From Spirochaeta thermophila DSM 6192 (GTDB lineage: Bacteria; Spirochaetota; Spirochaetia; Winmispirales; Winmispiraceae), in NCBI RefSeq assembly GCF_000147075.1, contig NC_014484.1:372001-436000 (forward strand): a stretch of 64,000 nucleotides of DNA, in the 5' to 3' direction. Both the position numbers and the translations under genes were made by a program. This document shows, one piece after another, positions 1-64,000 of the stretch; within the stretch, counting starts at the first letter, position 1; each line of letters starts with the position of its first letter. The notes beneath the pieces are model-generated. The model was not told the origin of the DNA. It saw only the letters and a program-made list of their open reading frames with translations, and searched no databases.

Positions 1-762
1 AACGTGTACGTGGCCTATGCCGCAAAGCACTACTTCGACGAGATACACGAACTCGAGATCGTGGACGTGAATGCCGGTGACCACGGTCTTCCCTTCGCCA
101 CCAACTTCAACCCCGAGGTGAACATCAGGGAGATCACCCTCCCGGCCCGCCACTGGGAGGGTGGGGAGTTCAAGGTGACCCCTCCGCTCTCGGAGAAGAG
201 GGACTTCGAGTGTCCGGAAGGACTGGGCACCTATCCGGTCTACCTCATGTACCACGAGGAACTCGAGACCCTGGTGAGGAACTTCCCCACGATCAAGAAG
301 GCCACCTTCTGGATGAAGTTCTCGGACGAGTACCTCCAGACCCTGCGGACCCTCCAGAGGATCGGCATGACGAGCATCGAGCCGGTGGACCTCGGGCCGG
401 TGAAGATCTCCCCTCTCGACTTCCTGAGGAAGGTCCTCCCCGATCCTGCGGAGCTCGGGCCCCGTACCAAGGGGAAGACCTGTATCGGGAACATCATGAC
501 CGGTATCAAGGACGGCAAGAAGCGGAGGATCTTCATCTACAATATCTGCGACCACCAGGAGGCCTACAAGGAAACGGGAGCTCAGGCGGTGAGCTATACC
601 GCGGGCGTGCCTCCTGTGCTCGGCGCCGCCCTCGTCCTCGATGGCGCCTGGAAGAAGCCGGGGGTGTACACCCCTGAGGAGTTCGATCCCGATCCCTTCA
701 TGGAGAGGATCGGCGAGTACGGCCTTCCCTGGAAGGTGGTGGAGCTGGATCCCGAGGCATGA
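1..762 (+). CDS. Carboxynorspermidine/carboxyspermidine synthase, C-terminal part
   Basis: The reading frame is open from the left edge, so only the last ~253 residues are present. The protein resembles the C-terminal part of saccharopine-dehydrogenase-like carboxynorspermidine synthases, which reductively condense aspartate semialdehyde with a diamine using NADPH. Visible family-like stretches are VDVNAGDHGLPFATNFNPE near the start and a C-terminal region with YNICDHQEAY and SYTAGVPPVLGAALVLDG. Its stop overlaps the start of nspC in an ATGA, and a ureohydrolase follows, so the three genes form a polyamine operon. The role in making spermidine from putrescine is inferred from this order; the NADPH-binding N-terminus lies outside the window. 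Confidence 0.85.
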   Translation, partial: NVYVAYAAKHYFDEIHELEIVDVNAGDHGLPFATNFNPEVNIREITLPARHWEGGEFKVTPPLSEKRDFECPEGLGTYPVYLMYHEELETLVRNFPTIKKATFWMKFSDEYLQTLRTLQRIGMTSIEPVDLGPVKISPLDFLRKVLPDPAELGPRTKGKTCIGNIMTGIKDGKKRRIFIYNICDHQEAYKETGAQAVSYTAGVPPVLGAALVLDGAWKKPGVYTPEEFDPDPFMERIGEYGLPWKVVELDPEA

Positions 763-1916
763 GAGAGGGGGCATTCCAGGGGTTCGATCCGCAGGCGGTC
801 CCGAGCCCGTGCTTTGTGGTGGACCGCGATGCGGTGGAGGAGAATCTCAAGATCCTCGACAGGGTGCAGAGGGAGGGCGGGGCGCGGGTGCTCCTCGCCC
901 TGAAGGGGTTTGCGATGTGGAGCCTCGCGCCTCTCGTCTCGTCGTACCTCTCCGGTACGTGCGCCTCAGGGGTGTGGGAGGCCCGTCTGGGGAGGGAGTG
1001 TTTCGGGGGCATCGTGTCCACCTACGGTCCTGCCTACAAAGAGGACGAGGTGAGGGAGCTTCTCACCCTCACCGATCATCTCATCTTCAACTCCTTCTCC
1101 CAGTGGGAGCGGTTTGGCCCCCTCGTCGGGTCGGCTCCCCGCCGGGTGGAGGCGGGGATCAGGGTGAACCCCGAGCGCTCGGGGGCCCCGGCCGCCATCT
1201 ACGATCCCTCCGGCCCCAACTCACGGCTTGGGGTGGTGCGCAGCCGGTTCAGGCCTGAGCTCCTGGATGGGATCAGCGGGCTCCACTTCCACACCCTCTG
1301 TGAACAGAACGTGGACGCCCTGGAGGCGGTGCTCCAGGCCTTTGAAGAGCGGTTTGGCGAGTTTGTGCCCCGCATGAGGTGGGTGAACTGGGGAGGGGGA
1401 CACCACATCACCCGGCCCGACTATGACGTGGACAGGCTCATCGACCTGGTGAGGGACTTCAGATCCCGCTACGGGGTCGACGTCTATCTGGAGCCCGGTG
1501 AAGCCATCGCCCTGGGGACGGGGGTGCTCGTCGCCGAGGTGGTCGATATCGTCGAAAACGGGATGCGGATCGCGGTGCTCGATACCTCGGCGACCACCCA
1601 CATGCCCGATGTGCTCGAGATGCCCTACCGACCCGAGGTGTGGGGCGCGGGACTCCCCGGCGAGAGGCCGTACACCTACCGCCTCGGTGGCATCTCGTGC
1701 CTCGCCGGCGATGTGATAGGGGACTACAGCTTCGACAGGCCCCTCGAGGTGGGCGACCGCCTCGTGTTCGACGACATGGCCCACTACACCATGGTGAAGA
1801 CCACCACGTTCAACGGTGTGAAGCTCCCCTCGATCGGGATATGGAGTTCGAAGGAGCAGTCCTTCACCCTCGTCCGTTCGTTCGAGTATGAGGAGTTCAA
1901 GCGGCGCCTCTCGTAA
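759..1916 (+). CDS. nspC: Carboxynorspermidine decarboxylase (NspC)
   Basis: A 385-residue PLP enzyme of the alanine-racemase-fold decarboxylases, which removes CO2 from carboxyspermidine or carboxynorspermidine to give spermidine or norspermidine. The expected PLP lysine is in LLALKGFA (about K49). HFHTLCEQ, NWGGGHH and EPGEAIALGTG are the usual phosphate and substrate motifs, and CLAGDVIGDY near residue 310 carries the second-subunit cysteine and aspartate. Length is normal for NspC. The start overlaps the upstream stop by four bases, giving translational coupling, and a ureohydrolase follows 28 bases downstream. Which triamine is made cannot be read from the sequence. Confidence 0.93.
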   Translation: MREGAFQGFDPQAVPSPCFVVDRDAVEENLKILDRVQREGGARVLLALKGFAMWSLAPLVSSYLSGTCASGVWEARLGRECFGGIVSTYGPAYKEDEVRELLTLTDHLIFNSFSQWERFGPLVGSAPRRVEAGIRVNPERSGAPAAIYDPSGPNSRLGVVRSRFRPELLDGISGLHFHTLCEQNVDALEAVLQAFEERFGEFVPRMRWVNWGGGHHITRPDYDVDRLIDLVRDFRSRYGVDVYLEPGEAIALGTGVLVAEVVDIVENGMRIAVLDTSATTHMPDVLEMPYRPEVWGAGLPGERPYTYRLGGISCLAGDVIGDYSFDRPLEVGDRLVFDDMAHYTMVKTTTFNGVKLPSIGIWSSKEQSFTLVRSFEYEEFKRRLS

Positions 1917-1944
1917 GACCTCGGCGACGTGTACAGGAGGCCTC

Positions 1945-2820
1945 ATGCGGTATCCCCACTTCCTCCACAGCGAGATCCCCAATGCCTCACCGGAGGAGGC
2001 CTTCTTTCACGTGATCCCGGTGCCCTATGAGCGCACCACATCCTTCGGCAAGGGGGCGGCCCGGGGGCCGTCTGCGATCCTCGAGGCCTCCGGCCAGCTC
2101 GAGGTGTGGGACGGGCGGGGCATCCCGGCAGAGGTGGGGATCCACACCGGCGGGCCCGTGAAGGCCCGTACCCCTGAGCGGATGGCCCGGGAGGTGGCGG
2201 CTCGGATGCGGCCGGTTCTCCGTTCGGGGCGGGTGCCCGTCCTCCTCGGAGGCGAGCACACGGTCTCGGTGGGGGCGTGGGAGGCCCTCAAGGAGGTCTA
2301 TGGTCCCGGACAGGTCGGGATCGTCCAGATCGACGCCCACGCCGACCTGCGTGACACCTACGAGGGATCCCGCTTCAGTCATGCGTGCGTGATGCGCAGG
2401 GCGCTCGACCACGGCTTCAGTATCTTCCAGGCAGGGGTGAGGAGCCTCTCTCCCGGGGAGGTGGCGCTCCGGAGAGAGTTGGCGGGGAGGCAGGTGTTCT
2501 GGAAGGACGCTCCAGAACTGAGAAGGACCGGTGCGCCCCTCGCGCTTCCTCCCGACTTCCCTTCGAACGTATACCTCACCATCGACGTGGATGGGTTCGA
2601 TCCTTCGGTGGTGTGGGAGACCGGTACCCCTGAGCCGGGCGGCCTCTTCTGGTACGAGGTGCTCGACTTCATCGAGCGGGTGGCCGAGGCCCACACCGTC
2701 GTGGGCTTCGACGTGGTCGAGCTGGCCCCTGCGAAGGGGAGTCACGTGGGCGCCTTCGTGGCCGCGCGCCTGGTCTACCAGGTGATGGGGATCGTCTTCC
2801 GGCATCCGCCCCGGCGGTAG
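1945..2820 (+). CDS. speB: Agmatinase-family ureohydrolase (SpeB-like)
   Basis: A 291-residue ureohydrolase, probably agmatinase, which hydrolyses agmatine to putrescine and urea. Both metal sites are visible: GGEHTVSVG, DAHADLRD and TIDVDGFDPSVV supply the conserved His and Asp ligands of the binuclear Mn centre. I chose the ATG at 1945 because AGGAGG sits at 1935-1940, rather than an in-frame start further upstream inside nspC. It is the third gene of the polyamine operon and would supply putrescine to the two upstream enzymes. Substrate (agmatine versus guanidinobutyrate or another guanidine) is inferred from context. Confidence 0.88.
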   Translation: MRYPHFLHSEIPNASPEEAFFHVIPVPYERTTSFGKGAARGPSAILEASGQLEVWDGRGIPAEVGIHTGGPVKARTPERMAREVAARMRPVLRSGRVPVLLGGEHTVSVGAWEALKEVYGPGQVGIVQIDAHADLRDTYEGSRFSHACVMRRALDHGFSIFQAGVRSLSPGEVALRRELAGRQVFWKDAPELRRTGAPLALPPDFPSNVYLTIDVDGFDPSVVWETGTPEPGGLFWYEVLDFIERVAEAHTVVGFDVVELAPAKGSHVGAFVAARLVYQVMGIVFRHPPRR

Positions 2821-2830
2821 GCCGGTGCGG

Positions 2831-2860
2831 TTTGCTTTATCGGCCGGGATTCAGTACAAT
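2831..2860 (+). promoter_or_regulatory. Sigma-70-type promoter for the acyl-CoA ligase gene
   Basis: TTTGCT at 2831-2836 and TACAAT at 2855-2860 are separated by 18 bases. A GGAGG follows at 2876-2880 and the ligase start is at 2889. This suggests the ligase is transcribed independently of the polyamine operon. Confidence 0.6.
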
Positions 2861-2888
2861 ATGGGGAAAGAGCGCGGAGGGTTCCTTG

Positions 2889-4712
2889 ATGGTGCACATC
2901 GAGAGAAAGACCTTGAGCGACCTGGTCCTCGCAGCAGCGAGGGAGTACGCGGAGCGGCCGGCCTTCGACCTGTTCTGGAACGGGCGCATCGAGGAGCCGG
3001 TGACGTACGCCCAGCTGGGTGCGAGGAGCGCGGGGGTGGCCTCTGTGCTCCGTGACCTGGGCGTCGGGCCGGGGGACCGGGTGATGATCCTCGCCGAGAA
3101 CAGGCCGGGCTGGCCTGTGGCCTATTTTGGTATCTCCTTGGCAGGCGGGATATCCGTGCCGGTGCTCCTCGACTTCTCCACCGACCAGGTGAGGGAGGTG
3201 GCCTCCCACGCAGGGGTACGCGTGGTGTGTGCCACGGAGCGGTCACTCGAGAAGCTGCGTGAGGCAGGCCTCCTCGAGGGTGATCTCCCCGTGCTCCTCA
3301 TCGACAGGATGGACGATGCCGGCCTCGAAGTCCTCGAAGGAGGAGACCGGAAACACAGGGAGTACGCGCCAGACTTCACTCCGGTCTTCCCCGATCCGGA
3401 TGAGACCGCTTCCCTCATTTACACCTCGGGCACCACGGGGCACAGTAAGGGTGTGATGCTCTCCCACGCCAGCCTGATCTTCGAGGTGGAGGCCTCTCGT
3501 TCCATCTTCAAGGTGTATCCCAGGGACAGGTTCTTCTCGGTCCTTCCTCTCGCTCACACCTACGAGTGTACCATCGGGATGCTCATCGCCACGGCGAGCG
3601 GGGCGCGTACCACCTATCTCGGAAGGCCACCCACGGCGAGCGTCCTCCTCCCCGCCTTGCGTGAGGTGCGTCCCACGGTGATGCTCACCGTGCCTCTCAT
3701 CATAGAGAAGATCTACCGCACCAAGGTGAAACCATCCCTCGAGTCCCATCCCCTCTATCGGTTTCCCCTCACCCGTCCGCTCGCGACGAAGATCGCAGGC
3801 CGGAAACTCCTGGCCTCCCTTGGCGGGGCGATCCGGTTCTTCGGGATCGGGGGGGCGGCGCTCGCCCCGGATGTGGAGGCGTTCCTGAAGGCCTCGGGCT
3901 TCCCCTATGCCATAGGCTATGGGCTCACCGAGACCGCCCCGCTGGTGGCAGGTTCCTCGGTGGGCAAGACGGTGCTCCGGTCCACCGGACCTGCCCTCAA
4001 AGGGGTGGAGGTGAGGATCGTGGATCAAGAGGGGAGGGTCGTGGGGGGCGTGGGGGCGCCGAGGGATGCCCGGCCCGGTGCTGAAGGAGAGATCCAGGTC
4101 CGGGGTCCCAACGTGATGAAGGGCTACTATCGCGATCCGGAGCGGACCAGAGAGGCCTTCACCGAGGACGGGTGGTTCAGGACCGGGGATCTGGGGGCCA
4201 TGGACCGCAAGGGCCGGCTCTTCATCAAGGGGAGGCTCAAGTCGGTGATCGTGGGGCCTTCCGGGGAGAACATCTACCCCGAGGAGATCGAGTCGCTCCT
4301 CAACCTCTCCGACTATGTGGAAGAATCCCTGGTGTACGAGGGCGAGAAGGGAGAACTCGTGGCCCTCATCGTGTTGAGCGAGAGGGCGAAGACCCTCTAC
4401 GCCGCGCTCGAAGACGGGATAAAGGAGGCTGGGAGGGCGGCCCAGGAGGGGGTGCACGAGGTGACGAGGGAGGTGGGTGAGCTTGTCCAACAGGTGGCTT
4501 CGGCTGCAAAGGAAGGGACGGAGCAGGTGAGGAAAGGAGTGGAGGACGTGGTGAAGGAGCTGGTCGCGATGGTGAACCGCCGGCTGCCGGGGTTTTCCCG
4601 CATACGGAAGGTCGAGATCCGGGAGGAGCCGCTCGAGAAGACGGCCACCCACAAGATCCGCCGTTTCCTCTATACCAGGCAGCGGGACGGGAACGGCAGG
4701 CAGACGGGCTAG
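2889..4712 (+). CDS. Long-chain fatty acid-CoA ligase-like AMP-forming enzyme
   Basis: A 607-residue member of the ANL adenylating family, expected to activate a fatty acid through an acyl-AMP intermediate to acyl-CoA. Diagnostic motifs are the P-loop LIYTSGTTGHSKGVMLSH, the GYGLTETAPL motif and WFRTGDLG, with a C-terminal lysine in the KTATHKIRRF stretch. The ATG at 2889 is preceded by GGAGG; an upstream in-frame ATG lacks this. Between the adenylation core and the C-terminal lysine (roughly residues 500-565) lies an amphipathic helical stretch rich in E, V, A and K with an approximately 11-residue periodicity, which could bind membrane. It appears monocistronic with its own promoter. Confidence 0.88.
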   Translation: MVHIERKTLSDLVLAAAREYAERPAFDLFWNGRIEEPVTYAQLGARSAGVASVLRDLGVGPGDRVMILAENRPGWPVAYFGISLAGGISVPVLLDFSTDQVREVASHAGVRVVCATERSLEKLREAGLLEGDLPVLLIDRMDDAGLEVLEGGDRKHREYAPDFTPVFPDPDETASLIYTSGTTGHSKGVMLSHASLIFEVEASRSIFKVYPRDRFFSVLPLAHTYECTIGMLIATASGARTTYLGRPPTASVLLPALREVRPTVMLTVPLIIEKIYRTKVKPSLESHPLYRFPLTRPLATKIAGRKLLASLGGAIRFFGIGGAALAPDVEAFLKASGFPYAIGYGLTETAPLVAGSSVGKTVLRSTGPALKGVEVRIVDQEGRVVGGVGAPRDARPGAEGEIQVRGPNVMKGYYRDPERTREAFTEDGWFRTGDLGAMDRKGRLFIKGRLKSVIVGPSGENIYPEEIESLLNLSDYVEESLVYEGEKGELVALIVLSERAKTLYAALEDGIKEAGRAAQEGVHEVTREVGELVQQVASAAKEGTEQVRKGVEDVVKELVAMVNRRLPGFSRIRKVEIREEPLEKTATHKIRRFLYTRQRDGNGRQTG

Positions 4713-4725
4713 GAATCTGTCGAAA

Positions 4726-4737
4726 TCGATATATCGA
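4726..4737. repeat. Short perfect palindrome between genes
   Basis: TCGATATATCGA is a perfect 12-base palindrome lying 14 bases past the ligase stop, in a 201-base intergenic stretch. It could be an operator for the downstream envelope gene, but nothing shows what would bind it. Confidence 0.3.
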
Positions 4738-4874
4738 AAGTGATACAGCATGAGCGGTCTCCCTGCATCCCATCTTCCGGGGAGGAGAGGTGCGTGTCTC
4801 AAGTCCTTCCCTGTAAGGATGTTATGTCGAGGAGTCGATTTCGTCTTCTCCGGTCGATATGGTACGGTATTTGC

Positions 4875-4894
4875 TAGTCTTCCTTGGAAGACTA
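4875..4894 (+). promoter_or_regulatory. Inverted repeat in the leader of the envelope protein gene
   Basis: TAGTCTTCC (4875-4883) and GGAAGACTA (4886-4894) are perfect 9-base arms around TT, ending about 20 bases before the start at 4914. There is no T-run, so it is not a simple terminator. An operator or a leader RNA hairpin is possible. Confidence 0.4.
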
Positions 4895-4913
4895 CGACGT
4901 GTGGAGGTAAGAC

Positions 4914-5654
4914 ATGAAAAGGGTTGTGTTCTCTCTGCTCCTCTTGTGCCTGGCTTCTTCGGTGATTACCGCCGAAGCGTGGGGGGGGGTCGGGTACGTG
5001 ATGGCCTCAGGTGTGATGGAGGGGCTTCCCGGTGACACGCTTCCCCTCAATGGTACCTTGAGCGCACATGGGTACGATGAGCTCTCGCCGTTCACGTTCG
5101 GTATGGGGGGAGGTGGCGGTGCTTTTCTCGGCAGCGTGTATATCGGGGGATGGGGTGGTGGTGAGGGGTTCTTTGCCGAGAGCAAAGGGCCTGATGGGAA
5201 GCTCCTCAGTCGGACGAGCGGTTATGGGGGGCTGGAGGTCGGCGTGCCGCTCAGCCTTGGTCAGGTGATCTTCATGCCGGTGGGAACGGTGGGTGCAGGA
5301 GGAACTGAGATCGAGCTCATCGATCCTCCGGGCGGTTCGGCCTCGTTCGATGATCTGCTCGATGATCCCAGGGTAGGGGTACGGCTCACCTCTTCCGAGA
5401 TCAGGGTAGGGGTAGGTCTTCAGTTCCTGTGGATGCCCGGTGTGGCAGGGTTTCTCGTAAAGGCCTACTACTTCTACGTGCCGTACCAGAGTTGGAGCAT
5501 CATGGGGCCGGGTGAGTACACCTATCCGGTGGAGGGCGTGCCCTCCTCCTCTCCTCACCGGTTCTTCCTCGGGGTAGGGGTGGGCTTCGGTGGCGTGTTC
5601 TCGGAGAGGGGGAAGGTGAACGACCGGGGCTGGGCGGAGTGGGAGGAGGAGTAG
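4914..5654 (+). CDS. Exported protein, predicted outer-membrane beta-barrel
   Basis: A 246-residue protein I do not recognise. It begins with a clear signal peptide, a Lys-Arg followed by a hydrophobic core ending near AEA (about residues 1-22). The mature part is rich in Gly, Val, Tyr, Phe and Trp with alternating hydrophobic residues, for example VGVGLQFLWM and FFLGVGVGFGGVF, typical of transmembrane beta strands. GGAGGT at 4903-4908 precedes the start. The C-terminus is acidic (WAEWEEE) instead of ending in an aromatic residue. Location in the outer membrane is inferred. It has its own leader with a 20-base inverted repeat. Confidence 0.65.
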   Translation: MKRVVFSLLLLCLASSVITAEAWGGVGYVMASGVMEGLPGDTLPLNGTLSAHGYDELSPFTFGMGGGGGAFLGSVYIGGWGGGEGFFAESKGPDGKLLSRTSGYGGLEVGVPLSLGQVIFMPVGTVGAGGTEIELIDPPGGSASFDDLLDDPRVGVRLTSSEIRVGVGLQFLWMPGVAGFLVKAYYFYVPYQSWSIMGPGEYTYPVEGVPSSSPHRFFLGVGVGFGGVFSERGKVNDRGWAEWEEE

Positions 5655-5696
5655 CACGCACGGCGGTGTGGTATAGTGAAGGTATAAGGAGGGTGC

Positions 5697-6200
5697 GTGC
5701 AGCGTATCATTCGTATCCTCGGGTTGGTGCTGGGACTGGCGAGCCCGTTTCCCGAGGTGTGGCTTTCGGAGCCCTCTTTCCATATGGAGGAAGGAGGGCT
5801 CTTTGTGAAGGTTCGTGCCTCCGGGGTGATCAATGATCAGCTCTTCTCGCTCATCGATGCCTATGTCCCTGTGACGGTGGTGACCAGGGTGGAGGTATGG
5901 GTGGATGAGCGTCTTGTGAGGCGGTTTGCCGTCTCCCAGAGGGTGGAGCGCGTGGGGGAGTTCTACGCGGTGGAGGGGGAGAGGCCTCTCTCTCGCGAGG
6001 ATGTGGAGGATGTGTTTTCTCTGTGTGAGGTGAGGGTGCTCGAGGAGGTCGAGCGGTACCGGGGGAGTGAGGTCCGGGTGAGGATCTCCCTCGCGCTCTA
6101 TTCTTCTGTGTTCTCGCCTGTGCAGGATCTTTGGGGGAACAACCCGATGACCGAGGGAAGGTGGGTTGTCCCAGAGGGAGGTGACGATGGTGGTGATTGA
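5697..6200 (+). CDS. Hypothetical protein at the head of the ABC export operon
   Basis: A 167-residue protein without a recognised family. It starts with GTG after AAGGAGGG (5687-5693). The first ~20 residues (IIRILGLVLGLASPF) may be an uncleaved anchor or a signal peptide. The rest alternates acidic and hydrophobic stretches and ends in an acidic tail. A possible -10 TATAGT is at 5672-5677 with no clear -35. Its 3' end overlaps the following ABC ATPase start by 14 bases, so it is probably co-translated with the exporter and may be an envelope partner or a substrate-related factor of that system. Confidence 0.55.
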   Translation: MQRIIRILGLVLGLASPFPEVWLSEPSFHMEEGGLFVKVRASGVINDQLFSLIDAYVPVTVVTRVEVWVDERLVRRFAVSQRVERVGEFYAVEGERPLSREDVEDVFSLCEVRVLEEVERYRGSEVRVRISLALYSSVFSPVQDLWGNNPMTEGRWVVPEGGDDGGD

Positions 6201-7098
6201 GGTCCGTGATGTGGTGAAGCGATACGGTGAGAGGGAGGCACTCGCGGGCGTCTCCCTCATGGTGCAGGAGGGGGAGGTGTGTGGTATAGTGGGGCCGAAC
6301 GGGGCGGGGAAGACCACCCTCCTTGAGTGTATGGAGGGCCTTCGTCGTCCCGAGAGGGGGCTCATCCGTGTGTGGGGGGTGGTTCCCTGGAGCAGGGAGG
6401 GGAGGGGGGTGCGGAGCACGATAGGGTGCCAGCTCCAGGATGATGCGCTCCCCAGGGGGATGAAGGTGAGGGAGGCGGTGAGGCTCTTTGCCGCGATCTA
6501 CGGGAGTGAGGACCGGGCGTGGTGGGAGGAGGTGCTTTCGGTGTGCGGTCTTGGGGGGAGGGAGGATGCGCGGTGGGAGGAGCTCTCGGGAGGGTTGCGA
6601 CAGCGTCTCCTCCTCGCGCTCGCGCTCCTGCATAGGCCGCGCCTGGTCTTCCTGGATGAGCTGACCTCCGGGCTTGATCCTCATGGGAGGCGGGAGGTGT
6701 GGCACCTCATCCGGAGGGTGAAGGAGATGGGGACCACGGTGGTGCTCACCACCCACTACATGGAGGAGGCGGAGGTCCTCTGTGACAGGGTGGTCCTCCT
6801 CCACCAGGGAAGGGTAGTGGCCATGGGGAGTCCGGGGGAATTGGTGGAGGCGTACGGGGGAGGCTACGTGATAGCGCCTGAAGGTGAGGTGGGGGATGTG
6901 GTCAAGGGGATGGGCATGGATGGGGTGGAGTGGCGGGATGGGGTGGTGGTCTGTAGGGGTGGGAAGGAGCAGGTGGTGGAGGTGGTCCGTCGGCTTGTGC
7001 ACGCTGAGGGGATAGGCGGGCTTTCGATTCGCCGTCCTTCTCTTGAGGATGTGTTTCTCTCACTCACGGGGAGGTATGAGGATGAGAGGGGTGTATGA
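6187..7098 (+). CDS. ABC transporter ATP-binding protein (ABC-2 exporter type)
   Basis: A 303-residue single-domain ABC ATPase. Walker A is GPNGAGKTTLLE, the signature is ELSGGLRQRLLLALAL, Walker B is LVFLDELTSGLD and the switch histidine is in VVLTTHYMEEAEVL. A ~90-residue C-terminal extension after the ATPase is typical of CcmA/DrrA-type export ATPases. The ATG at 6187 follows GAGGGAGGT; the TTG at 6166 lacks such a site. It overlaps both neighbours, so it forms a tight operon with the permease and with a histidine kinase/NtrC pair. Substrate unknown; a drug, lipid or peptide exporter would fit. Confidence 0.9.
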   Translation: MVVIEVRDVVKRYGEREALAGVSLMVQEGEVCGIVGPNGAGKTTLLECMEGLRRPERGLIRVWGVVPWSREGRGVRSTIGCQLQDDALPRGMKVREAVRLFAAIYGSEDRAWWEEVLSVCGLGGREDARWEELSGGLRQRLLLALALLHRPRLVFLDELTSGLDPHGRREVWHLIRRVKEMGTTVVLTTHYMEEAEVLCDRVVLLHQGRVVAMGSPGELVEAYGGGYVIAPEGEVGDVVKGMGMDGVEWRDGVVVCRGGKEQVVEVVRRLVHAEGIGGLSIRRPSLEDVFLSLTGRYEDERGV

Positions 7099-7813
7099 GC
7101 TTGCAAAGGTGGAGCTGTCCCTGTTCCTTCGGGAACCGGTGGCGGTCTTCTTTACCTTTGTCTTTCCTTCTCTGTTGCTCGTGCTCTATGGTGCGATGTT
7201 CGGCTCGTACGAGGGGTATCTGGAGTATGAGGTGCCGTCGCTTTTTGCGATGGTGATTCTCACGATGGGGATGATGGGGATCCCTTCCGGGATTGGGCAG
7301 GAGAAGGAGGAGGGGGTTCTGAAGCGGCTCCGGATGACGCCTCTTCCTTCGTGGGGGTATCCCGTGGCCTGGAGTGTGGTGTACCTGGTGGTGACCGTGC
7401 TGGGCGGACTCCTCCTCTACGTGGTGGCGATGGTGGGCTACGGGATGAGGGGGCCGGTGAACGGTGTGGGGTTTGGGGTGGGGTTCTTCCTTGGGGCGCT
7501 CTGCTTCCTCATGTGGGGGGCGGTGGTGGGACTGGTCTTCAGGCGGGCACGCACCGCCTCCATTGTGGGGATGGTGTGTTTCTTTCCCCAGCTGTTTCTC
7601 TCGGGCGCGACCTTCCCGTGGGATATGGTGCCCCCGGGGCTCAGGGCGGTGGGGGAGCTCTTCCCGATGCGGCACCTGGTGGTGGTGTTGCAGGGGGCGT
7701 GGAGGGGTGAGGTGGGATGGGGGCGTGCCGCCTGGGGGCTTGTGGTCTGGTGTGTGGTGGGGTTTGTGGGGGCGGTGGGGGCCTGGCTCCGTGTGAGGGG
7801 GGATGAGCGGTGA
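7082..7813 (+). CDS. ABC-2 type transporter permease
   Basis: About 243 residues with six hydrophobic segments, starting near LFLREPVAVFFTFVFPSLLLVLY and ending with GLVVWCVVGFVGAVGAWL. The motif FPQLFLSGATFPWDMVPPGLRAVGELFPMRHLV is in essence the conserved ABC-2 signature in the fourth to fifth helix region. ATGs at 7076 and 7082 are both possible; the second has better spacing from GAGGT at 7071-7075. It overlaps the end of the ATPase gene and is followed directly by the sensor kinase, whose GTG overlaps its stop. One permease gene with one ATPase suggests a homodimeric exporter. Confidence 0.87.
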   Translation: MRGVYELAKVELSLFLREPVAVFFTFVFPSLLLVLYGAMFGSYEGYLEYEVPSLFAMVILTMGMMGIPSGIGQEKEEGVLKRLRMTPLPSWGYPVAWSVVYLVVTVLGGLLLYVVAMVGYGMRGPVNGVGFGVGFFLGALCFLMWGAVVGLVFRRARTASIVGMVCFFPQLFLSGATFPWDMVPPGLRAVGELFPMRHLVVVLQGAWRGEVGWGRAAWGLVVWCVVGFVGAVGAWLRVRGDER

Positions 7814-8886
7814 GGGGATGGGTGTGGATGTTGCTGGTGGTGGTGCTCGTCCTCCTCCTCTGGGTGATGGCGACAGGGGTGGTGGTGGCGGTGTACGATC
7901 GGGTGGAGGGTGCTCTCATGTCTGCGATAGAAGGGGTGAAGGGACGGTTCTCGGATGAGGATGCGCGTCTTCTCAGTGGGGTGCTCGAGGGGGTGCGACT
8001 CCTACAGGAGCGGAGAAGGGTGGAGGTGCTTCGGGCGATGTTCGCGGTGCTCGCCGGTGAGGTGGTGTTGAGTGGGCTTGTGGTTTTCTTCTATGTGAGG
8101 AGGGTGCGGAGGCCGGTGTTGGAGCTCGCCCGGCTCATGGAGGAGTTCCGCGGGGGCGAGGTGCCGGCGGGAGGGGGGGTGTACGAGGTGAGGCGGCTCG
8201 TTGCGGCCTATACGGGGATGCTCCGGAGGCTCGAGCGGTACGAGCAGGAGGTGGGGGATCTGGCGCGGTTCAGGGGCTGGAAGGAGATGGCGCGGGTCTG
8301 CGTCCACGAGGTGCGGAACCTCCTCTCGCCGGTCCGTATGGTGGTGGAGCAGGGGCTTTCCGTGGGGGAGGGGCTCTGCGGGGAGCGGCTGGGGTTCGTG
8401 CTCCGCAAGCTGGGTGAGGTGGACGGGGTGCTCGCCCGCCTGCGCGACCTGGCGCACCTTCCGGAGGCGAGGCCCGGTCGGGTGGTGGTGGGCGAGGTGG
8501 TGAGGGAGGTGGTGGGGGAGTTTCCGGGGATGGGGTGCGAGGTGTGTGGGGAGGTGGTGGTGCGTGCGGATGGGGTGCTCCTCGCCGAGGTGGTACGCAA
8601 CCTGTGTGCGAACGCGAGGGATACGGGGGCGCCGGCAGGGGTGAGGGTGTGGGGTGAGGGGGAGGAGGGGGTGGTGGAGGTGTGGGACAGGGGACCGGGG
8701 ATCCCGGAGGAGGAGCAGGAGCGGGTCTGGGAGCCGGGGGTGAGCGGGAAGGAGGGGGGGATGGGGCTCGGACTGGCGTTGGTGCGGCTCCTGGTGGGGG
8801 AGATGGGGGGGAGGGTGGTGATGTGGTCGCGTGTGGGGGAGGGGACGCGGGTGGAGGTGCGGCTTCCCGGGTGGGAGGGGGTATGA
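7810..8886 (+). CDS. Membrane-bound sensor histidine kinase (NtrB-like)
   Basis: A 358-residue kinase with two membrane segments (about residues 7-29 and 74-97) around a short ~45-residue outside loop, too small for a normal ligand-binding domain. After a short HAMP-like linker the phospho-acceptor is H166 in CVHEVRNLLSP. N box VVRNLCANARD, G1 DRGPGIP and G2 GMGLGLALV complete the ATPase. GTG start overlaps the permease stop, and its own stop overlaps the regulator ATG. The small sensor loop and operon position suggest it reads the state of the ABC exporter or the membrane, as in intramembrane-sensing kinases; that is inference. Confidence 0.88.
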   Translation: MRGWVWMLLVVVLVLLLWVMATGVVVAVYDRVEGALMSAIEGVKGRFSDEDARLLSGVLEGVRLLQERRRVEVLRAMFAVLAGEVVLSGLVVFFYVRRVRRPVLELARLMEEFRGGEVPAGGGVYEVRRLVAAYTGMLRRLERYEQEVGDLARFRGWKEMARVCVHEVRNLLSPVRMVVEQGLSVGEGLCGERLGFVLRKLGEVDGVLARLRDLAHLPEARPGRVVVGEVVREVVGEFPGMGCEVCGEVVVRADGVLLAEVVRNLCANARDTGAPAGVRVWGEGEEGVVEVWDRGPGIPEEEQERVWEPGVSGKEGGMGLGLALVRLLVGEMGGRVVMWSRVGEGTRVEVRLPGWEGV

Positions 8887-10208
8887 CGGTACTGGTGGTG
8901 GACGACGAGCGCGACGTGGTGGAGGGGTTCCGCATGGCCTTCCCCGAGTGGGAGGTGAGGGGGGCCGGGTCTGGTGCGGAGGCCCTGAGGGTGCTGGAGG
9001 CCGAGCCCGTGGACCTGGTGTTCCTCGACGTGAGGCTCGGGAGAGAGGACGGGCTTGCCCTCCTGGGGCGTATAAAGGAGCGCTGGCCGGAGCTTCCGTG
9101 TGTGATGATCTCGGCCTATGGCACGGTGGAGCGAGCGGTGGAGGCACTGCGGCGGGGGGCGGTGGACTTCCTGGAGAAGCCGCTCTCCTTACAGAAGGTG
9201 AGAATCGTGGCCGAGCGGACGGCAAGCGAGGTCTTCGCCCGGAAGGTGGTGGAGCAGGAGAGGGAGCGGTACGCCCTCCTCGGGGAATCTGAGGCCATTC
9301 GGGAGGTGCGGCGGCTCGTCGAGAAGGCGGCCCGGGTGGAGGTCCCCGTGCTGGTCACCGGTGAGAGCGGCACGGGGAAGGAGCACGTGGCGCGACTCCT
9401 CCACCTCTTGAGCAGGCGAGCCCGGGGGCCGCTCGTGGCCCTCAACTGCGCTGCAGTCCCTGCGGATCTCTTTGAGAGTGAGATCTTCGGACACGAGAAG
9501 GGGAGCTTCACCGGGGCCGAGAGGCGGCGCAAGGGGAGGATCGAGGAGGCGAGGGGAGGGACGCTCTTTCTGGACGAGGTGGGGGAGCTGCCGGCCTCCC
9601 AGCAGGCGAAGCTCCTGCGGGTCCTCGAGACGGGGGAGTACTATCCCGTGGGGGCCGAGAGGCCGCGGAGGGCCGATGTGCGGGTGGTGTGCGCCACGAA
9701 CAGGGACCTCGAAGCCATGGTGAGGGAGGGATCGTTCCGGGCAGATCTCTACTACAGGCTGGGGGTCTTGAGGATCCACGTCCCCCCACTCAGGGAGCGG
9801 AGGGAGGATATCCCGCTCCTCGCACAGGTCTTTCTCAGACGGGTGTGCGAGGAGCTGGGGCAGGGGCGGAGCTTCTCCCGGGAGACCCTCTCGGTGCTCA
9901 TGGAGGGCGAGTATCCGGGCAATGTGCGGGAGCTCCAGCACCTCGTATGGCGGGCGGCCCTCCTCTCCGAGGGGCCGGTGATCGGGCCCGAAGTGGTGGG
10001 GAAGGTGAGGGATGAGGGGAGGAAGGCCTTCGTAGAGGACCTCCTCCTCGCTCCCCGCCCCCTCGGCGAGGCGCGGCGGGAGTTCGAACGGGCCTACATC
10101 GCCTATCACCTCTCCCGGTGTGGGGGGAATGTCTCCAGGACGGCGCGCAAGCTCGGCATGGCCCCCTCGAACCTCATGAGGAGGATGCGGGAGCTGGGGA
10201 TGCGTTGA
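8883..10208 (+). CDS. NtrC-family sigma-54-dependent response regulator
   Basis: A 441-residue activator: receiver (phospho-acceptor D49 in VFLDVRLG, K99), AAA+ domain with Walker A GESGTGKE and Walker B LFLDEVGEL, and a Fis-type helix-turn-helix at the end (GNVSRTARKLGMAPSNLM). The start at 8883 overlaps the kinase stop in ATGA. The sigma-54 contact loop reads GSFTGA (residues 207-212), not the usual GAFTGA; Ser at the second position occurs in some activators and may alter sigma-54 contact. It should respond to the upstream kinase and drive a sigma-54 promoter, which I did not find next to it. Confidence 0.92.
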   Translation: MTVLVVDDERDVVEGFRMAFPEWEVRGAGSGAEALRVLEAEPVDLVFLDVRLGREDGLALLGRIKERWPELPCVMISAYGTVERAVEALRRGAVDFLEKPLSLQKVRIVAERTASEVFARKVVEQERERYALLGESEAIREVRRLVEKAARVEVPVLVTGESGTGKEHVARLLHLLSRRARGPLVALNCAAVPADLFESEIFGHEKGSFTGAERRRKGRIEEARGGTLFLDEVGELPASQQAKLLRVLETGEYYPVGAERPRRADVRVVCATNRDLEAMVREGSFRADLYYRLGVLRIHVPPLRERREDIPLLAQVFLRRVCEELGQGRSFSRETLSVLMEGEYPGNVRELQHLVWRAALLSEGPVIGPEVVGKVRDEGRKAFVEDLLLAPRPLGEARREFERAYIAYHLSRCGGNVSRTARKLGMAPSNLMRRMRELGMR

Positions 10209-10244
10209 CCGGTGCGCGTTATAGAAGGATCGTGCCCTGTGTGC

Positions 10245-10250
10245 TATACT
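10245..10250 (+). promoter_or_regulatory. -10 element giving a leaderless start for the omptin-like gene
   Basis: TATACT lies exactly seven bases before the ATG at 10258, so transcription would begin at or next to the start codon. No Shine-Dalgarno is present. The -35 region is poor (TAGAAG at 10222-10227, 17-base spacer). Confidence 0.6.
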
Positions 10251-10257
10251 TCCCGTT

Positions 10258-11232
10258 ATGCGTCCCTTCTGCGTGTTCGTGTGGCTTGTGAGTGTGGGGG
10301 TGGGTGGGCTCTGGGCCCTTGACGGCTGGGCCTTCTCGTCCTCTCTTGAGACCTCGTGGTTCACCGGAGAGGCCCACGAGCTGGTCTACCAGAAGTGGGA
10401 CGAGGGGGATCACCTCCTCAGCCGGCTCGTGTGGCCGGCGGAAGGCTGGCTCCTCGAGGCAGAGGCCGGCCTCTCCTGGTGGAGGGTGGGGATCGAGGGC
10501 TGGTATGCCTTCCTCGTGGGCGGCCGTGAGCCCGGTGCGTGGATGGAGGACTACGACTACATGAACCTGGGTGATCCCGATCCCACGCACTTTTCCACCC
10601 ACCCTGTGGAGCTGGGCCCGTACCGCGAGATAGGAGGGGGCCTCTCGTTCCGGATCGTGGACCGCTCGGCGGTGAGGATCTCGCTGGGAGCCGGGTGGGA
10701 GTACCTCCACCGGTACTGGTCGGCCCACGACGGCTACGCCCAGTACCCGAGTGGGGTGGGGGACCCCTATGATCCTTCCTCCGGTACGGGGTGGCCCTAC
10801 CCCGAGTGGACAGGGGATGAGCCGAAGTCTTCTTTCGACGGCGAGGTCATCACCTATGAGCAGGAGGTGATGGGTCCGGTGCTCCTCTTCCGGTGCGGGA
10901 TGCGGCCGAGCACCCGGCTCGAGGCCGAAACCTCGGTGATGTGGTCGCCGTATCCCCTCGCTGTGACCCTCGACGAACACGTGCTTCGCGATATTCTCTT
11001 TCTCGACAAGATGGCGGGGGGGGTGCTCCTCGATGTCTCCGGTGAGCTCCAGGTCTTCCTGTGGAAAGGTCTTTCCCTCTACGGGAGGGGGTGGTACAGA
11101 CTCGTCTCCATGGCAAAGGGGGATTCGTACTTCAAGGAAGAGGGAACGTGGTACCAGGCTGCGGACGGGAAGAGCGGTATGGAGAGCACCGAGTGGGGGC
11201 TGGGGATGGGGATGCGGGTGATGGTGGAGTGA
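10258..11232 (+). CDS. Omptin-family outer-membrane protease (predicted)
   Basis: A 324-residue protein with a signal peptide (about residues 1-20, ending GLWA) and alternating beta-barrel strands. Aligned by eye with OmpT, the barrel motifs match: LLSRLVWP for LSQLDWK, and a loop with MEDYD followed by HFSTHP for MVDQDW and RHPD. The omptin catalytic pairs appear conserved: D98 and D100 (OmpT D83/D85) and D239-E240-H241 (OmpT D210-E211-H212). Length is typical of mature omptins plus signal. It should cleave peptides between basic residues at the cell surface. Omptins are best known from gammaproteobacteria and bind LPS. It is monocistronic, leaderless, and convergent with the XPB-partner gene. 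Confidence 0.75.
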   Translation: MRPFCVFVWLVSVGVGGLWALDGWAFSSSLETSWFTGEAHELVYQKWDEGDHLLSRLVWPAEGWLLEAEAGLSWWRVGIEGWYAFLVGGREPGAWMEDYDYMNLGDPDPTHFSTHPVELGPYREIGGGLSFRIVDRSAVRISLGAGWEYLHRYWSAHDGYAQYPSGVGDPYDPSSGTGWPYPEWTGDEPKSSFDGEVITYEQEVMGPVLLFRCGMRPSTRLEAETSVMWSPYPLAVTLDEHVLRDILFLDKMAGGVLLDVSGELQVFLWKGLSLYGRGWYRLVSMAKGDSYFKEEGTWYQAADGKSGMESTEWGLGMGMRVMVE

Positions 11233-11234
11233 AG

Positions 11235-13208
11235 CTAGCCCGTGAGTGTGCGAGGGATGCGGCGGACGTGCTGGATGGTGCGGACCGGGATGTGGAGCGG
11301 GGCCTCTTCTCCCTCGGGGATCGCTTCGAGGTAGTGGGAGGCCCCCTTCTTTTTGAGGGCGAGGGGGCGCACGAGGAGGGTGGTGGGGTCCTTGTGTCCG
11401 AGGATGCACACCTCCACCAGGTCGCCTGCGTGGGAGAGTGCCTCTTCGAGGACCCTGAGCTTGCCGTGGTAGTCGAGTCCGTCGGATTCGAGGAGCTCGG
11501 TGTCCGCTGTTTCTCCGGAGAGTTGGGCGGGGGTGAGGATGTAGCCTTCCTCGATGCGTGCCTTGAGGAGGTGGCGCGCCTCCTCAGAGAGGGGGGTACG
11601 TTCCAGGGCCTCGAGGAGGGCGGGCCTGAGGTCGGGGGGCGGGGCGGTGAGGGCTTCCGGGAGCACGGGTACCACCGGGGGGGCGAGGTGGGTCGGGAGG
11701 GGGAGCGGCCCCTCCGAGGGAGGGGTCTCTTCCTCCACGGGGCCGAGGAGGCCTATCCCGGCGTGTTCCAGGAGGGTCTTCCACTCCTCCCACCGTTCCT
11801 CCCTGACGAGAAAGATGGTCTCTCCGAGGGTCTCCCACACACAGGCGGAGAATTGGGGGCTCTGTCGGACGATCCGGGCGTACTCGGGTTCCAGGATCGC
11901 CACGATTCCCCGGAGGTGGCGGGCCCGCTCGGCCTCCTCCTGCCAGAGGGTGAGGGTGGCGGCGACCGGTTGGGGGACGGGGTGGCCGCTTCCCACGGTG
12001 AGGGCGAGGCGGAGCTCGGCAATCTCAATCCCTGTCTCCAGGCCGCGGCGCAGGGCGGGCTTGGTGAGTTCGTAGCGGGAGACGGTGTCGTGGCGTATGA
12101 GGGAGAGGGCCGCACAGGGGACGAGGAGGTCTGAGAGCACGGCGTGGGGATGTACGATGAGGTGGCCCGAGGCCTCCACCTTGAACGGAGGGGTCTCCGG
12201 CGGGTTGAGGAGTGTGGGGATGTGGGGGGTGAGGGAGAGGGTGGTTTCGTGGGGGACGAGGAGGCCGAGCGAGGCGAGGTCCTCGATGGGTGGGGGGGTG
12301 TGGGGTTGGGTGTGGGGTTGGGTGTGGAGGGTGAGGGCGAGGCGGAGGGCACGGGTGATGGTGGAGGGGGTGTAGGTGTGGGTGGGGGGGAGGAGGTCGG
12401 GGAGGGCGAGGAGGGCGGCGGCGAGGGGGTGGGGGTCGGCCCCGTCGGGGGCGATGGCCGCAGCCCAGAGGAGGGGGAGGCGGGTGGAGGGGGGAAGGTC
12501 GGCGAGGGCGCGGAACCGGGCGAGGAGGGCGGCCGGGGTGGGGGCGGGGATGAGGGAGAGGCGGGTGAGGGCCCGGACGAGGAGGGGGAGGTGGTCGGGG
12601 TGGTGGGAGAAGTGGGGGATGCGGGATGCGATGCGGGTGCGTGCCCGCGAGGTGGGGGTGCCGTCCCTGGTGTCGAGGAGGGACGGGTCGTCGGTGAGGA
12701 GGGAGAGGAGGGCGCCGAGGAGGGGGTCGGTGAGCCAGGGGTGGGGCGGGGAGGAGGGGGGGGTGGGGCCTTCGGGCGGGAGGACGGCCTCGAGCGAGAG
12801 GACGCGGGTCTCGAGCAGGGGACGGAGGGGAGGGGTGAAGCGGATGCGTGGGGGCTCGTCCGCGGTGTCGAGGTAGACGAGGAGGCGGTCCCTGAGGCGG
12901 TGGAGGATGAGGTGGGGGTCTTCCTCCCCTTCTTCCTCCAGGAACGAGGTGAAGACCTCGGGTGGGGGTTCGCCGAGGGCCGCGATGAGCGAGAGGTGGG
13001 CCCTGTCGTGAGGGGTGAGGAGGGCGAGGATCGCCTCCTGTATCCGAGGCGATTCCAGGAAGCGGTAGAGGCGTTCGACGAGCTGGGGTTTGTGGTAGGG
13101 GGTCTCGATCCTGCCGAGGTAGTTGCGTATGAGGCGGAGGAAGTCCCTGTCGGGAAGGGTGAGGAGGTAGGCGGTGAAACGGTCTATGTCAGCTCGTCTT
13201 CGCTCCAT
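11235..13208 (-). CDS. XPB-associated helicase-partner protein (XPB/Ssl2 N-domain-like)
   Basis: A 657-residue soluble protein translated directly after a bacterial XPB helicase, overlapping it by 25 bases. The same neighbour arrangement occurs in actinobacteria (mycobacterial XPB with a large adjacent protein containing an XPB/Ssl2 N-terminal-like domain). The N-terminus (LPDRDFLRLIRNYLGRI) and the C-terminal part (HLIVHPHAVLSDLL, LEPEYARIVRQSP, LDYHGKLRVLEEAL, DPTTLLVRPLAL) match what I expect of that family. The middle is Pro/Thr/His-rich and low in complexity, including a repeated HTQP stretch. Likely a regulator or damage-recognition subunit of the helicase; function is inferred. Confidence 0.72.
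   Translation of the reverse strand: MERRRADIDRFTAYLLTLPDRDFLRLIRNYLGRIETPYHKPQLVERLYRFLESPRIQEAILALLTPHDRAHLSLIAALGEPPPEVFTSFLEEEGEEDPHLILHRLRDRLLVYLDTADEPPRIRFTPPLRPLLETRVLSLEAVLPPEGPTPPSSPPHPWLTDPLLGALLSLLTDDPSLLDTRDGTPTSRARTRIASRIPHFSHHPDHLPLLVRALTRLSLIPAPTPAALLARFRALADLPPSTRLPLLWAAAIAPDGADPHPLAAALLALPDLLPPTHTYTPSTITRALRLALTLHTQPHTQPHTPPPIEDLASLGLLVPHETTLSLTPHIPTLLNPPETPPFKVEASGHLIVHPHAVLSDLLVPCAALSLIRHDTVSRYELTKPALRRGLETGIEIAELRLALTVGSGHPVPQPVAATLTLWQEEAERARHLRGIVAILEPEYARIVRQSPQFSACVWETLGETIFLVREERWEEWKTLLEHAGIGLLGPVEEETPPSEGPLPLPTHLAPPVVPVLPEALTAPPPDLRPALLEALERTPLSEEARHLLKARIEEGYILTPAQLSGETADTELLESDGLDYHGKLRVLEEALSHAGDLVEVCILGHKDPTTLLVRPLALKKKGASHYLEAIPEGEEAPLHIPVRTIQHVRRIPRTLTG
12301..12326 (+). 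repeat. G-rich 12-base tandem repeat inside the XPB-partner gene
   Basis: The plus strand carries about two copies of TGTGGGGTTGGG in tandem, encoding the repeated HTQP stretch on the minus strand. It is G-quadruplex-prone on the plus strand and could vary in copy number in steps of four codons. Confidence 0.5.
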
Positions 13209-14875
13209 AGCTCCATCTGGTAGCGGTAGCCCTGTTCGGTGAGGAATCGCTGCCGGTTGGCGGCGAAGTGTTCTTCCAGTGTATCACGCGTCACAATCGT
13301 ATAGAAGTAGGCGTGGTGGTGTTTCGGTCTCAGGATGCGGCCGAGGCGCTGGGCCTCCTCCTGGCGGGATCCGAAGGTGCCGGAGACCTGAATGGCGACC
13401 GCGGCGTCGGGGAGGTCGATGGAGAAGTTGGCGACGCGGGAGACCACGAGGCGCGTGATGCGGCCTTCCTTGAACTCGCGGTAGAGGCGTTCGCGTTCCC
13501 TGTTGGGGGTACGGCCGGTGATGAGGGGAAGGCCGAGGGTGCGGGCGATGCGTTCGAGCTGGTCGAGGTACTGGCCTATGATGAGGGTGGGGAGGTCGGG
13601 GTGTCGCTCGAGGAGCACGGCCACGACGCGGTCCTTGAGGGGGTTGGTGCTCGCGATGGTGTGCTTCTTCCGCTGGTCTGCGGCGATGTAGGCGAGTCGG
13701 AGGTCCTCGGGGAGGGGGATGCGGATCTCGTAGCAGAGGGCCTCGGCGATCCAGCCCTGGGCTTCCACTTCTTTCCAGGGGATGTCGTGGCGCTTGGGTC
13801 CCACGAGGGCGAAGAGGTGGCGTTCCTTGCCGTCTTCGCGCACCAGGGTGGCGGTGAGGCCGCAGCGGCGTTTCGCCTGGAGTTCTGCGGTGATGCGGAA
13901 GACCGGGGCGGGGAGGAGGTGGACTTCGTCGTAGATGATGAGGCCCCAGTTGCGGGCGAGGAAGAGGTCGAAGTGGGGGTAGTGCTCCTGGGTCTGGTCG
14001 GGTCGCCAGGTGAGGATGTGGTAGGTGGCGACGGTGACGGGTTTTATGTCCTTGGACTCGCCGGTGTACTCGGCGATCTGGTCCTCGGTGAGGGTGGTCT
14101 TGTCGAGGATCTCGTCGATCCACTGGTGGGCGGCGGCGACGTTGGGGGTGAGGATGAGGGTGCTCGTCCGGTAGTGGGCCATGAGGGCGAGGCCCACCAC
14201 GGTCTTGCCTGCGCCGCAGGGCATGACGATGGTGCCGTAGCCGGTGCCGGGTCCGTCGTCGCCGGTGAAGGCCTTGACCGCGGCTTCCTGGTAGGGGCGG
14301 AGGGCGAAGGGGCGGCCGGAGCGGGTGGTGGTGCGGAGCGAGAGGGGGAGGGGTTCGCCTTCCTGGAGGGGGACGAGGTCGGTGACGGGGTAGCCGAGGT
14401 CGATGAGGAGCTGCTTGATGGTGCCACGGTGGATGAGGGGCACGTAGAGGGCGTCGTCCCGGGGTGGGAGGTCGGGTGTGGAGGGTTCGAGGAGGCGGGC
14501 GAGCTGCCGGTAGGAGAGGAGTTCTTGGCGGCTCGCAGGGGGGCGGATGCTGAGGAGGAGGGTGTGGGGTGAGGGGGTGGGGAGGAGGGTGAGGGTGCCG
14601 GCGCGTTTGAGAGTGTGGCGAATGGTGTCGAGGAGGGTGGGGGGCACGGGGTAGCGGGCGTAGCGGGAGAGGCGCGTGGTGATCTGGTCGTAGGTGAGGC
14701 CTGCGGAGGCGGCGTTCCAGAGGGAGATGGGGGTGATGCGGTAGGTGTGGATGTACTCAGGGGAGGTGAGGAGCTCGGTGAAGGGGGTGATGGCGTTCCG
14801 GGCCTCGTCGGCCTCGGGGTGCGAGACTTCGAGGAGGATGGTGCCGTCGCTCTGTACGATGAGGGGGCCGGACAT
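13184..14875 (-). CDS. Bacterial XPB-type DNA helicase (ERCC3-like)
   Basis: A 563-residue superfamily 2 helicase. Motif I is MPCGAGKTVVG, motif II IIYDEVHLL, motif III LTATLVREDG, motif V in SRVANFSIDLPDA and motif VI QEEAQRLGRILRP. A damage-recognition-like N-terminal region precedes the helicase core, which begins near RPYQEAAVKAF. Typical length for bacterial XPB. The ATG at 14875 is chosen because a TTGCCC/TACCCT promoter ends seven bases before it; the 25 upstream in-frame codons are Pro-rich and overlap that promoter. 3'-5' helicase activity in nucleotide excision repair is known for the family, and the downstream overlapping gene is its usual partner. Confidence 0.92.
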   Translation of the reverse strand: MSGPLIVQSDGTILLEVSHPEADEARNAITPFTELLTSPEYIHTYRITPISLWNAASAGLTYDQITTRLSRYARYPVPPTLLDTIRHTLKRAGTLTLLPTPSPHTLLLSIRPPASRQELLSYRQLARLLEPSTPDLPPRDDALYVPLIHRGTIKQLLIDLGYPVTDLVPLQEGEPLPLSLRTTTRSGRPFALRPYQEAAVKAFTGDDGPGTGYGTIVMPCGAGKTVVGLALMAHYRTSTLILTPNVAAAHQWIDEILDKTTLTEDQIAEYTGESKDIKPVTVATYHILTWRPDQTQEHYPHFDLFLARNWGLIIYDEVHLLPAPVFRITAELQAKRRCGLTATLVREDGKERHLFALVGPKRHDIPWKEVEAQGWIAEALCYEIRIPLPEDLRLAYIAADQRKKHTIASTNPLKDRVVAVLLERHPDLPTLIIGQYLDQLERIARTLGLPLITGRTPNRERERLYREFKEGRITRLVVSRVANFSIDLPDAAVAIQVSGTFGSRQEEAQRLGRILRPKHHHAYFYTIVTRDTLEEHFAANRQRFLTEQGYRYQMELWSEDELT

Positions 14876-14882
14876 GGGGGTA

Positions 14883-14912
14883 AGGGTAGCCCAGGGGGGT
14901 GGGGGCGGGCAA
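14883..14912 (-). promoter_or_regulatory. Promoter for the XPB operon, leaderless geometry
   Basis: On the minus strand TTGCCC (14912-14907) and TACCCT (14888-14883) are 18 bases apart, and the -10 ends seven bases before the ATG at 14875. No ribosome-binding site lies in that gap. Confidence 0.6.
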
Positions 14913-14970
14913 GGGGGATGGGGTTGCACGGGGGGTGGGGGGTGGGGCATGATGGGGGTGGGAGGACGAG

Positions 14971-15855
14971 ATGGACGAGAGACGAAAGCCCGAGTGGCTC
15001 AAGATAGAGCTCGGCCTGTCGCCCGAGCACAAGAAGGTGAGGCGTGAGCTCGCCCGGCACGGGCTCCACACGGTCTGTGAGGAGGCGCGGTGCCCCAACC
15101 TGCACGAGTGCTGGGGCCGCTACCGCACGGCCACGTTCCTGCTCCTGGGAGAGGTGTGCACCCGGCGGTGCAGGTTCTGTGCCGTGGGCCACGGCAGGCC
15201 GTGCCCGCCCGACCCGGAGGAGCCGGCCCGGGTGGCACAGGTGGTGGCCCGGCTCGGGATTCGGCACGTGGTGCTCACCATGGTGACGAGGGACGACCTG
15301 CCGGACGGTGGGGCGGGGCATGTGGCGGCCGCGGTGAGAGAGGTGCGGAAGGCCTCTCCTGGTGTGAGGGTGGAGATCCTCACCTCGGACTTCAGAGGGG
15401 ATCTCGCGGCCCTCGAGACGGTGCTCGAGAGCCGGCCCGAGATCATGAGCCACAACGTGGAGACCGTGCGCAGGCTCACCCCCAGGGTGCGCTCCGGTGC
15501 GAGCTACGAGCGCTCCCTCGCCTTCCTCAGGGAGGCGGGACTGCGGGTGAGGGCGTACGGCGGGTTCCTCAAGTCGAGCTTCATGGTGGGGCTCGGGGAG
15601 ACCGAGGAGGAGGTGAAGGAGACCCTCCGCGACCTCCGGGCCGCGGGCGTGCAGATGGTGAACATAGGCCAGTACCTCCAGCCCACGAAGGAGCACCTCC
15701 CCGTGGCGCGCTACTGGAGCCCCGAGGAGTTCGACCGGCTGAGGGACTACGCCCTCTCCCTGGGGTTCATCGCCTGCAGCGCGGGCCCCAAGGTCCGCTC
15801 GAGCTACCACGCCGAGGAGACCGTCCGGATGCTGGGGGACGTCGGTCCGGCGTGA
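14971..15855 (+). CDS. lipA: Lipoyl synthase
   Basis: A 294-residue radical SAM enzyme that inserts two sulfurs into protein-bound octanoyl groups. Both iron-sulfur clusters are marked: the auxiliary-cluster cysteines in CEEARCPNLHEC and the radical SAM CTRRCRFC. The C-terminal RSSYHA contains the conserved serine that ligates the auxiliary cluster. GGAGGAC precedes the ATG. The gene stands alone, without lipB or a 2-oxoacid dehydrogenase nearby, and ends at a strong terminator. A lipoate-dependent dehydrogenase or glycine cleavage system is therefore expected elsewhere in the genome. Confidence 0.96.
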   Translation: MDERRKPEWLKIELGLSPEHKKVRRELARHGLHTVCEEARCPNLHECWGRYRTATFLLLGEVCTRRCRFCAVGHGRPCPPDPEEPARVAQVVARLGIRHVVLTMVTRDDLPDGGAGHVAAAVREVRKASPGVRVEILTSDFRGDLAALETVLESRPEIMSHNVETVRRLTPRVRSGASYERSLAFLREAGLRVRAYGGFLKSSFMVGLGETEEEVKETLRDLRAAGVQMVNIGQYLQPTKEHLPVARYWSPEEFDRLRDYALSLGFIACSAGPKVRSSYHAEETVRMLGDVGPA

Positions 15856-15856
15856 A

Positions 15857-15880
15857 CCACCCTTCGGGGTGGGTTTTTTT
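15857..15880 (+). terminator. Rho-independent terminator after lipA
   Basis: CCACCC and GGGTGG form a six-pair stem closed by a TTCG tetraloop, followed by GTTTTTTT. It separates lipA from the downstream nqr operon. Confidence 0.9.
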
Positions 15881-15890
15881 GGGGAGATAG

Positions 15891-15919
15891 CTGACTAAAA
15901 ACGTAATATTTGCTATTAT
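15891..15919 (+). promoter_or_regulatory. Promoter of the nqr operon
   Basis: CTGACT (15891-15896) and TATTAT (15914-15919) are 17 bases apart, in an AT-rich stretch that contrasts with the surrounding DNA. The ~55-base leader includes a small hairpin (CATGCG at 15940-15945 with CGCATG at 15955-15960). Confidence 0.6.
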
Positions 15920-15982
15920 CATATCGATTGGTATTGCACCATGCGCGCGGATGTCGCATGATGGTAGTAGTAAGGAGGCCCT

Positions 15983-16918
15983 GTGGACCTGAAGATCTTT
16001 CAGAAACAGCCGCCCATGAGGAAGGTGCTCCTCTCGCTCGTTCCCATCTTCCTGTGGGCCGCGTACTTCTACGGCGTACGGCTCGCCGCCCTCGCCCTGG
16101 TGGTGTTTCCCGTGGGTGTGGCGGTGGAGTACCTCATGGAGAGGCGGAGGGGGAGGAAGGTGAGTGAAGCGGTCCTGGTGACCTGCAGCCTCTTCCTCCT
16201 CTCCCTCCCGCCCGCCGTCCCGCTCTGGGTGGCGGCCATCGGGATCGCCTTCGGCGTGTTCATGGCGAAGGAGGTCTACGGAGGGTTCGGCCGCAATGTC
16301 TTCAACCCGGCCATCGCAGGCAGGCTCTTCGTCTACATCACCTTCCCCACCCTCATGACCCGCTCCTGGCTGAAGCCCGGCGCCTTCGGTCTCCTCCCCG
16401 ACGCCCTCACCTCGGCCACCCCCCTCGACGCCCTCCGAGCCGGCACCCTCCCCCCGCTCCCCGACATGCTCCTCGGCCTGCACCCCGGCAGCATGGGCGA
16501 GTCGGCCCTCCCCCTCATCCTCCTCGCGGGCATCTACCTCGTGGCCACCAGGACCGCGAGCTGGCGGATCATGCTCTCCACCCTGGGAGGCGCCCTCCTC
16601 CTCTCCGCCGGCCTCTACTACGCCGGCGTCCCCGGCGCCGTCCCGCCCCACTACACCCTCCTCGCCGGCAGTCTCCTCTTCGTGGCGGTCTTCATGGCCA
16701 CCGACCCCGTCACCGCCCCCAACAACCCCCGCGCCCACTGGCTCTACGGCCTGCTCATCGGTGCGGTGGTGGTCCTCGTCCGCACCTTCTCCCTCTTCTC
16801 GGAGGGCACCAGCTTCGCCGTGCTCCTCGCCAACGCCGTCGCCCCGCTCCTCGACGAGCTTCTCCCACGCCGCCCGGCGGCCGCCCGCCGCCCGGCCCCG
16901 AAAGGAGGCGCCGCATGA
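15983..16918 (+). CDS. nqrB: NqrB/RnfD-family subunit of a redox-driven ion pump
   Basis: A 311-residue integral membrane protein with about nine to ten hydrophobic segments. GGFGRNVFNPAIAGRLF is the conserved NqrB/RnfD motif and ALTSATPLDA holds the predicted flavinylation site (T146 in S-A-T), where ApbE attaches FMN. AATDPVTAPNNP-like sequence (MATDPVTAPNNPRAHWLYG) is also diagnostic. GTG start after AAGGAGG. It is shorter than typical NqrB (~410) and nearer RnfD in length; I name it NqrB because the operon ends in NqrF. No nqrA precedes it: the upstream gene is lipA with its own terminator. Confidence 0.88.
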   Translation: MDLKIFQKQPPMRKVLLSLVPIFLWAAYFYGVRLAALALVVFPVGVAVEYLMERRRGRKVSEAVLVTCSLFLLSLPPAVPLWVAAIGIAFGVFMAKEVYGGFGRNVFNPAIAGRLFVYITFPTLMTRSWLKPGAFGLLPDALTSATPLDALRAGTLPPLPDMLLGLHPGSMGESALPLILLAGIYLVATRTASWRIMLSTLGGALLLSAGLYYAGVPGAVPPHYTLLAGSLLFVAVFMATDPVTAPNNPRAHWLYGLLIGAVVVLVRTFSLFSEGTSFAVLLANAVAPLLDELLPRRPAAARRPAPKGGAA

Positions 16919-17583
16919 ACCGCAACTCCCTCCCCTACGTGGTGCTCTTCTCCTTCATCGTCACCGCGCTCTTCGTCACCATCCTCGCCGCCGCCCACCT
17001 CGGCACCAGGGAGCGCGTCCTCCTCGCCGAGGAGCGCCGGCTCCGGGAAGCCGTGCTCCACGCCCTCAAGACCCCCGCCTCCGGGGAGGAGGCCCGGCGC
17101 ACCTTCGCCCGCCTCTCCGTCGCCGCCCTCCCCGACGGTACCCGCATCTACCGCACCCCCGAGCCCCGCTCCTACGCCGTCGAGCTTTCAGGACCCGGCC
17201 TCTGGGGCACCATCCGCGCCGTGGTGGGCATCTCGGGCGACCTTTCCCGCATCCTGGGCCTCGCCATCCTCGAGCAGAACGAGACCCCGGGCCTCGGCGG
17301 CCGCATCACCGAGCCCTGGTTCCTCTCGCAATTCGAAGCCGAACGCATAGGTCCCGACGGCATCGCCGTGCGCCAGACCGGCCGCTCGGGCGACCCCGAC
17401 CCCGACAACAGCCAGGTGGACGGCATCACCGGCGCCACCCGCACGAGCCAGGCCATCGAGACCCTGGTTGACCGGGCCGTCATCACCCTCAAGGAGGCCC
17501 TCCCCACCCTCTCCGAGGAGGACTTCGCCCCTGTCGAGGCCCCTCGGCCTCGGACATCCCCTGACGATGAAAGGAGCCGCTGA
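16915..17583 (+). CDS. nqrC: NqrC/RnfG-family FMN-binding subunit
   Basis: A 222-residue protein with one N-terminal membrane helix (about residues 8-28) and an exported FMN-binding domain. VDGITGATRTSQ carries the covalent flavin threonine T175 in the T-G-A-T motif. TPGLGGRI is the conserved acidic/glycine motif upstream. The start overlaps the nqrB stop in ATGA. In the pump it relays electrons from the [2Fe-2S] of NqrD/E to the flavin of NqrB. The flavin transferase ApbE that would modify it is not in this window. Confidence 0.93.
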   Translation: MNRNSLPYVVLFSFIVTALFVTILAAAHLGTRERVLLAEERRLREAVLHALKTPASGEEARRTFARLSVAALPDGTRIYRTPEPRSYAVELSGPGLWGTIRAVVGISGDLSRILGLAILEQNETPGLGGRITEPWFLSQFEAERIGPDGIAVRQTGRSGDPDPDNSQVDGITGATRTSQAIETLVDRAVITLKEALPTLSEEDFAPVEAPRPRTSPDDERSR

Positions 17584-18185
17584 TGGCAGCCACACCCCGT
17601 CGGATCCTCGCCGAGAACACCTGGACCAACAACCCCATCTTCATCCAGATCCTCGGCATCTGTTCCACCCTCGCCGTCACCAACAACCTCACCAACACCC
17701 TCATCATGACCCTGGGCGTCACCTTTGTCACCGGCTTCTCGAGCCTCACCGTCTCGCTCCTCAAGACCCTCATCCCCCACCGGGTGAGGATGATCACCCA
17801 GACCCTCATCATCTCCTTCTACGTCATCATCGTGGACATCCTGCTCAAGGCCTATCTCCCGGAGATCCACAAGAGCCTGGGACCCTACGTGGGTCTCATC
17901 ATCACCAACTGCATCATCATGGGCCGGGCCGAGGCCTTTGCCCAGAGCAACCCGCCCCTCCTCTCCCTCTGGGACGGCCTCACCTCGGGCCTCGGGTACA
18001 TGTGGGTCCTCATGCTCATCGCCCTGATCCGTGAGCTTTTGGGCTTCGGCACCCTCTTCAACATCCGGGTGCTCCCTGAAGGCTTCGAACCCTGGACCAT
18101 CATGGTCATGGCCCCCAGCGCCTTCTTCATCCTCGCCATGGTCCTCTGGGCCGCAAAGACCCTCATGAACAAGGAGGCCGCATGA
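17583..18185 (+). CDS. nqrD: NqrD/RnfE-family membrane subunit
   Basis: A 200-residue protein with six membrane segments. The half-membrane iron-sulfur cysteines shared with NqrE appear in LGICSTLAVT and IITNCIIMGRAEA. Start and upstream stop overlap in TGATG, and its own stop overlaps the nqrE start, so it is translationally coupled on both sides. NqrD and NqrE form the pseudosymmetric core through which electrons cross the membrane in NQR and RNF complexes. Confidence 0.95.
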   Translation: MAATPRRILAENTWTNNPIFIQILGICSTLAVTNNLTNTLIMTLGVTFVTGFSSLTVSLLKTLIPHRVRMITQTLIISFYVIIVDILLKAYLPEIHKSLGPYVGLIITNCIIMGRAEAFAQSNPPLLSLWDGLTSGLGYMWVLMLIALIRELLGFGTLFNIRVLPEGFEPWTIMVMAPSAFFILAMVLWAAKTLMNKEAA

Positions 18186-18775
18186 CCCCCGACATCTCTC
18201 CCCTCGCCCTCTTCGTGGCATCGATCTTCACGAGCAACATCCTCCTCGCCAACTTCCTGGGGATGTGCTCCTTCATCTCCATCTCCAAGGACCTCTCCTC
18301 CTCGAACGGCCTCGGTCTCGCCGTGACCGTGGTGCTCACCATCACCAGCGCCATCAACTGGCTCGTGCTCCACTATGTCCTCATCCCCCTCGACCTCGTC
18401 TACCTCAGGTTTATCGTCTTCATCATCGTGATCGCGGCCGTGGTCCAGATACTCGAGATGATCATCGACCGGATCTCGCCCTCGCTCTACATGGCCCTGG
18501 GGATCTTCCTCCCCCTCATCACGGTCAACTGCGCCATCCTCGGCGTGGCCCTCTTCATCGAGATACGCGGCTACTCCCTGCTCCAGTCCGTGGTCTACGG
18601 CCTCGGCTCCGGCCTCGGCTGGTGGCTCGCCATCATGCTCCTCGCCGCCATACGCAAGAAGATCGAACGAGCCCCGGTACCCGCCGGCCTCAAAGGCCCG
18701 GGGATCACCCTCATCACCATAGGATTCATGGCCATGGCCTTCATCGGCTTCTCCGGCATGGTCGCGGTTCAGTAA
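18182..18775 (+). CDS. nqrE: NqrE/RnfA-family membrane subunit
   Basis: A 197-residue six-helix protein, the inverted homologue of NqrD. Conserved cysteines are in LANFLGMCSFIS and ITVNCAILGVALF, predicted to share a [2Fe-2S] cluster with NqrD. ATGA overlap with nqrD. A normal-length family member. It is separated from nqrF by 11 bases that contain AAGGAGG. Confidence 0.95.
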   Translation: MTPDISPLALFVASIFTSNILLANFLGMCSFISISKDLSSSNGLGLAVTVVLTITSAINWLVLHYVLIPLDLVYLRFIVFIIVIAAVVQILEMIIDRISPSLYMALGIFLPLITVNCAILGVALFIEIRGYSLLQSVVYGLGSGLGWWLAIMLLAAIRKKIERAPVPAGLKGPGITLITIGFMAMAFIGFSGMVAVQ

Positions 18776-18786
18776 GGAGGAACGGG

Positions 18787-19893
18787 ATGAGCGCACTCGT
18801 CATCGCACCGCTCGCCGTAGGAGGGATCACCGCCGCCCTGGCCCTCCTCATCTGGCTCACCGACAGGGTGGTCAACAACTACGGCACGGTCACCATCTCC
18901 ATCAACGGCGGCAAGAAGACCCTCACCGTCAAAGGGGGAAGCCCGCTCCTCCTCACCCTCGCCCAGGAGCAGATCTTCATCCCCTCCGCGTGTGGGGGAA
19001 GGGGGAGCTGCGGGGCCTGCAAGGTGAGGGTGGAGACCGACATAGGACCGCACCTCCCCACCGAGGTCCCCTACCTCACCGAGGAAGAGCGGGCCCGCAA
19101 CGTGCGGCTCTCGTGCCAGGTCAAGGTGAAGCACGACCTCTCGATCGAGGTGCCGGAGGAGCTCTTCCTCGTGCGGCGGGTAGTGGCGGAGGTCTCCTCC
19201 ATCCGCGACCTCACCCACGACATCAAGGAGGTGCGCTTCCGCCTCCCCGAGGGAGAGCGGATCCCCTTCAAGCCCGGCCAGTACGTCCAGCTGGAGGTGC
19301 CGCCCTACGCCAAGATAAAGGAACCCACCCAGCGGGCCTACTCCATCTCTTCCCTCCCCGACGAGGAGGAGATCGAGCTCCTCATCCGCAAGGTACCCGG
19401 CGGGATCGCCACCACCTATGTCCACGAACACATGAAGGAAGGGGAGCGCCTCGCCCTCATCGGCCCGTTCGGCGACTTCTACCTCAGGGAGACCGACGCG
19501 GTGATGCTCTGTGTGGCGGGGGGGAGCGGCATGGCCCCCTTCAAGTCGATCCTCCTCGACATGTACCGGAGGGGGGTGAACAACCGACAGGTGTGGTTCT
19601 TCTTCGGGGCCCGTACCCGGCGTGACCTATTCTACGTGGACCTCTGGAGGGACCTCGAGGAGAAGTGGCCGGTCTTCAGGTTCGTCCCCGCCCTCTCCGA
19701 AGACCCCGACTACGAGGGCGAGAAGGGGCTCATCACCGAGGTGCTCGCACGCTATATCGAGACCACCATGGACAGGGAGGCGCCCAAGGAGGGCTACCTC
19801 TGCGGGAGTCCGGGCATGCTCGACGCGTGCATGAACGTGATGCGCCGGTACGGCATACCCGAGGACAAGATCTACTTCGACAAGTTCGCTTGA
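18787..19893 (+). CDS. nqrF: NqrF, NADH-oxidising subunit with [2Fe-2S] and FAD domains
   Basis: A 368-residue protein: N-terminal membrane helix (about residues 3-25), plant-type ferredoxin domain with CGGRGSCGACKV and a distal SCQ cysteine, then FAD and NAD domains. RAYSISS is the FAD-binding R-x-Y-S motif and GGSGMAPFKSIL the NADH pyrophosphate motif; GYLCGSPGMLDA holds the conserved Cys of the family. This domain order is specific to NqrF and absent from RNF, so the complex takes electrons from NADH rather than from ferredoxin through RnfB/C. ATG at 18787 after AAGGAGG. Length is slightly shorter than proteobacterial NqrF (~407). Confidence 0.95.
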   Translation: MSALVIAPLAVGGITAALALLIWLTDRVVNNYGTVTISINGGKKTLTVKGGSPLLLTLAQEQIFIPSACGGRGSCGACKVRVETDIGPHLPTEVPYLTEEERARNVRLSCQVKVKHDLSIEVPEELFLVRRVVAEVSSIRDLTHDIKEVRFRLPEGERIPFKPGQYVQLEVPPYAKIKEPTQRAYSISSLPDEEEIELLIRKVPGGIATTYVHEHMKEGERLALIGPFGDFYLRETDAVMLCVAGGSGMAPFKSILLDMYRRGVNNRQVWFFFGARTRRDLFYVDLWRDLEEKWPVFRFVPALSEDPDYEGEKGLITEVLARYIETTMDREAPKEGYLCGSPGMLDACMNVMRRYGIPEDKIYFDKFA

Positions 19894-19903
19894 AGGAGGG
19901 TGT

Positions 19904-20356
19904 ATGAAGACCGACCCGCACTATGCCAAGGCATACGAGAACATGAAGCCGGGGGTGATCACCGCGGAGGGCTTCCTGGGAGACGACCCGCGTACGCTGG
20001 CCGACATCATCGAGGCCGACGAAGAGGAGTTCGCCCGGCTGGGGCTCTCGTTCGAGGAGGTGGCCGCACGGCTCAAGGCCCTCCGCGATGAGGGGAAGAA
20101 GGGCCTCGGAGAACCGGTCACCGTGGAGGGGAAGTGGCTCGTGAGGGTGGACGATGCGAGGGGCCACCTCCCCTCTCCCTTCGAGGACGGGATCTTCCGC
20201 AAGGTGAACACCGAGGTGACCAACCTGAGGAATGGCGAGACGCTGGTCTTCACCGACCTCAACCTCCACCTCCTCGAGCGCTACCACTTCCTCGAGGGCA
20301 AGGGCTCGCCCTTCCGGCTCGAGCCCGAGAGGATAAAGCGGGTGCTGGAAGGCTAG
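19904..20356 (+). CDS. Uncharacterised protein, last gene of the nqr operon
   Basis: A 150-residue soluble protein I do not recognise. It starts 11 bases after nqrF with AAGGAGG overlapping the nqrF stop, so it is part of the operon. The N-terminal half (residues ~20-70) is acidic and probably helical (DIIEADEEEFARLGLSFEEV); the C-terminal half looks like a small beta domain (TVEGKWLVRVDDARG, ETLVFTDLNLHLLERYHF). No cysteines, no membrane segment. A helper, assembly or regulatory factor for the NADH-oxidising pump is a reasonable inference, but only position supports it. Confidence 0.75.
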   Translation: MKTDPHYAKAYENMKPGVITAEGFLGDDPRTLADIIEADEEEFARLGLSFEEVAARLKALRDEGKKGLGEPVTVEGKWLVRVDDARGHLPSPFEDGIFRKVNTEVTNLRNGETLVFTDLNLHLLERYHFLEGKGSPFRLEPERIKRVLEG

Positions 20357-20360
20357 GGGC

Positions 20361-20390
20361 TTGTGAGGCTCGTGAGCCAGTCGGTATACT
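20361..20390 (+). promoter_or_regulatory. Promoter for the HEPN/MNT pair, leaderless geometry
   Basis: TTGTGA (20361-20366) and TATACT (20385-20390) are 18 bases apart, and the -10 ends seven bases before the ATG at 20398. No Shine-Dalgarno fits between them apart from a weak GAGG. Confidence 0.6.
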
Positions 20391-20397
20391 GAGGCCC

Positions 20398-20793
20398 ATG
20401 AACAGAGCCTTCGACTGGTTCGTCCAGGCGAAGCGGGATCTGGAGCAGGCAGAGGACTCGCGGAAGGCGGAGCGGCACGAGTGGGCCTGTTTCGCGGCAC
20501 ACCAGGCCGCGGAGAAGGCGGTGAAGGCCCTGCACCTCTACCACCACCAGGAAGGGTGGGGCCACGTGGTGGCGAAGCTCCTTGAGGACCTTCCGCCTCT
20601 CTGCGCCGTGCCTGAGGAGCTCATAGAGAAGGCAAAGGTGCTCGACAACTTCTACATCCCCACCCGGTACCCCAACGGCCATCCCGAGGGGGCACCCTTC
20701 GAGCACTACGGCCCGCTCCAGAGCGAGGAGGCGATACGGTATGCCCGTGACATACTCGCGTTCGTCGGTAAAGCGATGGCCCTCGAAGGATGA
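20398..20793 (+). CDS. HEPN-domain protein (predicted toxin partner)
   Basis: A 131-residue helical protein of the HEPN family found beside minimal nucleotidyltransferases. Typical features are the N-terminal WFVQAKRDLEQAE helix, CFAAHQAAEKAVKAL, and the YIPTRYPNG segment before a last helix. The classical HEPN RNase motif R-x(4-6)-H is not obvious; R27 and H36 are spaced wider. In studied HEPN/MNT pairs the HEPN protein is an RNase toxin silenced by AMPylation. The gene overlaps the downstream nucleotidyltransferase, supporting co-production as a toxin-antitoxin-like unit. Confidence 0.85.
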   Translation: MNRAFDWFVQAKRDLEQAEDSRKAERHEWACFAAHQAAEKAVKALHLYHHQEGWGHVVAKLLEDLPPLCAVPEELIEKAKVLDNFYIPTRYPNGHPEGAPFEHYGPLQSEEAIRYARDILAFVGKAMALEG

Positions 20794-21127
20794 GGTGGAC
20801 CGGGCGGTGAGGGAGTGGGCAGACCGTGTGGCGCGGGAGAAGGAGGGAGTGGTCCGCATCGGCTACTTCGGCTCCTATGCACGCGGGGACTGGGGCGTGG
20901 GGAGCGATGTGGACATCGTGGTCATCGTGGAGGCCTCCTCCCTCCCGTATGAGCGGCGGGGGACGGAGTGGGATGTGCTCGACCTTCCCGTGCCGGCAGA
21001 CGTGCTTGTGTACACCTTGGAGGAGTGGGAGGCCCTCTCCTCCGGCGGGGCGCGGATGTGGCGGACGATCATGGAAGAGGCCGTGTGGGTGTGGCAGGCT
21101 GGGAGAGCGTCTGATCCCTCCGGATGA
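20741..21127 (+). CDS. Minimal nucleotidyltransferase (MNT antitoxin-type)
   Basis: Up to 128 residues with the nucleotidyltransferase motif GSYARGDWGVGSDVDIVV, giving the G-S-x10-D-x-D catalytic signature, followed by the third acidic site region LPVPADVLVYT. The ATG at 20741 would overlap the HEPN gene by 53 bases. A GTG at 20795, right after the HEPN stop, is an alternative start that would remove 18 poorly conserved residues. In characterised pairs this enzyme transfers AMP to a tyrosine of the HEPN toxin. No other gene follows before the lipoprotein promoter. Confidence 0.82.
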   Translation: MPVTYSRSSVKRWPSKDEVDRAVREWADRVAREKEGVVRIGYFGSYARGDWGVGSDVDIVVIVEASSLPYERRGTEWDVLDLPVPADVLVYTLEEWEALSSGGARMWRTIMEEAVWVWQAGRASDPSG

Positions 21128-21129
21128 CC

Positions 21130-21158
21130 CTGAATAATTCCTGTTCGTGGGCTATACT
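21130..21158 (+). promoter_or_regulatory. Possible promoter for the lipoprotein gene
   Basis: TATACT at 21153-21158 is a good -10. The -35 is weak (CTGAAT at 21130-21135, 17-base spacer). The start at 21201 has a GGAGGTG just upstream. Confidence 0.5.
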
Positions 21159-21200
21159 TGAAGAAGAGTGATGTATCTCGAATCTGAGTGGAGGTGATGT

Positions 21201-21722
21201 ATGAAGGCGTATGTGCGCGCGCTCGTGTTCGGTATGGTGGCCGTTGTCCTCCTCGCTGGATGTGAGCTCCTCTTCTACGATCCCGAGGGGGTCTGGAAGG
21301 TGACCGAGGTGGAGATCGGTTCCTCTGTCACGTCCCTTCCGCAGATGACCACCAAGGACGTGGATGGGGACGGTACCAGGGAGGATGTCCTCAAGGAGGA
21401 GTACATCCGCATCTCCTTCCTCACCGTGGCCTACTACGAGATCTACACCCTGCTGGAGGACTCCTCGGACGGCGGGATGTACACGAAGGGTGAGGTGGTC
21501 TACACGATCCGTTCCGAGAATGTGAGCGACCTCGACAAGTCGATGAAGCGCATCACGTTCGAGGATGGACGCGAGGCCTCGTACACCTTCGAGGACGAGA
21601 ACCTCGTACTCACGGTGGAGGAGTACCTCACCGACGTACTGGTGGAGGTGAGCTACACGTGCGAACCCTCGTCCACCGATGAGTTGGACGAGGCCCTCGC
21701 AGGGGCGACGAAGATAAACTGA
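21201..21722 (+). CDS. Putative lipoprotein of unknown function
   Basis: A 173-residue protein with a lipoprotein signal: basic N-terminus, hydrophobic core and lipobox LLAGC with the modified cysteine near residue 21. The mature part has EGVWKVTEVEIG at the start and repeating beta-strand patterns with charged turns (DVDGDGTRED resembles a small calcium-binding loop). This resembles lipocalin-like small lipoproteins, but I cannot assign a family. It is monocistronic, with its own promoter and a strong terminator. The next gene on the other strand is lnt, which modifies such lipoproteins. Confidence 0.75.
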   Translation: MKAYVRALVFGMVAVVLLAGCELLFYDPEGVWKVTEVEIGSSVTSLPQMTTKDVDGDGTREDVLKEEYIRISFLTVAYYEIYTLLEDSSDGGMYTKGEVVYTIRSENVSDLDKSMKRITFEDGREASYTFEDENLVLTVEEYLTDVLVEVSYTCEPSSTDELDEALAGATKIN

Positions 21723-21740
21723 TCACGATGAGCCGAGCGA

Positions 21741-21767
21741 CCGCCGCCTCTCCGGCGGCGGTTTTTT
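21741..21767 (+). terminator. Rho-independent terminator after the lipoprotein gene
   Basis: CCGCCGCC and GGCGGCGG form a perfect eight-pair stem with a TCTCC loop, followed by six Ts. It may also help end the convergent lnt transcript. Confidence 0.9.
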
Positions 21768-21780
21768 GTGGGAAGGGTGT

Positions 21781-23376
21781 TCACCCGTGGGGAGTCCTCA
21801 TCCCTCCCCTTCCTCGCTCCCAGAGGAGCAGGGCGATGACCCACAGGAAGAGGAGGCGGGGGAGGAGGTCGCCTGCCAGGGCATAGAGGGTGGGTGGACG
21901 GTCGTAGAGGGGTACCCGGGCGGTGAGGTAGGCGGGGGTGAACATGGGCAGGTCTGCGCGCACCCTCCCCCAGGGGTCGATCACGCAGGTGTAGCCGCTG
22001 TTGGTGCTGCGCACCATGGTGGTCTTGAGCGCTGCGGCCTGGAACCGCGCCGCCACGAAGTGCTGGACCTGGGCGGAGACCGTGCGCGACCAGCTGTCGT
22101 TGGTGAGGTTGATGAGGACCTCGGCACCCGCGCGCACGAGGGCCCGGTTGATCACGGTGAAGGCGTCCTCGAAGCAGATGGGGGTGCCGAAGCGCACGAG
22201 GGTGCCGTCCTCGAGAGGGAGGGTGAAGACGGTGTTCTCCTTGCCCGGCTCCCAGGTGCCGTAGAGCCGGATGGTGCCGCGGAAGAAGTGCTGGATGAGC
22301 GGCACGTCCCAGAAGGGGATGTGCTCGGCCATGGGGACGAGGTGTTTCTTCTTGTAGGCGCCCTGTATGGCACCGTCCGGGCCGATGAGGAGGACGCTGT
22401 TGTAGTAGCGTACCTCCTCGCCCACCTTCTCACGGTAGGGACTCCCGGTGAGGAGGGGCCTGTTCAGTTCCACGAGGAAGGCGAAGAAGGGCTTCTCCGC
22501 GGGGCGGCGTTCGTAGAAGGCGGGGCGGTAGTTGTAGGGGTAGGTGAGCACGGTCTCGCTCCAGACCACCAGGTCCACCTCCGGCGTCGTGCGGATCGCC
22601 TCCAGGGAGAGGCGCTCGGCCGTGAGGATGCTCTCTTCGTCCGCATCGGGGGATTCGTCCCAGGAGTCGGCGTTGTGCTGGATGAGGGCTGCAGTGAAGG
22701 CCCCCCGCTCGGGGAGGGGGATGAGGTACATCCGCACGAGGCCGTAGGCGAGGAAGACCGCAAGGAGCAGCCCTGCGGCGGCAAGCTGGGGGAGGGGTGA
22801 GGGGGTGGGGCGGGAGGGGGTCGGGGGGGCAGGGGGGGAGAGGATGTCGGCGAGCAGGGCGCTCATCCAGGCGAGGAGAAAGGTGAGGGGCCAGATCCCC
22901 AGGAGGTCGCTCACCTGGATGAGGGGGAGTATCCCGTGGAGGGGGTAGGGGAGGAGCCCCCAGGGGTAGCCCAGGTACCCCGACGACTTGCAGTACTCGA
23001 AGACGGTCCACACCGCCGCGAGCAGGAGGGGACGGAGGGGGAGGGGGCGCCTCGCCGCGTCCCAGAGGAAGTGCGAGAGGAAGAGGTAGTAGGGGATGTA
23101 GCCGAGGGTCACGCCCCCTATGGTCCAGATGCTGTAGTCGCCGAAGAAGGCGAGCCAGTAGTTGGAGGTGAGGGTGAAGACGAGCCCGAAGAGCACGAGC
23201 ATCCTCCGGGCCTGGGGGAGGGACGCCCCCTCAAGGCCCCAGAAGAGGGGGGTGAGGATGAAGGGGGAGAGCAGCGGCATCCCCCACTGGAAGACCTCGT
23301 TCGGTATTGCAAGCGAGAAGAGCACGGCGGAGAAGACGGCCGCACCGTAGCGCCTGAGGGGGAAACGGTCACTCAT
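21781..23376 (-). CDS. lnt: Apolipoprotein N-acyltransferase
   Basis: A 531-residue membrane enzyme that adds the third acyl chain to lipoproteins. The N-terminal part has about six to eight membrane helices, followed by a periplasmic nitrilase-fold domain. The catalytic triad is visible as Glu in VVWSETVL, Lys in AYKKKHLVP and Cys in TPICFEDAF. A final C-terminal helix (LFLWVIALLLW) returns to the membrane. Its ATG overlaps the stop of the ABC/histidine-kinase gene by eight bases, so it is the third gene of the NtrC-type regulator operon, an unusual position for lnt. A Pro-rich linker sits between membrane segments near residue 185. Confidence 0.93.
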   Translation of the reverse strand: MSDRFPLRRYGAAVFSAVLFSLAIPNEVFQWGMPLLSPFILTPLFWGLEGASLPQARRMLVLFGLVFTLTSNYWLAFFGDYSIWTIGGVTLGYIPYYLFLSHFLWDAARRPLPLRPLLLAAVWTVFEYCKSSGYLGYPWGLLPYPLHGILPLIQVSDLLGIWPLTFLLAWMSALLADILSPPAPPTPSRPTPSPLPQLAAAGLLLAVFLAYGLVRMYLIPLPERGAFTAALIQHNADSWDESPDADEESILTAERLSLEAIRTTPEVDLVVWSETVLTYPYNYRPAFYERRPAEKPFFAFLVELNRPLLTGSPYREKVGEEVRYYNSVLLIGPDGAIQGAYKKKHLVPMAEHIPFWDVPLIQHFFRGTIRLYGTWEPGKENTVFTLPLEDGTLVRFGTPICFEDAFTVINRALVRAGAEVLINLTNDSWSRTVSAQVQHFVAARFQAAALKTTMVRSTNSGYTCVIDPWGRVRADLPMFTPAYLTARVPLYDRPPTLYALAGDLLPRLLFLWVIALLLWERGRGGMRTPHG

Positions 23377-25219
23377 CAGGCCGATGGTAACCCACCTTCC
23401 CCGGAGGGGACAAGACAGGCCTTGCGGGAAAGGTCACCGTGAAGGTGGTGATCTCGCCCGGTGTGCTGGTAAAGCCGATCTCTCCTCCGTGGAGCTTTGC
23501 GATGTGCTCGCAGATGGCGAGGCCCAGCCCCGTGCTCTGCTTCCCGGCCTTGGTGCTGAAGAAGGGTCGGAAGATCCTGTCCTGGATCTCCTTGGGGATC
23601 CCGTGCCCGTTGTCGCTCACCGAGAGGACGATCTTCCCCTCTTTTCGCTCCAGCCGGATGCGGATCCACCCACCGTGGAGCAGGGCCTCCACGCTGTTGA
23701 GCACCAGGTTGATGAGGAGCTGTTTGAGCCTCCCTGCATCCCCTTCGATCTTCACCGGGGTTTCCGGCAGGTCCGTGTACACCGTGATCCGCTTCTCCTG
23801 GAAGAGGTGCTGGAAGAGGAGGAGCACGTCCTTCACCATCTCCACCAGGTCCACCGTCCCCCATTCCATCCGTGAGGCGTCCGCCAGTCTCCCCAGCGAG
23901 GAGACGAAGTTCTGGATACGGGTGATCTCGTTCTGTATCTTCTCCAGCTTCCTGGAGATCTCGGGGGAGAGGTCCTGGAGCTTGAGTACCTCTATGTAGG
24001 CGGAGATGATGCCCAAGGGGTTGTTGATCTCGTGGGCCACCTCCGCCGCCACCTCGGCGGTGGCGATCCGCCTCTCGGTGGAGGAGAGGTATTCCTTTAT
24101 GTGGTGGTCCAGGGACCTGTCCTCGATCATGATCACCGTTCCTACCAGTTCGTCCCCTTCGCGGAGCGGGTAGATGTGCACCTCGGAATAGAGGGCCTTG
24201 CCGAAAGGGACACCCCGCCACTTCCTCTTCTTGCCGTGGTAGACGGCGCTGAGGAGGGCGGTGGCGTGAGGGCACTGTTCGGGCGTGATGACGGTGTGGA
24301 TGGGGCGGCCCGAGACGTCGTGTGCCGGTAGGTCGAGTATGGACTCGGCCGCAGGGTTGAGGTAGTAGACCGAATGGGTTTCGTTGAGGAGGATGATGCC
24401 CACCGGCAGCTCCCGGAGGAAGTGTTCGCTGTAGAGTCGGGATGAGATGAGGGGGTGCGAGATTGCACTCTCGTCCGGTTCGATCTCTGAAATGAGGGAG
24501 TAGGCGAGTCTGAAGAGCCTGAGACTGCTTATCTGGTGTACGTCCTCGGTGCTCTGCCGGTAGCCGTTCTTGAGGACCGTGACCCTGTCCGCGATCGAGA
24601 AGATCTCGTCGATGTGGGGAGTCACGTAGATGATGCTCTTGCCCTTGCTCGTCATGTCTTTGAGGATGGCGAAGAGTCTCTCCAGTTCCTCGGGGGTCTG
24701 CCTGTTGGAGATCTCGTCGAGTATGAGGATGTCCGGATCGTAGGAGAGTGCGCGGGCGATGTCCACGGCCTGCTGGTCGGTGGCGGGAAGGAGCTTGAGA
24801 GGGATGAGGACGTCGAATTCCTTGCCGAGGAGTGCGAGGAGACGTCTCGTCTCCCTGATGTAACGATAGTACTGTGGAAGGCCCGACCAGAAAGGGGGGA
24901 GCCTGGTGGCGAAGATATTCTCCACGGCATTGAGGGAGGGGATCACCTGGGGGGTCTGGTGCACCATGGCGATGCCCAGCCTGTAGGCATCGGAGGGGTC
25001 CTGGGGTTGGATCCGCCTCCCGTTGAAGAGGATCTCCCCTTTCTGGAGCCGTTTCTCGCCTACCAGGAGGTGCATGAGGGTGCTCTTCCCGCACCGGTGC
25101 TCACCCACCAGGGCGTGTATCTCCCCCTTCCTGAGTTCGAAGTCCACTCCCTTCAGGATCTCCTGGTTCCCTTCATGGTAGTGGATGGTGCGCATGAGGA
25201 GGCGGATCTCGTCTTCCAT
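23369..25219 (-). CDS. Hybrid sensor: sugar-ABC ATPase domain fused to PAS and histidine kinase
   Basis: A 616-residue cytosolic protein with three parts. Residues 1-235 resemble the first ATPase half of XylG/RbsA/MglA: Walker A GEHRCGKST (39-47), Q-loop Q88, Walker B ILILDE (164-169) and H202, but the LSGGQ signature is replaced by LPATDQ (144-149). Residues ~262-370 are a PAS domain (VGIILLNETHSVYYLNPAAE). The kinase has H396 in VAHEINNPLG, N box NLVLNSVEAL, G1 DNGHGIP and G2 STGLGLAI. There are no membrane segments. It is coupled by TGATG to the NtrC-type regulator and lies opposite a xylFGH operon. Likely senses sugar-transporter state; that role is inferred. Confidence 0.9.
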   Translation of the reverse strand: MEDEIRLLMRTIHYHEGNQEILKGVDFELRKGEIHALVGEHRCGKSTLMHLLVGEKRLQKGEILFNGRRIQPQDPSDAYRLGIAMVHQTPQVIPSLNAVENIFATRLPPFWSGLPQYYRYIRETRRLLALLGKEFDVLIPLKLLPATDQQAVDIARALSYDPDILILDEISNRQTPEELERLFAILKDMTSKGKSIIYVTPHIDEIFSIADRVTVLKNGYRQSTEDVHQISSLRLFRLAYSLISEIEPDESAISHPLISSRLYSEHFLRELPVGIILLNETHSVYYLNPAAESILDLPAHDVSGRPIHTVITPEQCPHATALLSAVYHGKKRKWRGVPFGKALYSEVHIYPLREGDELVGTVIMIEDRSLDHHIKEYLSSTERRIATAEVAAEVAHEINNPLGIISAYIEVLKLQDLSPEISRKLEKIQNEITRIQNFVSSLGRLADASRMEWGTVDLVEMVKDVLLLFQHLFQEKRITVYTDLPETPVKIEGDAGRLKQLLINLVLNSVEALLHGGWIRIRLERKEGKIVLSVSDNGHGIPKEIQDRIFRPFFSTKAGKQSTGLGLAICEHIAKLHGGEIGFTSTPGEITTFTVTFPARPVLSPPGKVGYHRPDE

Positions 25220-26550
25220 CAGAGGAGCCCCAGTTTCTTCATCTTGTTGTAGAGGGTCTTCCGGTGGATACCCAGGAGCTCGGCCGCCTTCTGCTTCTTC
25301 CCTCCGGCCTTCTCGAGTGCCTTGAGGATGATCTCCCGGGAGAGGTGATCCATTGCGGTGGAAAGGTCACCCTCCGGTACGGGCTCCAGGAATACGGTCT
25401 CCCGGTACTGAGGAGGGAGGTCGTCCATGGTGAGACGCTCGCCCTCGGTGAAGATGACGGCCCGTTCTATGGTGTTCTTGAGTTCCCGCACGTTCCCGGG
25501 CCATGAGTGGGAGAGGAAGAGTCGCTCCACCTCGGGGGAGAGCCCTTCCACCCTCTTTCCGTAGAGTTTCGAGAAGTAGTCGATGTAGTAACGGGTGAGG
25601 GGGAGGATATCATCCCTCCTGTCCCGGAGGGGGGGGATGTGTATGGTGATCACCGAGAGGCGGTAGTAGAGATCTTCCCTGAAGCGATGCTCTTCGATGA
25701 GGCCGGGCAGGTACTGGTGGGTGGCCGCGATGATGCGTACGTCGGCGTAGAGGACCTCCGATCCGCCGAGGCGCTGAAACTCCTTTTCCTGGAGGACGCG
25801 CAGGAGCTTCGCCTGGGTCCCCAGGTGCATGTCCCCTATCTCGTCGAAGAAGATGGTACCGCTCTGGGCCTGCTCGAACTTTCCCTTGTGCTGGGTCACC
25901 GCTCCGGTGAAGGCGCCTTTCTCGTAGCCGAAGAGCTCCGACTCGAGGAGCGTCTCGGGTATGGCGGCGCAGTTGAGCTTGAGGAAGGGGCCACGGGCCC
26001 GCTCGCTTCTGTGATGGATGGCATGGGCCACGAGTTCCTTGCCCGTGCCGCTCTCTCCGGTGATGAGGACCGGGGCGTCGGTGGGCGCGACCTTTTCTAT
26101 GGTGGCGAGGATGTCTTGCATGGCCGCGCTCTCGTGGATGAGCGGCACCGTGGGGCCCTGGGGTGCCCGTGCCGCACGGGCGGCGGCGATCTGCGCCACT
26201 TCACGAGACAGGCGCCTGAGGTCGAGGGGTTTCTCGTAGAAGTTGATGGCCCCGTACTTCATGGAGCGCACGATGTTCTCGACCGACACATAGGCGGAGA
26301 TCATGATCACGGGGGTGGACGAGTGGGAGGTCTTGAGTTCCCGAAGGAGGGTGATGCCGTCCTTCTCCGGCATCCGGATGTCCATGAGGATGAGGTCCAC
26401 ATGGATCCGGGAGAGGATCCGTCGTACGTCTTCGACCCGCTGGGCGGTGTATGTCTCGTACCCGAGGGCGGAGAAGTACTCGCTGAGCGATTCGCAGAGG
26501 GCAGCCTCGTCGTCCACGATGAGGAGCGAGAATCGTTTCTGTTCTCCCAT
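25219..26550 (-). CDS. NtrC-family sigma-54-dependent activator of the sugar locus
   Basis: A 443-residue response regulator: receiver with D57 (LILMDIRMPEKDG) and K107, AAA+ domain with GESGTGKE, canonical GAFTGA (212-217) and TIFFDEIGDM, and a Fis-type helix-turn-helix (KKQKAAELLGIHRKTLYNKMK). The ATG at 26550 is taken as start because the receiver domain begins immediately after; further upstream codons are not protein-like. A TATAAT ends seven bases before it, predicting a leaderless message. Its kinase partner is encoded next, and the divergent xylFGH operon has a sigma-54 promoter 184 bases from this start, the obvious target. Confidence 0.94.
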   Translation of the reverse strand: MGEQKRFSLLIVDDEAALCESLSEYFSALGYETYTAQRVEDVRRILSRIHVDLILMDIRMPEKDGITLLRELKTSHSSTPVIMISAYVSVENIVRSMKYGAINFYEKPLDLRRLSREVAQIAAARAARAPQGPTVPLIHESAAMQDILATIEKVAPTDAPVLITGESGTGKELVAHAIHHRSERARGPFLKLNCAAIPETLLESELFGYEKGAFTGAVTQHKGKFEQAQSGTIFFDEIGDMHLGTQAKLLRVLQEKEFQRLGGSEVLYADVRIIAATHQYLPGLIEEHRFREDLYYRLSVITIHIPPLRDRRDDILPLTRYYIDYFSKLYGKRVEGLSPEVERLFLSHSWPGNVRELKNTIERAVIFTEGERLTMDDLPPQYRETVFLEPVPEGDLSTAMDHLSREIILKALEKAGGKKQKAAELLGIHRKTLYNKMKKLGLL

Positions 26551-26557
26551 TACGAAG

Positions 26558-26563
26558 ATTATA
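26558..26563 (-). promoter_or_regulatory. -10 element of the regulator/kinase/lnt operon
   Basis: On the minus strand TATAAT lies seven bases before the ATG at 26550, with no Shine-Dalgarno between. The -35 position (CTCCAC, 17-base spacer) is weak, so expression may be low or helped by an activator. Confidence 0.6.
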
Positions 26564-26601
26564 GCATAGAATGGGATTTTGTGGAGATTCTTCGGGTGCA
26601 G

Positions 26602-26665
26602 CCCGGAATGTGTCGATTCGTGCACGATCGGGGAGGAAAACGTGGCGGATAGTGCACATTCCGGG
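26602..26665. promoter_or_regulatory. Inverted repeats, candidate enhancer for the NtrC-type activator
   Basis: CCCGGAATGTG (26602-26612) and its exact reverse complement CACATTCCGGG (26655-26665) are centred 53 bases apart, about five helical turns. Between them lies a 10-base palindrome TCGTGCACGA (26618-26627), and GTGCAC recurs at 26652-26657. They sit about 70-130 bases upstream of the sigma-54 promoter of xylF, the usual place for activator binding. Confidence 0.6.
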
Positions 26666-26733
26666 GCGTTACGTGGAGTCCGCCGAGTCTCCTTTTGTTT
26701 ACATGGTAAAGTTATAGTCGATGATGCGCAAGA

Positions 26734-26749
26734 TGGCATGCCTGTTGCT
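26734..26749 (+). promoter_or_regulatory. Sigma-54 (-24/-12) promoter of the xylFGH operon
   Basis: TGGCATGCCTGTTGCT matches the TGGCAC-N5-TTGCW consensus with GG and GC separated by exactly 10 bases. Transcription should start near 26760, giving a leader of about 28 bases that contains AGGAGGT before xylF at 26788. Confidence 0.85.
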
Positions 26750-26787
26750 ATATGGTATACACATACATACTCTTTTCAGGAGGTCCT

Positions 26788-27870
26788 ATGAAGCGTATTC
26801 TACTTTCCGCGCTCATCCTTCTGATCGCTGTGACCGGGCTCTTCGCCCAGGGGCAGGGACAGGGGGACGACAGGATCGTCATCGGGGTGTCCTTCTCCGA
26901 TTTCGCGACCGAGCGCTGGCCGAACGAGGCCGCTCTCTTCACCAAGCTCGGTCAGGAGAACGGTGTACAGGTGATCGTCCAGGTGGCGAACCAGGATCCC
27001 AAACTCCAGAACGATCAGATCGAGAACATGGTGCTCCAGGGCGCCGACGTGATCGTGGTGATCGCCCAGGATGGGGACGCCGCCGCCACGGCCGCCGAGG
27101 CTGCGGCCCGTGAAGGGGTGCCCGTGATCGCCTACGACCGGCTCGTGAAGACCGACAAGATCGCCGCCTATCTCTCCTTCGACAACGTGGAGGTCGGTAG
27201 GGCTCAGGCCCGCGGCGTGCTCAAGGTGAAAGACCGCGGTCGGTTCGTGCTCCTCGGCGGAAGCCCCACGGACAACAACGCCATCCTCTTCCGCAAGGGC
27301 CAGATGGAGGTCCTTCAGCCGTACATCGACAAGGGTCAGATCGAGATCGTCGCTGATCAGTGGGTGGAGAACTGGGATCCCGCGAACGCCCTGAAGATCA
27401 TGGAGAACATCCTCACCGCCACCGACAACAAGATCGACGCGGTGGTGGCTTCCAACGACGGAACCGCGCTGGGTGCGCTCCAGGCCCTCAAGGCCCAGGG
27501 GCTCGCCGGCAAGGTGCCCATCTCCGGGCAGGATGCCACGCTCGCCGGCTGTAAGTCCATCGTGGAGGGTGAGCTCACCATGACGGTGTTCAAGGACATC
27601 CGTAAGCTCACCCCGCTCGCCTTCGAGCTTGCCCTCGCCCTCGCAAAGGGAGAGGACATCAGGCAGAAGTATCCTGAGATCAAGGACTACGATCTCGCCG
27701 ATCTCACACTCGACGAGTCCTTCCGCGGCAAGAAGGTCCCCTGCTACTTCCTCCCTGTGGTGGAAGTGGACAAGACCAACGTGTACGAGGAAGTGATAAA
27801 GAGCGGGTTCCAGCCCTACGACGAGGTCTACCGCGACATCCCCGAGGATCAGCGGCCGCCCCGTCCCTAA
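26788..27870 (+). CDS. xylF: D-xylose-type ABC transporter substrate-binding protein
   Basis: A 360-residue periplasmic binding protein. A signal peptide ends near GLFAQ (about residue 20); there is no lipobox cysteine. It matches E. coli XylF by eye along its length: SDFATERWPNE, NQIENM-like QIENMVLQGADVIVV, AYDRLV, YLSFDNVEVG, LLGGSPTDNNA, DQWVENWDP and VASNDGTALGA. The ATG at 26788 follows CAGGAGGT. First gene of the operon and transcribed from the sigma-54 promoter. Exact sugar (xylose or a related pentose/hexose) is not proven. Confidence 0.92.
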   Translation: MKRILLSALILLIAVTGLFAQGQGQGDDRIVIGVSFSDFATERWPNEAALFTKLGQENGVQVIVQVANQDPKLQNDQIENMVLQGADVIVVIAQDGDAAATAAEAAAREGVPVIAYDRLVKTDKIAAYLSFDNVEVGRAQARGVLKVKDRGRFVLLGGSPTDNNAILFRKGQMEVLQPYIDKGQIEIVADQWVENWDPANALKIMENILTATDNKIDAVVASNDGTALGALQALKAQGLAGKVPISGQDATLAGCKSIVEGELTMTVFKDIRKLTPLAFELALALAKGEDIRQKYPEIKDYDLADLTLDESFRGKKVPCYFLPVVEVDKTNVYEEVIKSGFQPYDEVYRDIPEDQRPPRP

Positions 27871-27881
27871 GTGAGTACACC

Positions 27882-27907
27882 GGGAGAGCCCCTCGAGGGG
27901 CTCTCCC
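27882..27907 (+). other. Intercistronic perfect hairpin between xylF and xylG
   Basis: A 26-base perfect palindrome with arms GGGAGAGCCCCTC and its reverse complement lies 11 bases past the xylF stop. No T-run follows, so it is more likely an mRNA-stabilising or attenuating structure that lets the binding protein be made in excess over the ATPase and permease. Confidence 0.75.
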
Positions 27908-27933
27908 CCTCTTCATTTCCGGAGGAATGCGGT

Positions 27934-29466
27934 ATGGGTGACGACTACATTCTTCGAATAGAGCATGTGACCAAGGATTTCCCGGGGGTGAGAGCCCTGG
28001 ACGATGTGTCGTTCTCGGTGAGGCGGGGAGAGATCCACGGACTGTGCGGGGAGAACGGGGCCGGAAAATCGACCCTCATGAAGATTCTCGCAGGGGTGTA
28101 TCCCCACGGTACGTATGAGGGGAATGTCTTTCTCGATGGAGAGGAGATCCGGTTCGAACAGGGGGCCATCCGTCAGGCGATAGAGAAGGGCATCGCGATC
28201 GTCTATCAGGAGCTCGCGTTGGTACCCAAGATGACGGTGGGTGAGAACATCTTTCTCGGGAGAGAACCGCGTACACCGGCGGGTACTATCGACTGGGACA
28301 GACTCTACGCCGACACCAAGGCCCTGCTCGACGAGTTCGGACTGGATATCCACTTCTCCGCCAAGGTGGAGGACCTGAGCGTGGGGAAGCAGCAGATGGT
28401 TGAGATCGCCCGGGCCCTGTCGGAGAACGCCAAGGTCCTCATCCTCGACGAGCCCACTTCCGCCTTGAGTGACGCCGAGGTGGAGACCCTCATGCGTATC
28501 CTCGCCACGTTGAAGGAACGAGGGGTCACGTGTATCTTCATCACACACAGGCTCAACGAGTTCTTCAGGATCACGGATTCCATCACGGTGCTCCGGGACG
28601 GCAAGGTGATCGACACCCTCAAGACGAGCGAGACGAACGTGGAGCATCTCATTTCACTGATGGTGGGGCGCGAGATGAAGGAACGGTTCCCCTCGAGGAG
28701 CGTGATCCCCGGTGAGGAGATCTTCTCCGTGGAAGGCTGGACGGTCGAGGATCCCGAGCGTCCGGGCAAGGTGGTGATACACGATGTCTCGTTTTCCCTC
28801 CGCAAGGGCGAGGTGCTCGGGATCGCGGGGCTCATGGGCTCAGGGCGGACCGAGCTGGTGATGTCGCTCTTCGGGGAATACGGCCGCGTGGTGAGGGGGC
28901 GTGTGTTCCTCGAGGGAAGGGAACTCTTCATAAGGTCGGCGCGTGATGCGATCTCTCACGGTATAAGCCTGGTGCCGGAAGACAGGAAGAAGCAGGGGCT
29001 CATCCTCCGCCAGACCATTCTCCAGAACATGGCCCTTCCCAACATGGAGATGTTCTCCGGGTTCGGCTACATCGATAAGAACAAGGAGCTCAAGCTCTGT
29101 AGCGAGTACTCCACCCGGCTCACGGTGAAGACCCCCTCGCTCCACGCGCCGGTGGACACCTTGAGCGGCGGAAACCAGCAGAAGGTGGTGATCTCCAAGT
29201 GGCTCATGAAGGAGCCGAAGGTGCTCATCCTGGACGATCCCACGAGGGGGATCGACGTGGGGGCCAAGTACGAGATCTACAAGCTCATCAACCAACTGGT
29301 GGCGTCAGGAGTCTCCGTCATACTCATCTCTTCGGAGCTCGAGGAGGTGATGGGCATGAGCGACAGGATCCTCGTGATGTGTGAGGGGCATGCCACCGGC
29401 ATCCTCGAACGGGAAGAGTTCGACCAGGAACGGATCATGAGCCTGGCGACGAAGCTATTCCATTGA
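27934..29466 (+). CDS. xylG: Xylose-type ABC transporter ATP-binding protein (double ATPase)
   Basis: A 510-residue duplicated ABC ATPase. The first half has GENGAGKSTLMK, signature LSVGKQQMVEIARAL and VLILDEPTSALS; the second half has the degenerate Walker A GLMGSGRTELV, signature LSGGNQQKVVISKWL and VLILDDPTRGIDVG, as usual for RbsA/XylG. ATG at 27934 after GGAGGA. Second gene of the operon, 63 bases after xylF. The first half is the natural comparator for the ATPase domain of the hybrid kinase encoded opposite, which has lost the signature that XylG keeps. Confidence 0.95.
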   Translation: MGDDYILRIEHVTKDFPGVRALDDVSFSVRRGEIHGLCGENGAGKSTLMKILAGVYPHGTYEGNVFLDGEEIRFEQGAIRQAIEKGIAIVYQELALVPKMTVGENIFLGREPRTPAGTIDWDRLYADTKALLDEFGLDIHFSAKVEDLSVGKQQMVEIARALSENAKVLILDEPTSALSDAEVETLMRILATLKERGVTCIFITHRLNEFFRITDSITVLRDGKVIDTLKTSETNVEHLISLMVGREMKERFPSRSVIPGEEIFSVEGWTVEDPERPGKVVIHDVSFSLRKGEVLGIAGLMGSGRTELVMSLFGEYGRVVRGRVFLEGRELFIRSARDAISHGISLVPEDRKKQGLILRQTILQNMALPNMEMFSGFGYIDKNKELKLCSEYSTRLTVKTPSLHAPVDTLSGGNQQKVVISKWLMKEPKVLILDDPTRGIDVGAKYEIYKLINQLVASGVSVILISSELEEVMGMSDRILVMCEGHATGILEREEFDQERIMSLATKLFH

Positions 29467-29486
29467 TGTGTAGGAGGACGTAAGGA

Positions 29487-30692
29487 ATGAATGACCTTAT
29501 GAATCGTCTGAAGCGGGCGGTGCAGGTGAATGCCAAGACCTACACCATGATCATCGCCCTTCTCCTCATCTGGTTCCTCTTCGGAGTGCTCACCGGGGGG
29601 ATCTTCTTCTCTCCCAGAAACCTCTCCAACCTCTTCAGACAGATGACGATCATCTCGTTCCTCGCGACGGGTATGGTGCTCGTGATCGTCTTGGGGAACA
29701 TCGACCTCTCGGTGGGGTCGGTGACCGGTTTCATAAGCGCGGTGACCGCCTTTCTCCAGGCGCGTATCCTCGCGAACGTCCTGCCTTCCCTGTTCCCGTC
29801 CCTTCCTCAGGGGACGATCGGGATCCTCTCCACGGTGATCGCCATCGTGGTGGCCCTCCTGGTGGGGATCGTCATAGGGCTGTTCCAGGGAGGTCTCATC
29901 GCCTACGGCGGGATCCCCGCGTTCATCGTGACCCTGGGAGGCATGCTCATCTTTCGCGGTGGTGTGCTGGGTGTGACCGAGGGGAAGACCATCGTGCCGG
30001 TGGAGGAGTCCCTGGTCTACATCGCGCAGGGGTATCTCTCGCCCACGGTGGGCCTCCTCCTGGCAGCGGTGGTGGTGGTGCTCATCTTCCTCTCCACCCT
30101 CACCTCGAGGCGCAAGAAGGTGGAGTACGGGTTCGAGGTGCCGCCTCTCTGGAAGGATCTCGCAAAGGCGGGGTTTTTCTCCTTCCTGGTGATCCTCTAC
30201 GTGGTGCTCATGAACATGTATCGGGGGGTCCAGCTCCCTGTGCTCCTCCTGGCGGTGGTGGCGCTCATCATCTCCTACGTGGCGAACAATACCCGCTTCG
30301 GACGCTACGTGTATGCGGTGGGTGGTAACAGGGAGGCGACGAGGCTCTCGGGGATTAATATCCGAAAGACGGTCTTTCAGGTGCACGTCCTCATGGGCCT
30401 GCTCGCCGGTGTGGCGGGCGTGGTGCTCACGGGATACGTGGCGGCGGGAACGGTCAACGGCGGTATCAACTACGAGCTCGATACCATCGCCTCGTGCGTC
30501 ATCGGCGGCACGAGCCTCATGGGCGGCGAGGGGACGATCTTCGGCGCCCTCGTGGGGTCGCTCATCATGGCGAGCATCGTCAACGGTATGAGCGTGATGA
30601 ACATGCCGATCTTCTGGCAGTACGTGACGAGAGGGCTCGTGCTCATCATAGCGGTGTATCTGGACGTGGCATCCAAGCGTCGTAAGGAATAG
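29487..30692 (+). CDS. xylH: Xylose-type ABC transporter permease
   Basis: A 401-residue permease with about ten to eleven membrane segments, of the RbsC/XylH family. Recognisable stretches are LSVGSVTGFISA, AYGGIPAFIVTLGGMLIFRGG, NTRFGRYVYAVGGNREATRLSGIN and the C-terminal IGGTSLMGGEGTIFGALVG. A charged loop (SRRKKVEYGFEVP) separates the two halves, as in XylH. Start at 29487 after AGGAGG; an in-frame ATG at 29499 is also possible. Last gene of the operon, followed by a strong terminator. Its cytosolic coupling helix is the natural docking site for XylG and, if the hypothesis holds, for the hybrid kinase. Confidence 0.94.
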   Translation: MNDLMNRLKRAVQVNAKTYTMIIALLLIWFLFGVLTGGIFFSPRNLSNLFRQMTIISFLATGMVLVIVLGNIDLSVGSVTGFISAVTAFLQARILANVLPSLFPSLPQGTIGILSTVIAIVVALLVGIVIGLFQGGLIAYGGIPAFIVTLGGMLIFRGGVLGVTEGKTIVPVEESLVYIAQGYLSPTVGLLLAAVVVVLIFLSTLTSRRKKVEYGFEVPPLWKDLAKAGFFSFLVILYVVLMNMYRGVQLPVLLLAVVALIISYVANNTRFGRYVYAVGGNREATRLSGINIRKTVFQVHVLMGLLAGVAGVVLTGYVAAGTVNGGINYELDTIASCVIGGTSLMGGEGTIFGALVGSLIMASIVNGMSVMNMPIFWQYVTRGLVLIIAVYLDVASKRRKE

Positions 30693-30720
30693 TCGTACCT
30701 CCTCATGGTATCTTCCTTGA

Positions 30721-30754
30721 GGGCCGTCCGGCGTGTTCGGACGGCCCGTCTTTT
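30721..30754 (+). terminator. Rho-independent terminator after xylFGH
   Basis: GGGCCGTCCG and CGGACGGCCC form a perfect ten-pair stem with a seven-base loop, followed by GTCTTTT. Confidence 0.88.
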
Positions 30755-30786
30755 GGGAGTAGCGGGAGAGGGAGGGGTGTGGTAGA

Positions 30787-31287
30787 ATGGGGGACAAGGA
30801 GGGTGAGGTGTTGGAGGTGTGTTTCGCATTGCTCGCATACCTTTCGCTTCCCGATGGGGGGATGGAGGAGGTGTTGGTGGCGCAGGGGGGGAGTGTAGTG
30901 CGCTACGAGGTGATGGTCTCGGGAGGGGGGGTGGAGTTCGTGCCGGTGGAGGAGGGGGGGGTGGGAGCGGGGAGCGGGGAGGAGGGGGCGGTGGCGACGG
31001 GGAGCGGGGAGCCTGGGGGAGGAGAGGGTGAGGCGCCGGAGGGGGGATGGATGGGGGGAAGGGTTCGGGTGGAGCCGCTCGCAGGGCGCGCCCACGTGCT
31101 GGTGGTGGAGCGGGAGGGGGCCTTCGCGACGGTGGACCTCGCGCCCCTGCTCGAGTCGGAGCGTACGGGGGAGTTCTCCGAGGCCCGGATGGAGGCTGGG
31201 GGGGTGGTGTGGTACCGAGGGGGGGAGGTGGTGGTGTGTGCGGCTGAGGGGCTGGTGGTGGTGGGTGTGCTGCGCTCCGCGCCTTGA
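30787..31287 (+). CDS. Hypothetical protein with a low-complexity Gly/Glu middle
   Basis: A 166-residue predicted protein I cannot assign. The first ~55 and last ~75 residues look like small beta domains (LVAQGGSVVRYEVMV, RVRVEPLAGRAHVLVVEREGAFATVDLAPLL), joined by ~30 residues of G, E, A and S. A G-rich stretch upstream gives a weak ribosome-binding site. It lies alone between the xyl terminator and the metG promoter. High GC makes any frame open here, so it may be spurious, but the domain-linker-domain pattern favours a real gene. The C-terminal pattern faintly recalls DUF2442 proteins. Confidence 0.5.
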   Translation: MGDKEGEVLEVCFALLAYLSLPDGGMEEVLVAQGGSVVRYEVMVSGGGVEFVPVEEGGVGAGSGEEGAVATGSGEPGGGEGEAPEGGWMGGRVRVEPLAGRAHVLVVEREGAFATVDLAPLLESERTGEFSEARMEAGGVVWYRGGEVVVCAAEGLVVVGVLRSAP

Positions 31288-31313
31288 CCCTGGTGTGAGG
31301 CCTGCTCTATAGT
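31284..31313 (+). promoter_or_regulatory. Promoter for metG, leaderless geometry
   Basis: TTGACC (31284-31289) and TATAGT (31308-31313) are 18 bases apart, and the -10 ends seven bases before the metG ATG at 31321. The best case of this arrangement in the window, because both hexamers are good. Confidence 0.75.
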
Positions 31314-31320
31314 ACCTCCT

Positions 31321-33480
31321 ATGAAGAAGAAAAGGCTTATCACGTCGGCACTTCCCTATGTGAACAACGTGCCGCATCTCGGGAACCTCATCCAGGTCCT
31401 TTCCGCGGATGTCTTCGCGCGCTACTGCAGGAGTGCGGGGTACGAGACGCTCTACGTGTGCGGCACCGACGAGTACGGCACGGCCACGGAGACGCGGGCC
31501 CTTGAGGAGGGTATCTCGCCCAAGGAGCTGTGCGACCGTTTCCACGCCATCCACACCGAGATCTACGAGTGGTTCGAGATACAGTTCGACAAGTGGGGAC
31601 GCACCTCCACTCCTGAACATACCCGCATCACCCAGGATATCTTCCTCAAGCTCGACAGGAACGGCTACATCAAGGAGCGCACCATCCAGCAGCTCTACTC
31701 CGAGAAGTCGGGGATGTTCCTCGCCGACCGTTACGTGCGCGGGACCTGTCCCCATTGTGGGTACGAGGATGCGCGGGGCGACCAGTGCGAGCACTGCGGC
31801 AAGCTGCTCGACCCCACCGAGCTCATCGAGCCCCGGAGCGCCATCGACGGCTCCACCCCTGTGCTCAGGGAGACGAAGCACCTCTACCTGGACCTCCCCG
31901 CCCTTCTCCCCAAGCTCAAGGCGTGGATGGAGAAGGCCTCGGTGGAGGGGCGGTGGGCTACCAATGCGATTCGCATGACCGAGAGCTGGATACGGGACGG
32001 CCTCCGGGAACGGTGTATCACCCGCGACCTCAAGTGGGGTGTGCCTGTGCCCAAGCCGGGATACGAGAACAAGGTCTTCTACGTGTGGTTCGACGCGCCC
32101 ATAGGCTACATCTCCATCACGGCCACCTACACCGACAGATGGGAGGAGTGGTGGAAGAACCCCGACGGGGTGGAGCTCTACCAGTTCATAGGCAAGGACA
32201 ACATCCCCTTCCACACCGTGATCTTCCCTTCCACGCTCCTGGGTACGGGGGAAGGGTGGACCCTGCTCAAGACCATGTCGTCCACCGAGTACCTCAACTA
32301 CGAGAGCGGGAAGTTCTCCAAGAGCCGGGGGGTGGGGGTCTTCGGCAACGACGCAAAGGACACGGGGATACCGGCCGACGTGTGGCGGTTCTACCTCTTC
32401 TACAACAGGCCTGAAACCTCCGACTACACCTTCACCTGGAAGGACTTCCAGGAGAAGGTGAACGGCGAGCTCATAGGGAACTTCGCCAACCTGGTGAACC
32501 GAACCCTCTCGTTCATCCACCGGTTCTACCAGGGGAGGATCCCCGAGGCCCCTGTGGATACGGCCCTCTGGGGAAGAGTGAGGGAGCTGGAGGGACAGAT
32601 CACTGAATACCTCGAGCGTGCCCAGCTCCGCGACGCTTTCAGGACCATGTTCGCCCTCTCCGACCTGGGGAACAAGGCCTTCCAGGCCGGCGAGCCCTGG
32701 AAGACGCGTACCGAGAGACCCGAGGAGGCGGAGAAACTTCTCAGGAATCTCGCCTACCTCGTACGCGACCTGGCGATTCTGGTGGCGCCGTACCTCCCTG
32801 CCACCTCCCGTCGCATACTCGGGTTCCTGGGCAATCCGCCGGCGACGTGGGCTCAACTCGGGAGACTTGAGGGGCTCTCCGAGGTGCGCAAGCCCGAGAT
32901 CCTCTTCGAGCGGCTCGAGGACGACCGGGTGGAGGCCCTCCGCATACGGTTCTCCGGCACCCAGGCCGAACGTGAGGAGAGCTCCCAGCCTCGTTCCGAG
33001 GACGTCTTTCGTGACAAGGTTCGTTTGGTGGTGGCAAAGATCACCGAGGTGAGGCGGCATCCGAATGCCGAGAAGCTCTATATAGAGAAGATCGACCTGG
33101 GCGGGAGGGAGTCGCAGATCGTGTCCGGATTGGTTCCCTACTACAAGGAGGAGGAGCTCCTCGGCCGGCATGTGATCGTGGTGGAGAATCTCAAACCGGC
33201 GAAGCTCCGTGGCGAGATGAGCCATGGGATGCTCCTCGCCGCCGAGGCCGAGGATTCGGTGGAGGTGCTCTTCGCCGACCATGCGGCTCCTGGGACGAGG
33301 GTGGTGCTCAAGGGCGACGATCCCGCCTCCTATGGGGAGGCAGGCGAGATTACCATCGACGAGTTCTTCGGCGTACCCATCACGGTGAAGGGGGGGGTGG
33401 TGAGAGTAGGGGAGACGCCCCTTGTGGCAGATGGTCGGGAGATCACCACCTCCTTGGTGAAGGAAGGGAAGGTGGGATAG
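31321..33480 (+). CDS. metG: Methionyl-tRNA synthetase with C-terminal tRNA-binding domain
   Basis: A 719-residue class I synthetase. HIGH-type motif is VNNVPHLGNLIQ, the zinc knuckle is CPHCGYEDARGDQCEHCGK, and KMSKS appears as KFSKSRGVG. The last ~110 residues form an OB-fold tRNA-binding domain (VVAKITEVRRHPNAEKLYIEKID) used for dimerisation and tRNA affinity. Full length for the two-domain bacterial form. The ATG at 31321 is immediately preceded by a promoter with no Shine-Dalgarno, suggesting a leaderless transcript. The FemAB-like gene follows after three bases. Confidence 0.97.
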   Translation: MKKKRLITSALPYVNNVPHLGNLIQVLSADVFARYCRSAGYETLYVCGTDEYGTATETRALEEGISPKELCDRFHAIHTEIYEWFEIQFDKWGRTSTPEHTRITQDIFLKLDRNGYIKERTIQQLYSEKSGMFLADRYVRGTCPHCGYEDARGDQCEHCGKLLDPTELIEPRSAIDGSTPVLRETKHLYLDLPALLPKLKAWMEKASVEGRWATNAIRMTESWIRDGLRERCITRDLKWGVPVPKPGYENKVFYVWFDAPIGYISITATYTDRWEEWWKNPDGVELYQFIGKDNIPFHTVIFPSTLLGTGEGWTLLKTMSSTEYLNYESGKFSKSRGVGVFGNDAKDTGIPADVWRFYLFYNRPETSDYTFTWKDFQEKVNGELIGNFANLVNRTLSFIHRFYQGRIPEAPVDTALWGRVRELEGQITEYLERAQLRDAFRTMFALSDLGNKAFQAGEPWKTRTERPEEAEKLLRNLAYLVRDLAILVAPYLPATSRRILGFLGNPPATWAQLGRLEGLSEVRKPEILFERLEDDRVEALRIRFSGTQAEREESSQPRSEDVFRDKVRLVVAKITEVRRHPNAEKLYIEKIDLGGRESQIVSGLVPYYKEEELLGRHVIVVENLKPAKLRGEMSHGMLLAAEAEDSVEVLFADHAAPGTRVVLKGDDPASYGEAGEITIDEFFGVPITVKGGVVRVGETPLVADGREITTSLVKEGKVG

Positions 33481-33483
33481 CCT

Positions 33484-34473
33484 GTGAGGCGTGTGAGGCT
33501 CGAGGAACTCGAGGGGGCCTCCCTCCTCCAGAGCGGTTTCTGGGGTGCACTCAAGCAGGCCTTTGGATGGCGGGCGTGGGGCTTCGAGGGCGAAGGTGGA
33601 CAGGTCCTCGTGCTCACGCGACGCCTTCCCGGCGGGATGGATCTCGCCTATCTGCCTCATCCGTGGGAAGGGGTGGAGACGAGGTTCCGTACGGGAGGCT
33701 GGATGGTGGCCCGGCTTCGCGAGATCGCCTCACTCATGGAGCTGAAGCCGCTCTTCTTCCGGGTGGACCTCCCGTGGGAGGAGAGGCCTGCAGGAGGAGT
33801 GCTCAGGAAGGCGCCCATCGATATTCAGCCTCCCTCCACGGTGCTCGTCGACCTGTGCCTCTCGGACGAGGACCTTCTCTCCTCTATGCACCACAAGACC
33901 CGGTACAACCTCAGGCTCGCGCAGAAGAAAGGGGTGGTGGTACGGGAGGAGGGGGAGGAGGCCCTCCCCCTCTGGTACCGCATGTACGAGGAGACCGCTC
34001 GGCGTGATCGCATCGCCATCCACTCCTTCGAGTACTACGCCCACCTCTTCCGCCTCGCCCGCACCTGGGAGGGGCCGAAGCCTCGTGTGGTCCTCTTCAT
34101 GGCCTACCACGAGGGCGAGCCGCTCGCGGGCAACATCATGGCCCTCTACCGTGAGAGGGCGGTCTACCTCTATGGAGCGAGTCGTTCCCAGAAGCGCAAC
34201 CTCATGCCCACCTACCTCCTCCAGTGGGAGGCCATGCAATGGGCGAAGGGAGAGGGTGCCCTCACGTACGACCTCTACGGCATACCTCCCACGCCCGACC
34301 CTTCGCACCCCATGTACGGGCTCTACCGGTTCAAGACCGGGTTTGGGGGACGGATCGTCCACAGGGCCGGGTGCTGGGACCTCCCTCTCTCCCCACTCTA
34401 TGGGCTCTACCGGACGGCCGAACGTGTCCGTGAGGTCTACTATAAACGTGTGAGGAAGCTGTTCCGAAGGTGA
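33484..34473 (+). CDS. FemAB/FmhB-family aminoacyltransferase-like protein
   Basis: A 329-residue GNAT-fold protein of the peptidoglycan bridge-forming family. HHKTRYNLRLAQKKGVVVRE is the hallmark, and LAGNIMALYRERAVYLYGASR and MPTYLLQWEAMQWAKGEG are the conserved acceptor-side motifs. It would transfer an amino acid from aminoacyl-tRNA to a lipid II peptide. GTG start three bases after metG; co-transcription with a synthetase fits use of aminoacyl-tRNA. In this organism the bridge amino acid is unknown, and a non-cell-wall role is possible. Confidence 0.85.
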   Translation: MRRVRLEELEGASLLQSGFWGALKQAFGWRAWGFEGEGGQVLVLTRRLPGGMDLAYLPHPWEGVETRFRTGGWMVARLREIASLMELKPLFFRVDLPWEERPAGGVLRKAPIDIQPPSTVLVDLCLSDEDLLSSMHHKTRYNLRLAQKKGVVVREEGEEALPLWYRMYEETARRDRIAIHSFEYYAHLFRLARTWEGPKPRVVLFMAYHEGEPLAGNIMALYRERAVYLYGASRSQKRNLMPTYLLQWEAMQWAKGEGALTYDLYGIPPTPDPSHPMYGLYRFKTGFGGRIVHRAGCWDLPLSPLYGLYRTAERVREVYYKRVRKLFRR

Positions 34474-34483
34474 ATGGACGGCC

Positions 34484-35713
34484 ATGAGATTTGTGAGGCC
34501 TCTATTCCTCATGCTTCTGTGCATCTCCTCGCTCTCGGCCATCACCCTCTCGCTCAAGGTCTTTCCTCAGGATGCGCTCCTCCTGGAGGATGGAAGGCCC
34601 CTCACACCCACCGGGAGGAAGGAGACCGTGGCCTACTACTGGCTGCCTGCCGGTGACCACCTGCTCGAGTTGTGGGCCCCCGGGTATCACTCCAAGTTCC
34701 TCCACCTCTCTCTCACGAAGTCGGTCTTCATAGAGGAGAAGCTCGAGCGGAAGGACTCCCGCCTCCGACTCGTGGGGGAGTTCCCCACGGGCCGCCAGCC
34801 CAAGGGTATCGTGTTTTCTCCAGACGGACGATTCTTCTATGTGACCCTGCTCGACGATGAGGGGGTGGAGATCTTTTCCGCCGATCCCCTGGCCTATGTA
34901 GGAAGGGCGAGCCCGCCCCCATACTTTGCCGGACAGAGGGGGTTCGTGGAGGGGTACATCCTGCACGGCATCCTCTGGATCTCGCAGATGACCGCGAACC
35001 GGGTGCACGCCTTTTCCCTGGACGGCACCTATCTCTTCACCTCGGATCGGGTGGGGATCTGGCCCAAGGTGATCGCGGGCACGCACCGTGGGGACCTCCT
35101 CTTCGTGTCCAACTGGGAATCGAACGACATCGCCTTCCTCGATCCGGTCTCGGGCCGGGTGGTGGGAAGGGTGCCCGTATCCGCCACGCCGAGGGGGCTT
35201 GCGGTCACGCCTGACGACAGGTTCCTCTACGTGTGCAACTATGACACCGGCGTGCTGGAGAAGATAGACATCCCTCACCAGCAGGTGGTGAAGGTGATCG
35301 ATTGGGAGTTCGGTGCCAAGCGGCACGCAGTCGTGGACAGGCAAGGCAGGTTCCTCTATCTCTCCGACATGTACCTGGGTACCATCACCAAGTTCGACCT
35401 TGGATCCGAGGCGCCTGTGAAGGAGCGCTACATCGGCCCCAAGCTCAATACCATCGCCCTCTCACCCGATGGCAGGTACCTCTTCGTCTCCTCGAGGGGG
35501 CACAACAACCCCGAGACCTACCTCAAGAAAGGACCCGACCACGGGAAGGTCTTCGTCCTCGATACGAGGACGCTCGAGGTGGTGGATTGGGTGTGGGGGA
35601 GGAACCAGCCCACAGGGCTTGCCGTCTCGCCGGATGGGCGATACCTGGTATTCTCCGATTTCCTGGATCACAACATAGAGGTCTACGACGTCTCGAGGCT
35701 CCGGGCGGAGTGA
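34484..35713 (+). CDS. Exported seven-bladed beta-propeller (YncE-like) protein
   Basis: A 409-residue protein with a signal peptide (about residues 1-19, ending SLSA). Residues ~20-75 form a short beta domain resembling a PEGA-like module (LLEDGRPLTP, LELWAPGYHSKFLHLSL). The rest holds about seven repeats built round SPDGRFFYV, TPDDRFLYVCNYDTG, DRQGRFLYLSDMY, SPDGRYLFVSSRG and SPDGRYLVFSDF, the YncE/lactonase-like propeller pattern. Periplasmic or surface location is inferred. No catalytic residues can be assigned. Eleven bases after the FemAB-like gene, probably same operon. Confidence 0.82.
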   Translation: MRFVRPLFLMLLCISSLSAITLSLKVFPQDALLLEDGRPLTPTGRKETVAYYWLPAGDHLLELWAPGYHSKFLHLSLTKSVFIEEKLERKDSRLRLVGEFPTGRQPKGIVFSPDGRFFYVTLLDDEGVEIFSADPLAYVGRASPPPYFAGQRGFVEGYILHGILWISQMTANRVHAFSLDGTYLFTSDRVGIWPKVIAGTHRGDLLFVSNWESNDIAFLDPVSGRVVGRVPVSATPRGLAVTPDDRFLYVCNYDTGVLEKIDIPHQQVVKVIDWEFGAKRHAVVDRQGRFLYLSDMYLGTITKFDLGSEAPVKERYIGPKLNTIALSPDGRYLFVSSRGHNNPETYLKKGPDHGKVFVLDTRTLEVVDWVWGRNQPTGLAVSPDGRYLVFSDFLDHNIEVYDVSRLRAE

Positions 35714-35729
35714 GGCGCGCCTCCGCGCC
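35714..35729. terminator. Short GC hairpin between convergent genes
   Basis: GGCGCG and CGCGCC form a six-pair stem with a CCTC loop in the 18-base gap between the beta-propeller gene and murD, which converge here. No T-run, so termination is only possible, not certain. Confidence 0.35.
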
Positions 35730-35731
35730 GG

Positions 35732-37111
35732 CTACAGCCGTCGGACGAGGTCTCGGAAGACCTCGCCCCGGTGGAACTCGTGCCTGAACATCTCGAACGA
35801 GGCGGCTCCGGGGGAGAAGAGCACCACCTCGCCGGATGAAGCCCTGTGGTGAGCCTCGGCGAGGGCCTCCTCCAGGCTCCGGTAGGGGCCCAGGTAGGGA
35901 ATGCCGGACTCGTGGAGGAGGGGGATGAGGCGGCGTGTGGCGCTCCCTTCCAGGAGGTAGATCGTGACCGGCATGCCTGCGAGTCCTCGGTAGGGTGAAA
36001 GGTCGAGGTTCTTGTCGGTGCCGCCGGTGATGAGGTGGACGGGACATTCGAACGCGGAGACCGCAGCGAGGACGGCGTCGGGTATGGTGGCGGCCGAGTC
36101 GTTGTAGAAGGAGACTCCCCCTTTCTCCCGGACGAGTTCGAGTCTGTGGGGAATACCTGGGAAGGAGGAGAGCCGGGTGCGGATGAGCGCAGGGTCTGTG
36201 CCGAAGGTGTACGCCATGGCCCCGGCGAGGAGGAGGTTGAGCCGGTTGTGGGCGCCCGGCACCAGGAGCCGCTCGGGGAGGAGGGGGATCTCCTTCCCGT
36301 GGTCGAGGAAGAGGCCCTCCTGCTCGGTGAGGAAGGCGGCGCGAGGGGGTGGGGAGGTCGGCCGCTCCTCGAAGAAGGGGAGAGCCGTCGCCGGGGTGTT
36401 GGCGGCCATCCACCTGCCCCAGGGATCGGAGGCGGGGTAGAGGAAGGTCTGCGAGGGATCCTGGGTTGCGGTGATCCAGAACTTGTCCTCCACGTAGGCT
36501 TCCATGGAGGCGTAGGCGTTCTGATGGTCGGGGTAGATGTTGGTGAGAGCCGCCACCTGTGGGGTGAAGGAGATCCTTCCGCCCAGGTCGCCGAGCTGCC
36601 AGGAGGAGAGCTCGAGGACCACGGGGCTTTCCTCGGAGAGTTCGCGGAGGAAGGTGAGGGGGCTCGTGGTGATGTTGCCCCCGAGCCTCGCACCCGGGAA
36701 GGCGGCCGAGAGGATGTGGTGGAGGGCCGAGGCCGTGGTGGACTTGCCCTTGCTCCCGGTGACCGCCAGGATGGGGGAGCGGCAGGCCTTGAGGAAGAGG
36801 GAGATGTCGGTCTCCACGTGGCGGGCGAGGGAGAGGAATCGGGAGGTTCGGGGGACCGCAGGGTTCTTGATCACCACATCGGCCTCGAGGAAGTCCTCCT
36901 CCCGGTGGGTGCCGAGGACGTAGCGTATGTCGTACCCCGCGAGGGCCTCGAGGGAGGGGGCGAGTTCCTCCTCTGTGCGCAGATCGGTCACGGTCACGAT
37001 CGCCCCCTCCTCCACACAGAACCTGGCGGCGGCCGCCCCCCCTCCGTGGGCGCCGAGGCCCATCACGAGGACCTTCTTGCCTTCGAGCAGGCTACGCACG
37101 TCGCTGTACAT
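35732..37111 (-). CDS. murD: UDP-N-acetylmuramoylalanine-D-glutamate ligase
   Basis: A 459-residue Mur ligase adding D-Glu to UDP-MurNAc-Ala in the cytoplasm. Nucleotide-binding motif AVTGSKGKSTTASALHH, an N-terminal Rossmann-like domain (VLVMGLGAHGGGAAAARF), LELSSWQLGD, and the C-terminal LITGGTDKNLDLSPYRGL are all present. Its start overlaps the end of the upstream uncharacterised gene by 20 bases on the same strand. It is separated from the usual dcw cluster. Confidence 0.95.
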   Translation of the reverse strand: MYSDVRSLLEGKKVLVMGLGAHGGGAAAARFCVEEGAIVTVTDLRTEEELAPSLEALAGYDIRYVLGTHREEDFLEADVVIKNPAVPRTSRFLSLARHVETDISLFLKACRSPILAVTGSKGKSTTASALHHILSAAFPGARLGGNITTSPLTFLRELSEESPVVLELSSWQLGDLGGRISFTPQVAALTNIYPDHQNAYASMEAYVEDKFWITATQDPSQTFLYPASDPWGRWMAANTPATALPFFEERPTSPPPRAAFLTEQEGLFLDHGKEIPLLPERLLVPGAHNRLNLLLAGAMAYTFGTDPALIRTRLSSFPGIPHRLELVREKGGVSFYNDSAATIPDAVLAAVSAFECPVHLITGGTDKNLDLSPYRGLAGMPVTIYLLEGSATRRLIPLLHESGIPYLGPYRSLEEALAEAHHRASSGEVVLFSPGAASFEMFRHEFHRGEVFRDLVRRL

Positions 37112-38048
37112 CGAGTCTGTACTCCCTCATCTGGTGTTCGTTGAGGTATCGGGCGATGCTGATCCCCTCCCACTGGGCGATCATCTCCCGAGGCACGGTG
37201 CTTCGTATCTCCTTGACCAGGGGGAGGTCGGGCGAGAACTTTTCCTTCCGGAGCACCTCAAGTATCTCGTCTACGTACGGTTCCAGGATACGCTGAGCGC
37301 GGTAGAGGAACGGCAGGTAGGCCTTGCGGGATGCGGGATCGTAGGAGGGGGGCATGAGGCATATGGATCGGTACTTGCAGGTGAGGGGGTAGTAGGGGTA
37401 GGTCCTGGCCCCTTCGGGCAGGAAGACGCTGGAGAAGAATTTGGAGAGGTCACGATCGAGCCAGATGCCCTGGACGAAGTAGCCCCGCCCCGTCTCCCCT
37501 ATCCATGTGCGGGAGATCACCTGCCGTATGAGAAAGCCGCGGGGCCTGCCCTCTTCGGTGTGGAGGTCTTCGAGCGGGATGAGGTCGGCCTCGAGCATGA
37601 GTTTTCTCGTGCGGTAGGAGGGCGTGGTGTCGTTGGTGCCCTGTTCCACCAGGGTGTGGTCGTGGGGGTGGTACGAGAGGTCGATTCTGAGGAGGTAGAG
37701 GTAGAGGGCTTCCCCCATGCGGTAGAGACGGAAGAAGGCGGGCCTCAGGATGCTCGCAGGGTCGAAGAGGTGGGTGAGGCCATGGAAGAGTCCCGGGCAG
37801 ATGCCCACGAGCTCCCGGACCACCGGGAGGAGGCGCCTGAGGTACTCCCGTGAGGGACGTGCCTCCCGTATGTCGTGGTGTACCGGCAGGTGGGGTACCG
37901 AGAACTCACGGGGGAGGAGGAGGAAGAAGTCCTCGTTCTGGGTGAAGTGACGCGAGACGGGGGGGAAGGCCTCGGAGGCCGAGGCGAGGACTGCGTTGAT
38001 CTCGGGATCGCTCCAGGTGAGCGGGAGAACCTGGGTCGCTACTTCCAT
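37092..38048 (-). CDS. Uncharacterised protein co-transcribed with murD
   Basis: A 318-residue soluble protein I do not recognise. The sequence has normal globular composition with Tyr/Arg-rich stretches (LMEADLIPLEDLHTEEGRPRGFLIRQV, YYPLTCKYRSICLMPP) and ends in RLDVQRRA. There is no signal peptide or membrane segment. The ATG at 38048 is chosen because TATAAC lies just ten bases upstream, placing the start of transcription ~4 bases before it; an in-frame TTG at 38057 would be outside the transcript. Overlap with murD suggests a link to cell-wall synthesis, by position only. Confidence 0.75.
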   Translation of the reverse strand: MEVATQVLPLTWSDPEINAVLASASEAFPPVSRHFTQNEDFFLLLPREFSVPHLPVHHDIREARPSREYLRRLLPVVRELVGICPGLFHGLTHLFDPASILRPAFFRLYRMGEALYLYLLRIDLSYHPHDHTLVEQGTNDTTPSYRTRKLMLEADLIPLEDLHTEEGRPRGFLIRQVISRTWIGETGRGYFVQGIWLDRDLSKFFSSVFLPEGARTYPYYPLTCKYRSICLMPPSYDPASRKAYLPFLYRAQRILEPYVDEILEVLRKEKFSPDLPLVKEIRSTVPREMIAQWEGISIARYLNEHQMREYRLDVQRRA

Positions 38049-38058
38049 CCTTACCAAA

Positions 38059-38087
38059 GTTATACTCCATGGCGGGGCTCATTTCAA
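38059..38087 (-). promoter_or_regulatory. Strong promoter for the murD operon with very short leader
   Basis: On the minus strand TTGAAA (38087-38082) and TATAAC (38064-38059) are 17 bases apart. Transcription should begin near 38052, four bases before the ATG at 38048. Confidence 0.7.
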
Positions 38088-38207
38088 GGAAGCGGAGGAC
38101 CTAAGCGGGATTGAGGTTCATCTTCTGGATTTCACAAAGGCGTGGTCGATGACCGATCGGAGTACATCTCATGGGATTTCCAAAGGAGAGGAGGAGAGCT
38201 TTTCCGA

Positions 38208-38236
38208 TTGCAGGGGGGCGGTTTTTGAGGTATGCT
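38208..38236 (+). promoter_or_regulatory. Promoter for the FecR-domain gene
   Basis: TTGCAG (38208-38213) and TATGCT (38231-38236) are 17 bases apart. The predicted leader is only about ten bases, overlapping AAGGAGGAG before the ATG at 38253. Confidence 0.6.
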
Positions 38237-38252
38237 TCAAGGAGGAGGCGGT

Positions 38253-39302
38253 ATGAGGTCGCGGATCCTGTGCGTGCTGTTCGTACACCTCATGGCGATG
38301 GTCCTCCAGGCCGAGGCGGCGGTGGGGGTGATCCTCTACGCCGAGGGCGGGACCTTCTCCCTCTATCGGGGCCAGGACGCCCTCCGCTTCGACGTGGGGA
38401 GGAACCCCGTGGTGGGACTCGCGGTGAGGAGCGGCGATCTTTTCCAGACCGATGCGGAGAGCGTGCTCGAGGTGCAGGTGTTGGGGAGCCAGGTGATGGT
38501 GAAGGTGGGGAGGAACACCACCTGCGAGATCCGGGCCGAGGGCGAGGGGGTGCGGCTCCGGGTGGCGTACGGTACGGTGAGGGTGAGGACGGGTGCGGAG
38601 GCCGTACCGGTAGTGGTGGAAGGGAGGGGTGCCCGGGCCGATTTCTCGGAGGGAGATGTGGTCTACCGGTTCGTCTCTTCCTCCGAGGGTATGCGTATCA
38701 CCACCACGTCGGTGGAGGTCCGGGCGGGATCGGTGCGTGTCGTGCCGCTGGCTGAAGGGAGGACGGGAGAAGAGGTGAGGGTAGGTCCGGGGGAAAGGGT
38801 CGAGGTGGCGGAGGAGGTGGACGAACGGGGGCGCATAGGGATCACGGCGACGAAGGGCAGGGCTACGGTCGGGGGCCTTCCCTCCCTGACGTTCGTGCAC
38901 GAGCCCCTGTCTCCAGACCTCATCGCCCGCTTGTTTCCTCACCTGGAGACCGAGGGGGGGGCCGTACAGGGGAGTGTGGTGCAACGGGAGGGGCGGGCGA
39001 TCCAGTCGGTCTCGCTCGATGCCGCCCAGGAGTCGCGGATGCTCACCGCTTCGGACCAGGTGGACATCGAGGCCGGCCTCCTCGAGGCGAGGAGGCAGCG
39101 TGCCTGGGGCGGGGCCCTCTTCCTCTCCGGGATGTTCTTCACCGGTCTGGGGGTGTTCGTGGGGTACGGAGAGGACGTGGCCTCGCCCTACTGGCCGTAT
39201 CAGGACAGACCCGACCTCGCCCTCTCCCTCTTCAGTGTCGGGGGGGTGGCGATCGTCTCGGGGATCGTCTCGTACATCGCAGGCAGTTCCGTGTCCTATT
39301 GA
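38253..39302 (+). CDS. FecR-domain envelope protein
   Basis: About 349 residues. A signal peptide ends near QAEA (about residue 22). Residues ~25-130 match the FecR fold: GGTFSLYRGQDALRFDVGRN, VRSGDLFQTDAESVLEVQVLGSQVMVKVGRNT, then RVAYGTVRVRT. A second beta domain with V-rich strands follows. The C-terminus has two hydrophobic segments (GALFLSGMFFTGLGVFVGYG and VGGVAIVSGIVSYIAG), so it is anchored in the inner membrane. The ATG at 38253 has an AAGGAGGAG; the ATG at 38232 lies at the predicted -10. Such spirochete FecR proteins are not tied to iron uptake; role unknown. Confidence 0.78.
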   Translation: MRSRILCVLFVHLMAMVLQAEAAVGVILYAEGGTFSLYRGQDALRFDVGRNPVVGLAVRSGDLFQTDAESVLEVQVLGSQVMVKVGRNTTCEIRAEGEGVRLRVAYGTVRVRTGAEAVPVVVEGRGARADFSEGDVVYRFVSSSEGMRITTTSVEVRAGSVRVVPLAEGRTGEEVRVGPGERVEVAEEVDERGRIGITATKGRATVGGLPSLTFVHEPLSPDLIARLFPHLETEGGAVQGSVVQREGRAIQSVSLDAAQESRMLTASDQVDIEAGLLEARRQRAWGGALFLSGMFFTGLGVFVGYGEDVASPYWPYQDRPDLALSLFSVGGVAIVSGIVSYIAGSSVSY

Positions 39303-40672
39303 GCAGGGGCCCGAGCGGAGAGGGCCTCCAGGGCTTCCTCCTGTGAGAGCGGCGTCTCTTCTATGACCTTCTTCTGCCGGATGGCCCACCGGTCCCCGAG
39401 AAAGACGAGTTCGAGTATCTCCTCGATCCTGGAGGGACTGCTCGTTGCCGGGGTGCCGGTTTCGGGGTCTCCTGGTTCCAGTGTCCACCTGAGATAGGCG
39501 GCCTCGACGGTGGCCTGTTCCGATGTCTCCTGGAGGGTGGAGAGCCTCAGGTCGGCCACGCCGTAGAGAACCGTGCCCTCGGGGAGGGGGGGCATCCCTT
39601 CCTCCACCCACTGCTCCGGGCTCACGAGGGGGAGCGTGCGTTCCACTGCGGTGCGGACCCGTACGATCACGAAGAGGTGGGTGAGTTCCCGGTATACCGG
39701 GTCGTCGTCCGAGATGAGGCAGTCCCGGAGGGTCTCCGGGTCGATGCGGTTGATGCTCTCGTAGTAGAGGCGGGCCACCTCCAGTGGGTCGAGGCCGATG
39801 GTGGCGGGTGGGCGGTTCGCGTTCTGTATCGTGGAGATCAGCACGAGGAGGATGAGGCCAAGTACAGCGGCTCCCCCACCGAGGATGGCCCCGTACCTCC
39901 TGAAGAAGCGGTGCACTCGGAAGGCTCGGTGGATGCGGGCCTCTTCGAGCGGGTCGAACGAGACGGTGCCCACTGTAGTTGCGGGGGGGGCGGGCATCGG
40001 CAGGAGGAGTCTGTCGGGTCCTTCGAGGGCCTGATGGACCCACTGGATGAAAGGCCGCGCCGTCTCTCCCGCGGGACTGATGCGGGGGAATCGCTTCCTG
40101 GTCCGTCGGAAGAGGCGTTCTTCCCGGGTGCCGCTGCCGAAGGGGGACCTTCCGGTGATGCAGAGGTAGGAGAGGAAGGCGAGGGTATATGACCAGGAGG
40201 TGTCCTCGATCTCCTCCTGGAGCGGGTGGTCGGCAGCGGGAGGCCGGTGTTCCCTCATGAGCTGGAGGAGGTCGTCGTTGAGTACGAGGATGCCTTCGTC
40301 GAGGAGGACGATGGCCTCGAGTGCTGCTGGGGGAAGGGGGAAGTCGTGCGCGCGGAGGGTCTCCAGTGCTTCTCCCGCCTGGTGGAGGAGTGGGAGGTGG
40401 GAGGGGGAAGGATGGTCGGCGATCTCCTTGAGGGAGGCGATGGGCCGGGCGGCTCTGAAGACGAGGTATCCCTGTCCTTCCTCCATCCTCAGGCCTTCGC
40501 AGGTCATGGGGTAGACGGCGTTCCCGATCACGAGTCTGCACGTTCTGTCGGCGAGGGTGTACTGTTTGGCGACCGCCGGTGTGTAGTCGACGATGCCGGT
40601 GGGAATGGCGAGCTTCTCCTCTCCTTCGATGGTGGTGAGGTGGGGTGTGTTCCTATTCGTAGTCGCGTTCAC
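39296..40672 (-). CDS. Membrane-anchored protein with a degenerate kinase-like domain
   Basis: A 458-residue protein. Residues ~1-250 resemble a Ser/Thr kinase lobe that has lost its catalytic motifs: SWSYTLAFLSYLCITGRSPFG looks like kinase subdomain IX (D-x-W-S-x-G-x-x-x-x-x-x-x-G-x-x-P-F), and the region IVLLDEGILVLNDDLLQL sits where the catalytic and DFG loops belong, but no HRD or DFG is present. One membrane helix (AILGGGAAVLGLILLVLIST) separates a ~150-residue outer domain. GTG at 40672 follows GGAGGTG and overlaps the upstream AMMECR1 gene. It converges with the FecR gene, their 3' ends overlapping by seven bases. Confidence 0.7.
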   Translation of the reverse strand: MNATTNRNTPHLTTIEGEEKLAIPTGIVDYTPAVAKQYTLADRTCRLVIGNAVYPMTCEGLRMEEGQGYLVFRAARPIASLKEIADHPSPSHLPLLHQAGEALETLRAHDFPLPPAALEAIVLLDEGILVLNDDLLQLMREHRPPAADHPLQEEIEDTSWSYTLAFLSYLCITGRSPFGSGTREERLFRRTRKRFPRISPAGETARPFIQWVHQALEGPDRLLLPMPAPPATTVGTVSFDPLEEARIHRAFRVHRFFRRYGAILGGGAAVLGLILLVLISTIQNANRPPATIGLDPLEVARLYYESINRIDPETLRDCLISDDDPVYRELTHLFVIVRVRTAVERTLPLVSPEQWVEEGMPPLPEGTVLYGVADLRLSTLQETSEQATVEAAYLRWTLEPGDPETGTPATSSPSRIEEILELVFLGDRWAIRQKKVIEETPLSQEEALEALSARAPAQ

Positions 40673-41201
40673 CGAACACCTCCGCGGTAAAACCAAAGAG
40701 TTGGGCGTCTGGGGATTTCCAGGCATCGGGGGGAAGTCCTGCCTTGAGGCAGGTGTGGGCGAGGAAGGTCTCCCTGTCCCACCCCTGTTCGACCGGGACC
40801 TGGGGGAGGAGGAGGCCTGAGTGCCAGCCTTTGCGGATGAGGAGCCCGTGGGTCCCTACTTCTACTTCCTCGGGGGCTATGGGGAAGAGGGAGGAGAGGA
40901 TCGAGATTTCTATGTCGAGGAGGGGAACCTCCGGTCCGGTGACGGGTGGGAACCGTGGGTCGCGGAAGGCGCTCTCGTAGGCCATCTCCTGCACGACTTC
41001 CCACAGGGGACGGTCTGCGAGGATGTGGCCGATGCACCCGCGGAGTGCGCCCCGTTTGTGGAGGGTCACGAAGGCCCCTCCCGGCTCGAGGAGCCGTGGG
41101 GGTGGTTCGGGGAGACGGGGGGTGCGGCCTTCGGTGGCGGCGGTGATGACCTCGCGGGCCGCGGAGAGGAGGGTCTTTCGTTCCTCGTCAGTGTGTCTCA
41201 T
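40653..41201 (-). CDS. AMMECR1-domain protein (AmmeMemoRadiSam system protein A)
   Basis: A 182-residue protein with the AMMECR1 signature LRGCIGHI and the following PLWEVVQEMAYESAFRDPRFPPVTGPEVPLLDIEISIL, normal for the family. The ATG at 41201 follows AGGAAA. Its start overlaps the end of the MEMO-family gene by 14 bases, the usual A/B pairing of the AmmeMemoRadiSam system. The radical SAM third member is not adjacent. Biochemical function of the family is unresolved. Confidence 0.92.
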   Translation of the reverse strand: MRHTDEERKTLLSAAREVITAATEGRTPRLPEPPPRLLEPGGAFVTLHKRGALRGCIGHILADRPLWEVVQEMAYESAFRDPRFPPVTGPEVPLLDIEISILSSLFPIAPEEVEVGTHGLLIRKGWHSGLLLPQVPVEQGWDRETFLAHTCLKAGLPPDAWKSPDAQLFGFTAEVFGERDYE

Positions 41202-42069
41202 GGTCGTTTCCTCCTGTGACGAGGAATGAGGCGTACTCCACCGTGTGGCCGTCCTCGGGAGGGCTCGTCTCCCTGCCCAGCAGGTGGAAGGAGAGGGGGA
41301 GTTCGAGGGCTTCGGCGAGCATGAGCAGGGGCCAGATGAGGAGGAGGGGCTTTTCCGGGTTGTGCTGGGTGCGGATGCGGGAGAGGAGGGTGTGGGATGG
41401 GGTGGAGAGGAGGGTGTGGATGAGTTCTTCCGCACGCCGTGCGTTGTCCTTGCGGGGGGCGAAGGGGGTGAGGTTGGTGCTCACCACGAAGAGGGTGTGC
41501 TCCCATTCGGCGGCGTAGATGAGGTAGAGGGCGCGGGCGAGGGTCTCGACGAGGGTGAAGAGGGGGGCACCGACGAGTACGGGGAGGATGGGGGCGTGGG
41601 GGAGGATGCTCCGCAGGAAGGGGAAGACGACCTCCAGACAGTGTTCCTCCATGTGGGAGAGGTCGTCCACCGCAAAGGCGGTGCTGGAGGCGAGGGCCTC
41701 CTGGGTGGCAGGGAGGTCGAGGCTGAGAGGGCCGAGAGGGGTGGCGAAGAGGGTGGAGGCGGGGAGGAAGAGGGAGGGGAACGGCTCGCGGTGGGTGGGG
41801 CCCCAGAGGACCACGCGACGGAAGTGTTCGCGCCAGGGGACTACGTGCGCGAATGCGGTTCCCAGGAGGCCGCCCACGTAGTCCCAGGTGGCGTGGGGCA
41901 CGATGAGGGCGAAGGGGCGGGGCGGGGGGCTCTCGGGGGAAGGGCGGGAGAGGAGGGCATCGAGGCGTGCCTCGAGTGCGTCGGCGGCGTCAGGGTAGAA
42001 GATGCCTTCGACGATGGGCTCTCTCACGAGTTCCTCGGTCTGGGTGAGGGCGTTGCGTCCTTGGTCCAT
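41188..42069 (-). CDS. MEMO-family protein (AmmeMemoRadiSam system protein B), metal site incomplete
   Basis: A 293-residue MEMO-like protein. Three of the MEMO landmarks are present: His in VPHATWDY, His in LWGPTHRE and the EEHCLEVVFPFL motif. The third metal ligand region, normally SSDxxH, reads STNLTPF, so the Asp and His are missing, and the CGRHP-type cysteine motif is replaced by NPEKPLLLIWPL. It may have lost metal binding. ATG at 42069 preferred over GTG at 42084 because AAGGGG precedes it. Paired with the AMMECR1 gene. Confidence 0.85.
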   Translation of the reverse strand: MDQGRNALTQTEELVREPIVEGIFYPDAADALEARLDALLSRPSPESPPPRPFALIVPHATWDYVGGLLGTAFAHVVPWREHFRRVVLWGPTHREPFPSLFLPASTLFATPLGPLSLDLPATQEALASSTAFAVDDLSHMEEHCLEVVFPFLRSILPHAPILPVLVGAPLFTLVETLARALYLIYAAEWEHTLFVVSTNLTPFAPRKDNARRAEELIHTLLSTPSHTLLSRIRTQHNPEKPLLLIWPLLMLAEALELPLSFHLLGRETSPPEDGHTVEYASFLVTGGNDHETH

Positions 42070-42132
42070 CCCATTCCCCTTCACTGTATAGAACCCCCTC
42101 TGCTGTAAAGTAAAGAAAAAGAGGGGAAAGAA

Positions 42133-43578
42133 TCAAGTTGAGGGAGGCTCCTCCTGAGCTTCTTCCCTCTGGAGGAGGGAAGAGATGCGCGCCGGATCCC
42201 TGCGTACGGTGATGTTTTTCTCCCGGGTGGGGATGACGGTTCCCAGGGTGCCGTGCTTGGCCCTCCTGAGGTACTTCACGTGGGTACAGTAGAGGTCGAC
42301 CACCTCTTCGTGTTTCGCCTTGCTGAAGTGGATGGCGAGCTGGGCCGCATCGAGGATCACGGGATGGGGGATCTCTTTCCCTTTCTGAGACCGTATGATC
42401 ACGTGACCGCCCGGCCAGTCGCGCACGTGGAGCCACAGGTCGTTGCCCCGTGCATGGTGCCGCAGCACCTCGTCGCTTTCTTTCGCGTTACGGCCCACGA
42501 TGATGAGGAACCCTTGGGAGAGGACGTGGAGGCCGGGTACCTCGGTGTCCTTCTCCCGTACCCGCGCCTCTTTCTGGAAGGTGCGGGAGAGGGCCTCGAG
42601 AGCCTCTTCTCCCATGGAGGGGATCTGTTCGAGAAGGCGCTCGTGGTGGGTGAGGTCCCTGGAGACCTCCTCCATGCGCGCGGCGAGGTTCTGCTCCTGC
42701 TGGAGGAGCCTGCGGTGCTCGCGATAGTAGCGCTCGGCGTTCTCCTGAGGGCCGAGGGCGGGATCAAGGGGGATCCTCACCGTGCCGCCTCGGAAGTAGT
42801 CCTCCACCTCGATCCACTTCTGCCCCCGGGAGATCTGCCAGAGGTTGGTGATGATGAGATCTCCGTATTCCTTGTACCGTTCCGCATCCCGGATGCGTTC
42901 CCGCCGGGAGGTGAGTTCCGTGAGGGTGGCTCGAAGGGTGGTGATCCTTCGTTCGAGGAGGCGGGCAAGGTCCACCCTCAGTTTCTCCACCCGGGCTCCC
43001 CGGTCCGTCTCCAGGTAGGAGGCTTCCATGCGTGAAAACCATTCCTCGGAGGAGGATGTCTCATCGAGAAAGCGGACCGAGAAGCGGGGGTCCTCGTCCT
43101 CGTAGGTGCGCATGAGCTGTGGCCAGGGGTCGAAGCGCTCCCCCGAGACTTCGCCTCTGCGCGGCCTGCGGAACATGCAGTCGAGGATGGTCATCTCCTG
43201 ATCCGTCACGATGATGTTGGGAGCCGTGGCCCAGAGCCGGATCCAGACGAGGGTGGTGGTGCCTTCGCGGGCCACCGCGATCCGGATGAGGCGCTCCCTT
43301 CCTACCTGGTAGGCACCGGTGATCTTTCCCCCGCGGATGTGTGCCCGCAGGAATTGGGTGAACCGCTGGGGATGAGGGAGCCGGGGGAGTTTTGTGGTGA
43401 GTGGAAAGAATGCCACGCCCGACTGGTCCATGCGGAAGAGGAGGGTGAAGGGCCGGCCCGGTAGGTAGAGCTTGAGTCCCAGGTGCATGAAATCGGGTTG
43501 GAAGATGTCCTGAACGAGGGCCCCTCGGAGTGAGAGGGCCTTGAGCGCGTAGTCCACCTCTTTCCAGTTGAAGGACAT
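42133..43578 (-). CDS. NFACT-family (RqcH/Tae2-like) protein
   Basis: A 481-residue protein with the NFACT-N/FbpA domain (SFNWKEVDYALKALSLRGALVQDIFQPD), a coiled-coil middle (about residues 190-350) and the NFACT-R domain with the DLWLHVRDWPGGHVIIRS and HVKYLRRAKHGTLGTVI motifs. In bacteria, RqcH binds stalled 50S subunits and adds alanine tails to nascent chains. The ATG at 43578 is chosen because a TTGCCC/TACACT promoter ends six bases upstream and no Shine-Dalgarno is present. Slightly shorter than Bacillus RqcH (~570), so the helical parts are reduced. Confidence 0.87.
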   Translation of the reverse strand: MSFNWKEVDYALKALSLRGALVQDIFQPDFMHLGLKLYLPGRPFTLLFRMDQSGVAFFPLTTKLPRLPHPQRFTQFLRAHIRGGKITGAYQVGRERLIRIAVAREGTTTLVWIRLWATAPNIIVTDQEMTILDCMFRRPRRGEVSGERFDPWPQLMRTYEDEDPRFSVRFLDETSSSEEWFSRMEASYLETDRGARVEKLRVDLARLLERRITTLRATLTELTSRRERIRDAERYKEYGDLIITNLWQISRGQKWIEVEDYFRGGTVRIPLDPALGPQENAERYYREHRRLLQQEQNLAARMEEVSRDLTHHERLLEQIPSMGEEALEALSRTFQKEARVREKDTEVPGLHVLSQGFLIIVGRNAKESDEVLRHHARGNDLWLHVRDWPGGHVIIRSQKGKEIPHPVILDAAQLAIHFSKAKHEEVVDLYCTHVKYLRRAKHGTLGTVIPTREKNITVRRDPARISSLLQREEAQEEPPST

Positions 43579-43584
43579 GAAGAA

Positions 43585-43614
43585 AGTGTAAGGGTATCCA
43601 AGGGGAGCGGGCAA
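43585..43614 (-). promoter_or_regulatory. Promoter for the NFACT gene, leaderless geometry
   Basis: On the minus strand TTGCCC (43614-43609) and TACACT (43590-43585) are 18 bases apart. The -10 ends six bases before the ATG at 43578. Almost the same layout as the XPB promoter. Confidence 0.65.
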
Positions 43615-43622
43615 GGGGGATG

Positions 43623-43651
43623 TTGACAGTATATAATTTTTTTAATATTAA
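43623..43651 (+). promoter_or_regulatory. Promoter for the small ferredoxin gene
   Basis: A consensus TTGACA (43623-43628) and TATTAA (43646-43651) are 17 bases apart in a strongly AT-rich stretch. The ferredoxin ATG is at 43705 with AGGAGG before it, so this gene has a normal leader. Confidence 0.65.
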
Positions 43652-43704
43652 TTGATCCGAATAATACGTGAAATCCCGAATCCCATACACTCGCAGGAGG
43701 ACTC

Positions 43705-43887
43705 ATGGCGATCAAGGTCGTACCGCACAGGTGTCCGCAGAACCACCAGTGCCCGGCGGTGAGGATGTGCCCACGAGGGGCGCTCGTGCAGCGGGGATAC
43801 CGTGCACCCCAGGTGGATCCCTCACGGTGCACGGGGTGTGGACTATGCGTGCGGTTCTGTGGGTTCGGCGCGATACAGCCTGCGTGA
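43705..43887 (+). CDS. Small ferredoxin-like 4Fe-4S protein
   Basis: A 60-residue protein with seven cysteines. The second cluster motif is standard, C42-x2-C45-x2-C48-x3-C52, but the first is stretched to C10-x5-C16-x5-C22-P, so cluster content (one or two [4Fe-4S]) is uncertain. Similar small proteins with CPQNH-QCPA starts exist in anaerobes. AGGAGG precedes the ATG. It is monocistronic with a strong promoter. It could supply electrons to NifH or another reductase, but nothing beyond proximity links it to nif. Confidence 0.85.
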   Translation: MAIKVVPHRCPQNHQCPAVRMCPRGALVQRGYRAPQVDPSRCTGCGLCVRFCGFGAIQPA

Positions 43888-43905
43888 ACCCATGTGGATG
43901 AGGCA

Positions 43906-43932
43906 CCCCGCCGCAGAGAATCTGCGGCGGGG
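43906..43932. terminator. Convergent hairpin between ferredoxin gene and folC
   Basis: CCCCGCCGCAGA and TCTGCGGCGGGG form a perfect 12-pair stem with a GAA loop, in the 47-base gap between two converging genes. No T-run on either strand, yet placement and stability suggest a bidirectional terminator. Confidence 0.65.
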
Positions 43933-43934
43933 TC

Positions 43935-45374
43935 TCATGAGGCGGCCCATCGGGAGAGGATCGTGAGGATCTCGCCAGCCAGGTAGAACGAACCTGTCAC
44001 CAGGATGGGCCTCCGCCCCTCCGCCCTCCTCAGCGCCTCCCCCAGGGCCGCCTCCTCCTCCGGCACCACCACCGCCCGCACCACCCCCTCCGCCACCCTC
44101 CCCACCTCCTCCGGCCTGCTCTCCCTGAACCTCCCCGCCCTCGTGACCACCACCTCCCTGCACAGCCGCCCCAGTTCCCCCAGCATCCCCCGCGCATCCT
44201 TCCCCGCCACGCACCCGAACACCCCCACCACCTCCCCCCACCCGTACCTCCGCCCCAGCGCCTCCACCACCGCCCGCACCGAGTCGCGCGTGTGCGACCC
44301 GTCCACCCACAGCTCCGGGCCCTCTGCCACCGGCTGGAGCCTCCCCGGGAGGACCGCCCCGGCGAGCCCCTGCTCCAGCGCCCCCACCTTCCCCTCCGGC
44401 ACACACACCCGCCACGCCGCCGCTGCGAGCGCTGCGTTCTCCGCCTGCACGAGGAGCGGTGTGGAGAGCACCGACCGCGCCACGAGCCCGTCCTCCCACT
44501 CCACGCAGACCCCCACCCCCTCCCTCCTCACCACCCCCTCCCACCGGACCACCTCGCTGGGGCTTCCTCCCGCCCCCCCTCCGGCCTGCGCCCCCCGAAC
44601 CTCCCCTCCCACACCACCCGCCGACGCCCCCAGCCCCCTCTCCACCCGCACCACCCCTGCCCCGACCTCCCGCGCCCGCCCCTCGATCACCCCCCACGCC
44701 CCCGCCTCCTGCGGCGCCACCACCACCGGCACCCCCGGCTTGATGATCCCCGCCTTCTCGAAGGCGATCTTCTCGAGCGTCTCCCCCAGGTGCTCGGTGT
44801 GCTCCAGCTCCAGGTGCGTGATCACCGTCACCCGCGGCCGCACCACGTTCGTGGCATCGAGCCGTCCCCCCATCCCCGTCTCCAGCACCACCCACTCGCA
44901 CCCCATCTCCCTGAAGACGAGGAACCCCAGCACCGTCAGCAGCTCGAACGTCGTCACCTCATCGAGGAGCGCCCTCCCCTCGGCCGTCCCCTCGAGCCTC
45001 CCCCTGAGGAAGGCGAGGGCATCCAGGTACACCTCGGGAGGCCACGGCCTCCCCGCCCGGCTTATCCGTTCGGTGTAGGAGACCAGGTGCGGCGAGGTGT
45101 AGAGCCCGGTACGGAACCCCGACTCCTCCAGGACCCGCGCGAGGAAGAGACACGTGGACCCCTTGCCCTTCGACCCCGCCACGTGGGCAAAGGCCAGCCC
45201 CTCCTCCGGGTGCCCGAAGAGCCCGCAGAGCGTCCGCACCCGCTCCAGGCGGAACGCCCGCACCTCCCCCGGCCGCCGCTCGAAGTTGGCGAACCGCTCC
45301 AGGTAGCGGAAGGCCTCCTCAACCTCGGGGTGAATAGGAGCCGGGAGTAGCTCTGTACGTAATCGCAGCTGCAT
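43935..45374 (-). CDS. folC: Folylpolyglutamate/dihydrofolate synthase
   Basis: A 479-residue Mur-ligase-fold enzyme adding glutamates to folates. HVAGSKGKGSTCLFLARVL is the P-loop, YTSPHLVSYTERIS the FolC signature, VLETGMGGRLDATN and HLELEHTEHLGETLEKIAFEKAGI follow as expected, and DGSHTRDS is the C-domain motif. A Gly/Val/Arg-rich stretch near residues 245-275 is low complexity and the coding strand there is extremely G-rich. Start overlaps hisD by 56 bases. Probably bifunctional, as in other bacteria with one folC. Confidence 0.92.
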   Translation of the reverse strand: MQLRLRTELLPAPIHPEVEEAFRYLERFANFERRPGEVRAFRLERVRTLCGLFGHPEEGLAFAHVAGSKGKGSTCLFLARVLEESGFRTGLYTSPHLVSYTERISRAGRPWPPEVYLDALAFLRGRLEGTAEGRALLDEVTTFELLTVLGFLVFREMGCEWVVLETGMGGRLDATNVVRPRVTVITHLELEHTEHLGETLEKIAFEKAGIIKPGVPVVVAPQEAGAWGVIEGRAREVGAGVVRVERGLGASAGGVGGEVRGAQAGGGAGGSPSEVVRWEGVVRREGVGVCVEWEDGLVARSVLSTPLLVQAENAALAAAAWRVCVPEGKVGALEQGLAGAVLPGRLQPVAEGPELWVDGSHTRDSVRAVVEALGRRYGWGEVVGVFGCVAGKDARGMLGELGRLCREVVVTRAGRFRESRPEEVGRVAEGVVRAVVVPEEEAALGEALRRAEGRRPILVTGSFYLAGEILTILSRWAAS

Positions 45375-46653
45375 GGGCAGGGAACCCCTCGTACTCGGCC
45401 AGCCGTGCCACGTGAGGCCCCAGCTCGGCCAACCCCTCCTCGGTCACGTGGATCACCGACGAGAACCTGAGGAAATCGCGCACCGACACCGGCGAGAAGA
45501 CCTTCGCCTTCCCCCCTGTGGGGAGTACCGCGTTCGGCCCTGCCGCATAGTTGGCGAGGCTGAACGGCGCGTGCTCGCCCAGCAGGACCTCGCCTGCATA
45601 GGAGATACGCTTCAGCGTGGCGAACGGATCATGGGTCCGCACCTGCAGGTGCTCGGGGGCCCACTCGTTCACCACCTCCACCCCCTCCTCGAGCGAGTCC
45701 ACCAGGATGATCCCGCCGTAGCCCGCGAACACCGCCTGGACGAACTCACGCCGCGGCGAAGGCAGGCGGGGGATACACGAGAGCAGGTGGGCCTCCACCC
45801 GGCCGGCCAGCTCCCGCGACGGCGTCACGAGCAGGGCCGCCGAGTCCGCCCCGTGCTCCGCCTCGACCAGCAGATCGATCGCCACCTTCCAGGGATCGGC
45901 GCTCTCGTCCGCGAGGATCACCGACTCCGAAGGCCCTGCGGGAAGCCCGGTGTACACCAGGTGCGCCACGAGCCGCTTCGCCGCCGCCACGTAGGCGCTT
46001 CCCGGCCCGGTGATCATCGCCACTGGCGCGATCGACTCGGTCCCATGGGCGAGCGCCGCCACGGCCTGGGCCCCGCCCACGCGGTAGACCTCGTGCACCC
46101 CGCAGCGCCTCGCGGCATACAGGCACGCCGGGTTCACTGAGCCATCCTTCTCCGGCGGGGTCGTCATCACCACCCGCGGCACCCCGGCGAGGTGTGCCGG
46201 CACCGCGAGCATGTACACCATGGACGGAAAGCTCCCCCGTCCGCGGGGCACGTAGAGCCCGCACGAGGGCACGGGCGTGGCCCGCTCACCCGCCATCACC
46301 CCGGGCCGCACCTCTCTCATGGGAGAAGGCTCCGGCACCTGGGTGCGGTGGAACCGCTCCACGTTCTCTATCACGTAGTCGAGACTCTCCCGTATCTCCT
46401 CGGGGAGGGCCGCCTCTGCAGCCTCGAACTCCTCCTCGGACACCCTCAGCCGCTCGGGTGAGAGGACCACCCCGTCGAACTCCTTCGTGAACCGGATGAG
46501 GGCCGCATCCCCCTCGGTCCGCACCGCCTCCACCACCGGCCGCACCACTTCCTCCAGACGGGCGATGTCCTCCTCCGAACGGGAGAGGAGCCTTCGTCGT
46601 TCCTCAGGGGACAGATCCCCCCACACGTACACGTTCACCTTGAGATCGGCCAT
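45319..46653 (-). CDS. hisD: Histidinol dehydrogenase (HisD)
   Basis: A 444-residue enzyme oxidising histidinol to histidine with NAD. Conserved blocks: GLYVPRGRGSFPSMVYMLAVPA, GGAQAVAALAHGTESI, the metal-binding LVEAEHGADSAALL and the signature NEWAPEHLQV with the catalytic Glu-His. The usual Gln of the QAEHG metal motif is Glu here, seen in some HisD-like dehydrogenases, so a related alcohol substrate cannot be excluded. ATG at 46653 has only a weak ribosome-binding site. No other his gene is near; it is followed by folC with a 56-base overlap. Confidence 0.87.
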   Translation of the reverse strand: MADLKVNVYVWGDLSPEERRRLLSRSEEDIARLEEVVRPVVEAVRTEGDAALIRFTKEFDGVVLSPERLRVSEEEFEAAEAALPEEIRESLDYVIENVERFHRTQVPEPSPMREVRPGVMAGERATPVPSCGLYVPRGRGSFPSMVYMLAVPAHLAGVPRVVMTTPPEKDGSVNPACLYAARRCGVHEVYRVGGAQAVAALAHGTESIAPVAMITGPGSAYVAAAKRLVAHLVYTGLPAGPSESVILADESADPWKVAIDLLVEAEHGADSAALLVTPSRELAGRVEAHLLSCIPRLPSPRREFVQAVFAGYGGIILVDSLEEGVEVVNEWAPEHLQVRTHDPFATLKRISYAGEVLLGEHAPFSLANYAAGPNAVLPTGGKAKVFSPVSVRDFLRFSSVIHVTEEGLAELGPHVARLAEYEGFPAHAAAITYRATPGSYSPRG

Positions 46654-47046
46654 ACCCCCATGCTCGCACGCCCCCCGCTCTCCGGTCAAGACCAGCCGGC
46701 ACGGAAGATCGGTATGTACGTATGGTACGTGAGAGGTGAGGAGCCTCGGGAGGCGTTCGGTGAGGAGGCGCAACGATCGAGTGCATATCCTGTCGGACTG
46801 CGGACACCCACCGGATCCCCCGATCCTCGAGTGGCTCACGCATACACTCGCCCCCCGGTTCGAACGCTGTGCAACAGCCCGAATCGTAATCGAACGGCAA
46901 GGGAAAGAGGAGCCTGCCTCGGAGGTGGAACCTCGTTCCCAGGAGGGGAGACGGGTGCCTCCGCCCCGGGAGGCAACCGGCGTGGCGGGTGGACCTGCCG
47001 GGCCGCCTCGCTCCCGCGTGACGTGTCGATCGGCCTTCACCCCCCT
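46654..47046. other. 393-base stretch without a supported gene
   Basis: Between the end of nifV and the start of hisD, both on the minus strand. I see no protein-like frame, no tRNA and no clear terminator. It contains small hairpins, for example GAGGT-GGA-ACCTC at 46922-46934. It probably holds the nif operon end and the hisD promoter; a TTGACC on the minus strand about 45 bases upstream of hisD lacks a good -10. Confidence 0.5.
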
Positions 47047-48111
47047 CTACCCCTCCAGTCCCACCTCGCCTTTCATGATCCGGAAGAGGAGGTCCTCCAC
47101 CGGGGGAGGAAGCCGCACCCCCTGGGAGGCGAGGATCTCACCGAAGGCTTCCCTGCTCGCGTGCTTACCGGCGAGGACCCTCCTCACCCTCCCCACGAGG
47201 GAAGGGGAAAAGGGCTCGTAGGTGCCGGGATCCCTCATCACCCCCTTCTGATGGAGCCCCGACTCGTGGGAAAAGGCGTTCTCCCCCACCACGGACTTCC
47301 ACGGCGGCATCCTCACCCCGGTGATCCTCTCCAGGAGAGACGCAAGCCCTGGAAGGCGGGATGGATCCACCGAGGTCTCCCCTTCCGTAAGGACTCTGAT
47401 CGCCACGACCACCTCCTCCAATGGACAGAGACCTGCCCTCTCCCCCATCCCGCAGATCGAGGTGTCCACCCATGACGCCCCTGCCCTGATACCGGAGAGG
47501 GTATTGGCCACCGCAAGGCCCAGATCGTTGTGCATGTGGAGCTCCACAGGGATCTTCACGTGCCGAGCGAGGAACGATATCCGTTCGTAGGTCTCCCATG
47601 GGGCGGCGGTCCCTGTGGTATCCGCATACCGGAAGCGGAAGGCCCCCACCTCCTCGGCCACGCAGGCGATCTCGACGAGAAAGGAGAGATCCGCCCGTGA
47701 GGCATCCTCTGCACCCACGGAGACCATCCCCCCCTTCTCCCTCGCACACAGGACGGCCTCCCGGAGGAGGGATCGGACCCTCCCCCTGTCTCCCCCGAAT
47801 CGTATCCGTATGAGGATGTCCGATACCGGCACCGAGACGTGCAGGCGGACGAGTCCCAGGGAGAGCGATTCGAGGACGTCACGAGGAAGGGCTCTGTTCC
47901 ATCCCAACACCCGCTGCGGCGGGAGCCCATCCACTATCCGACGGATGGCCACCTTTTCCGCGCGACCCACGGCCGCGAAGCCCACCTCCACCTCATCCAC
48001 ACCGGCGTCGAGGAGGCGACGCGCGAGGAGGAACTTCTCCTCCGAGGAAAAGGCGAACCCCGCCGCCTGTTCTCCGTCGCGCAGCGTGGTGTCCACAATG
48101 CCGATCCTCAT
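47047..48111 (-). CDS. nifV: Homocitrate synthase
   Basis: A 354-residue enzyme of the isopropylmalate synthase family that makes homocitrate, the organic ligand of FeMo-co. DTTLRDGEQAAG, HMHNDLGLAVANTL and GENAFSHESGLHQKG are the metal and substrate motifs. Lack of a C-terminal regulatory domain fits NifV. Start overlaps the modB stop in ATGA. Last gene of the nif operon. Having nifV in the operon indicates a genuine Mo-nitrogenase rather than only nif-like reductases. Confidence 0.93.
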   Translation of the reverse strand: MRIGIVDTTLRDGEQAAGFAFSSEEKFLLARRLLDAGVDEVEVGFAAVGRAEKVAIRRIVDGLPPQRVLGWNRALPRDVLESLSLGLVRLHVSVPVSDILIRIRFGGDRGRVRSLLREAVLCAREKGGMVSVGAEDASRADLSFLVEIACVAEEVGAFRFRYADTTGTAAPWETYERISFLARHVKIPVELHMHNDLGLAVANTLSGIRAGASWVDTSICGMGERAGLCPLEEVVVAIRVLTEGETSVDPSRLPGLASLLERITGVRMPPWKSVVGENAFSHESGLHQKGVMRDPGTYEPFSPSLVGRVRRVLAGKHASREAFGEILASQGVRLPPPVEDLLFRIMKGEVGLEG

Positions 48112-48803
48112 CCTCTCCCCCTTCCCGAGGGCTCGGCGATCCTGTCTTCTATCACATGTACCACCGCGGTGATCCCGGTAGCCAGGACGAAGAGGATCAG
48201 GGCGTAGAGCCCTGCGAATTCCGCATCACCCATCATCACCTCCTGGTAGATGCCGAGGGAGAGGGTCTGGGTACGACCGGGGATGTTCCCCGCGATCATG
48301 AGCGTGATACCGAACTATCCCATGGCCCGGAGGAAGGCGAGCATCACCGAAGAGGAAAGCCCTCTCATCGCCATGGGAAGCTTCACCAGTAATAAGACGA
48401 GCACCTCATCGGCCCCGTCCATCCTGGCCGCGTGGAGCACATCCTCTTCTATGGACTCGAAATGACCCTTCATGCTCTTGAACACGATGGGAACCGTGAC
48501 CATCACCGCAGCGATCACCGCGGCGGCCTGGGTGAAGACGATCTCCACACCCAGCCAACGTTCGAGGACTCCCCCGATCGGGCCGTGGGATCCGAGCAGG
48601 AGGAGCAGGAAGTAGCCCGTCACCGCAGGCGGGAGGAACATGGGGACCGATATGCACACCTCCACGAGTATCACACCTCTCTGCCGCTTTCCCGCAAACA
48701 CCTGGGCGAGGACAACGCCTGCGAGGAGTGAGATCCCCGTCGCGATGGAGGCGATCTTGAGCGAGAGCACTATGGTATCCATGAGCATCATTCGATCCAT
48801 CAC
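48108..48803 (-). pseudogene. modB: Molybdate ABC permease, interrupted by an amber codon
   Basis: The frame encodes a full-length 231-codon ModB with five to six membrane helices, but codon 163 is TAG (48317-48315). It stands exactly where ModB proteins have the Glu of the conserved A-L-G-E-F-G motif: the sequence reads AFLRAMG, stop, FGITLMIAGNIPGRTQTL. One base change (GAG to TAG) explains it. The rest, including the segment after the stop and the ATGA overlap with nifV, is intact. GTG at 48803 or ATG at 48800 may start it. Truncation would remove the main ATPase-contact loop. Sequence error or suppression are alternatives. No modC is present nearby. Confidence 0.88.
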
Positions 48804-49568
48804 TCACTCCACGATGAATCCATGCCGGGAGAGGATCTGGCCCGCCTCCCTTCCGGTGAGGAAGGCGTACAGATCCTTCGCCCGGGTGGAGGCGAGTCCC
48901 CTTCGGGTGAGTCCGCAGACCTGGAGTATGGGACGGCCCTCGACGAGGAGGATCTCGTGAGCCACTTCCACGCCTTCGATCCCCGCCACATCGGATCGGA
49001 AGACGATCGCAGCATCGGCGTTCCCCATCTGAAACCAGAGGAGGGCCTGTCGCACGGTCTCCGCGAAGAAGAACTTCTCCCGTACCCTCTCGTACAGGGC
49101 CCCCTCGTGTTCGAAGATCCGACGCAGGTACTTCCCGCTCGCAGTCGTCTGGAGGTTGGGAACGGCGATCCTTCCCATTCCAGGGGAGAGGAGACAGGCG
49201 AGGGATCCCGGCGATTCCACGGGGTGGCCCGTATGGACCAGCACCACCAGGCTGTTCCTGCAGAGGGGAGTCACCCATCGCTCATCCGCATGCCCGGTCT
49301 TCACCAGTTCCCTCGCCTCCTCCTCGTTTCCCATGAGGAACACGTCGATGGGTGCCCCTTGCATGATCTGGGCCCTGAGCGCACCACTCGATCCTATGGT
49401 GATGCGCACCGCCACGCCCGACCGGTCCTCCCAGGAACGTGCAAGTTCGTCCACTGCATCGGTGAAGACCGCCGCCGCACCTATGGTGACGTGACCACCG
49501 GACTCCGCGGAAACCCCTCGTACAGCCAGCGCTGCAACGAGAAGGGTCGTCGCCACTCGACCACGCAT
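48804..49568 (-). CDS. modA: Molybdate-binding periplasmic protein
   Basis: A 254-residue ABC binding protein with a signal peptide (about residues 1-21, ending VSA). Ligand motifs fit ModA: GAAAVFTDAVDELA, FGSSGALRAQI-like IGSSGALRAQIMQGAPIDVFL, and GNADAAIVFRSDV. The start follows AGGAGGA within the gap after the [2Fe-2S] ferredoxin gene. Supplies molybdate for FeMo-co. Its stop abuts the modB start. Confidence 0.93.
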   Translation of the reverse strand: MRGRVATTLLVAALAVRGVSAESGGHVTIGAAAVFTDAVDELARSWEDRSGVAVRITIGSSGALRAQIMQGAPIDVFLMGNEEEARELVKTGHADERWVTPLCRNSLVVLVHTGHPVESPGSLACLLSPGMGRIAVPNLQTTASGKYLRRIFEHEGALYERVREKFFFAETVRQALLWFQMGNADAAIVFRSDVAGIEGVEVAHEILLVEGRPILQVCGLTRRGLASTRAKDLYAFLTGREAGQILSRHGFIVE

Positions 49569-49576
49569 GGTTCCTC

Positions 49577-49882
49577 CTATAGGAGCAGTCGTTCCACCGT
49601 CCTCCCCTCGAGGAGGGCGTCCAGTATCTCGTCGATGTCCTCTTCACCCTCGATTCCGCCGTACCAGAGATTGTCGGGTTGGATCACCACCACAGGTCCT
49701 TTTTCACAGAGGTTCATGCACCCGGTGAGGGTGACCACCACATCCCCCATACCCCGATCCTCCACCGCGCTTTGCAGATAGCCTGCGAGCGGGAGCGATC
49801 CTCTCCTCGCACAGGTGCCCGTCGCACCCCCTCCTGTCCGGTACCCTCCGCACATAAGGATCTGTCGTTCGGGTCGTTTCAT
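49577..49882 (-). CDS. Thioredoxin-like [2Fe-2S] ferredoxin of the nif operon
   Basis: A 101-residue protein with four cysteines that match the thioredoxin-fold [2Fe-2S] family: C11 and C23 in CGGYRTGGGATGTC, and the pair GCMNLCEKGP, followed by VVVIQPDNLWYGG. ATG at 49882 follows AAGGAGGG. Lies between nifB and modA, the position where related ferredoxins (FeSII/Shethna-type or nif-linked) occur. May protect or donate electrons to nitrogenase; role by context. Confidence 0.85.
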   Translation of the reverse strand: MKRPERQILMCGGYRTGGGATGTCARRGSLPLAGYLQSAVEDRGMGDVVVTLTGCMNLCEKGPVVVIQPDNLWYGGIEGEEDIDEILDALLEGRTVERLLL

Positions 49883-49899
49883 GACACACCCTCCTTGTC

Positions 49900-51141
49900 T
49901 CATACACCGCAGCCGGTTCCGGAACCGGCACACGAGGGACCACACCCCCAGAACGGACGTTCCACCCGGGAGGTGACCCCATGCCTGAACACCTCGTCGA
50001 GGACCTCCTGAATGAGTCCCCCCGACACCACCACACTGATACCCGCCTCACCCAGTATACGGGAGGGGTTCCCACCCACTCCCGAGGTGAGGAGCACTTC
50101 ACAGTCCCCGATGATCCGAGAGAGGAGACGCCACCGCTCCTCCCCACCGCCCCTCTCTGGGGTCTCCCGCCGTTCCAGGAAGACATATCCCTGATCCCCA
50201 CGCTCGTACACATACACTTCCTCGGCCTCGCCGAGATGCTGATTGATGAGCATCCCTTCCATGGTGGTGACCGCGATCCTCTCGGGTGGTCGCGTCTCCA
50301 CGCGGTGATCCTTCGTGAGATCCATCACGGAACCCTCCTCTCCCAGGAATCCCAGGGCGTCCGCCCTGCATCTGACGCAATGGGACATCACGGGCAGGAT
50401 ACGAGCCACATCCCTCCGGAGTTCGCTCATGAATCGGGGATCGGGCTCACCTATATGTGCGAACCTGGTCCCTTCGACGGGATAGAGCGGGATGGGATTG
50501 ATGATGTCCGCCCCCCATGCGGCCGTCTCCTTCGCCACCTCCCTCACATGGGTATCGTTCACCCCTGGTATCACGATGGTGTTCACCTTCACCACCAGGC
50601 CCTTCGCCTTGAGCGACACGATGGCCTCCTGCTGCCGATCGATCAGGAGCCGGGCCGCCTCCCTTCCCCCCCTCACCCGTCGCTCGTACCTTACCCAGGG
50701 ATAGATCCGCTCCCCCACCTCTGGGTGCACTGCATTCACCGTCACCGTGACGTGGGAGACTCTGAGGTCGGCGAGCTCTTCCACATACTCCGGAAGGGCG
50801 AGGCCGTTGGTCGCCACACACAGGAGGAGGTCCGGGTGCCTGCTCCGTACACCCCTGAGTGTCGAGAGGGTCTCATCCGGGTTTGCGAACGGATCTCCGG
50901 GGCCGGCGATCCCCACCACCGTGAGATCGGGAAACCGTTCCTTGAGGAGATCCACCACCTCGCAGGCCTCGTCCGGGTCGAGGAGCCCGCTCGTCACCCC
51001 GGGCCGAGACTCGTTCACGCAGTCGAACTTCCGGTTGCAGTAGTGGCACTGGATGTTGCACCGAGGCGCCACGGGAAGATGTACCCTCCTGTAACGGCTC
51101 CGCGCCTCATCGTCGAAGCAGGGATGTCGTGCAGTGTCCAT
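49900..51141 (-). CDS. nifB: Nitrogenase cofactor biosynthesis protein NifB with NifX-like C-domain
   Basis: A 413-residue radical SAM protein that builds NifB-co, the 8Fe-9S-C core. The SAM cluster motif is CNIQCHYCNRKFDC, with GIAGPGDPFANP and NPIPLYPVEGTRF following. Residues ~300-400 form a NifX/NafY-like cofactor-binding domain (IAVTTMEGMLINQHLGEAEEVYVYE), ending in a Cys-rich tail CGPSCAGSGTGC. ATG at 51141 follows GAGGAG; an upstream ATG at 51171 lies inside nifN. The fused carrier domain may replace the separate nifX missing from this operon. Confidence 0.95.
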   Translation of the reverse strand: MDTARHPCFDDEARSRYRRVHLPVAPRCNIQCHYCNRKFDCVNESRPGVTSGLLDPDEACEVVDLLKERFPDLTVVGIAGPGDPFANPDETLSTLRGVRSRHPDLLLCVATNGLALPEYVEELADLRVSHVTVTVNAVHPEVGERIYPWVRYERRVRGGREAARLLIDRQQEAIVSLKAKGLVVKVNTIVIPGVNDTHVREVAKETAAWGADIINPIPLYPVEGTRFAHIGEPDPRFMSELRRDVARILPVMSHCVRCRADALGFLGEEGSVMDLTKDHRVETRPPERIAVTTMEGMLINQHLGEAEEVYVYERGDQGYVFLERRETPERGGGEERWRLLSRIIGDCEVLLTSGVGGNPSRILGEAGISVVVSGGLIQEVLDEVFRHGVTSRVERPFWGCGPSCAGSGTGCGV

Positions 51142-51151
51142 CACACACTCC

Positions 51152-52507
51152 TCACATGGTGAAGTAGGCATAGGGGCTCCGCTCCTGCTCTCTCTCGATG
51201 AGGGCGTTGACCACCCGCTCGAAGAGCGAGAGAGTACCCTCGTAGCCCAATATCCGTATCCGGTGTCCCCCCAGCCTGTCGTGGATTGGAAACCCTACCC
51301 TCACGAGGGGGACGCCCAGGCCTCTGGCGATCTTGTAACCCTTGCTGTTCCCCATGAGCAGATCGATCCCCGCATCCTTCGCCGCCATCTCCATGTCGTC
51401 GAAACTCGCACCGCTCAGTACCAGGATGTCCCGGTCTCCTCCCAGAACCTGGAGCCTCTCCCGGAAACCCGGCGTCTGTCTCCCCGTGGCGCATATCGCA
51501 GGGATCATCCCCACCTCCATACAGAACCTCGCAAGGGCGTAGACGAGCTCATCCTCGCCGTAGACCATGACCCGCTTCCCGAAGACATACTTGTGTCCGT
51601 CCGCATACGTATCGAGGACCCTGCCGCGCACCTGCCGGTACCGTTCGGAGAGGGCTTTCGTTCCGATCCGCTCCAGAGCCCCGATCCACTCGTCGGTGGC
51701 GCATACCCCCACGGGCACTCCCGTGGAGACGAGGGGTACGCCATGGACATCCTCGAGCATCCTTCCGGGGGAATCGTCCCCGTGGAATACCCCCATCTCC
51801 ACGGTACAGAGGGCGCTCCCCATCCTCCTCATGAGGAACAGGGGTGTCCCCCCTGGGGGGATACCCACGTAGTGCGTCCACGCAGGACCATCGAGGCTCT
51901 CCGAATAATCGGGGAACACGATCGGGGTGAAACCCGCCTGCGAGAAGAGTTCCTTGAGGAACCGCAGGTCCTCGCAGGAGAGAAGCTGGGTGTTGAGGAC
52001 ATTGACGTAGGGTGTTCGAGGATGTCCTCCACCCCCTTCCCCGGGGACGAGCGCCGCGAGACTCGCCTGGATGGCGGTGAGGAACCCATCCTGATGGGTA
52101 CCGCGATAGCTGGGGGTGGGGGCCAGGACGAAGACCGGGCCCTCATCCCCTCCCTGCCGCCGCCGGTATTCGTGCACGAACATGCTCACGTCCTCCCCTA
52201 TGGTCTCGGCGAGGCACGTGGTCGCCACCCCCACCACGGCGGGCCTGTACTGCTGGAGCACGTTCTCCACCGCGGTGAGGAAGTTGTCCCTCCCGCCGAA
52301 GATCACGGAGTCCTCGTGGATGCTGGAGCTCGCGATATCGACGGGTTCCCTGAAGTGACCCACGAGATACCGCCTGATGTAGGTGGCGCACCCCTGGGCC
52401 CCGTGCAAGAGGGGGAAACACCGCTCTATGCCCCTGTAGACCAGCGTGGCGCCGAGGGGCGCACACTGCGCACATGGATTCACCGTGGGTCTATAGGACG
52501 CTTCCAT
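51152..52507 (-). CDS. nifN: Nitrogenase cofactor scaffold subunit NifN
   Basis: A 451-residue NifK paralogue that pairs with NifE to mature FeMo-co. Starts RPTVNPCAQCAPLGA, with GIERCFPLLHGAQGCATYIRRY and VVGVATTCLAETIGEDV as cluster-region motifs. Start overlaps the nifE stop by 17 bases. Normal length and unbroken, unlike its partner nifE. Followed by nifB after 10 bases. Confidence 0.93.
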   Translation of the reverse strand: MEASYRPTVNPCAQCAPLGATLVYRGIERCFPLLHGAQGCATYIRRYLVGHFREPVDIASSSIHEDSVIFGGRDNFLTAVENVLQQYRPAVVGVATTCLAETIGEDVSMFVHEYRRRQGGDEGPVFVLAPTPSYRGTHQDGFLTAIQASLAALVPGEGGGGHPRTPYVNVLNTQLLSCEDLRFLKELFSQAGFTPIVFPDYSESLDGPAWTHYVGIPPGGTPLFLMRRMGSALCTVEMGVFHGDDSPGRMLEDVHGVPLVSTGVPVGVCATDEWIGALERIGTKALSERYRQVRGRVLDTYADGHKYVFGKRVMVYGEDELVYALARFCMEVGMIPAICATGRQTPGFRERLQVLGGDRDILVLSGASFDDMEMAAKDAGIDLLMGNSKGYKIARGLGVPLVRVGFPIHDRLGGHRIRILGYEGTLSLFERVVNALIEREQERSPYAYFTM

Positions 52508-53854
52508 GATCGACCCCCTCCCTGAAGAGGCGCCACACCGGAGACATGAGGGATGCGTGGACCTCCCTCGCGAAGTTCACCATCCCCTCGAACCCTGCGA
52601 GCGGCAGCTTCCTCTCGTGGTTGTGGTCACAAAAGGCCACCCCCAGCTTGTAGCTGAGAGGACGCTCCTTCACCCCTCCTATGAGGAGGTGCACGTCCTT
52701 CTCCTTGAGAAAGTGGGCGAGCTCGGCCGGGTTGCTGTCGTCGAGGATCACGGTACCCTCTTCACAGATACCTGCGATGGTCTCGTAGTCCTCCCGGCTT
52801 CCGGTCTGGGATCCCACCACCGGGGTGGAGATACCGAGGAGACGCAGGGCCTTGATGAGCGAAAACGCCTTGAAGGCCCCACCCACATAGATCGCCGCCC
52901 TTGATCCCTCGAGGTCTCGCCTGTACCGTTCGAGTTCGGCATACACCTCCGAGACCTTCGAAGCCACGAGTTCTCGCGTCCTGGTGAGCATTCCCGGTGC
53001 CGAGGGTTCGAAGAACCGCGCCACCTGGTAGAGGGCCTCGGCCGTGTCCTCCACTCCGAAGTACGACACCCTGATGAACGGTATGGCGTAACGCTCCTCC
53101 ATCTTCTTTGCGAGGAGAGTGGTGGACCCGGAACACTGCACCACATTGAGGGCGGCGCTCCCGGCCTGTGCGATCTCCTCTATGGAGGAGTCGCCCGTGA
53201 TCGTGGAGACCACCCGTATCCCCATCTCCTCGTAGTACCTGCGGATGAGCCAGGTTTCCCCCGCAATGTTGAACTCTCCGATGATGTTGATGCTGCACGG
53301 AAGGGTGGGGCGCTCCCCCCCGAGGAGACGATCCTGAAGAGCACATCGCAGGCGGCCCGGTATCCATCTTTCTTGGTGCCCTTGAATCCCTCCGAGTGCA
53401 CGGGATAGACCGGTATTCCTTTCTCTCGTTCCACCTTGCGGCACACCGCGTCCACGTCATCCCCTATCACCCCCACGATGCACGTGGCGTAGACAAAGGC
53501 GGCCCGGGGGTTGAAACGATCGATGAGCTCGCAAAGGACCCGATAGAGTTTCTTCTCTCCCCCATGGATGACCTCCGACTCCTTGAGATCGGTGGAAAAG
53601 CTGTACCGGTGGAGCTCCACATCGCTCGAGAGCGCCCCCCGGATGTCCCAGGTGTAGGAGGCGCATCCCACAGGCCCGTGCACCACGTGGAGTACGTCCT
53701 TTATGGGATAGAGCACCACTCTCGATCCGCAGAAGGTACAGGCACGCTGGCTCACACTCCCGGCGAGGCTCGGCCGGTCGCAGACGATATCGAAGGTTCT
53801 CCCGCCCTTCACATAGAGCTGACCTTCCCTGCCCTTGAGTATACACACGCTCAT
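52491..53854 (-). pseudogene. nifE: Nitrogenase cofactor scaffold subunit NifE, split by a frameshift at a G7 run
   Basis: NifE sequence runs in one frame from 53854 to about 53320 (CTFCGSRVVLYPIKDVLHVVHGPVGC..., then GTKKDGYRAACDVLF) and continues in another frame from about 53320 to 52491 (INIIGEFNIAGETW, VGGVKERPL). The break is at seven Gs on the coding strand (C7 at 53315-53321). Eight Gs, or a -1 slip, would restore a normal ~454-residue protein. The codon phase TC-G GGG GGG equals a -1 slippery heptamer. NifE is essential for FeMo-co in most diazotrophs. Cause could be sequence error, mutation, phase variation or slippage; residues on both sides are well conserved. Confidence 0.9.
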
Positions 53855-53881
53855 ACGGCCCTCCCTGTCGTCGGCACGCGG

Positions 53882-55264
53882 TCACATCACCAGCTCGAAA
53901 CTCTCCTCCGGCACGGTGGCATCCACCCGTTCCAGGAAGGCGTTGAGTATCATCTCCAGGAGACGGACGGCACCGCGGTACCCCACGATCGGGAAATACT
54001 GGTGCCCCACCCTGTCGAGGATGGGGAATCCCACCCTCACCGAGGGGATGTTCTCGTCCCGCGCGATGTACTTGGTGTGGGTGTTCCCGATGATGAGATC
54101 CACCGGATCGTTCTTTATCCACTGATGGAGGAGGAAGAGATCTCCGGGGGCCGCGAAGTTGGGCCTCTTGTCGGGTGCCTTCTCCCTGAAGAGTTCCTCC
54201 ATCCTCCGCTCTATCTTCTTGCTCTGCATGCCGGTGACGATGTGTCGCACATCCATCTCGAGGTCGAGGAGGAACTCGACGAGGGGGAAGAGATGATCGG
54301 GATCTCCGGCCACCGCCACACGTTTCCCGTAGAGATACTGGTGCATATCCGCCACGAGATCCACCACACGTGCCCGCTCCTCTGCGATGTCCTCCGGGAC
54401 AGGCACCCCTGTGTGCCGACTCAGCGCCATCACGAATCGGTCGGTGGCCGCAAGGCCGAGGGGGAGATCGAGGACTTCACACGGCACACCGCACTTCGCA
54501 TCGAGGGCCCGGGCTGCAGGGCCTGCGGCGAACCGCCCCAGCCCCAACGTCGCTATGGCTTCTCCTGCGGTGACGAGCTCCGACACCCTCGTGCCGCCCC
54601 GGGGAAACATCTTGAACGCCCCTGTGAGCCCGGTGTTGAGCACCCCGGAGGTGTCGGGGAACATGACCACCGCAACCCCGAAGGAAGAGGAGATCCTGCG
54701 GAGTTCCTCCATGTCCGGTGGATCCACGAACCCGGGGACGAGGTTGATCTGATCCGACCGCTTCCGGGAGGGGACGGCGAAGTAATCCACCATGGCCTTG
54801 ACCATCGAGGCGTATCCCGTGATGTGCGTACCCACGTAGCTCGGGGTATTCGCATGGAAGACGTGTTTTCCCCTGGGGATGAGTCCGTTGTCCTTGGCCT
54901 TCTTCACGATCTGGGGTATGTCGTCACCGATGGTCTCGGAGAGACAGGTGGTATGGACGGCGATCACGTCGGGATCGTAGAGGGAGAAGATATTGGCGAT
55001 CGCATCCATGAGGTTCCCCATCCCGCCGAAGACGCTCGCCCCCTCCGTGAACGAACTGGTGGTGGCCATCACCGGCTCCTTGTAGTGCCGGGTGAGCATG
55101 CTCCTGTGATAGGCGCAGCACCCCTGGGAGCCGTGGCTGTGGGGCATGCAACGGTGTATCCCCAGGGCGGCATACATAGCCCCTATCGGCTGACATGTCT
55201 TCACCGGGTTCACCACCAGGTTTTTCCGTTCCACGATCTTCTCAGTCGTGTGTCGCATGAGCAT
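53882..55264 (-). CDS. nifK: Nitrogenase MoFe protein beta subunit
   Basis: A 460-residue NifK. P-cluster region motifs: NPVKTCQPIGAMYAALGI, MPHSHGSQGCCAYHRSML and HTTCLSETIGDD. It lacks the ~50-residue N-terminal extension of Azotobacter-type NifK, matching the short beta subunit of cluster III (Clostridium pasteurianum-like) enzymes. ATG at 55264 follows GAGGAGGAG and overlaps nifD by 23 bases. Confidence 0.96.
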   Translation of the reverse strand: MLMRHTTEKIVERKNLVVNPVKTCQPIGAMYAALGIHRCMPHSHGSQGCCAYHRSMLTRHYKEPVMATTSSFTEGASVFGGMGNLMDAIANIFSLYDPDVIAVHTTCLSETIGDDIPQIVKKAKDNGLIPRGKHVFHANTPSYVGTHITGYASMVKAMVDYFAVPSRKRSDQINLVPGFVDPPDMEELRRISSSFGVAVVMFPDTSGVLNTGLTGAFKMFPRGGTRVSELVTAGEAIATLGLGRFAAGPAARALDAKCGVPCEVLDLPLGLAATDRFVMALSRHTGVPVPEDIAEERARVVDLVADMHQYLYGKRVAVAGDPDHLFPLVEFLLDLEMDVRHIVTGMQSKKIERRMEELFREKAPDKRPNFAAPGDLFLLHQWIKNDPVDLIIGNTHTKYIARDENIPSVRVGFPILDRVGHQYFPIVGYRGAVRLLEMILNAFLERVDATVPEESFELVM

Positions 55265-56912
55265 AGGACTCCTCCTCTCTCTCTTTCACATAGGCACCTT
55301 CGAGTGGGGCGGTCTTCTCCCAGGGCGGACAGACCATCTGCCATATCCGGCTGTTCACCATCCGGTCTATCTCCCGGTAGAAGTTGATAGCTCCCTTGAA
55401 TCCCGCATAGGGACCGCTGTAGTCGTAGTTGTGCAGCTGCTTCATGGGGAGGCCGAACTTCTGGATGACGTACTTCTCCTTGATCCCTGCGCAGAAGATG
55501 TGCGGACGAATCCGTTCGATGAGGACCTCGGCCTCATAGGCGTTGAGGTCGTCTATGACGAGGGACTCCTCGTCCATCTCGGGCATCATACCCCTATAGT
55601 CCATGAACTCGATTCCCAGGGCCTTGAGTTTCTCGGCCTGTTCCTGCGTGACCCTTGGCCTATACCGGACCGGATCCGGTCCCACCTCGAGCTCCTCGAT
55701 GTTCCTCGAGTCGGCGTCTATCTTGATATAGGGGAGGACCCTCCTGCCCTCGTAGTCGTCCCTGTGCGCGAACTCGTATCCGGCCGCAACGGTCCGCATA
55801 CCGAGTTCTTCGAAGAGTGCCTGGTAGTGGTGGGCTCTCGAGCCTCCCACGAAGAGCATGGCGATCTTACCCTCTGTTCGTGGATAGACCTCTTCCCTCA
55901 CCTTTTCCACCTCCGCCATCTCCTCTGAGATCACCTCCTCCACCCGGGCCGTGAGCTCGGGATCGTCGAAGAAGGCCGCGATCCTCCTCAGGGACTTGGC
56001 CGTGGCTGCGGCCCCCAGGAAGTTGATCTTCACCCATGGGATGCCGTATTTCTTTTCCATCATCTCCGCCATGTAGTTGATGGACCGGTGACACATCACC
56101 AGATTGAGGTCGGCCGTATGGGCCCTCGTGAGATCCTCATAGCACGAGTTCCCGCTGAAGGTGGAAACCAGGGTGATACCGCACCGCTCGAACAGGCGTT
56201 CCACCTCGAAGGCATCACCTCCGATGTTGTACTCCCCCAGCAGGTTGACCTTGAACCGACCCTCTTTCACCTCGTCGTTCAGTCCCACCACATCCGTGAA
56301 GAGCTTGTTGTTCGCGATGTGGTGACCCGCCGACTGGCTCACCCCTTTGTACCCCTCGCAACTGAAGGCGAAGATGTTCACCTCCGGATATTTCTCTTCC
56401 ATCTCCTTCGCAACCGCGTGGATGTCGTCTCCTATGAGGCCCACGGGGCAGGTGGCGAATATCCCTATGGCCTTCGGATGGAACGCGGCGATGGCCTCTT
56501 CGATCGCAGCCTTGAGCTTCTTCTCGCCACCAAAGATGATCTCGTTCTCCGTGAGATCGGTGGTGAAGGCATAAGGCAGGAAGTTCTGGTCCTCCTCGGT
56601 ACGCGGTTTCGTCTGGTTCCTGCGGGTGAGCCATGAATAGAACCCGCACCCTATGGGGCCGTGGGTGATCTGGAGGATGTCCCTCGTGGGACCGAGGACC
56701 ACGCCTTTACAGCCTGCATAACAACAGCCCCTCATGGTGAGGATGCCGGGGATGGTCCTCACATTGGCGACGATCTCGGGCGGGGTTCCGGTTTCGGGAT
56801 CCTTTCGGTTGATCACCACCTGTTTCGCCCTCTTTCTTGCCACTTTGGCGGGATATCGTTCGAGGATCTCCTCCCGTATCTTTTCGAGATCGAATCGTTC
56901 GAGCCCTTCCAT
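55242..56912 (-). CDS. nifD: Nitrogenase MoFe protein alpha subunit
   Basis: A 556-residue NifD. P-cluster cysteines are in MRGCCYAGCKG, HGPIGCGFYSW and FATCPVGLIGDD (C155). FeMo-co ligands are C274 (NLVMCHRSINYM) and H494 (MKQLHNYDYSGP). A ~50-residue insertion around residues 380-435 is the hallmark of cluster III alpha subunits. ATG at 56912 follows AGGAGGA. With nifI1/nifI2 between nifH and nifD, this is a cluster III Mo-nitrogenase. All catalytic residues appear intact. Confidence 0.97.
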   Translation of the reverse strand: MEGLERFDLEKIREEILERYPAKVARKRAKQVVINRKDPETGTPPEIVANVRTIPGILTMRGCCYAGCKGVVLGPTRDILQITHGPIGCGFYSWLTRRNQTKPRTEEDQNFLPYAFTTDLTENEIIFGGEKKLKAAIEEAIAAFHPKAIGIFATCPVGLIGDDIHAVAKEMEEKYPEVNIFAFSCEGYKGVSQSAGHHIANNKLFTDVVGLNDEVKEGRFKVNLLGEYNIGGDAFEVERLFERCGITLVSTFSGNSCYEDLTRAHTADLNLVMCHRSINYMAEMMEKKYGIPWVKINFLGAAATAKSLRRIAAFFDDPELTARVEEVISEEMAEVEKVREEVYPRTEGKIAMLFVGGSRAHHYQALFEELGMRTVAAGYEFAHRDDYEGRRVLPYIKIDADSRNIEELEVGPDPVRYRPRVTQEQAEKLKALGIEFMDYRGMMPEMDEESLVIDDLNAYEAEVLIERIRPHIFCAGIKEKYVIQKFGLPMKQLHNYDYSGPYAGFKGAINFYREIDRMVNSRIWQMVCPPWEKTAPLEGAYVKEREEESYAHATHD

Positions 56913-56922
56913 GTGTCTCCTC

Positions 56923-57300
56923 CTAGTCGTCGAGGACACCGTCCCCGTTCTCTCCGGTTCGTATCCGCACTGCGTCCTCTACGGGCAGCACGAATATCTT
57001 TCCGTCACCCGGCTTGCCTGTGCGATTGACCGAGATGAGGGTCTTCACCACCTTCGGTACCAGGCGATTGGGCACCACCATGATGAGGAGGCGTTTGGGG
57101 ATGAGGCGCTGCCCCGATCCCAGCTGGGCGATGGCCTCCTCGTATCCCTGTTCCGCCCCTTTGAGGACCTTGAAGTCAACCAGGCCCTTTCCCCTTCCAA
57201 GGCACTCGGTGGCCGTGAGGGAAGCCACACCAGCCTCGGAAAGGGCCTCCTTGGTACGGTTCATCATGTTCATACGGATGACCGCCAGGATCTCCTTCAT
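56923..57300 (-). CDS. nifI2: PII-family nitrogenase regulator NifI2
   Basis: A 125-residue GlnB-like protein, second of the pair between nifH and nifD. The PII core is clear (LGRGKGLVDF, GDGKIFVLPVEDAVRIRTGE) with a T-loop unlike that of GlnB. In methanogens the NifI1/NifI2 complex binds dinitrogenase and switches it off when 2-oxoglutarate is low. Start overlaps the nifI1 stop in ATGA. Confidence 0.93.
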   Translation of the reverse strand: MKEILAVIRMNMMNRTKEALSEAGVASLTATECLGRGKGLVDFKVLKGAEQGYEEAIAQLGSGQRLIPKRLLIMVVPNRLVPKVVKTLISVNRTGKPGDGKIFVLPVEDAVRIRTGENGDGVLDD

Positions 57301-57653
57301 AGTTTCACCTCTTCCACACGTCCGTCGGGGAGCTCCCGGATGGCCGAACTTATGGTGTAGGCCTCCTCGAGGGGGGCCACGAAGATCTTACCGTCCCCGA
57401 AGGCCCCCTTGTCCCCGGTCCGAGCGGCCCGGATGATGGTCTTGATCACCAGATCCCTCTCGGAGTCCTTCACGGCGATGAGGAGGAGCTCCTTGGGAAG
57501 CTCGTCGTAGACCACGTTGCCGATCTTTATACCACGTTGCTTGCCCCTACCGTGGACCGAGAGCTTGGTCACCGCTGGGAACCCCGCGGCCATGAGTTCC
57601 TCCAGGACGTTGTCCACCTTTTCGGGACGCACGATCGCCTTGATCATCACCAT
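57297..57653 (-). CDS. nifI1: PII-family nitrogenase regulator NifI1
   Basis: A 118-residue GlnB-like protein directly after nifH. It has IKAIVRPEKVDNVLEELMAAG, VHGRGKQRGI and AFGDGKIFVAPLEEAYTISS. Two starts are possible (57653 or 57647). Partner of NifI2 for post-translational control of nitrogenase by ammonium or 2-oxoglutarate. No draT/draG genes are present, as expected for this type. Confidence 0.93.
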   Translation of the reverse strand: MVMIKAIVRPEKVDNVLEELMAAGFPAVTKLSVHGRGKQRGIKIGNVVYDELPKELLLIAVKDSERDLVIKTIIRAARTGDKGAFGDGKIFVAPLEEAYTISSAIRELPDGRVEEVKL

Positions 57654-57671
57654 CGTCTTCCTCCTCGTCGT

Positions 57672-58589
<918 letters not shown>

Positions 58590-58631
58590 TCAAATCCTGA
58601 CAAAAAAGGTAATATTACTTTGTCTGCCTAT

Positions 58632-58659
58632 ATGTAGGACGATATCTTTGATTCTACAT
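58632..58659. promoter_or_regulatory. Candidate upstream activator site of the nif operon
   Basis: ATGTAG (58632-58637) and CTACAT (58654-58659) are perfect inverted six-base arms 16 bases apart, about 110 bases upstream of the -12 element. This resembles an enhancer placement but not the NifA site TGT-N10-ACA, and differs from the repeat at the xyl locus. Confidence 0.45.
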
Positions 58660-59168
58660 TTATGTACTATAAAAGGCTGTTTTTTACTCTCTCGTGGAAA
58701 AATGGGCTCGGAGGTCTTTCTCTCCGTTCCTGGATCCTACATCGAGGTAGTACCGGCCTTCCTCTGGGGGGTCTCCCTCATCGGACTGTAACGGGGCTCA
58801 CGCACTCCATACAAGCTACGGCTCCATGTCACCACTCGTCCTCGGTGGTGCACGAATCTGTCTCGCCGTGACCTCAGCACGTGGATCGGGTGCGGGGAGG
58901 GAGGCCTCCGGTGTCTACTCCACGCACAGGTCGCTGCGTTCCGGCGACGGGAAGCCCCCGAACCTGCCCCGTCAGGTGGGGGTCTCTCTCCTTGGGACTC
59001 CTCTTCTTTCTGACTCGAGGGAATGAGACCACCCTTCCGGTGCGGCCGTTTTCAGTCAGACCTGCTCGTATTCGGCCTTCTGATTCTACACACTATACCC
59101 AATGCGGATCTGTGTACCGTGAGATTGACCTGAGATGCCGAGGGTGAAGGCTTTCCTCTATATTTTCG
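58660..59168. other. Long non-coding stretch upstream of nifH
   Basis: About 500 bases with no protein-like frame, tRNA or recognised RNA. It includes an AT-rich part near the nif enhancer, then GC-rich DNA with small hairpins. I see no inverted terminal repeats or other sign of a mobile element. Confidence 0.4.
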
Positions 59169-59197
59169 TTGACAGCGAGGGATTTGAGTCATAGAAT
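59169..59197 (+). promoter_or_regulatory. Consensus-like promoter upstream of two small genes
   Basis: TTGACA (59169-59174) and TAGAAT (59192-59197) are 17 bases apart. An ATG follows at 59207 (small peptide) and the signal-peptide gene starts at 59328. Confidence 0.7.
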
Positions 59198-59206
59198 AGA
59201 ATCGAC

Positions 59207-59308
59207 ATGTGCGATAAGTGTGGGTACGCAATGGGCTCCGTGTGTGATCAAGGAGGCAGATGCCTTCGGCGTGTTGTTCCCAAGGCTGTCAAAGGAGATC
59301 ATGCCTGA
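59207..59308 (+). CDS. Possible small Cys-containing peptide
   Basis: A 33-residue frame starting MCDKCGYAMGSVCDQGG, with cysteines at 2, 5, 13 and 19 and a basic end. It begins nine bases after the -10 of a good promoter and has no Shine-Dalgarno, matching the leaderless pattern seen elsewhere here. It ends 19 bases before the next start. It could be a real small metal-binding peptide, a leader peptide, or chance. Confidence 0.3.
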   Translation: MCDKCGYAMGSVCDQGGRCLRRVVPKAVKGDHA

Positions 59309-59327
59309 CATGTTCGGAGGTGTGAGG

Positions 59328-59899
59328 ATGAAGAGACATGTCATACTGGGCGTGTGTGTGCTCTTCTCTCTTACCCAGATGAGCGCCTCAGACGAAAAAA
59401 TAGGTTTCCTCCTCTATGGACCCGATTTCATGATAAGTATCCCCCTTCCCTCCTATTGGGAAGTGGATATGGAATTCGCACATAGGAATAGAATCGACGG
59501 ATTTTTCTTCATCAAAGAGGCGGGGATCAGAAACTCTCCTGTTGGGATAATGGTAGTGTTGGCTCGGAAACCGAATGAGGAAGCGACGTTGCAGGATTAC
59601 ATAGAGTACGATAAACGAAAATTGATGGGTTATTATCCCAATTATGTTCTGAAAAACTCGTAATCGAAGATAGAACACAGAAAAACGGGTTCACCGTTGA
59701 GCTGTTTGAGTTCCAGGATAGATCGGACAGGGGGCATTATCAAAATATCGCCTATATAGATTGTAATGCTCCCTATTTTGTCAAACTCTACATCGACTGC
59801 AAGAGAAAGAGTGGAAATGCAAAGTATATAAAGGATTTCATGGAAGCCGTTTATGGGCTTTCGTATATGGATGTGGAAGTCCAAAGACCGAGCCTCTGA
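59328..59899 (+). pseudogene. Small exported protein gene with frameshift at an A5 run
   Basis: Starts with a signal peptide (MKRHVILGVCVLFSLTQMSA) after GGAGG at 59315-59319. The frame stops at 59663, just past five As (59652-59656). One base more, or a -1 slip, joins it to a second frame that runs to 59899 with similar composition (KLVIEDRTQKNGFTVELFEF, then FVKLYIDCKRKSGNAKYIKDFM). The combined ~190-residue product has no recognised family. Its base composition is markedly more AT-rich than the neighbours, a sign of recent transfer or lack of selection. Confidence 0.65.
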
Positions 59900-60170
59900 C
59901 CGCCACTCCCACTGAACCAGGCGCGGTCCGTTCGCCCGCCCTGTACGGGTGAGTGAGGGCATTTCTTGATCCCGTGTGGCCTTCTCGTTCGGGCACTCGC
60001 CGGTAGGCACGCGGGCGGACTTCGGGGAGATGCTCCCCTCTCGGGGTGCGGCTCTTCCCCCGGTGGAGGACCTCCTCTCACGGACGAGGAGGGGCGAGCC
60101 GGGACGGTGGAGGCCGACCGGCACCTCAGGCGGATGTGAGGTGGCCCGGCCGGTCGATGCCCCGTGCGGC
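59900..60170. other. 271-base intergenic stretch
   Basis: Between two converging genes. I see no gene, no strong terminator and no repeat, only GC-rich sequence with small hairpins such as CCTCCTC with GAGGAGG near 60070-60090. Confidence 0.4.
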
Positions 60171-62234
60171 TCATCTCCCCAGGAGGGAGCCGGCGGCGTC
60201 TTTGAGGAGCTCGCTCGCCTTTTCCTTCACTTCGTCTGTCTTCTCCTCGAGCAGCTCCTGCCGGAGGCGGGAGATCCGGTCTTCGAGGGCCCTGCGGTGG
60301 CTCTCCAGGTCTTCCCTGAGGCCTTGTGCGCCGGCGCGGAGGGCCTCGCTCCGGCGGGAAAGATCGTCCAGACGAGTGGTTTCCCCGGAGAGGGCCGCGA
60401 GGGAGTCCCGGATACGGGCCTCCAGTTCCTCCTCGATCCGGGATGCGAGTTCACTCTTCTGGGTGTCCAGCGCACGGGCGAGACGTTCTGCGAGGGAGGA
60501 GAAGAGGGGACTCGTGACCTCGAGGGATTCCTCCTGATCCTGTTTCCGGTACGAGACGGTGAGGGAGAGGCTCTCTTCGCCTTCCAGGAGTGGTGCGACG
60601 AGGTGTCCCGGCCCGCCGGTGGGGGCAAGGTGTGGTCCGGCGAGCGAGAGGCTGCCCCCGGCCGTGAGGGTGCGGGGGTAGGTGCCCGATGCCCGGAAGG
60701 ATGCGCTCCCCGTGGCGGAGAGTGCACCGAAGAGGGGAAAGGATCGGTCCCGGAGTTCGAGGCCTTCCGCCTCGAGGGAGAGGGTATAGGTGGGCTCGTC
60801 CTTCGAGAGGTCGAGGGTGCCCTGCGCCCCCACCCGGGGGGACCCGGTGTAGGAGAGGCGGAGGGTGAGGGGTGTGTGGATGAGGGAGGGATGGCTCGTG
60901 AGGTCGGTGAGTTCCAGGGAGAGGGTACCGCCCGGTAGGATGCCCGACCCTGACAGGTGCCGGAGCCAGAACCCCGGCCGCCGCTTCACGGGAAAGTGCA
61001 CCACCCGGCCTGTGGGAGCCTCCCGCCGGTGTCCGGGGGAGCCCTCTCTGCGCCGGGCGAGGGTGAGACAGGCTTCCACCCCCTTCCGGGCGTATGCGAG
61101 ATAGGTTCGGGCCTCGTCCTTGAGGATCGAGGCGGTGACCTCGGAGAGGAGGCGGGCGATGGCCTCGCCGTCGGGCCTGAGGAACGAGGAGAGGTAGGCG
61201 CTGTCGTGCTCCACCGCGCCGCGGAGCTGCCGTTCGAGTGCTCGTGCCCGGGAGATCCGGTCCTCGATGGCACGGGAGAGGGCCCCGGCCTCGTCGTAGA
61301 GGAGGCTCGCCTCTTTCGTGAGGGGTTCCGCGTCGGAGACGAGTGCCGTGAGGGCAGCAGGGTCGGAGATGCGCGAGGGGTTGGTGCGGGTGAGCTCCTT
61401 CACGCGAGAGGTGAGGTCCCGGAGCCGACGGGAGAGGCGGTCGAGGTCGGCCTCGAAGGACCGTGGGGCCTCCCGGATGAGGGCCTCGACCTCCCGTCGT
61501 GCCGCGACCACCTGGAGCCGGTCCGCCTCCCGGGAGAGCAGGGCCTCCACGTCGAGCGCGGAGGGGTCGAGGACGGCGGCAAGGACGGAGGCGGGGTCCG
61601 GCCCTCCCTCCGAAGGGGGGGACGGGGAGGCCGCTTCTTCCTGCTCGGCCCCTTCCTGCGCGGGGAGGTCCCCCGGTTCGGTGCGGGCCGTGCCGAAGGC
61701 GAGGCCTTCGAGCCGGAGCGTCTTCACCGTGAGGCTTCCCCACAGGAGGGCTTCGGGGTCGAGCCACACCTCGACGGGGCCTGCCTCGAAGAGGTTGTGC
61801 ATGGGGGACGACCTGTCCGCCACCTCCACGTGGGCGATGGTGAGCCTGAGGGAGAAAGGAGAGAGGCGGAGTCCGGTCACCTCGGCCTGGGCCCCGAAGG
61901 CGAGTTCCAGCCCCCGTTCCAGGGAGCGCTCGAGCAGGGGACCCGCGAGGAAGAGCGTGAAGACCAGGATCACACCCGCAAGGAGGCCGAGGAGGATGAG
62001 CGGACCGGCCGAGATGAGGCGTCGGTTGGCCTTTATCTCCCGGTGGAGGCGGGCGAGTCGTTCCCTCTCGCCCGGTGTGAGGTCCCCCCGCAGGAGGAAG
62101 CGCCCGTCCGTTTCGGTGAAGCAGGAGGAGAAGAACTCCCTGTCCGCGGGGATTTCCAGGAAGCGTGTCATGGAGGAGAGGGCTTTGGGGGTGAGAGGTC
62201 TCTTGAGTGCACGGGGAAGGCGGCGTGCGGCCAT
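60171..62234 (-). CDS. TIGR03545-family envelope protein
   Basis: A 687-residue protein with one membrane helix (about residues 75-97, LISAGPLILLGLLAGVILVF) after a cytosolic N-terminus. The large outer part starts with an AsmA-like stretch (LERGLELAFGAQAEVTGLRL), has long charged coiled coils (residues ~240-400 and 560-680) and beta domains between them. This matches the TIGR03545 family, seen only in bacteria with outer membranes and paired with TIGR03546. ATG at 62234 after AGGAGG. Probably spans the periplasm; function unknown, lipid transport or envelope maintenance being plausible from the AsmA resemblance. Confidence 0.8.
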   Translation of the reverse strand: MAARRLPRALKRPLTPKALSSMTRFLEIPADREFFSSCFTETDGRFLLRGDLTPGERERLARLHREIKANRRLISAGPLILLGLLAGVILVFTLFLAGPLLERSLERGLELAFGAQAEVTGLRLSPFSLRLTIAHVEVADRSSPMHNLFEAGPVEVWLDPEALLWGSLTVKTLRLEGLAFGTARTEPGDLPAQEGAEQEEAASPSPPSEGGPDPASVLAAVLDPSALDVEALLSREADRLQVVAARREVEALIREAPRSFEADLDRLSRRLRDLTSRVKELTRTNPSRISDPAALTALVSDAEPLTKEASLLYDEAGALSRAIEDRISRARALERQLRGAVEHDSAYLSSFLRPDGEAIARLLSEVTASILKDEARTYLAYARKGVEACLTLARRREGSPGHRREAPTGRVVHFPVKRRPGFWLRHLSGSGILPGGTLSLELTDLTSHPSLIHTPLTLRLSYTGSPRVGAQGTLDLSKDEPTYTLSLEAEGLELRDRSFPLFGALSATGSASFRASGTYPRTLTAGGSLSLAGPHLAPTGGPGHLVAPLLEGEESLSLTVSYRKQDQEESLEVTSPLFSSLAERLARALDTQKSELASRIEEELEARIRDSLAALSGETTRLDDLSRRSEALRAGAQGLREDLESHRRALEDRISRLRQELLEEKTDEVKEKASELLKDAAGSLLGR

Positions 62235-62242
62235 GCGTCCTC

Positions 62243-62779
62243 CTAGTGTACCAGGTGCAGGATCCGTGAGGTCTTCTCTATGGCCTCCTTGAGTCGGGCT
62301 ACGAAGGGGATGCGGAGGAGGGCCTTGTACCAGCGACTCTGGACGAGGCGTTGTGCCATGTGGGTTCGGTAGCGGTCCACCAGGAACCGGAAAAGGAAGA
62401 AGACCGGCGGCCAGAGGAGGGTGCCCAGCGTGAGTCCGCCCATGACCAGCGTGTGGTTGAACCTGAAGAGAGGGACAAGGGGGAGGTTGTAGAGGGATGT
62501 CCACACCGACACGAGAGCCGGGTGGGTGAGGACGGCCCAGCCTACGGCGTCGGTGAGAGGGGTGAGGAGGGGAAGTGCGAGTTTCACGAGTGCCAGTACG
62601 AGGAGTTTCGCGGCATGGTTGTGCACCAGGATGAGGGAGAAGAGGAAGAGGAGGATCCACAGGAGGTTGCCTGCGGGGATGCAACCGAGGAGCAGACCCC
62701 AGGCGATCCCGGCGGCGATGTGTTCCTTGCGCACATTGGTGTTGAGGGCCACGATGATGCGTGCGAGGGCCTTCACCAT
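62243..62779 (-). CDS. TIGR03546-family (DUF2062-like) membrane protein
   Basis: A 178-residue protein with about three hydrophobic segments (GIAWGLLLGCIPAGNLLWILLFLFSLILV, LLVLALVKLALPLLTPL, and VMGGLTLGTLLWPPVFFLF). It matches the DUF2062-like TIGR03546 family, found next to TIGR03545. It is translated first, with the large partner starting eight bases after its stop. No clear Shine-Dalgarno; a CATACT lies 11 bases before the start. Function unknown. Confidence 0.82.
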   Translation of the reverse strand: MVKALARIIVALNTNVRKEHIAAGIAWGLLLGCIPAGNLLWILLFLFSLILVHNHAAKLLVLALVKLALPLLTPLTDAVGWAVLTHPALVSVWTSLYNLPLVPLFRFNHTLVMGGLTLGTLLWPPVFFLFRFLVDRYRTHMAQRLVQSRWYKALLRIPFVARLKEAIEKTSRILHLVH

Positions 62780-62828
62780 ACCACTGTTGTAGTATGGGTG
62801 GAAGGAAAAGGCAAGGCGGCGCGGGCAC

Positions 62829-62857
62829 TTGCCCCTTCTCGTTCCTCTGTCTATGCT
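62829..62857 (+). promoter_or_regulatory. Promoter for the AIM24-family gene
   Basis: TTGCCC (62829-62834) and TATGCT (62852-62857) are 17 bases apart, leading to a normal ~20-base leader with GGGGGAG before the ATG at 62884. Confidence 0.6.
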
Positions 62858-62883
62858 GGAGGAAACAGACGGGGGAGCGTGTG

Positions 62884-63624
62884 ATGGCGGACCGCATAGA
62901 CTACACGATTCACGGCGATGAGATGCAGCTCGTGGAGGTGGTGCTCGATCCCGGTGAGGGGGTGCGGGCCGAGGCGGGGGCCATGCTCTACATGGAAGAG
63001 GGGATCGCCATGGATACCCGCATGGAGGGCGGGCTCCTCGGGGGCTTCAAACGCATCCTCGCGGGTGAGAGCTTCTTCATCACCAACTTCGTGAACACGG
63101 GCTCGCGCAGGGCGGCGGTGGCCTTTGCAGCCCCGTATCCGGGGAAGATCGTCCCGCTCGACCTCGGTGCGCTCGGCGGGCGGTTCGTCTGCCAGAAGGA
63201 CGCCTTCCTCTGCGCCGCGGCCGGCATCGAGATCGACGTGGTCTTCACCAGGCGCTTGGGGGCAGGGTTCTTCGGCGGCGAGGGCTTCATCCTTCAGGAG
63301 CTGTCAGGCGATGGGTGGGCTTTCATCCACGCGGGCGGCACCATCGTGGAGAAGCGGCTCGCGCCCGGCCAGACCCTCAGGGTGGACACGGGGTGTTTCG
63401 TGGGCTGCTCTCCCACGGTGGACTACGATGTGCGGTTCGTGGGGGGCTTCAGGAACGCCCTCTTCGGAGGTGAGGGGCTCTTCCTCACGGAGCTTACCGG
63501 GCCGGGGGTGGTCTACCTCCAGAGCCTGCCGCTCGCCCGGCTCGCGGACAGGATCCTCGCGGGGCAGGTTCAGCGGAAGGGGGAGGGGGGACCGGGGATG
63601 ATGGGCTCGTTCTTCGGCGAATAA
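62884..63624 (+). CDS. AIM24/TIGR00266-family protein
   Basis: A 246-residue protein of the TIGR00266 (AIM24-like) family. Recognisable blocks are GDEMQLVEVVLDPGEGVRAEAGAMLYM, AGESFFITNFVNTG, FVCQKDAFLCAAAGIEI, FFGGEGFILQELSGDGWAFIHAGG, VDTGCFVGCSPTVDYDVRF and LFGGEGLFLTELTGPGVVYLQSLP. A beta-prism fold with internal repeats is typical. Cytosolic, no signal peptide. The ATG at 62884 is in frame after a promoter at 62829-62857. Biochemical role of the bacterial family is not known. Confidence 0.9.
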   Translation: MADRIDYTIHGDEMQLVEVVLDPGEGVRAEAGAMLYMEEGIAMDTRMEGGLLGGFKRILAGESFFITNFVNTGSRRAAVAFAAPYPGKIVPLDLGALGGRFVCQKDAFLCAAAGIEIDVVFTRRLGAGFFGGEGFILQELSGDGWAFIHAGGTIVEKRLAPGQTLRVDTGCFVGCSPTVDYDVRFVGGFRNALFGGEGLFLTELTGPGVVYLQSLPLARLADRILAGQVQRKGEGGPGMMGSFFGE

Positions 63625-63678
63625 CGCGACCACATGCGTCGGCTATAACGACCATTCGGCACAAGAGGAGCAATCGGT

Positions 63679-64000
63679 ATGCAACGTGCAGAGGCGCTGA
63701 AGGAGATCCTCCGCAGGATCGACGGTGCAGGCTACAAGGCCTACAAGGACATCGAAGGGGCCTACGACTTCGACGACTTCGTGCTCGTCATAGACCATGT
63801 ACAGGGCGATCCGTTCGCCGCGCCCAGCAGGGTGCGGGTGCGGATCCCCCAGCGCGTGGCGGGCTTTCCGGAGGCGGCCTACCGGCCGAAGAGCAGGGAG
63901 ATCGCCCTGCGCGACTACATCACCAGGGTCTTTGCCCGGGAGGCCGGCCGGTTCCAGCGACCCCGCGCCACGGGCAAGAGCGGCGTCATCAGCATCGACC
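63679..64000 (+). CDS. Predicted ABC-class ATPase (PF09818 family), N-terminal part
   Basis: The first 107 residues of a protein cut by the right edge. VLVIDHVQGDPFAAPSRVRVRIP and REIALRDYITRVFARE match the start of the PF09818 ABC-class ATPases, soluble proteins of ~550 residues with unknown role. ATG at 63679 follows GAGG at 63666-63669. A TATAAC at 63644-63649 may be its -10. The ATPase motifs lie beyond the window. Confidence 0.85.
   Translation, partial: MQRAEALKEILRRIDGAGYKAYKDIEGAYDFDDFVLVIDHVQGDPFAAPSRVRVRIPQRVAGFPEAAYRPKSREIALRDYITRVFAREAGRFQRPRATGKSGVISID

Follow-up and report, generated by a model that had tools for sequence, protein, structure and literature searches.

An amber codon in modB and a frameshift in nifE in the nitrogen-fixation cluster of Spirochaeta thermophila DSM 6192

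Why does the molybdate permease gene of a nitrogen-fixation (nif) cluster carry an in-frame stop codon exactly where its protein family has a conserved glutamate? We examined this for modB of Spirochaeta thermophila DSM 6192, within a stretch of 64,000 nucleotides of the deposited genome, positions 372001-436000 (hereafter the window). The answer that we favour, and consider probable without being certain of it, is that the stop arose recently by nonsense mutation, in a nif cluster that is dispensable and beginning to decay and that would be inactive as deposited. The features at the site are the following.

48108..48803, minus strand: modB, molybdate ABC permease, 231 codons, interrupted at codon 163 (TIGR02141, 190.5 bits when read through)
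48315..48317, minus strand: in-frame TAG, codon 163 of modB, in the place of the conserved Glu
48369..48449, minus strand: EAA or ATPase-contact loop of ModB, residues 119-145 (from alignment to 2onk and the structure model)

The triplet CTA on the plus strand at 48315-48317 is TAG on the minus strand (GCC ATG GGA TAG TTC GGT ATC across the site), where it forms codon 163 of the 231-codon gene and closes an open reading frame of 162 amino acids (48315-48803). Past the TAG the frame stays open for 68 sense codons, up to a TGA at 48108-48110, and it is clean on both sides. With the TAG read as Glu, the resulting 231-residue product matches the molybdate permease profile TIGR02141 over its full length at 190.5 bits, against a curated cut-off of 182.6 bits; the gene is thus a ModB by its profile, while its frame is interrupted by the TAG at codon 163.

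Glu is the residue aligned to the TAG in two homologues of solved structure, 2onk and 3d31, and in 37 of the 38 homologues scoring above 90 bits (the remaining one has Asp), and the E163 column is invariant in a 15-row ModB alignment. ModB loci found by pattern were excluded from this evidence, because the search pattern itself contained the Glu. The sequence and both comparisons therefore confirm the original prediction of a TAG at a conserved Glu, whose proposed motif holds for the Glu and fails in its letters: the local motif is RAMG*FG rather than ALGEFG. In a sample of 296 genomes of the phylum, 61 have a modB above the curated cut-off, and DSM 6192 alone among them has an internal stop (1/61); on this count the stop is more than chance. 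Downstream of the stop, modB retains 7 of 9 residues that are invariant in relatives. The sequence flanking the stop is intact, as had been predicted, and this points to a recent change or an error, two of the three origins first proposed. GAG is plausible as the ancestral codon, and no more than plausible because the sister species is without the locus.

The truncation of the permease, also predicted, removes a different part from the one expected. In an AlphaFold2 model (mean pLDDT 85.7), the EAA loop is built of helices 120-128 and 133-144; next comes a membrane helix, 146-162, whose end is at the Glu position, and helices 165-171, 181-191 and 194-223 are lost downstream of the stop. The EAA loop lies upstream of codon 163 and so is retained, and the last membrane segments are gone. 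It was therefore wrong to place the truncation before the ATPase-contact loop, since segment 119-145 precedes the stop. From the model, a permease that ends after residue 162 would be unlikely to work, and the anticipated weakening of molybdenum supply to nitrogenase is supported as a likely cost.

The third origin first proposed was suppression, in which a suppressor tRNA or pyrrolysine would carry translation through the amber codon and yield a full-length ModB. The conserved C-terminal frame of modB would suit this, and an atypical tRNA could escape both RF00005 and ARAGORN. However, none of the 46 tRNA genes found with the Rfam RF00005 tRNA model has a CUA anticodon (anticodons read by ARAGORN), and the genome gives no match to the pyrrolysyl-tRNA synthetase (PylS) profile, so that neither mark of amber suppression or pyrrolysine recoding is present. 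TAG is also the ordinary terminator of four other genes of the cluster, nifV, fdx, nifE and nifI2, and efficient suppression would therefore harm the same cluster. Finally, the base that follows the modB stop is T, which is not known as a leaky context. We thus regard read-through as very improbable, and this part of the prediction falls away. More remote still is a ModB that functions as two pieces, the second (63 amino acids) starting at an ATG at 48299, 15 bases past the stop: the break would fall in the middle of the modelled membrane core, and no split ModB occurs among the relatives above the cut-off.

The nif setting of modB is borne out by the gene order, nifH-nifI1-nifI2-nifD-nifK-nifE-nifN-nifB-fdx-modA-modB-nifV, with the following features.

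57672..58523, minus strand: nifH, intact (TIGR01287, 458.1 bits)
56923..57653, minus strand: nifI2 and nifI1, PII-type regulators
55242..56939, minus strand: nifD, intact (TIGR01282, 667.9 bits)
53882..55264, minus strand: nifK, intact (TIGR01286, 430.8 bits)
52491..53854, minus strand: nifE, frameshifted, N-terminal part 53180-53854 and C-terminal part 52491-53444 in another frame
53315..53321, minus strand: run of seven G, site of the nifE frame change
51152..52507, minus strand: nifN-like gene, frame intact
49900..51171, minus strand: nifB, intact (TIGR01290, 382 bits)
49577..49945, minus strand: 2Fe-2S ferredoxin gene (best match NF041612, 66 bits, below cut-off)
48804..49568, minus strand: modA, molybdate-binding protein, intact (TIGR01256, 119 bits, cut-off 62.5)
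47047..48111, minus strand: nifV-like homocitrate synthase (TIGR02660, 389 bits, below the cut-off of 462.9)
59996..60155, plus strand: decayed 3' end of a second nifV, in opposite orientation (protein match with a frame break)

Other Spirochaetota nif clusters (e.g. L219, L220 and L222) have the same order, nifI1-I2-D-K-E-N-B-fdx-modA-modB-...-nifV, but in them nifE is continuous and modB is separated from nifV by an ABC ATPase gene, and S. thermophila shows neither feature. The structural nif genes give no sign of decay, nifD retaining 260 of 269 invariant residues. The nif genes are flanked by nifV-like ends, with the nifV-like gene next to modB on one side and the decayed fragment beyond nifH; the fragment is 73% identical to 46992-47175 across 184 columns. 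Upstream of nifH (58001-60000) the G+C content falls to 52%, against 58-70% around it.

The second lesion of the cluster lies in nifE. The profile TIGR01283 matches this gene in two frames, at profile positions 25-187 and 198-455, and alignment with twelve intact NifE proteins places the crossing between 53321 and 53294, at the G7 run. In all 16 other genomes of the phylum that carry nif genes, nifE is a single unbroken gene. As the two parts keep 88 of 98 and 103 of 114 invariant residues, about 90% in both, the break is either young or an error. FeMo-cofactor assembly needs nifE, and nitrogenase would suffer more from a broken nifE than from a broken modB. Within the set nifHDKENB, all six of which should be intact in a predicted diazotroph, nifE is in two frames and the other five are open. 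The sequence, first described as otherwise clean, is so for modB and not for the cluster, with its nifE frameshift, missing modC and decayed nifV fragment.

We then consider the missing modC. The modB gene overlaps nifV by four bases (48108-48111) with no modC between them, and there is no match to an ATPase gene near modB within 44001-60000. Six other nif loci of Spirochaetota (L219-L224) have an ABC ATPase gene adjoining modB, and in four of these (L219, L220, L222 and L223) it stands between modB and nifV in the order found here. The adjacent ModC that is usual for a ModB, while not strictly defining, is thus absent. The top match to the modC profile in the genome scores 179 bits, short of the 285 required, and its own profile identifies it as a UgpC-type sugar ATPase (514 bits, cut-off 432). 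The modC profile sets a high bar: one modC next to modB in Spirochaetota reaches 225.6 and another modB-adjacent ATPase 170.7, and because such ATPases of relatives also fall below the cut-off, the cut-off alone is not decisive.

The EAA loop of this ModB reads MDGA where most ModBs carry TLG. Across 78 ModB loci with enough flanking sequence, an ATPase gene is lacking within 2 kb in 18 of the 19 that have this Asp-Gly (DG) and in 4 of the 59 that do not (Fisher 6e-13, a value that ignores relatedness). About five DG changes, that of S. thermophila included, fall on a ModB tree built without the DG columns, which gives just two to four independent pairs, too few for a formal test. Among loci L127-L206, DG goes together with the lack of a neighbouring ATPase gene mostly in Bacillales, and also in one MAG each of Anaerolineae (L185) and Firmicutes (L196). 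Simple decay as the source of the modC absence is weakened by this association; on the sequences compared, the absence may instead reflect an old switch of partner. Tentatively, and with less than even confidence, we suggest that before the stop arose ModAB could have been an orphan importer on a shared sugar-type ATPase like UgpC or MsmX, with the Asp-Gly of the EAA loop marking such orphans.

Shared ATPases of the MsmX, MsmK and UgpC kind serve sugar importers without an ATPase of their own (PMC7658222); the known cases described there concern sugars, with no mention of molybdate. The likeness to these multitask ATPases is that the permease has no ATPase gene to itself and that a UgpC-type ATPase is encoded elsewhere in the genome. 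The difference is that their known clients are sugar importers, and the molybdate pairing here is putative. Compared with ModB itself (TIGR02141; 2onk, 3d31), the protein of S. thermophila passes the profile with the stop read through and aligns at the conserved Glu position, but differs in the TAG at that Glu, the DG in the EAA loop and the lack of an adjacent modC.

A comparison with the sister species, the same-genus genome G001 (2,560,222 bases), shows that the cluster lies in a segment absent from it.

46690..62827, no strand assigned: segment absent from the sister species, 16.1 kb, with 26 bp between the flanks in the sister

We found no nifH, nifE or modB in the sister, and the comparison gave no counterpart for the modB stop codon, its locus being absent. 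In the outgroup (G002), a TIGR03545 gene and the right-flank gene stand beside hisD, and unrelated genes fill the slot that holds nif in S. thermophila. Since the outgroup has the TIGR03545 end at the same place, the sister has deleted at least that end of the segment; it either lost the nif part or never had it. In both cases the nif cluster is dispensable in the genus. A strain-specific gain of the 16-kb segment is unsupported for its TIGR03545 end, which is present in the outgroup between hisD and the right-flank gene. A plasmid origin was also considered, and here there were short matches only, all to nifH among the matches listed.

The same end of the segment holds a 908-residue open reading frame (60171-62897, minus strand) whose match to TIGR03545 begins only at about residue 246; the part before this overlaps a second frame on the minus strand that matches a separate outgroup gene (L229:8800-9450), and the true start of the 908-residue frame is probably further in. 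Elsewhere in the window, an inverted pair at 9344-9629 and 25789-26074 (about 288 bases, 69% identity) perhaps represents paralogous genes.

DSM 6192 as deposited therefore has a modB stop, a nifE frameshift, a missing modC, no canonical amber suppressor and a segment that its sister does not have. Could the deposited assembly be in error, with modB and perhaps nifE intact in the cell? All surroundings of the modB stop are conserved, the nifE break falls on a G7 run, where sequencing errors are common, and both genes look constrained until now. On the other hand, the modB lesion is a substitution and lies in no homopolymer, and the assembly is a single contig of 2,472,645 bases that is 99.99% complete. 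The part shared with the sister contains about 27 runs of at least seven G or C, and at none of them is the frame of a clear gene body changed without compensation. For this comparison a listing of indels replaced a six-frame comparison of open reading frames, which was swamped by the shadow frames of the GC-rich genome. In the first 46.7 kb, read by eye against the open reading frame list, frame-changing indels relative to the sister are intergenic, mutually compensating or near an uncertain gene start; no uncompensated one lies in a clear gene body over the about 46 kb compared, and for that reason the lesions appear to gather in the nif part. This pattern speaks for an assembly of good quality. 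We consider an assembly error unlikely, while giving it real weight.

The favoured reading is recent loss; as in a recent pseudogene, the sequence to either side of the lesion is conserved. The breaks in modB and nifE would be young, because most invariant residues persist around them. A lineage that no longer needs nif under present or laboratory conditions would come under relaxed selection; the nonsense mutation would end ModB after residue 162, keeping the contact loop, losing the last membrane segments and leaving no working permease; and the nifE frameshift would leave no active Mo-nitrogenase as deposited, whatever the molybdenum uptake. We infer that both lesions are biological, abolish function and are due to relaxed selection. 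Against this, either point lesion could stem from faulty assembly, the G7 run of nifE being a typical site; one stop and one frameshift are a small sample; and relaxed selection is invisible in the structural nif genes. Nonsense and frameshift pseudogenes of dispensable clusters show the same isolated lesions in conserved genes and absence of the cluster from the nearest relative, but S. thermophila differs from them in its very few lesions and in structural nif genes that look intact.

Recent loss may also have taken place in culture, with the wild population intact and the sequenced stock having lost modB and nifE during growth on fixed nitrogen. The very young look of the lesions would fit, whereas the absence of modC and the nifV remnant clearly go further back. 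We judge such a laboratory mutation unlikely; as a sub-case of recent loss, it shares part of the confidence given to that explanation. With recent loss preferred, the modB stop and the broken cluster are ordinary in kind, and the cluster looks newly broken rather than specially regulated.

A gene survey counts S. thermophila among the spirochaetes with all six nifHDKENB genes (PMC8399215). If the sequence is right, nifE and modB of DSM 6192 are broken, and counts of presence and absence would class as a diazotroph a strain that does not fix nitrogen. The missing modC and the changed EAA loop point to a possible new client type of shared ABC ATPases. The finding thus serves to correct diazotrophy predictions from gene counts and points towards orphan molybdate importers. 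With a sister that has no nif genes and a broken cluster in DSM 6192, the genus would offer a small and testable example of nitrogen fixation in the course of being lost.
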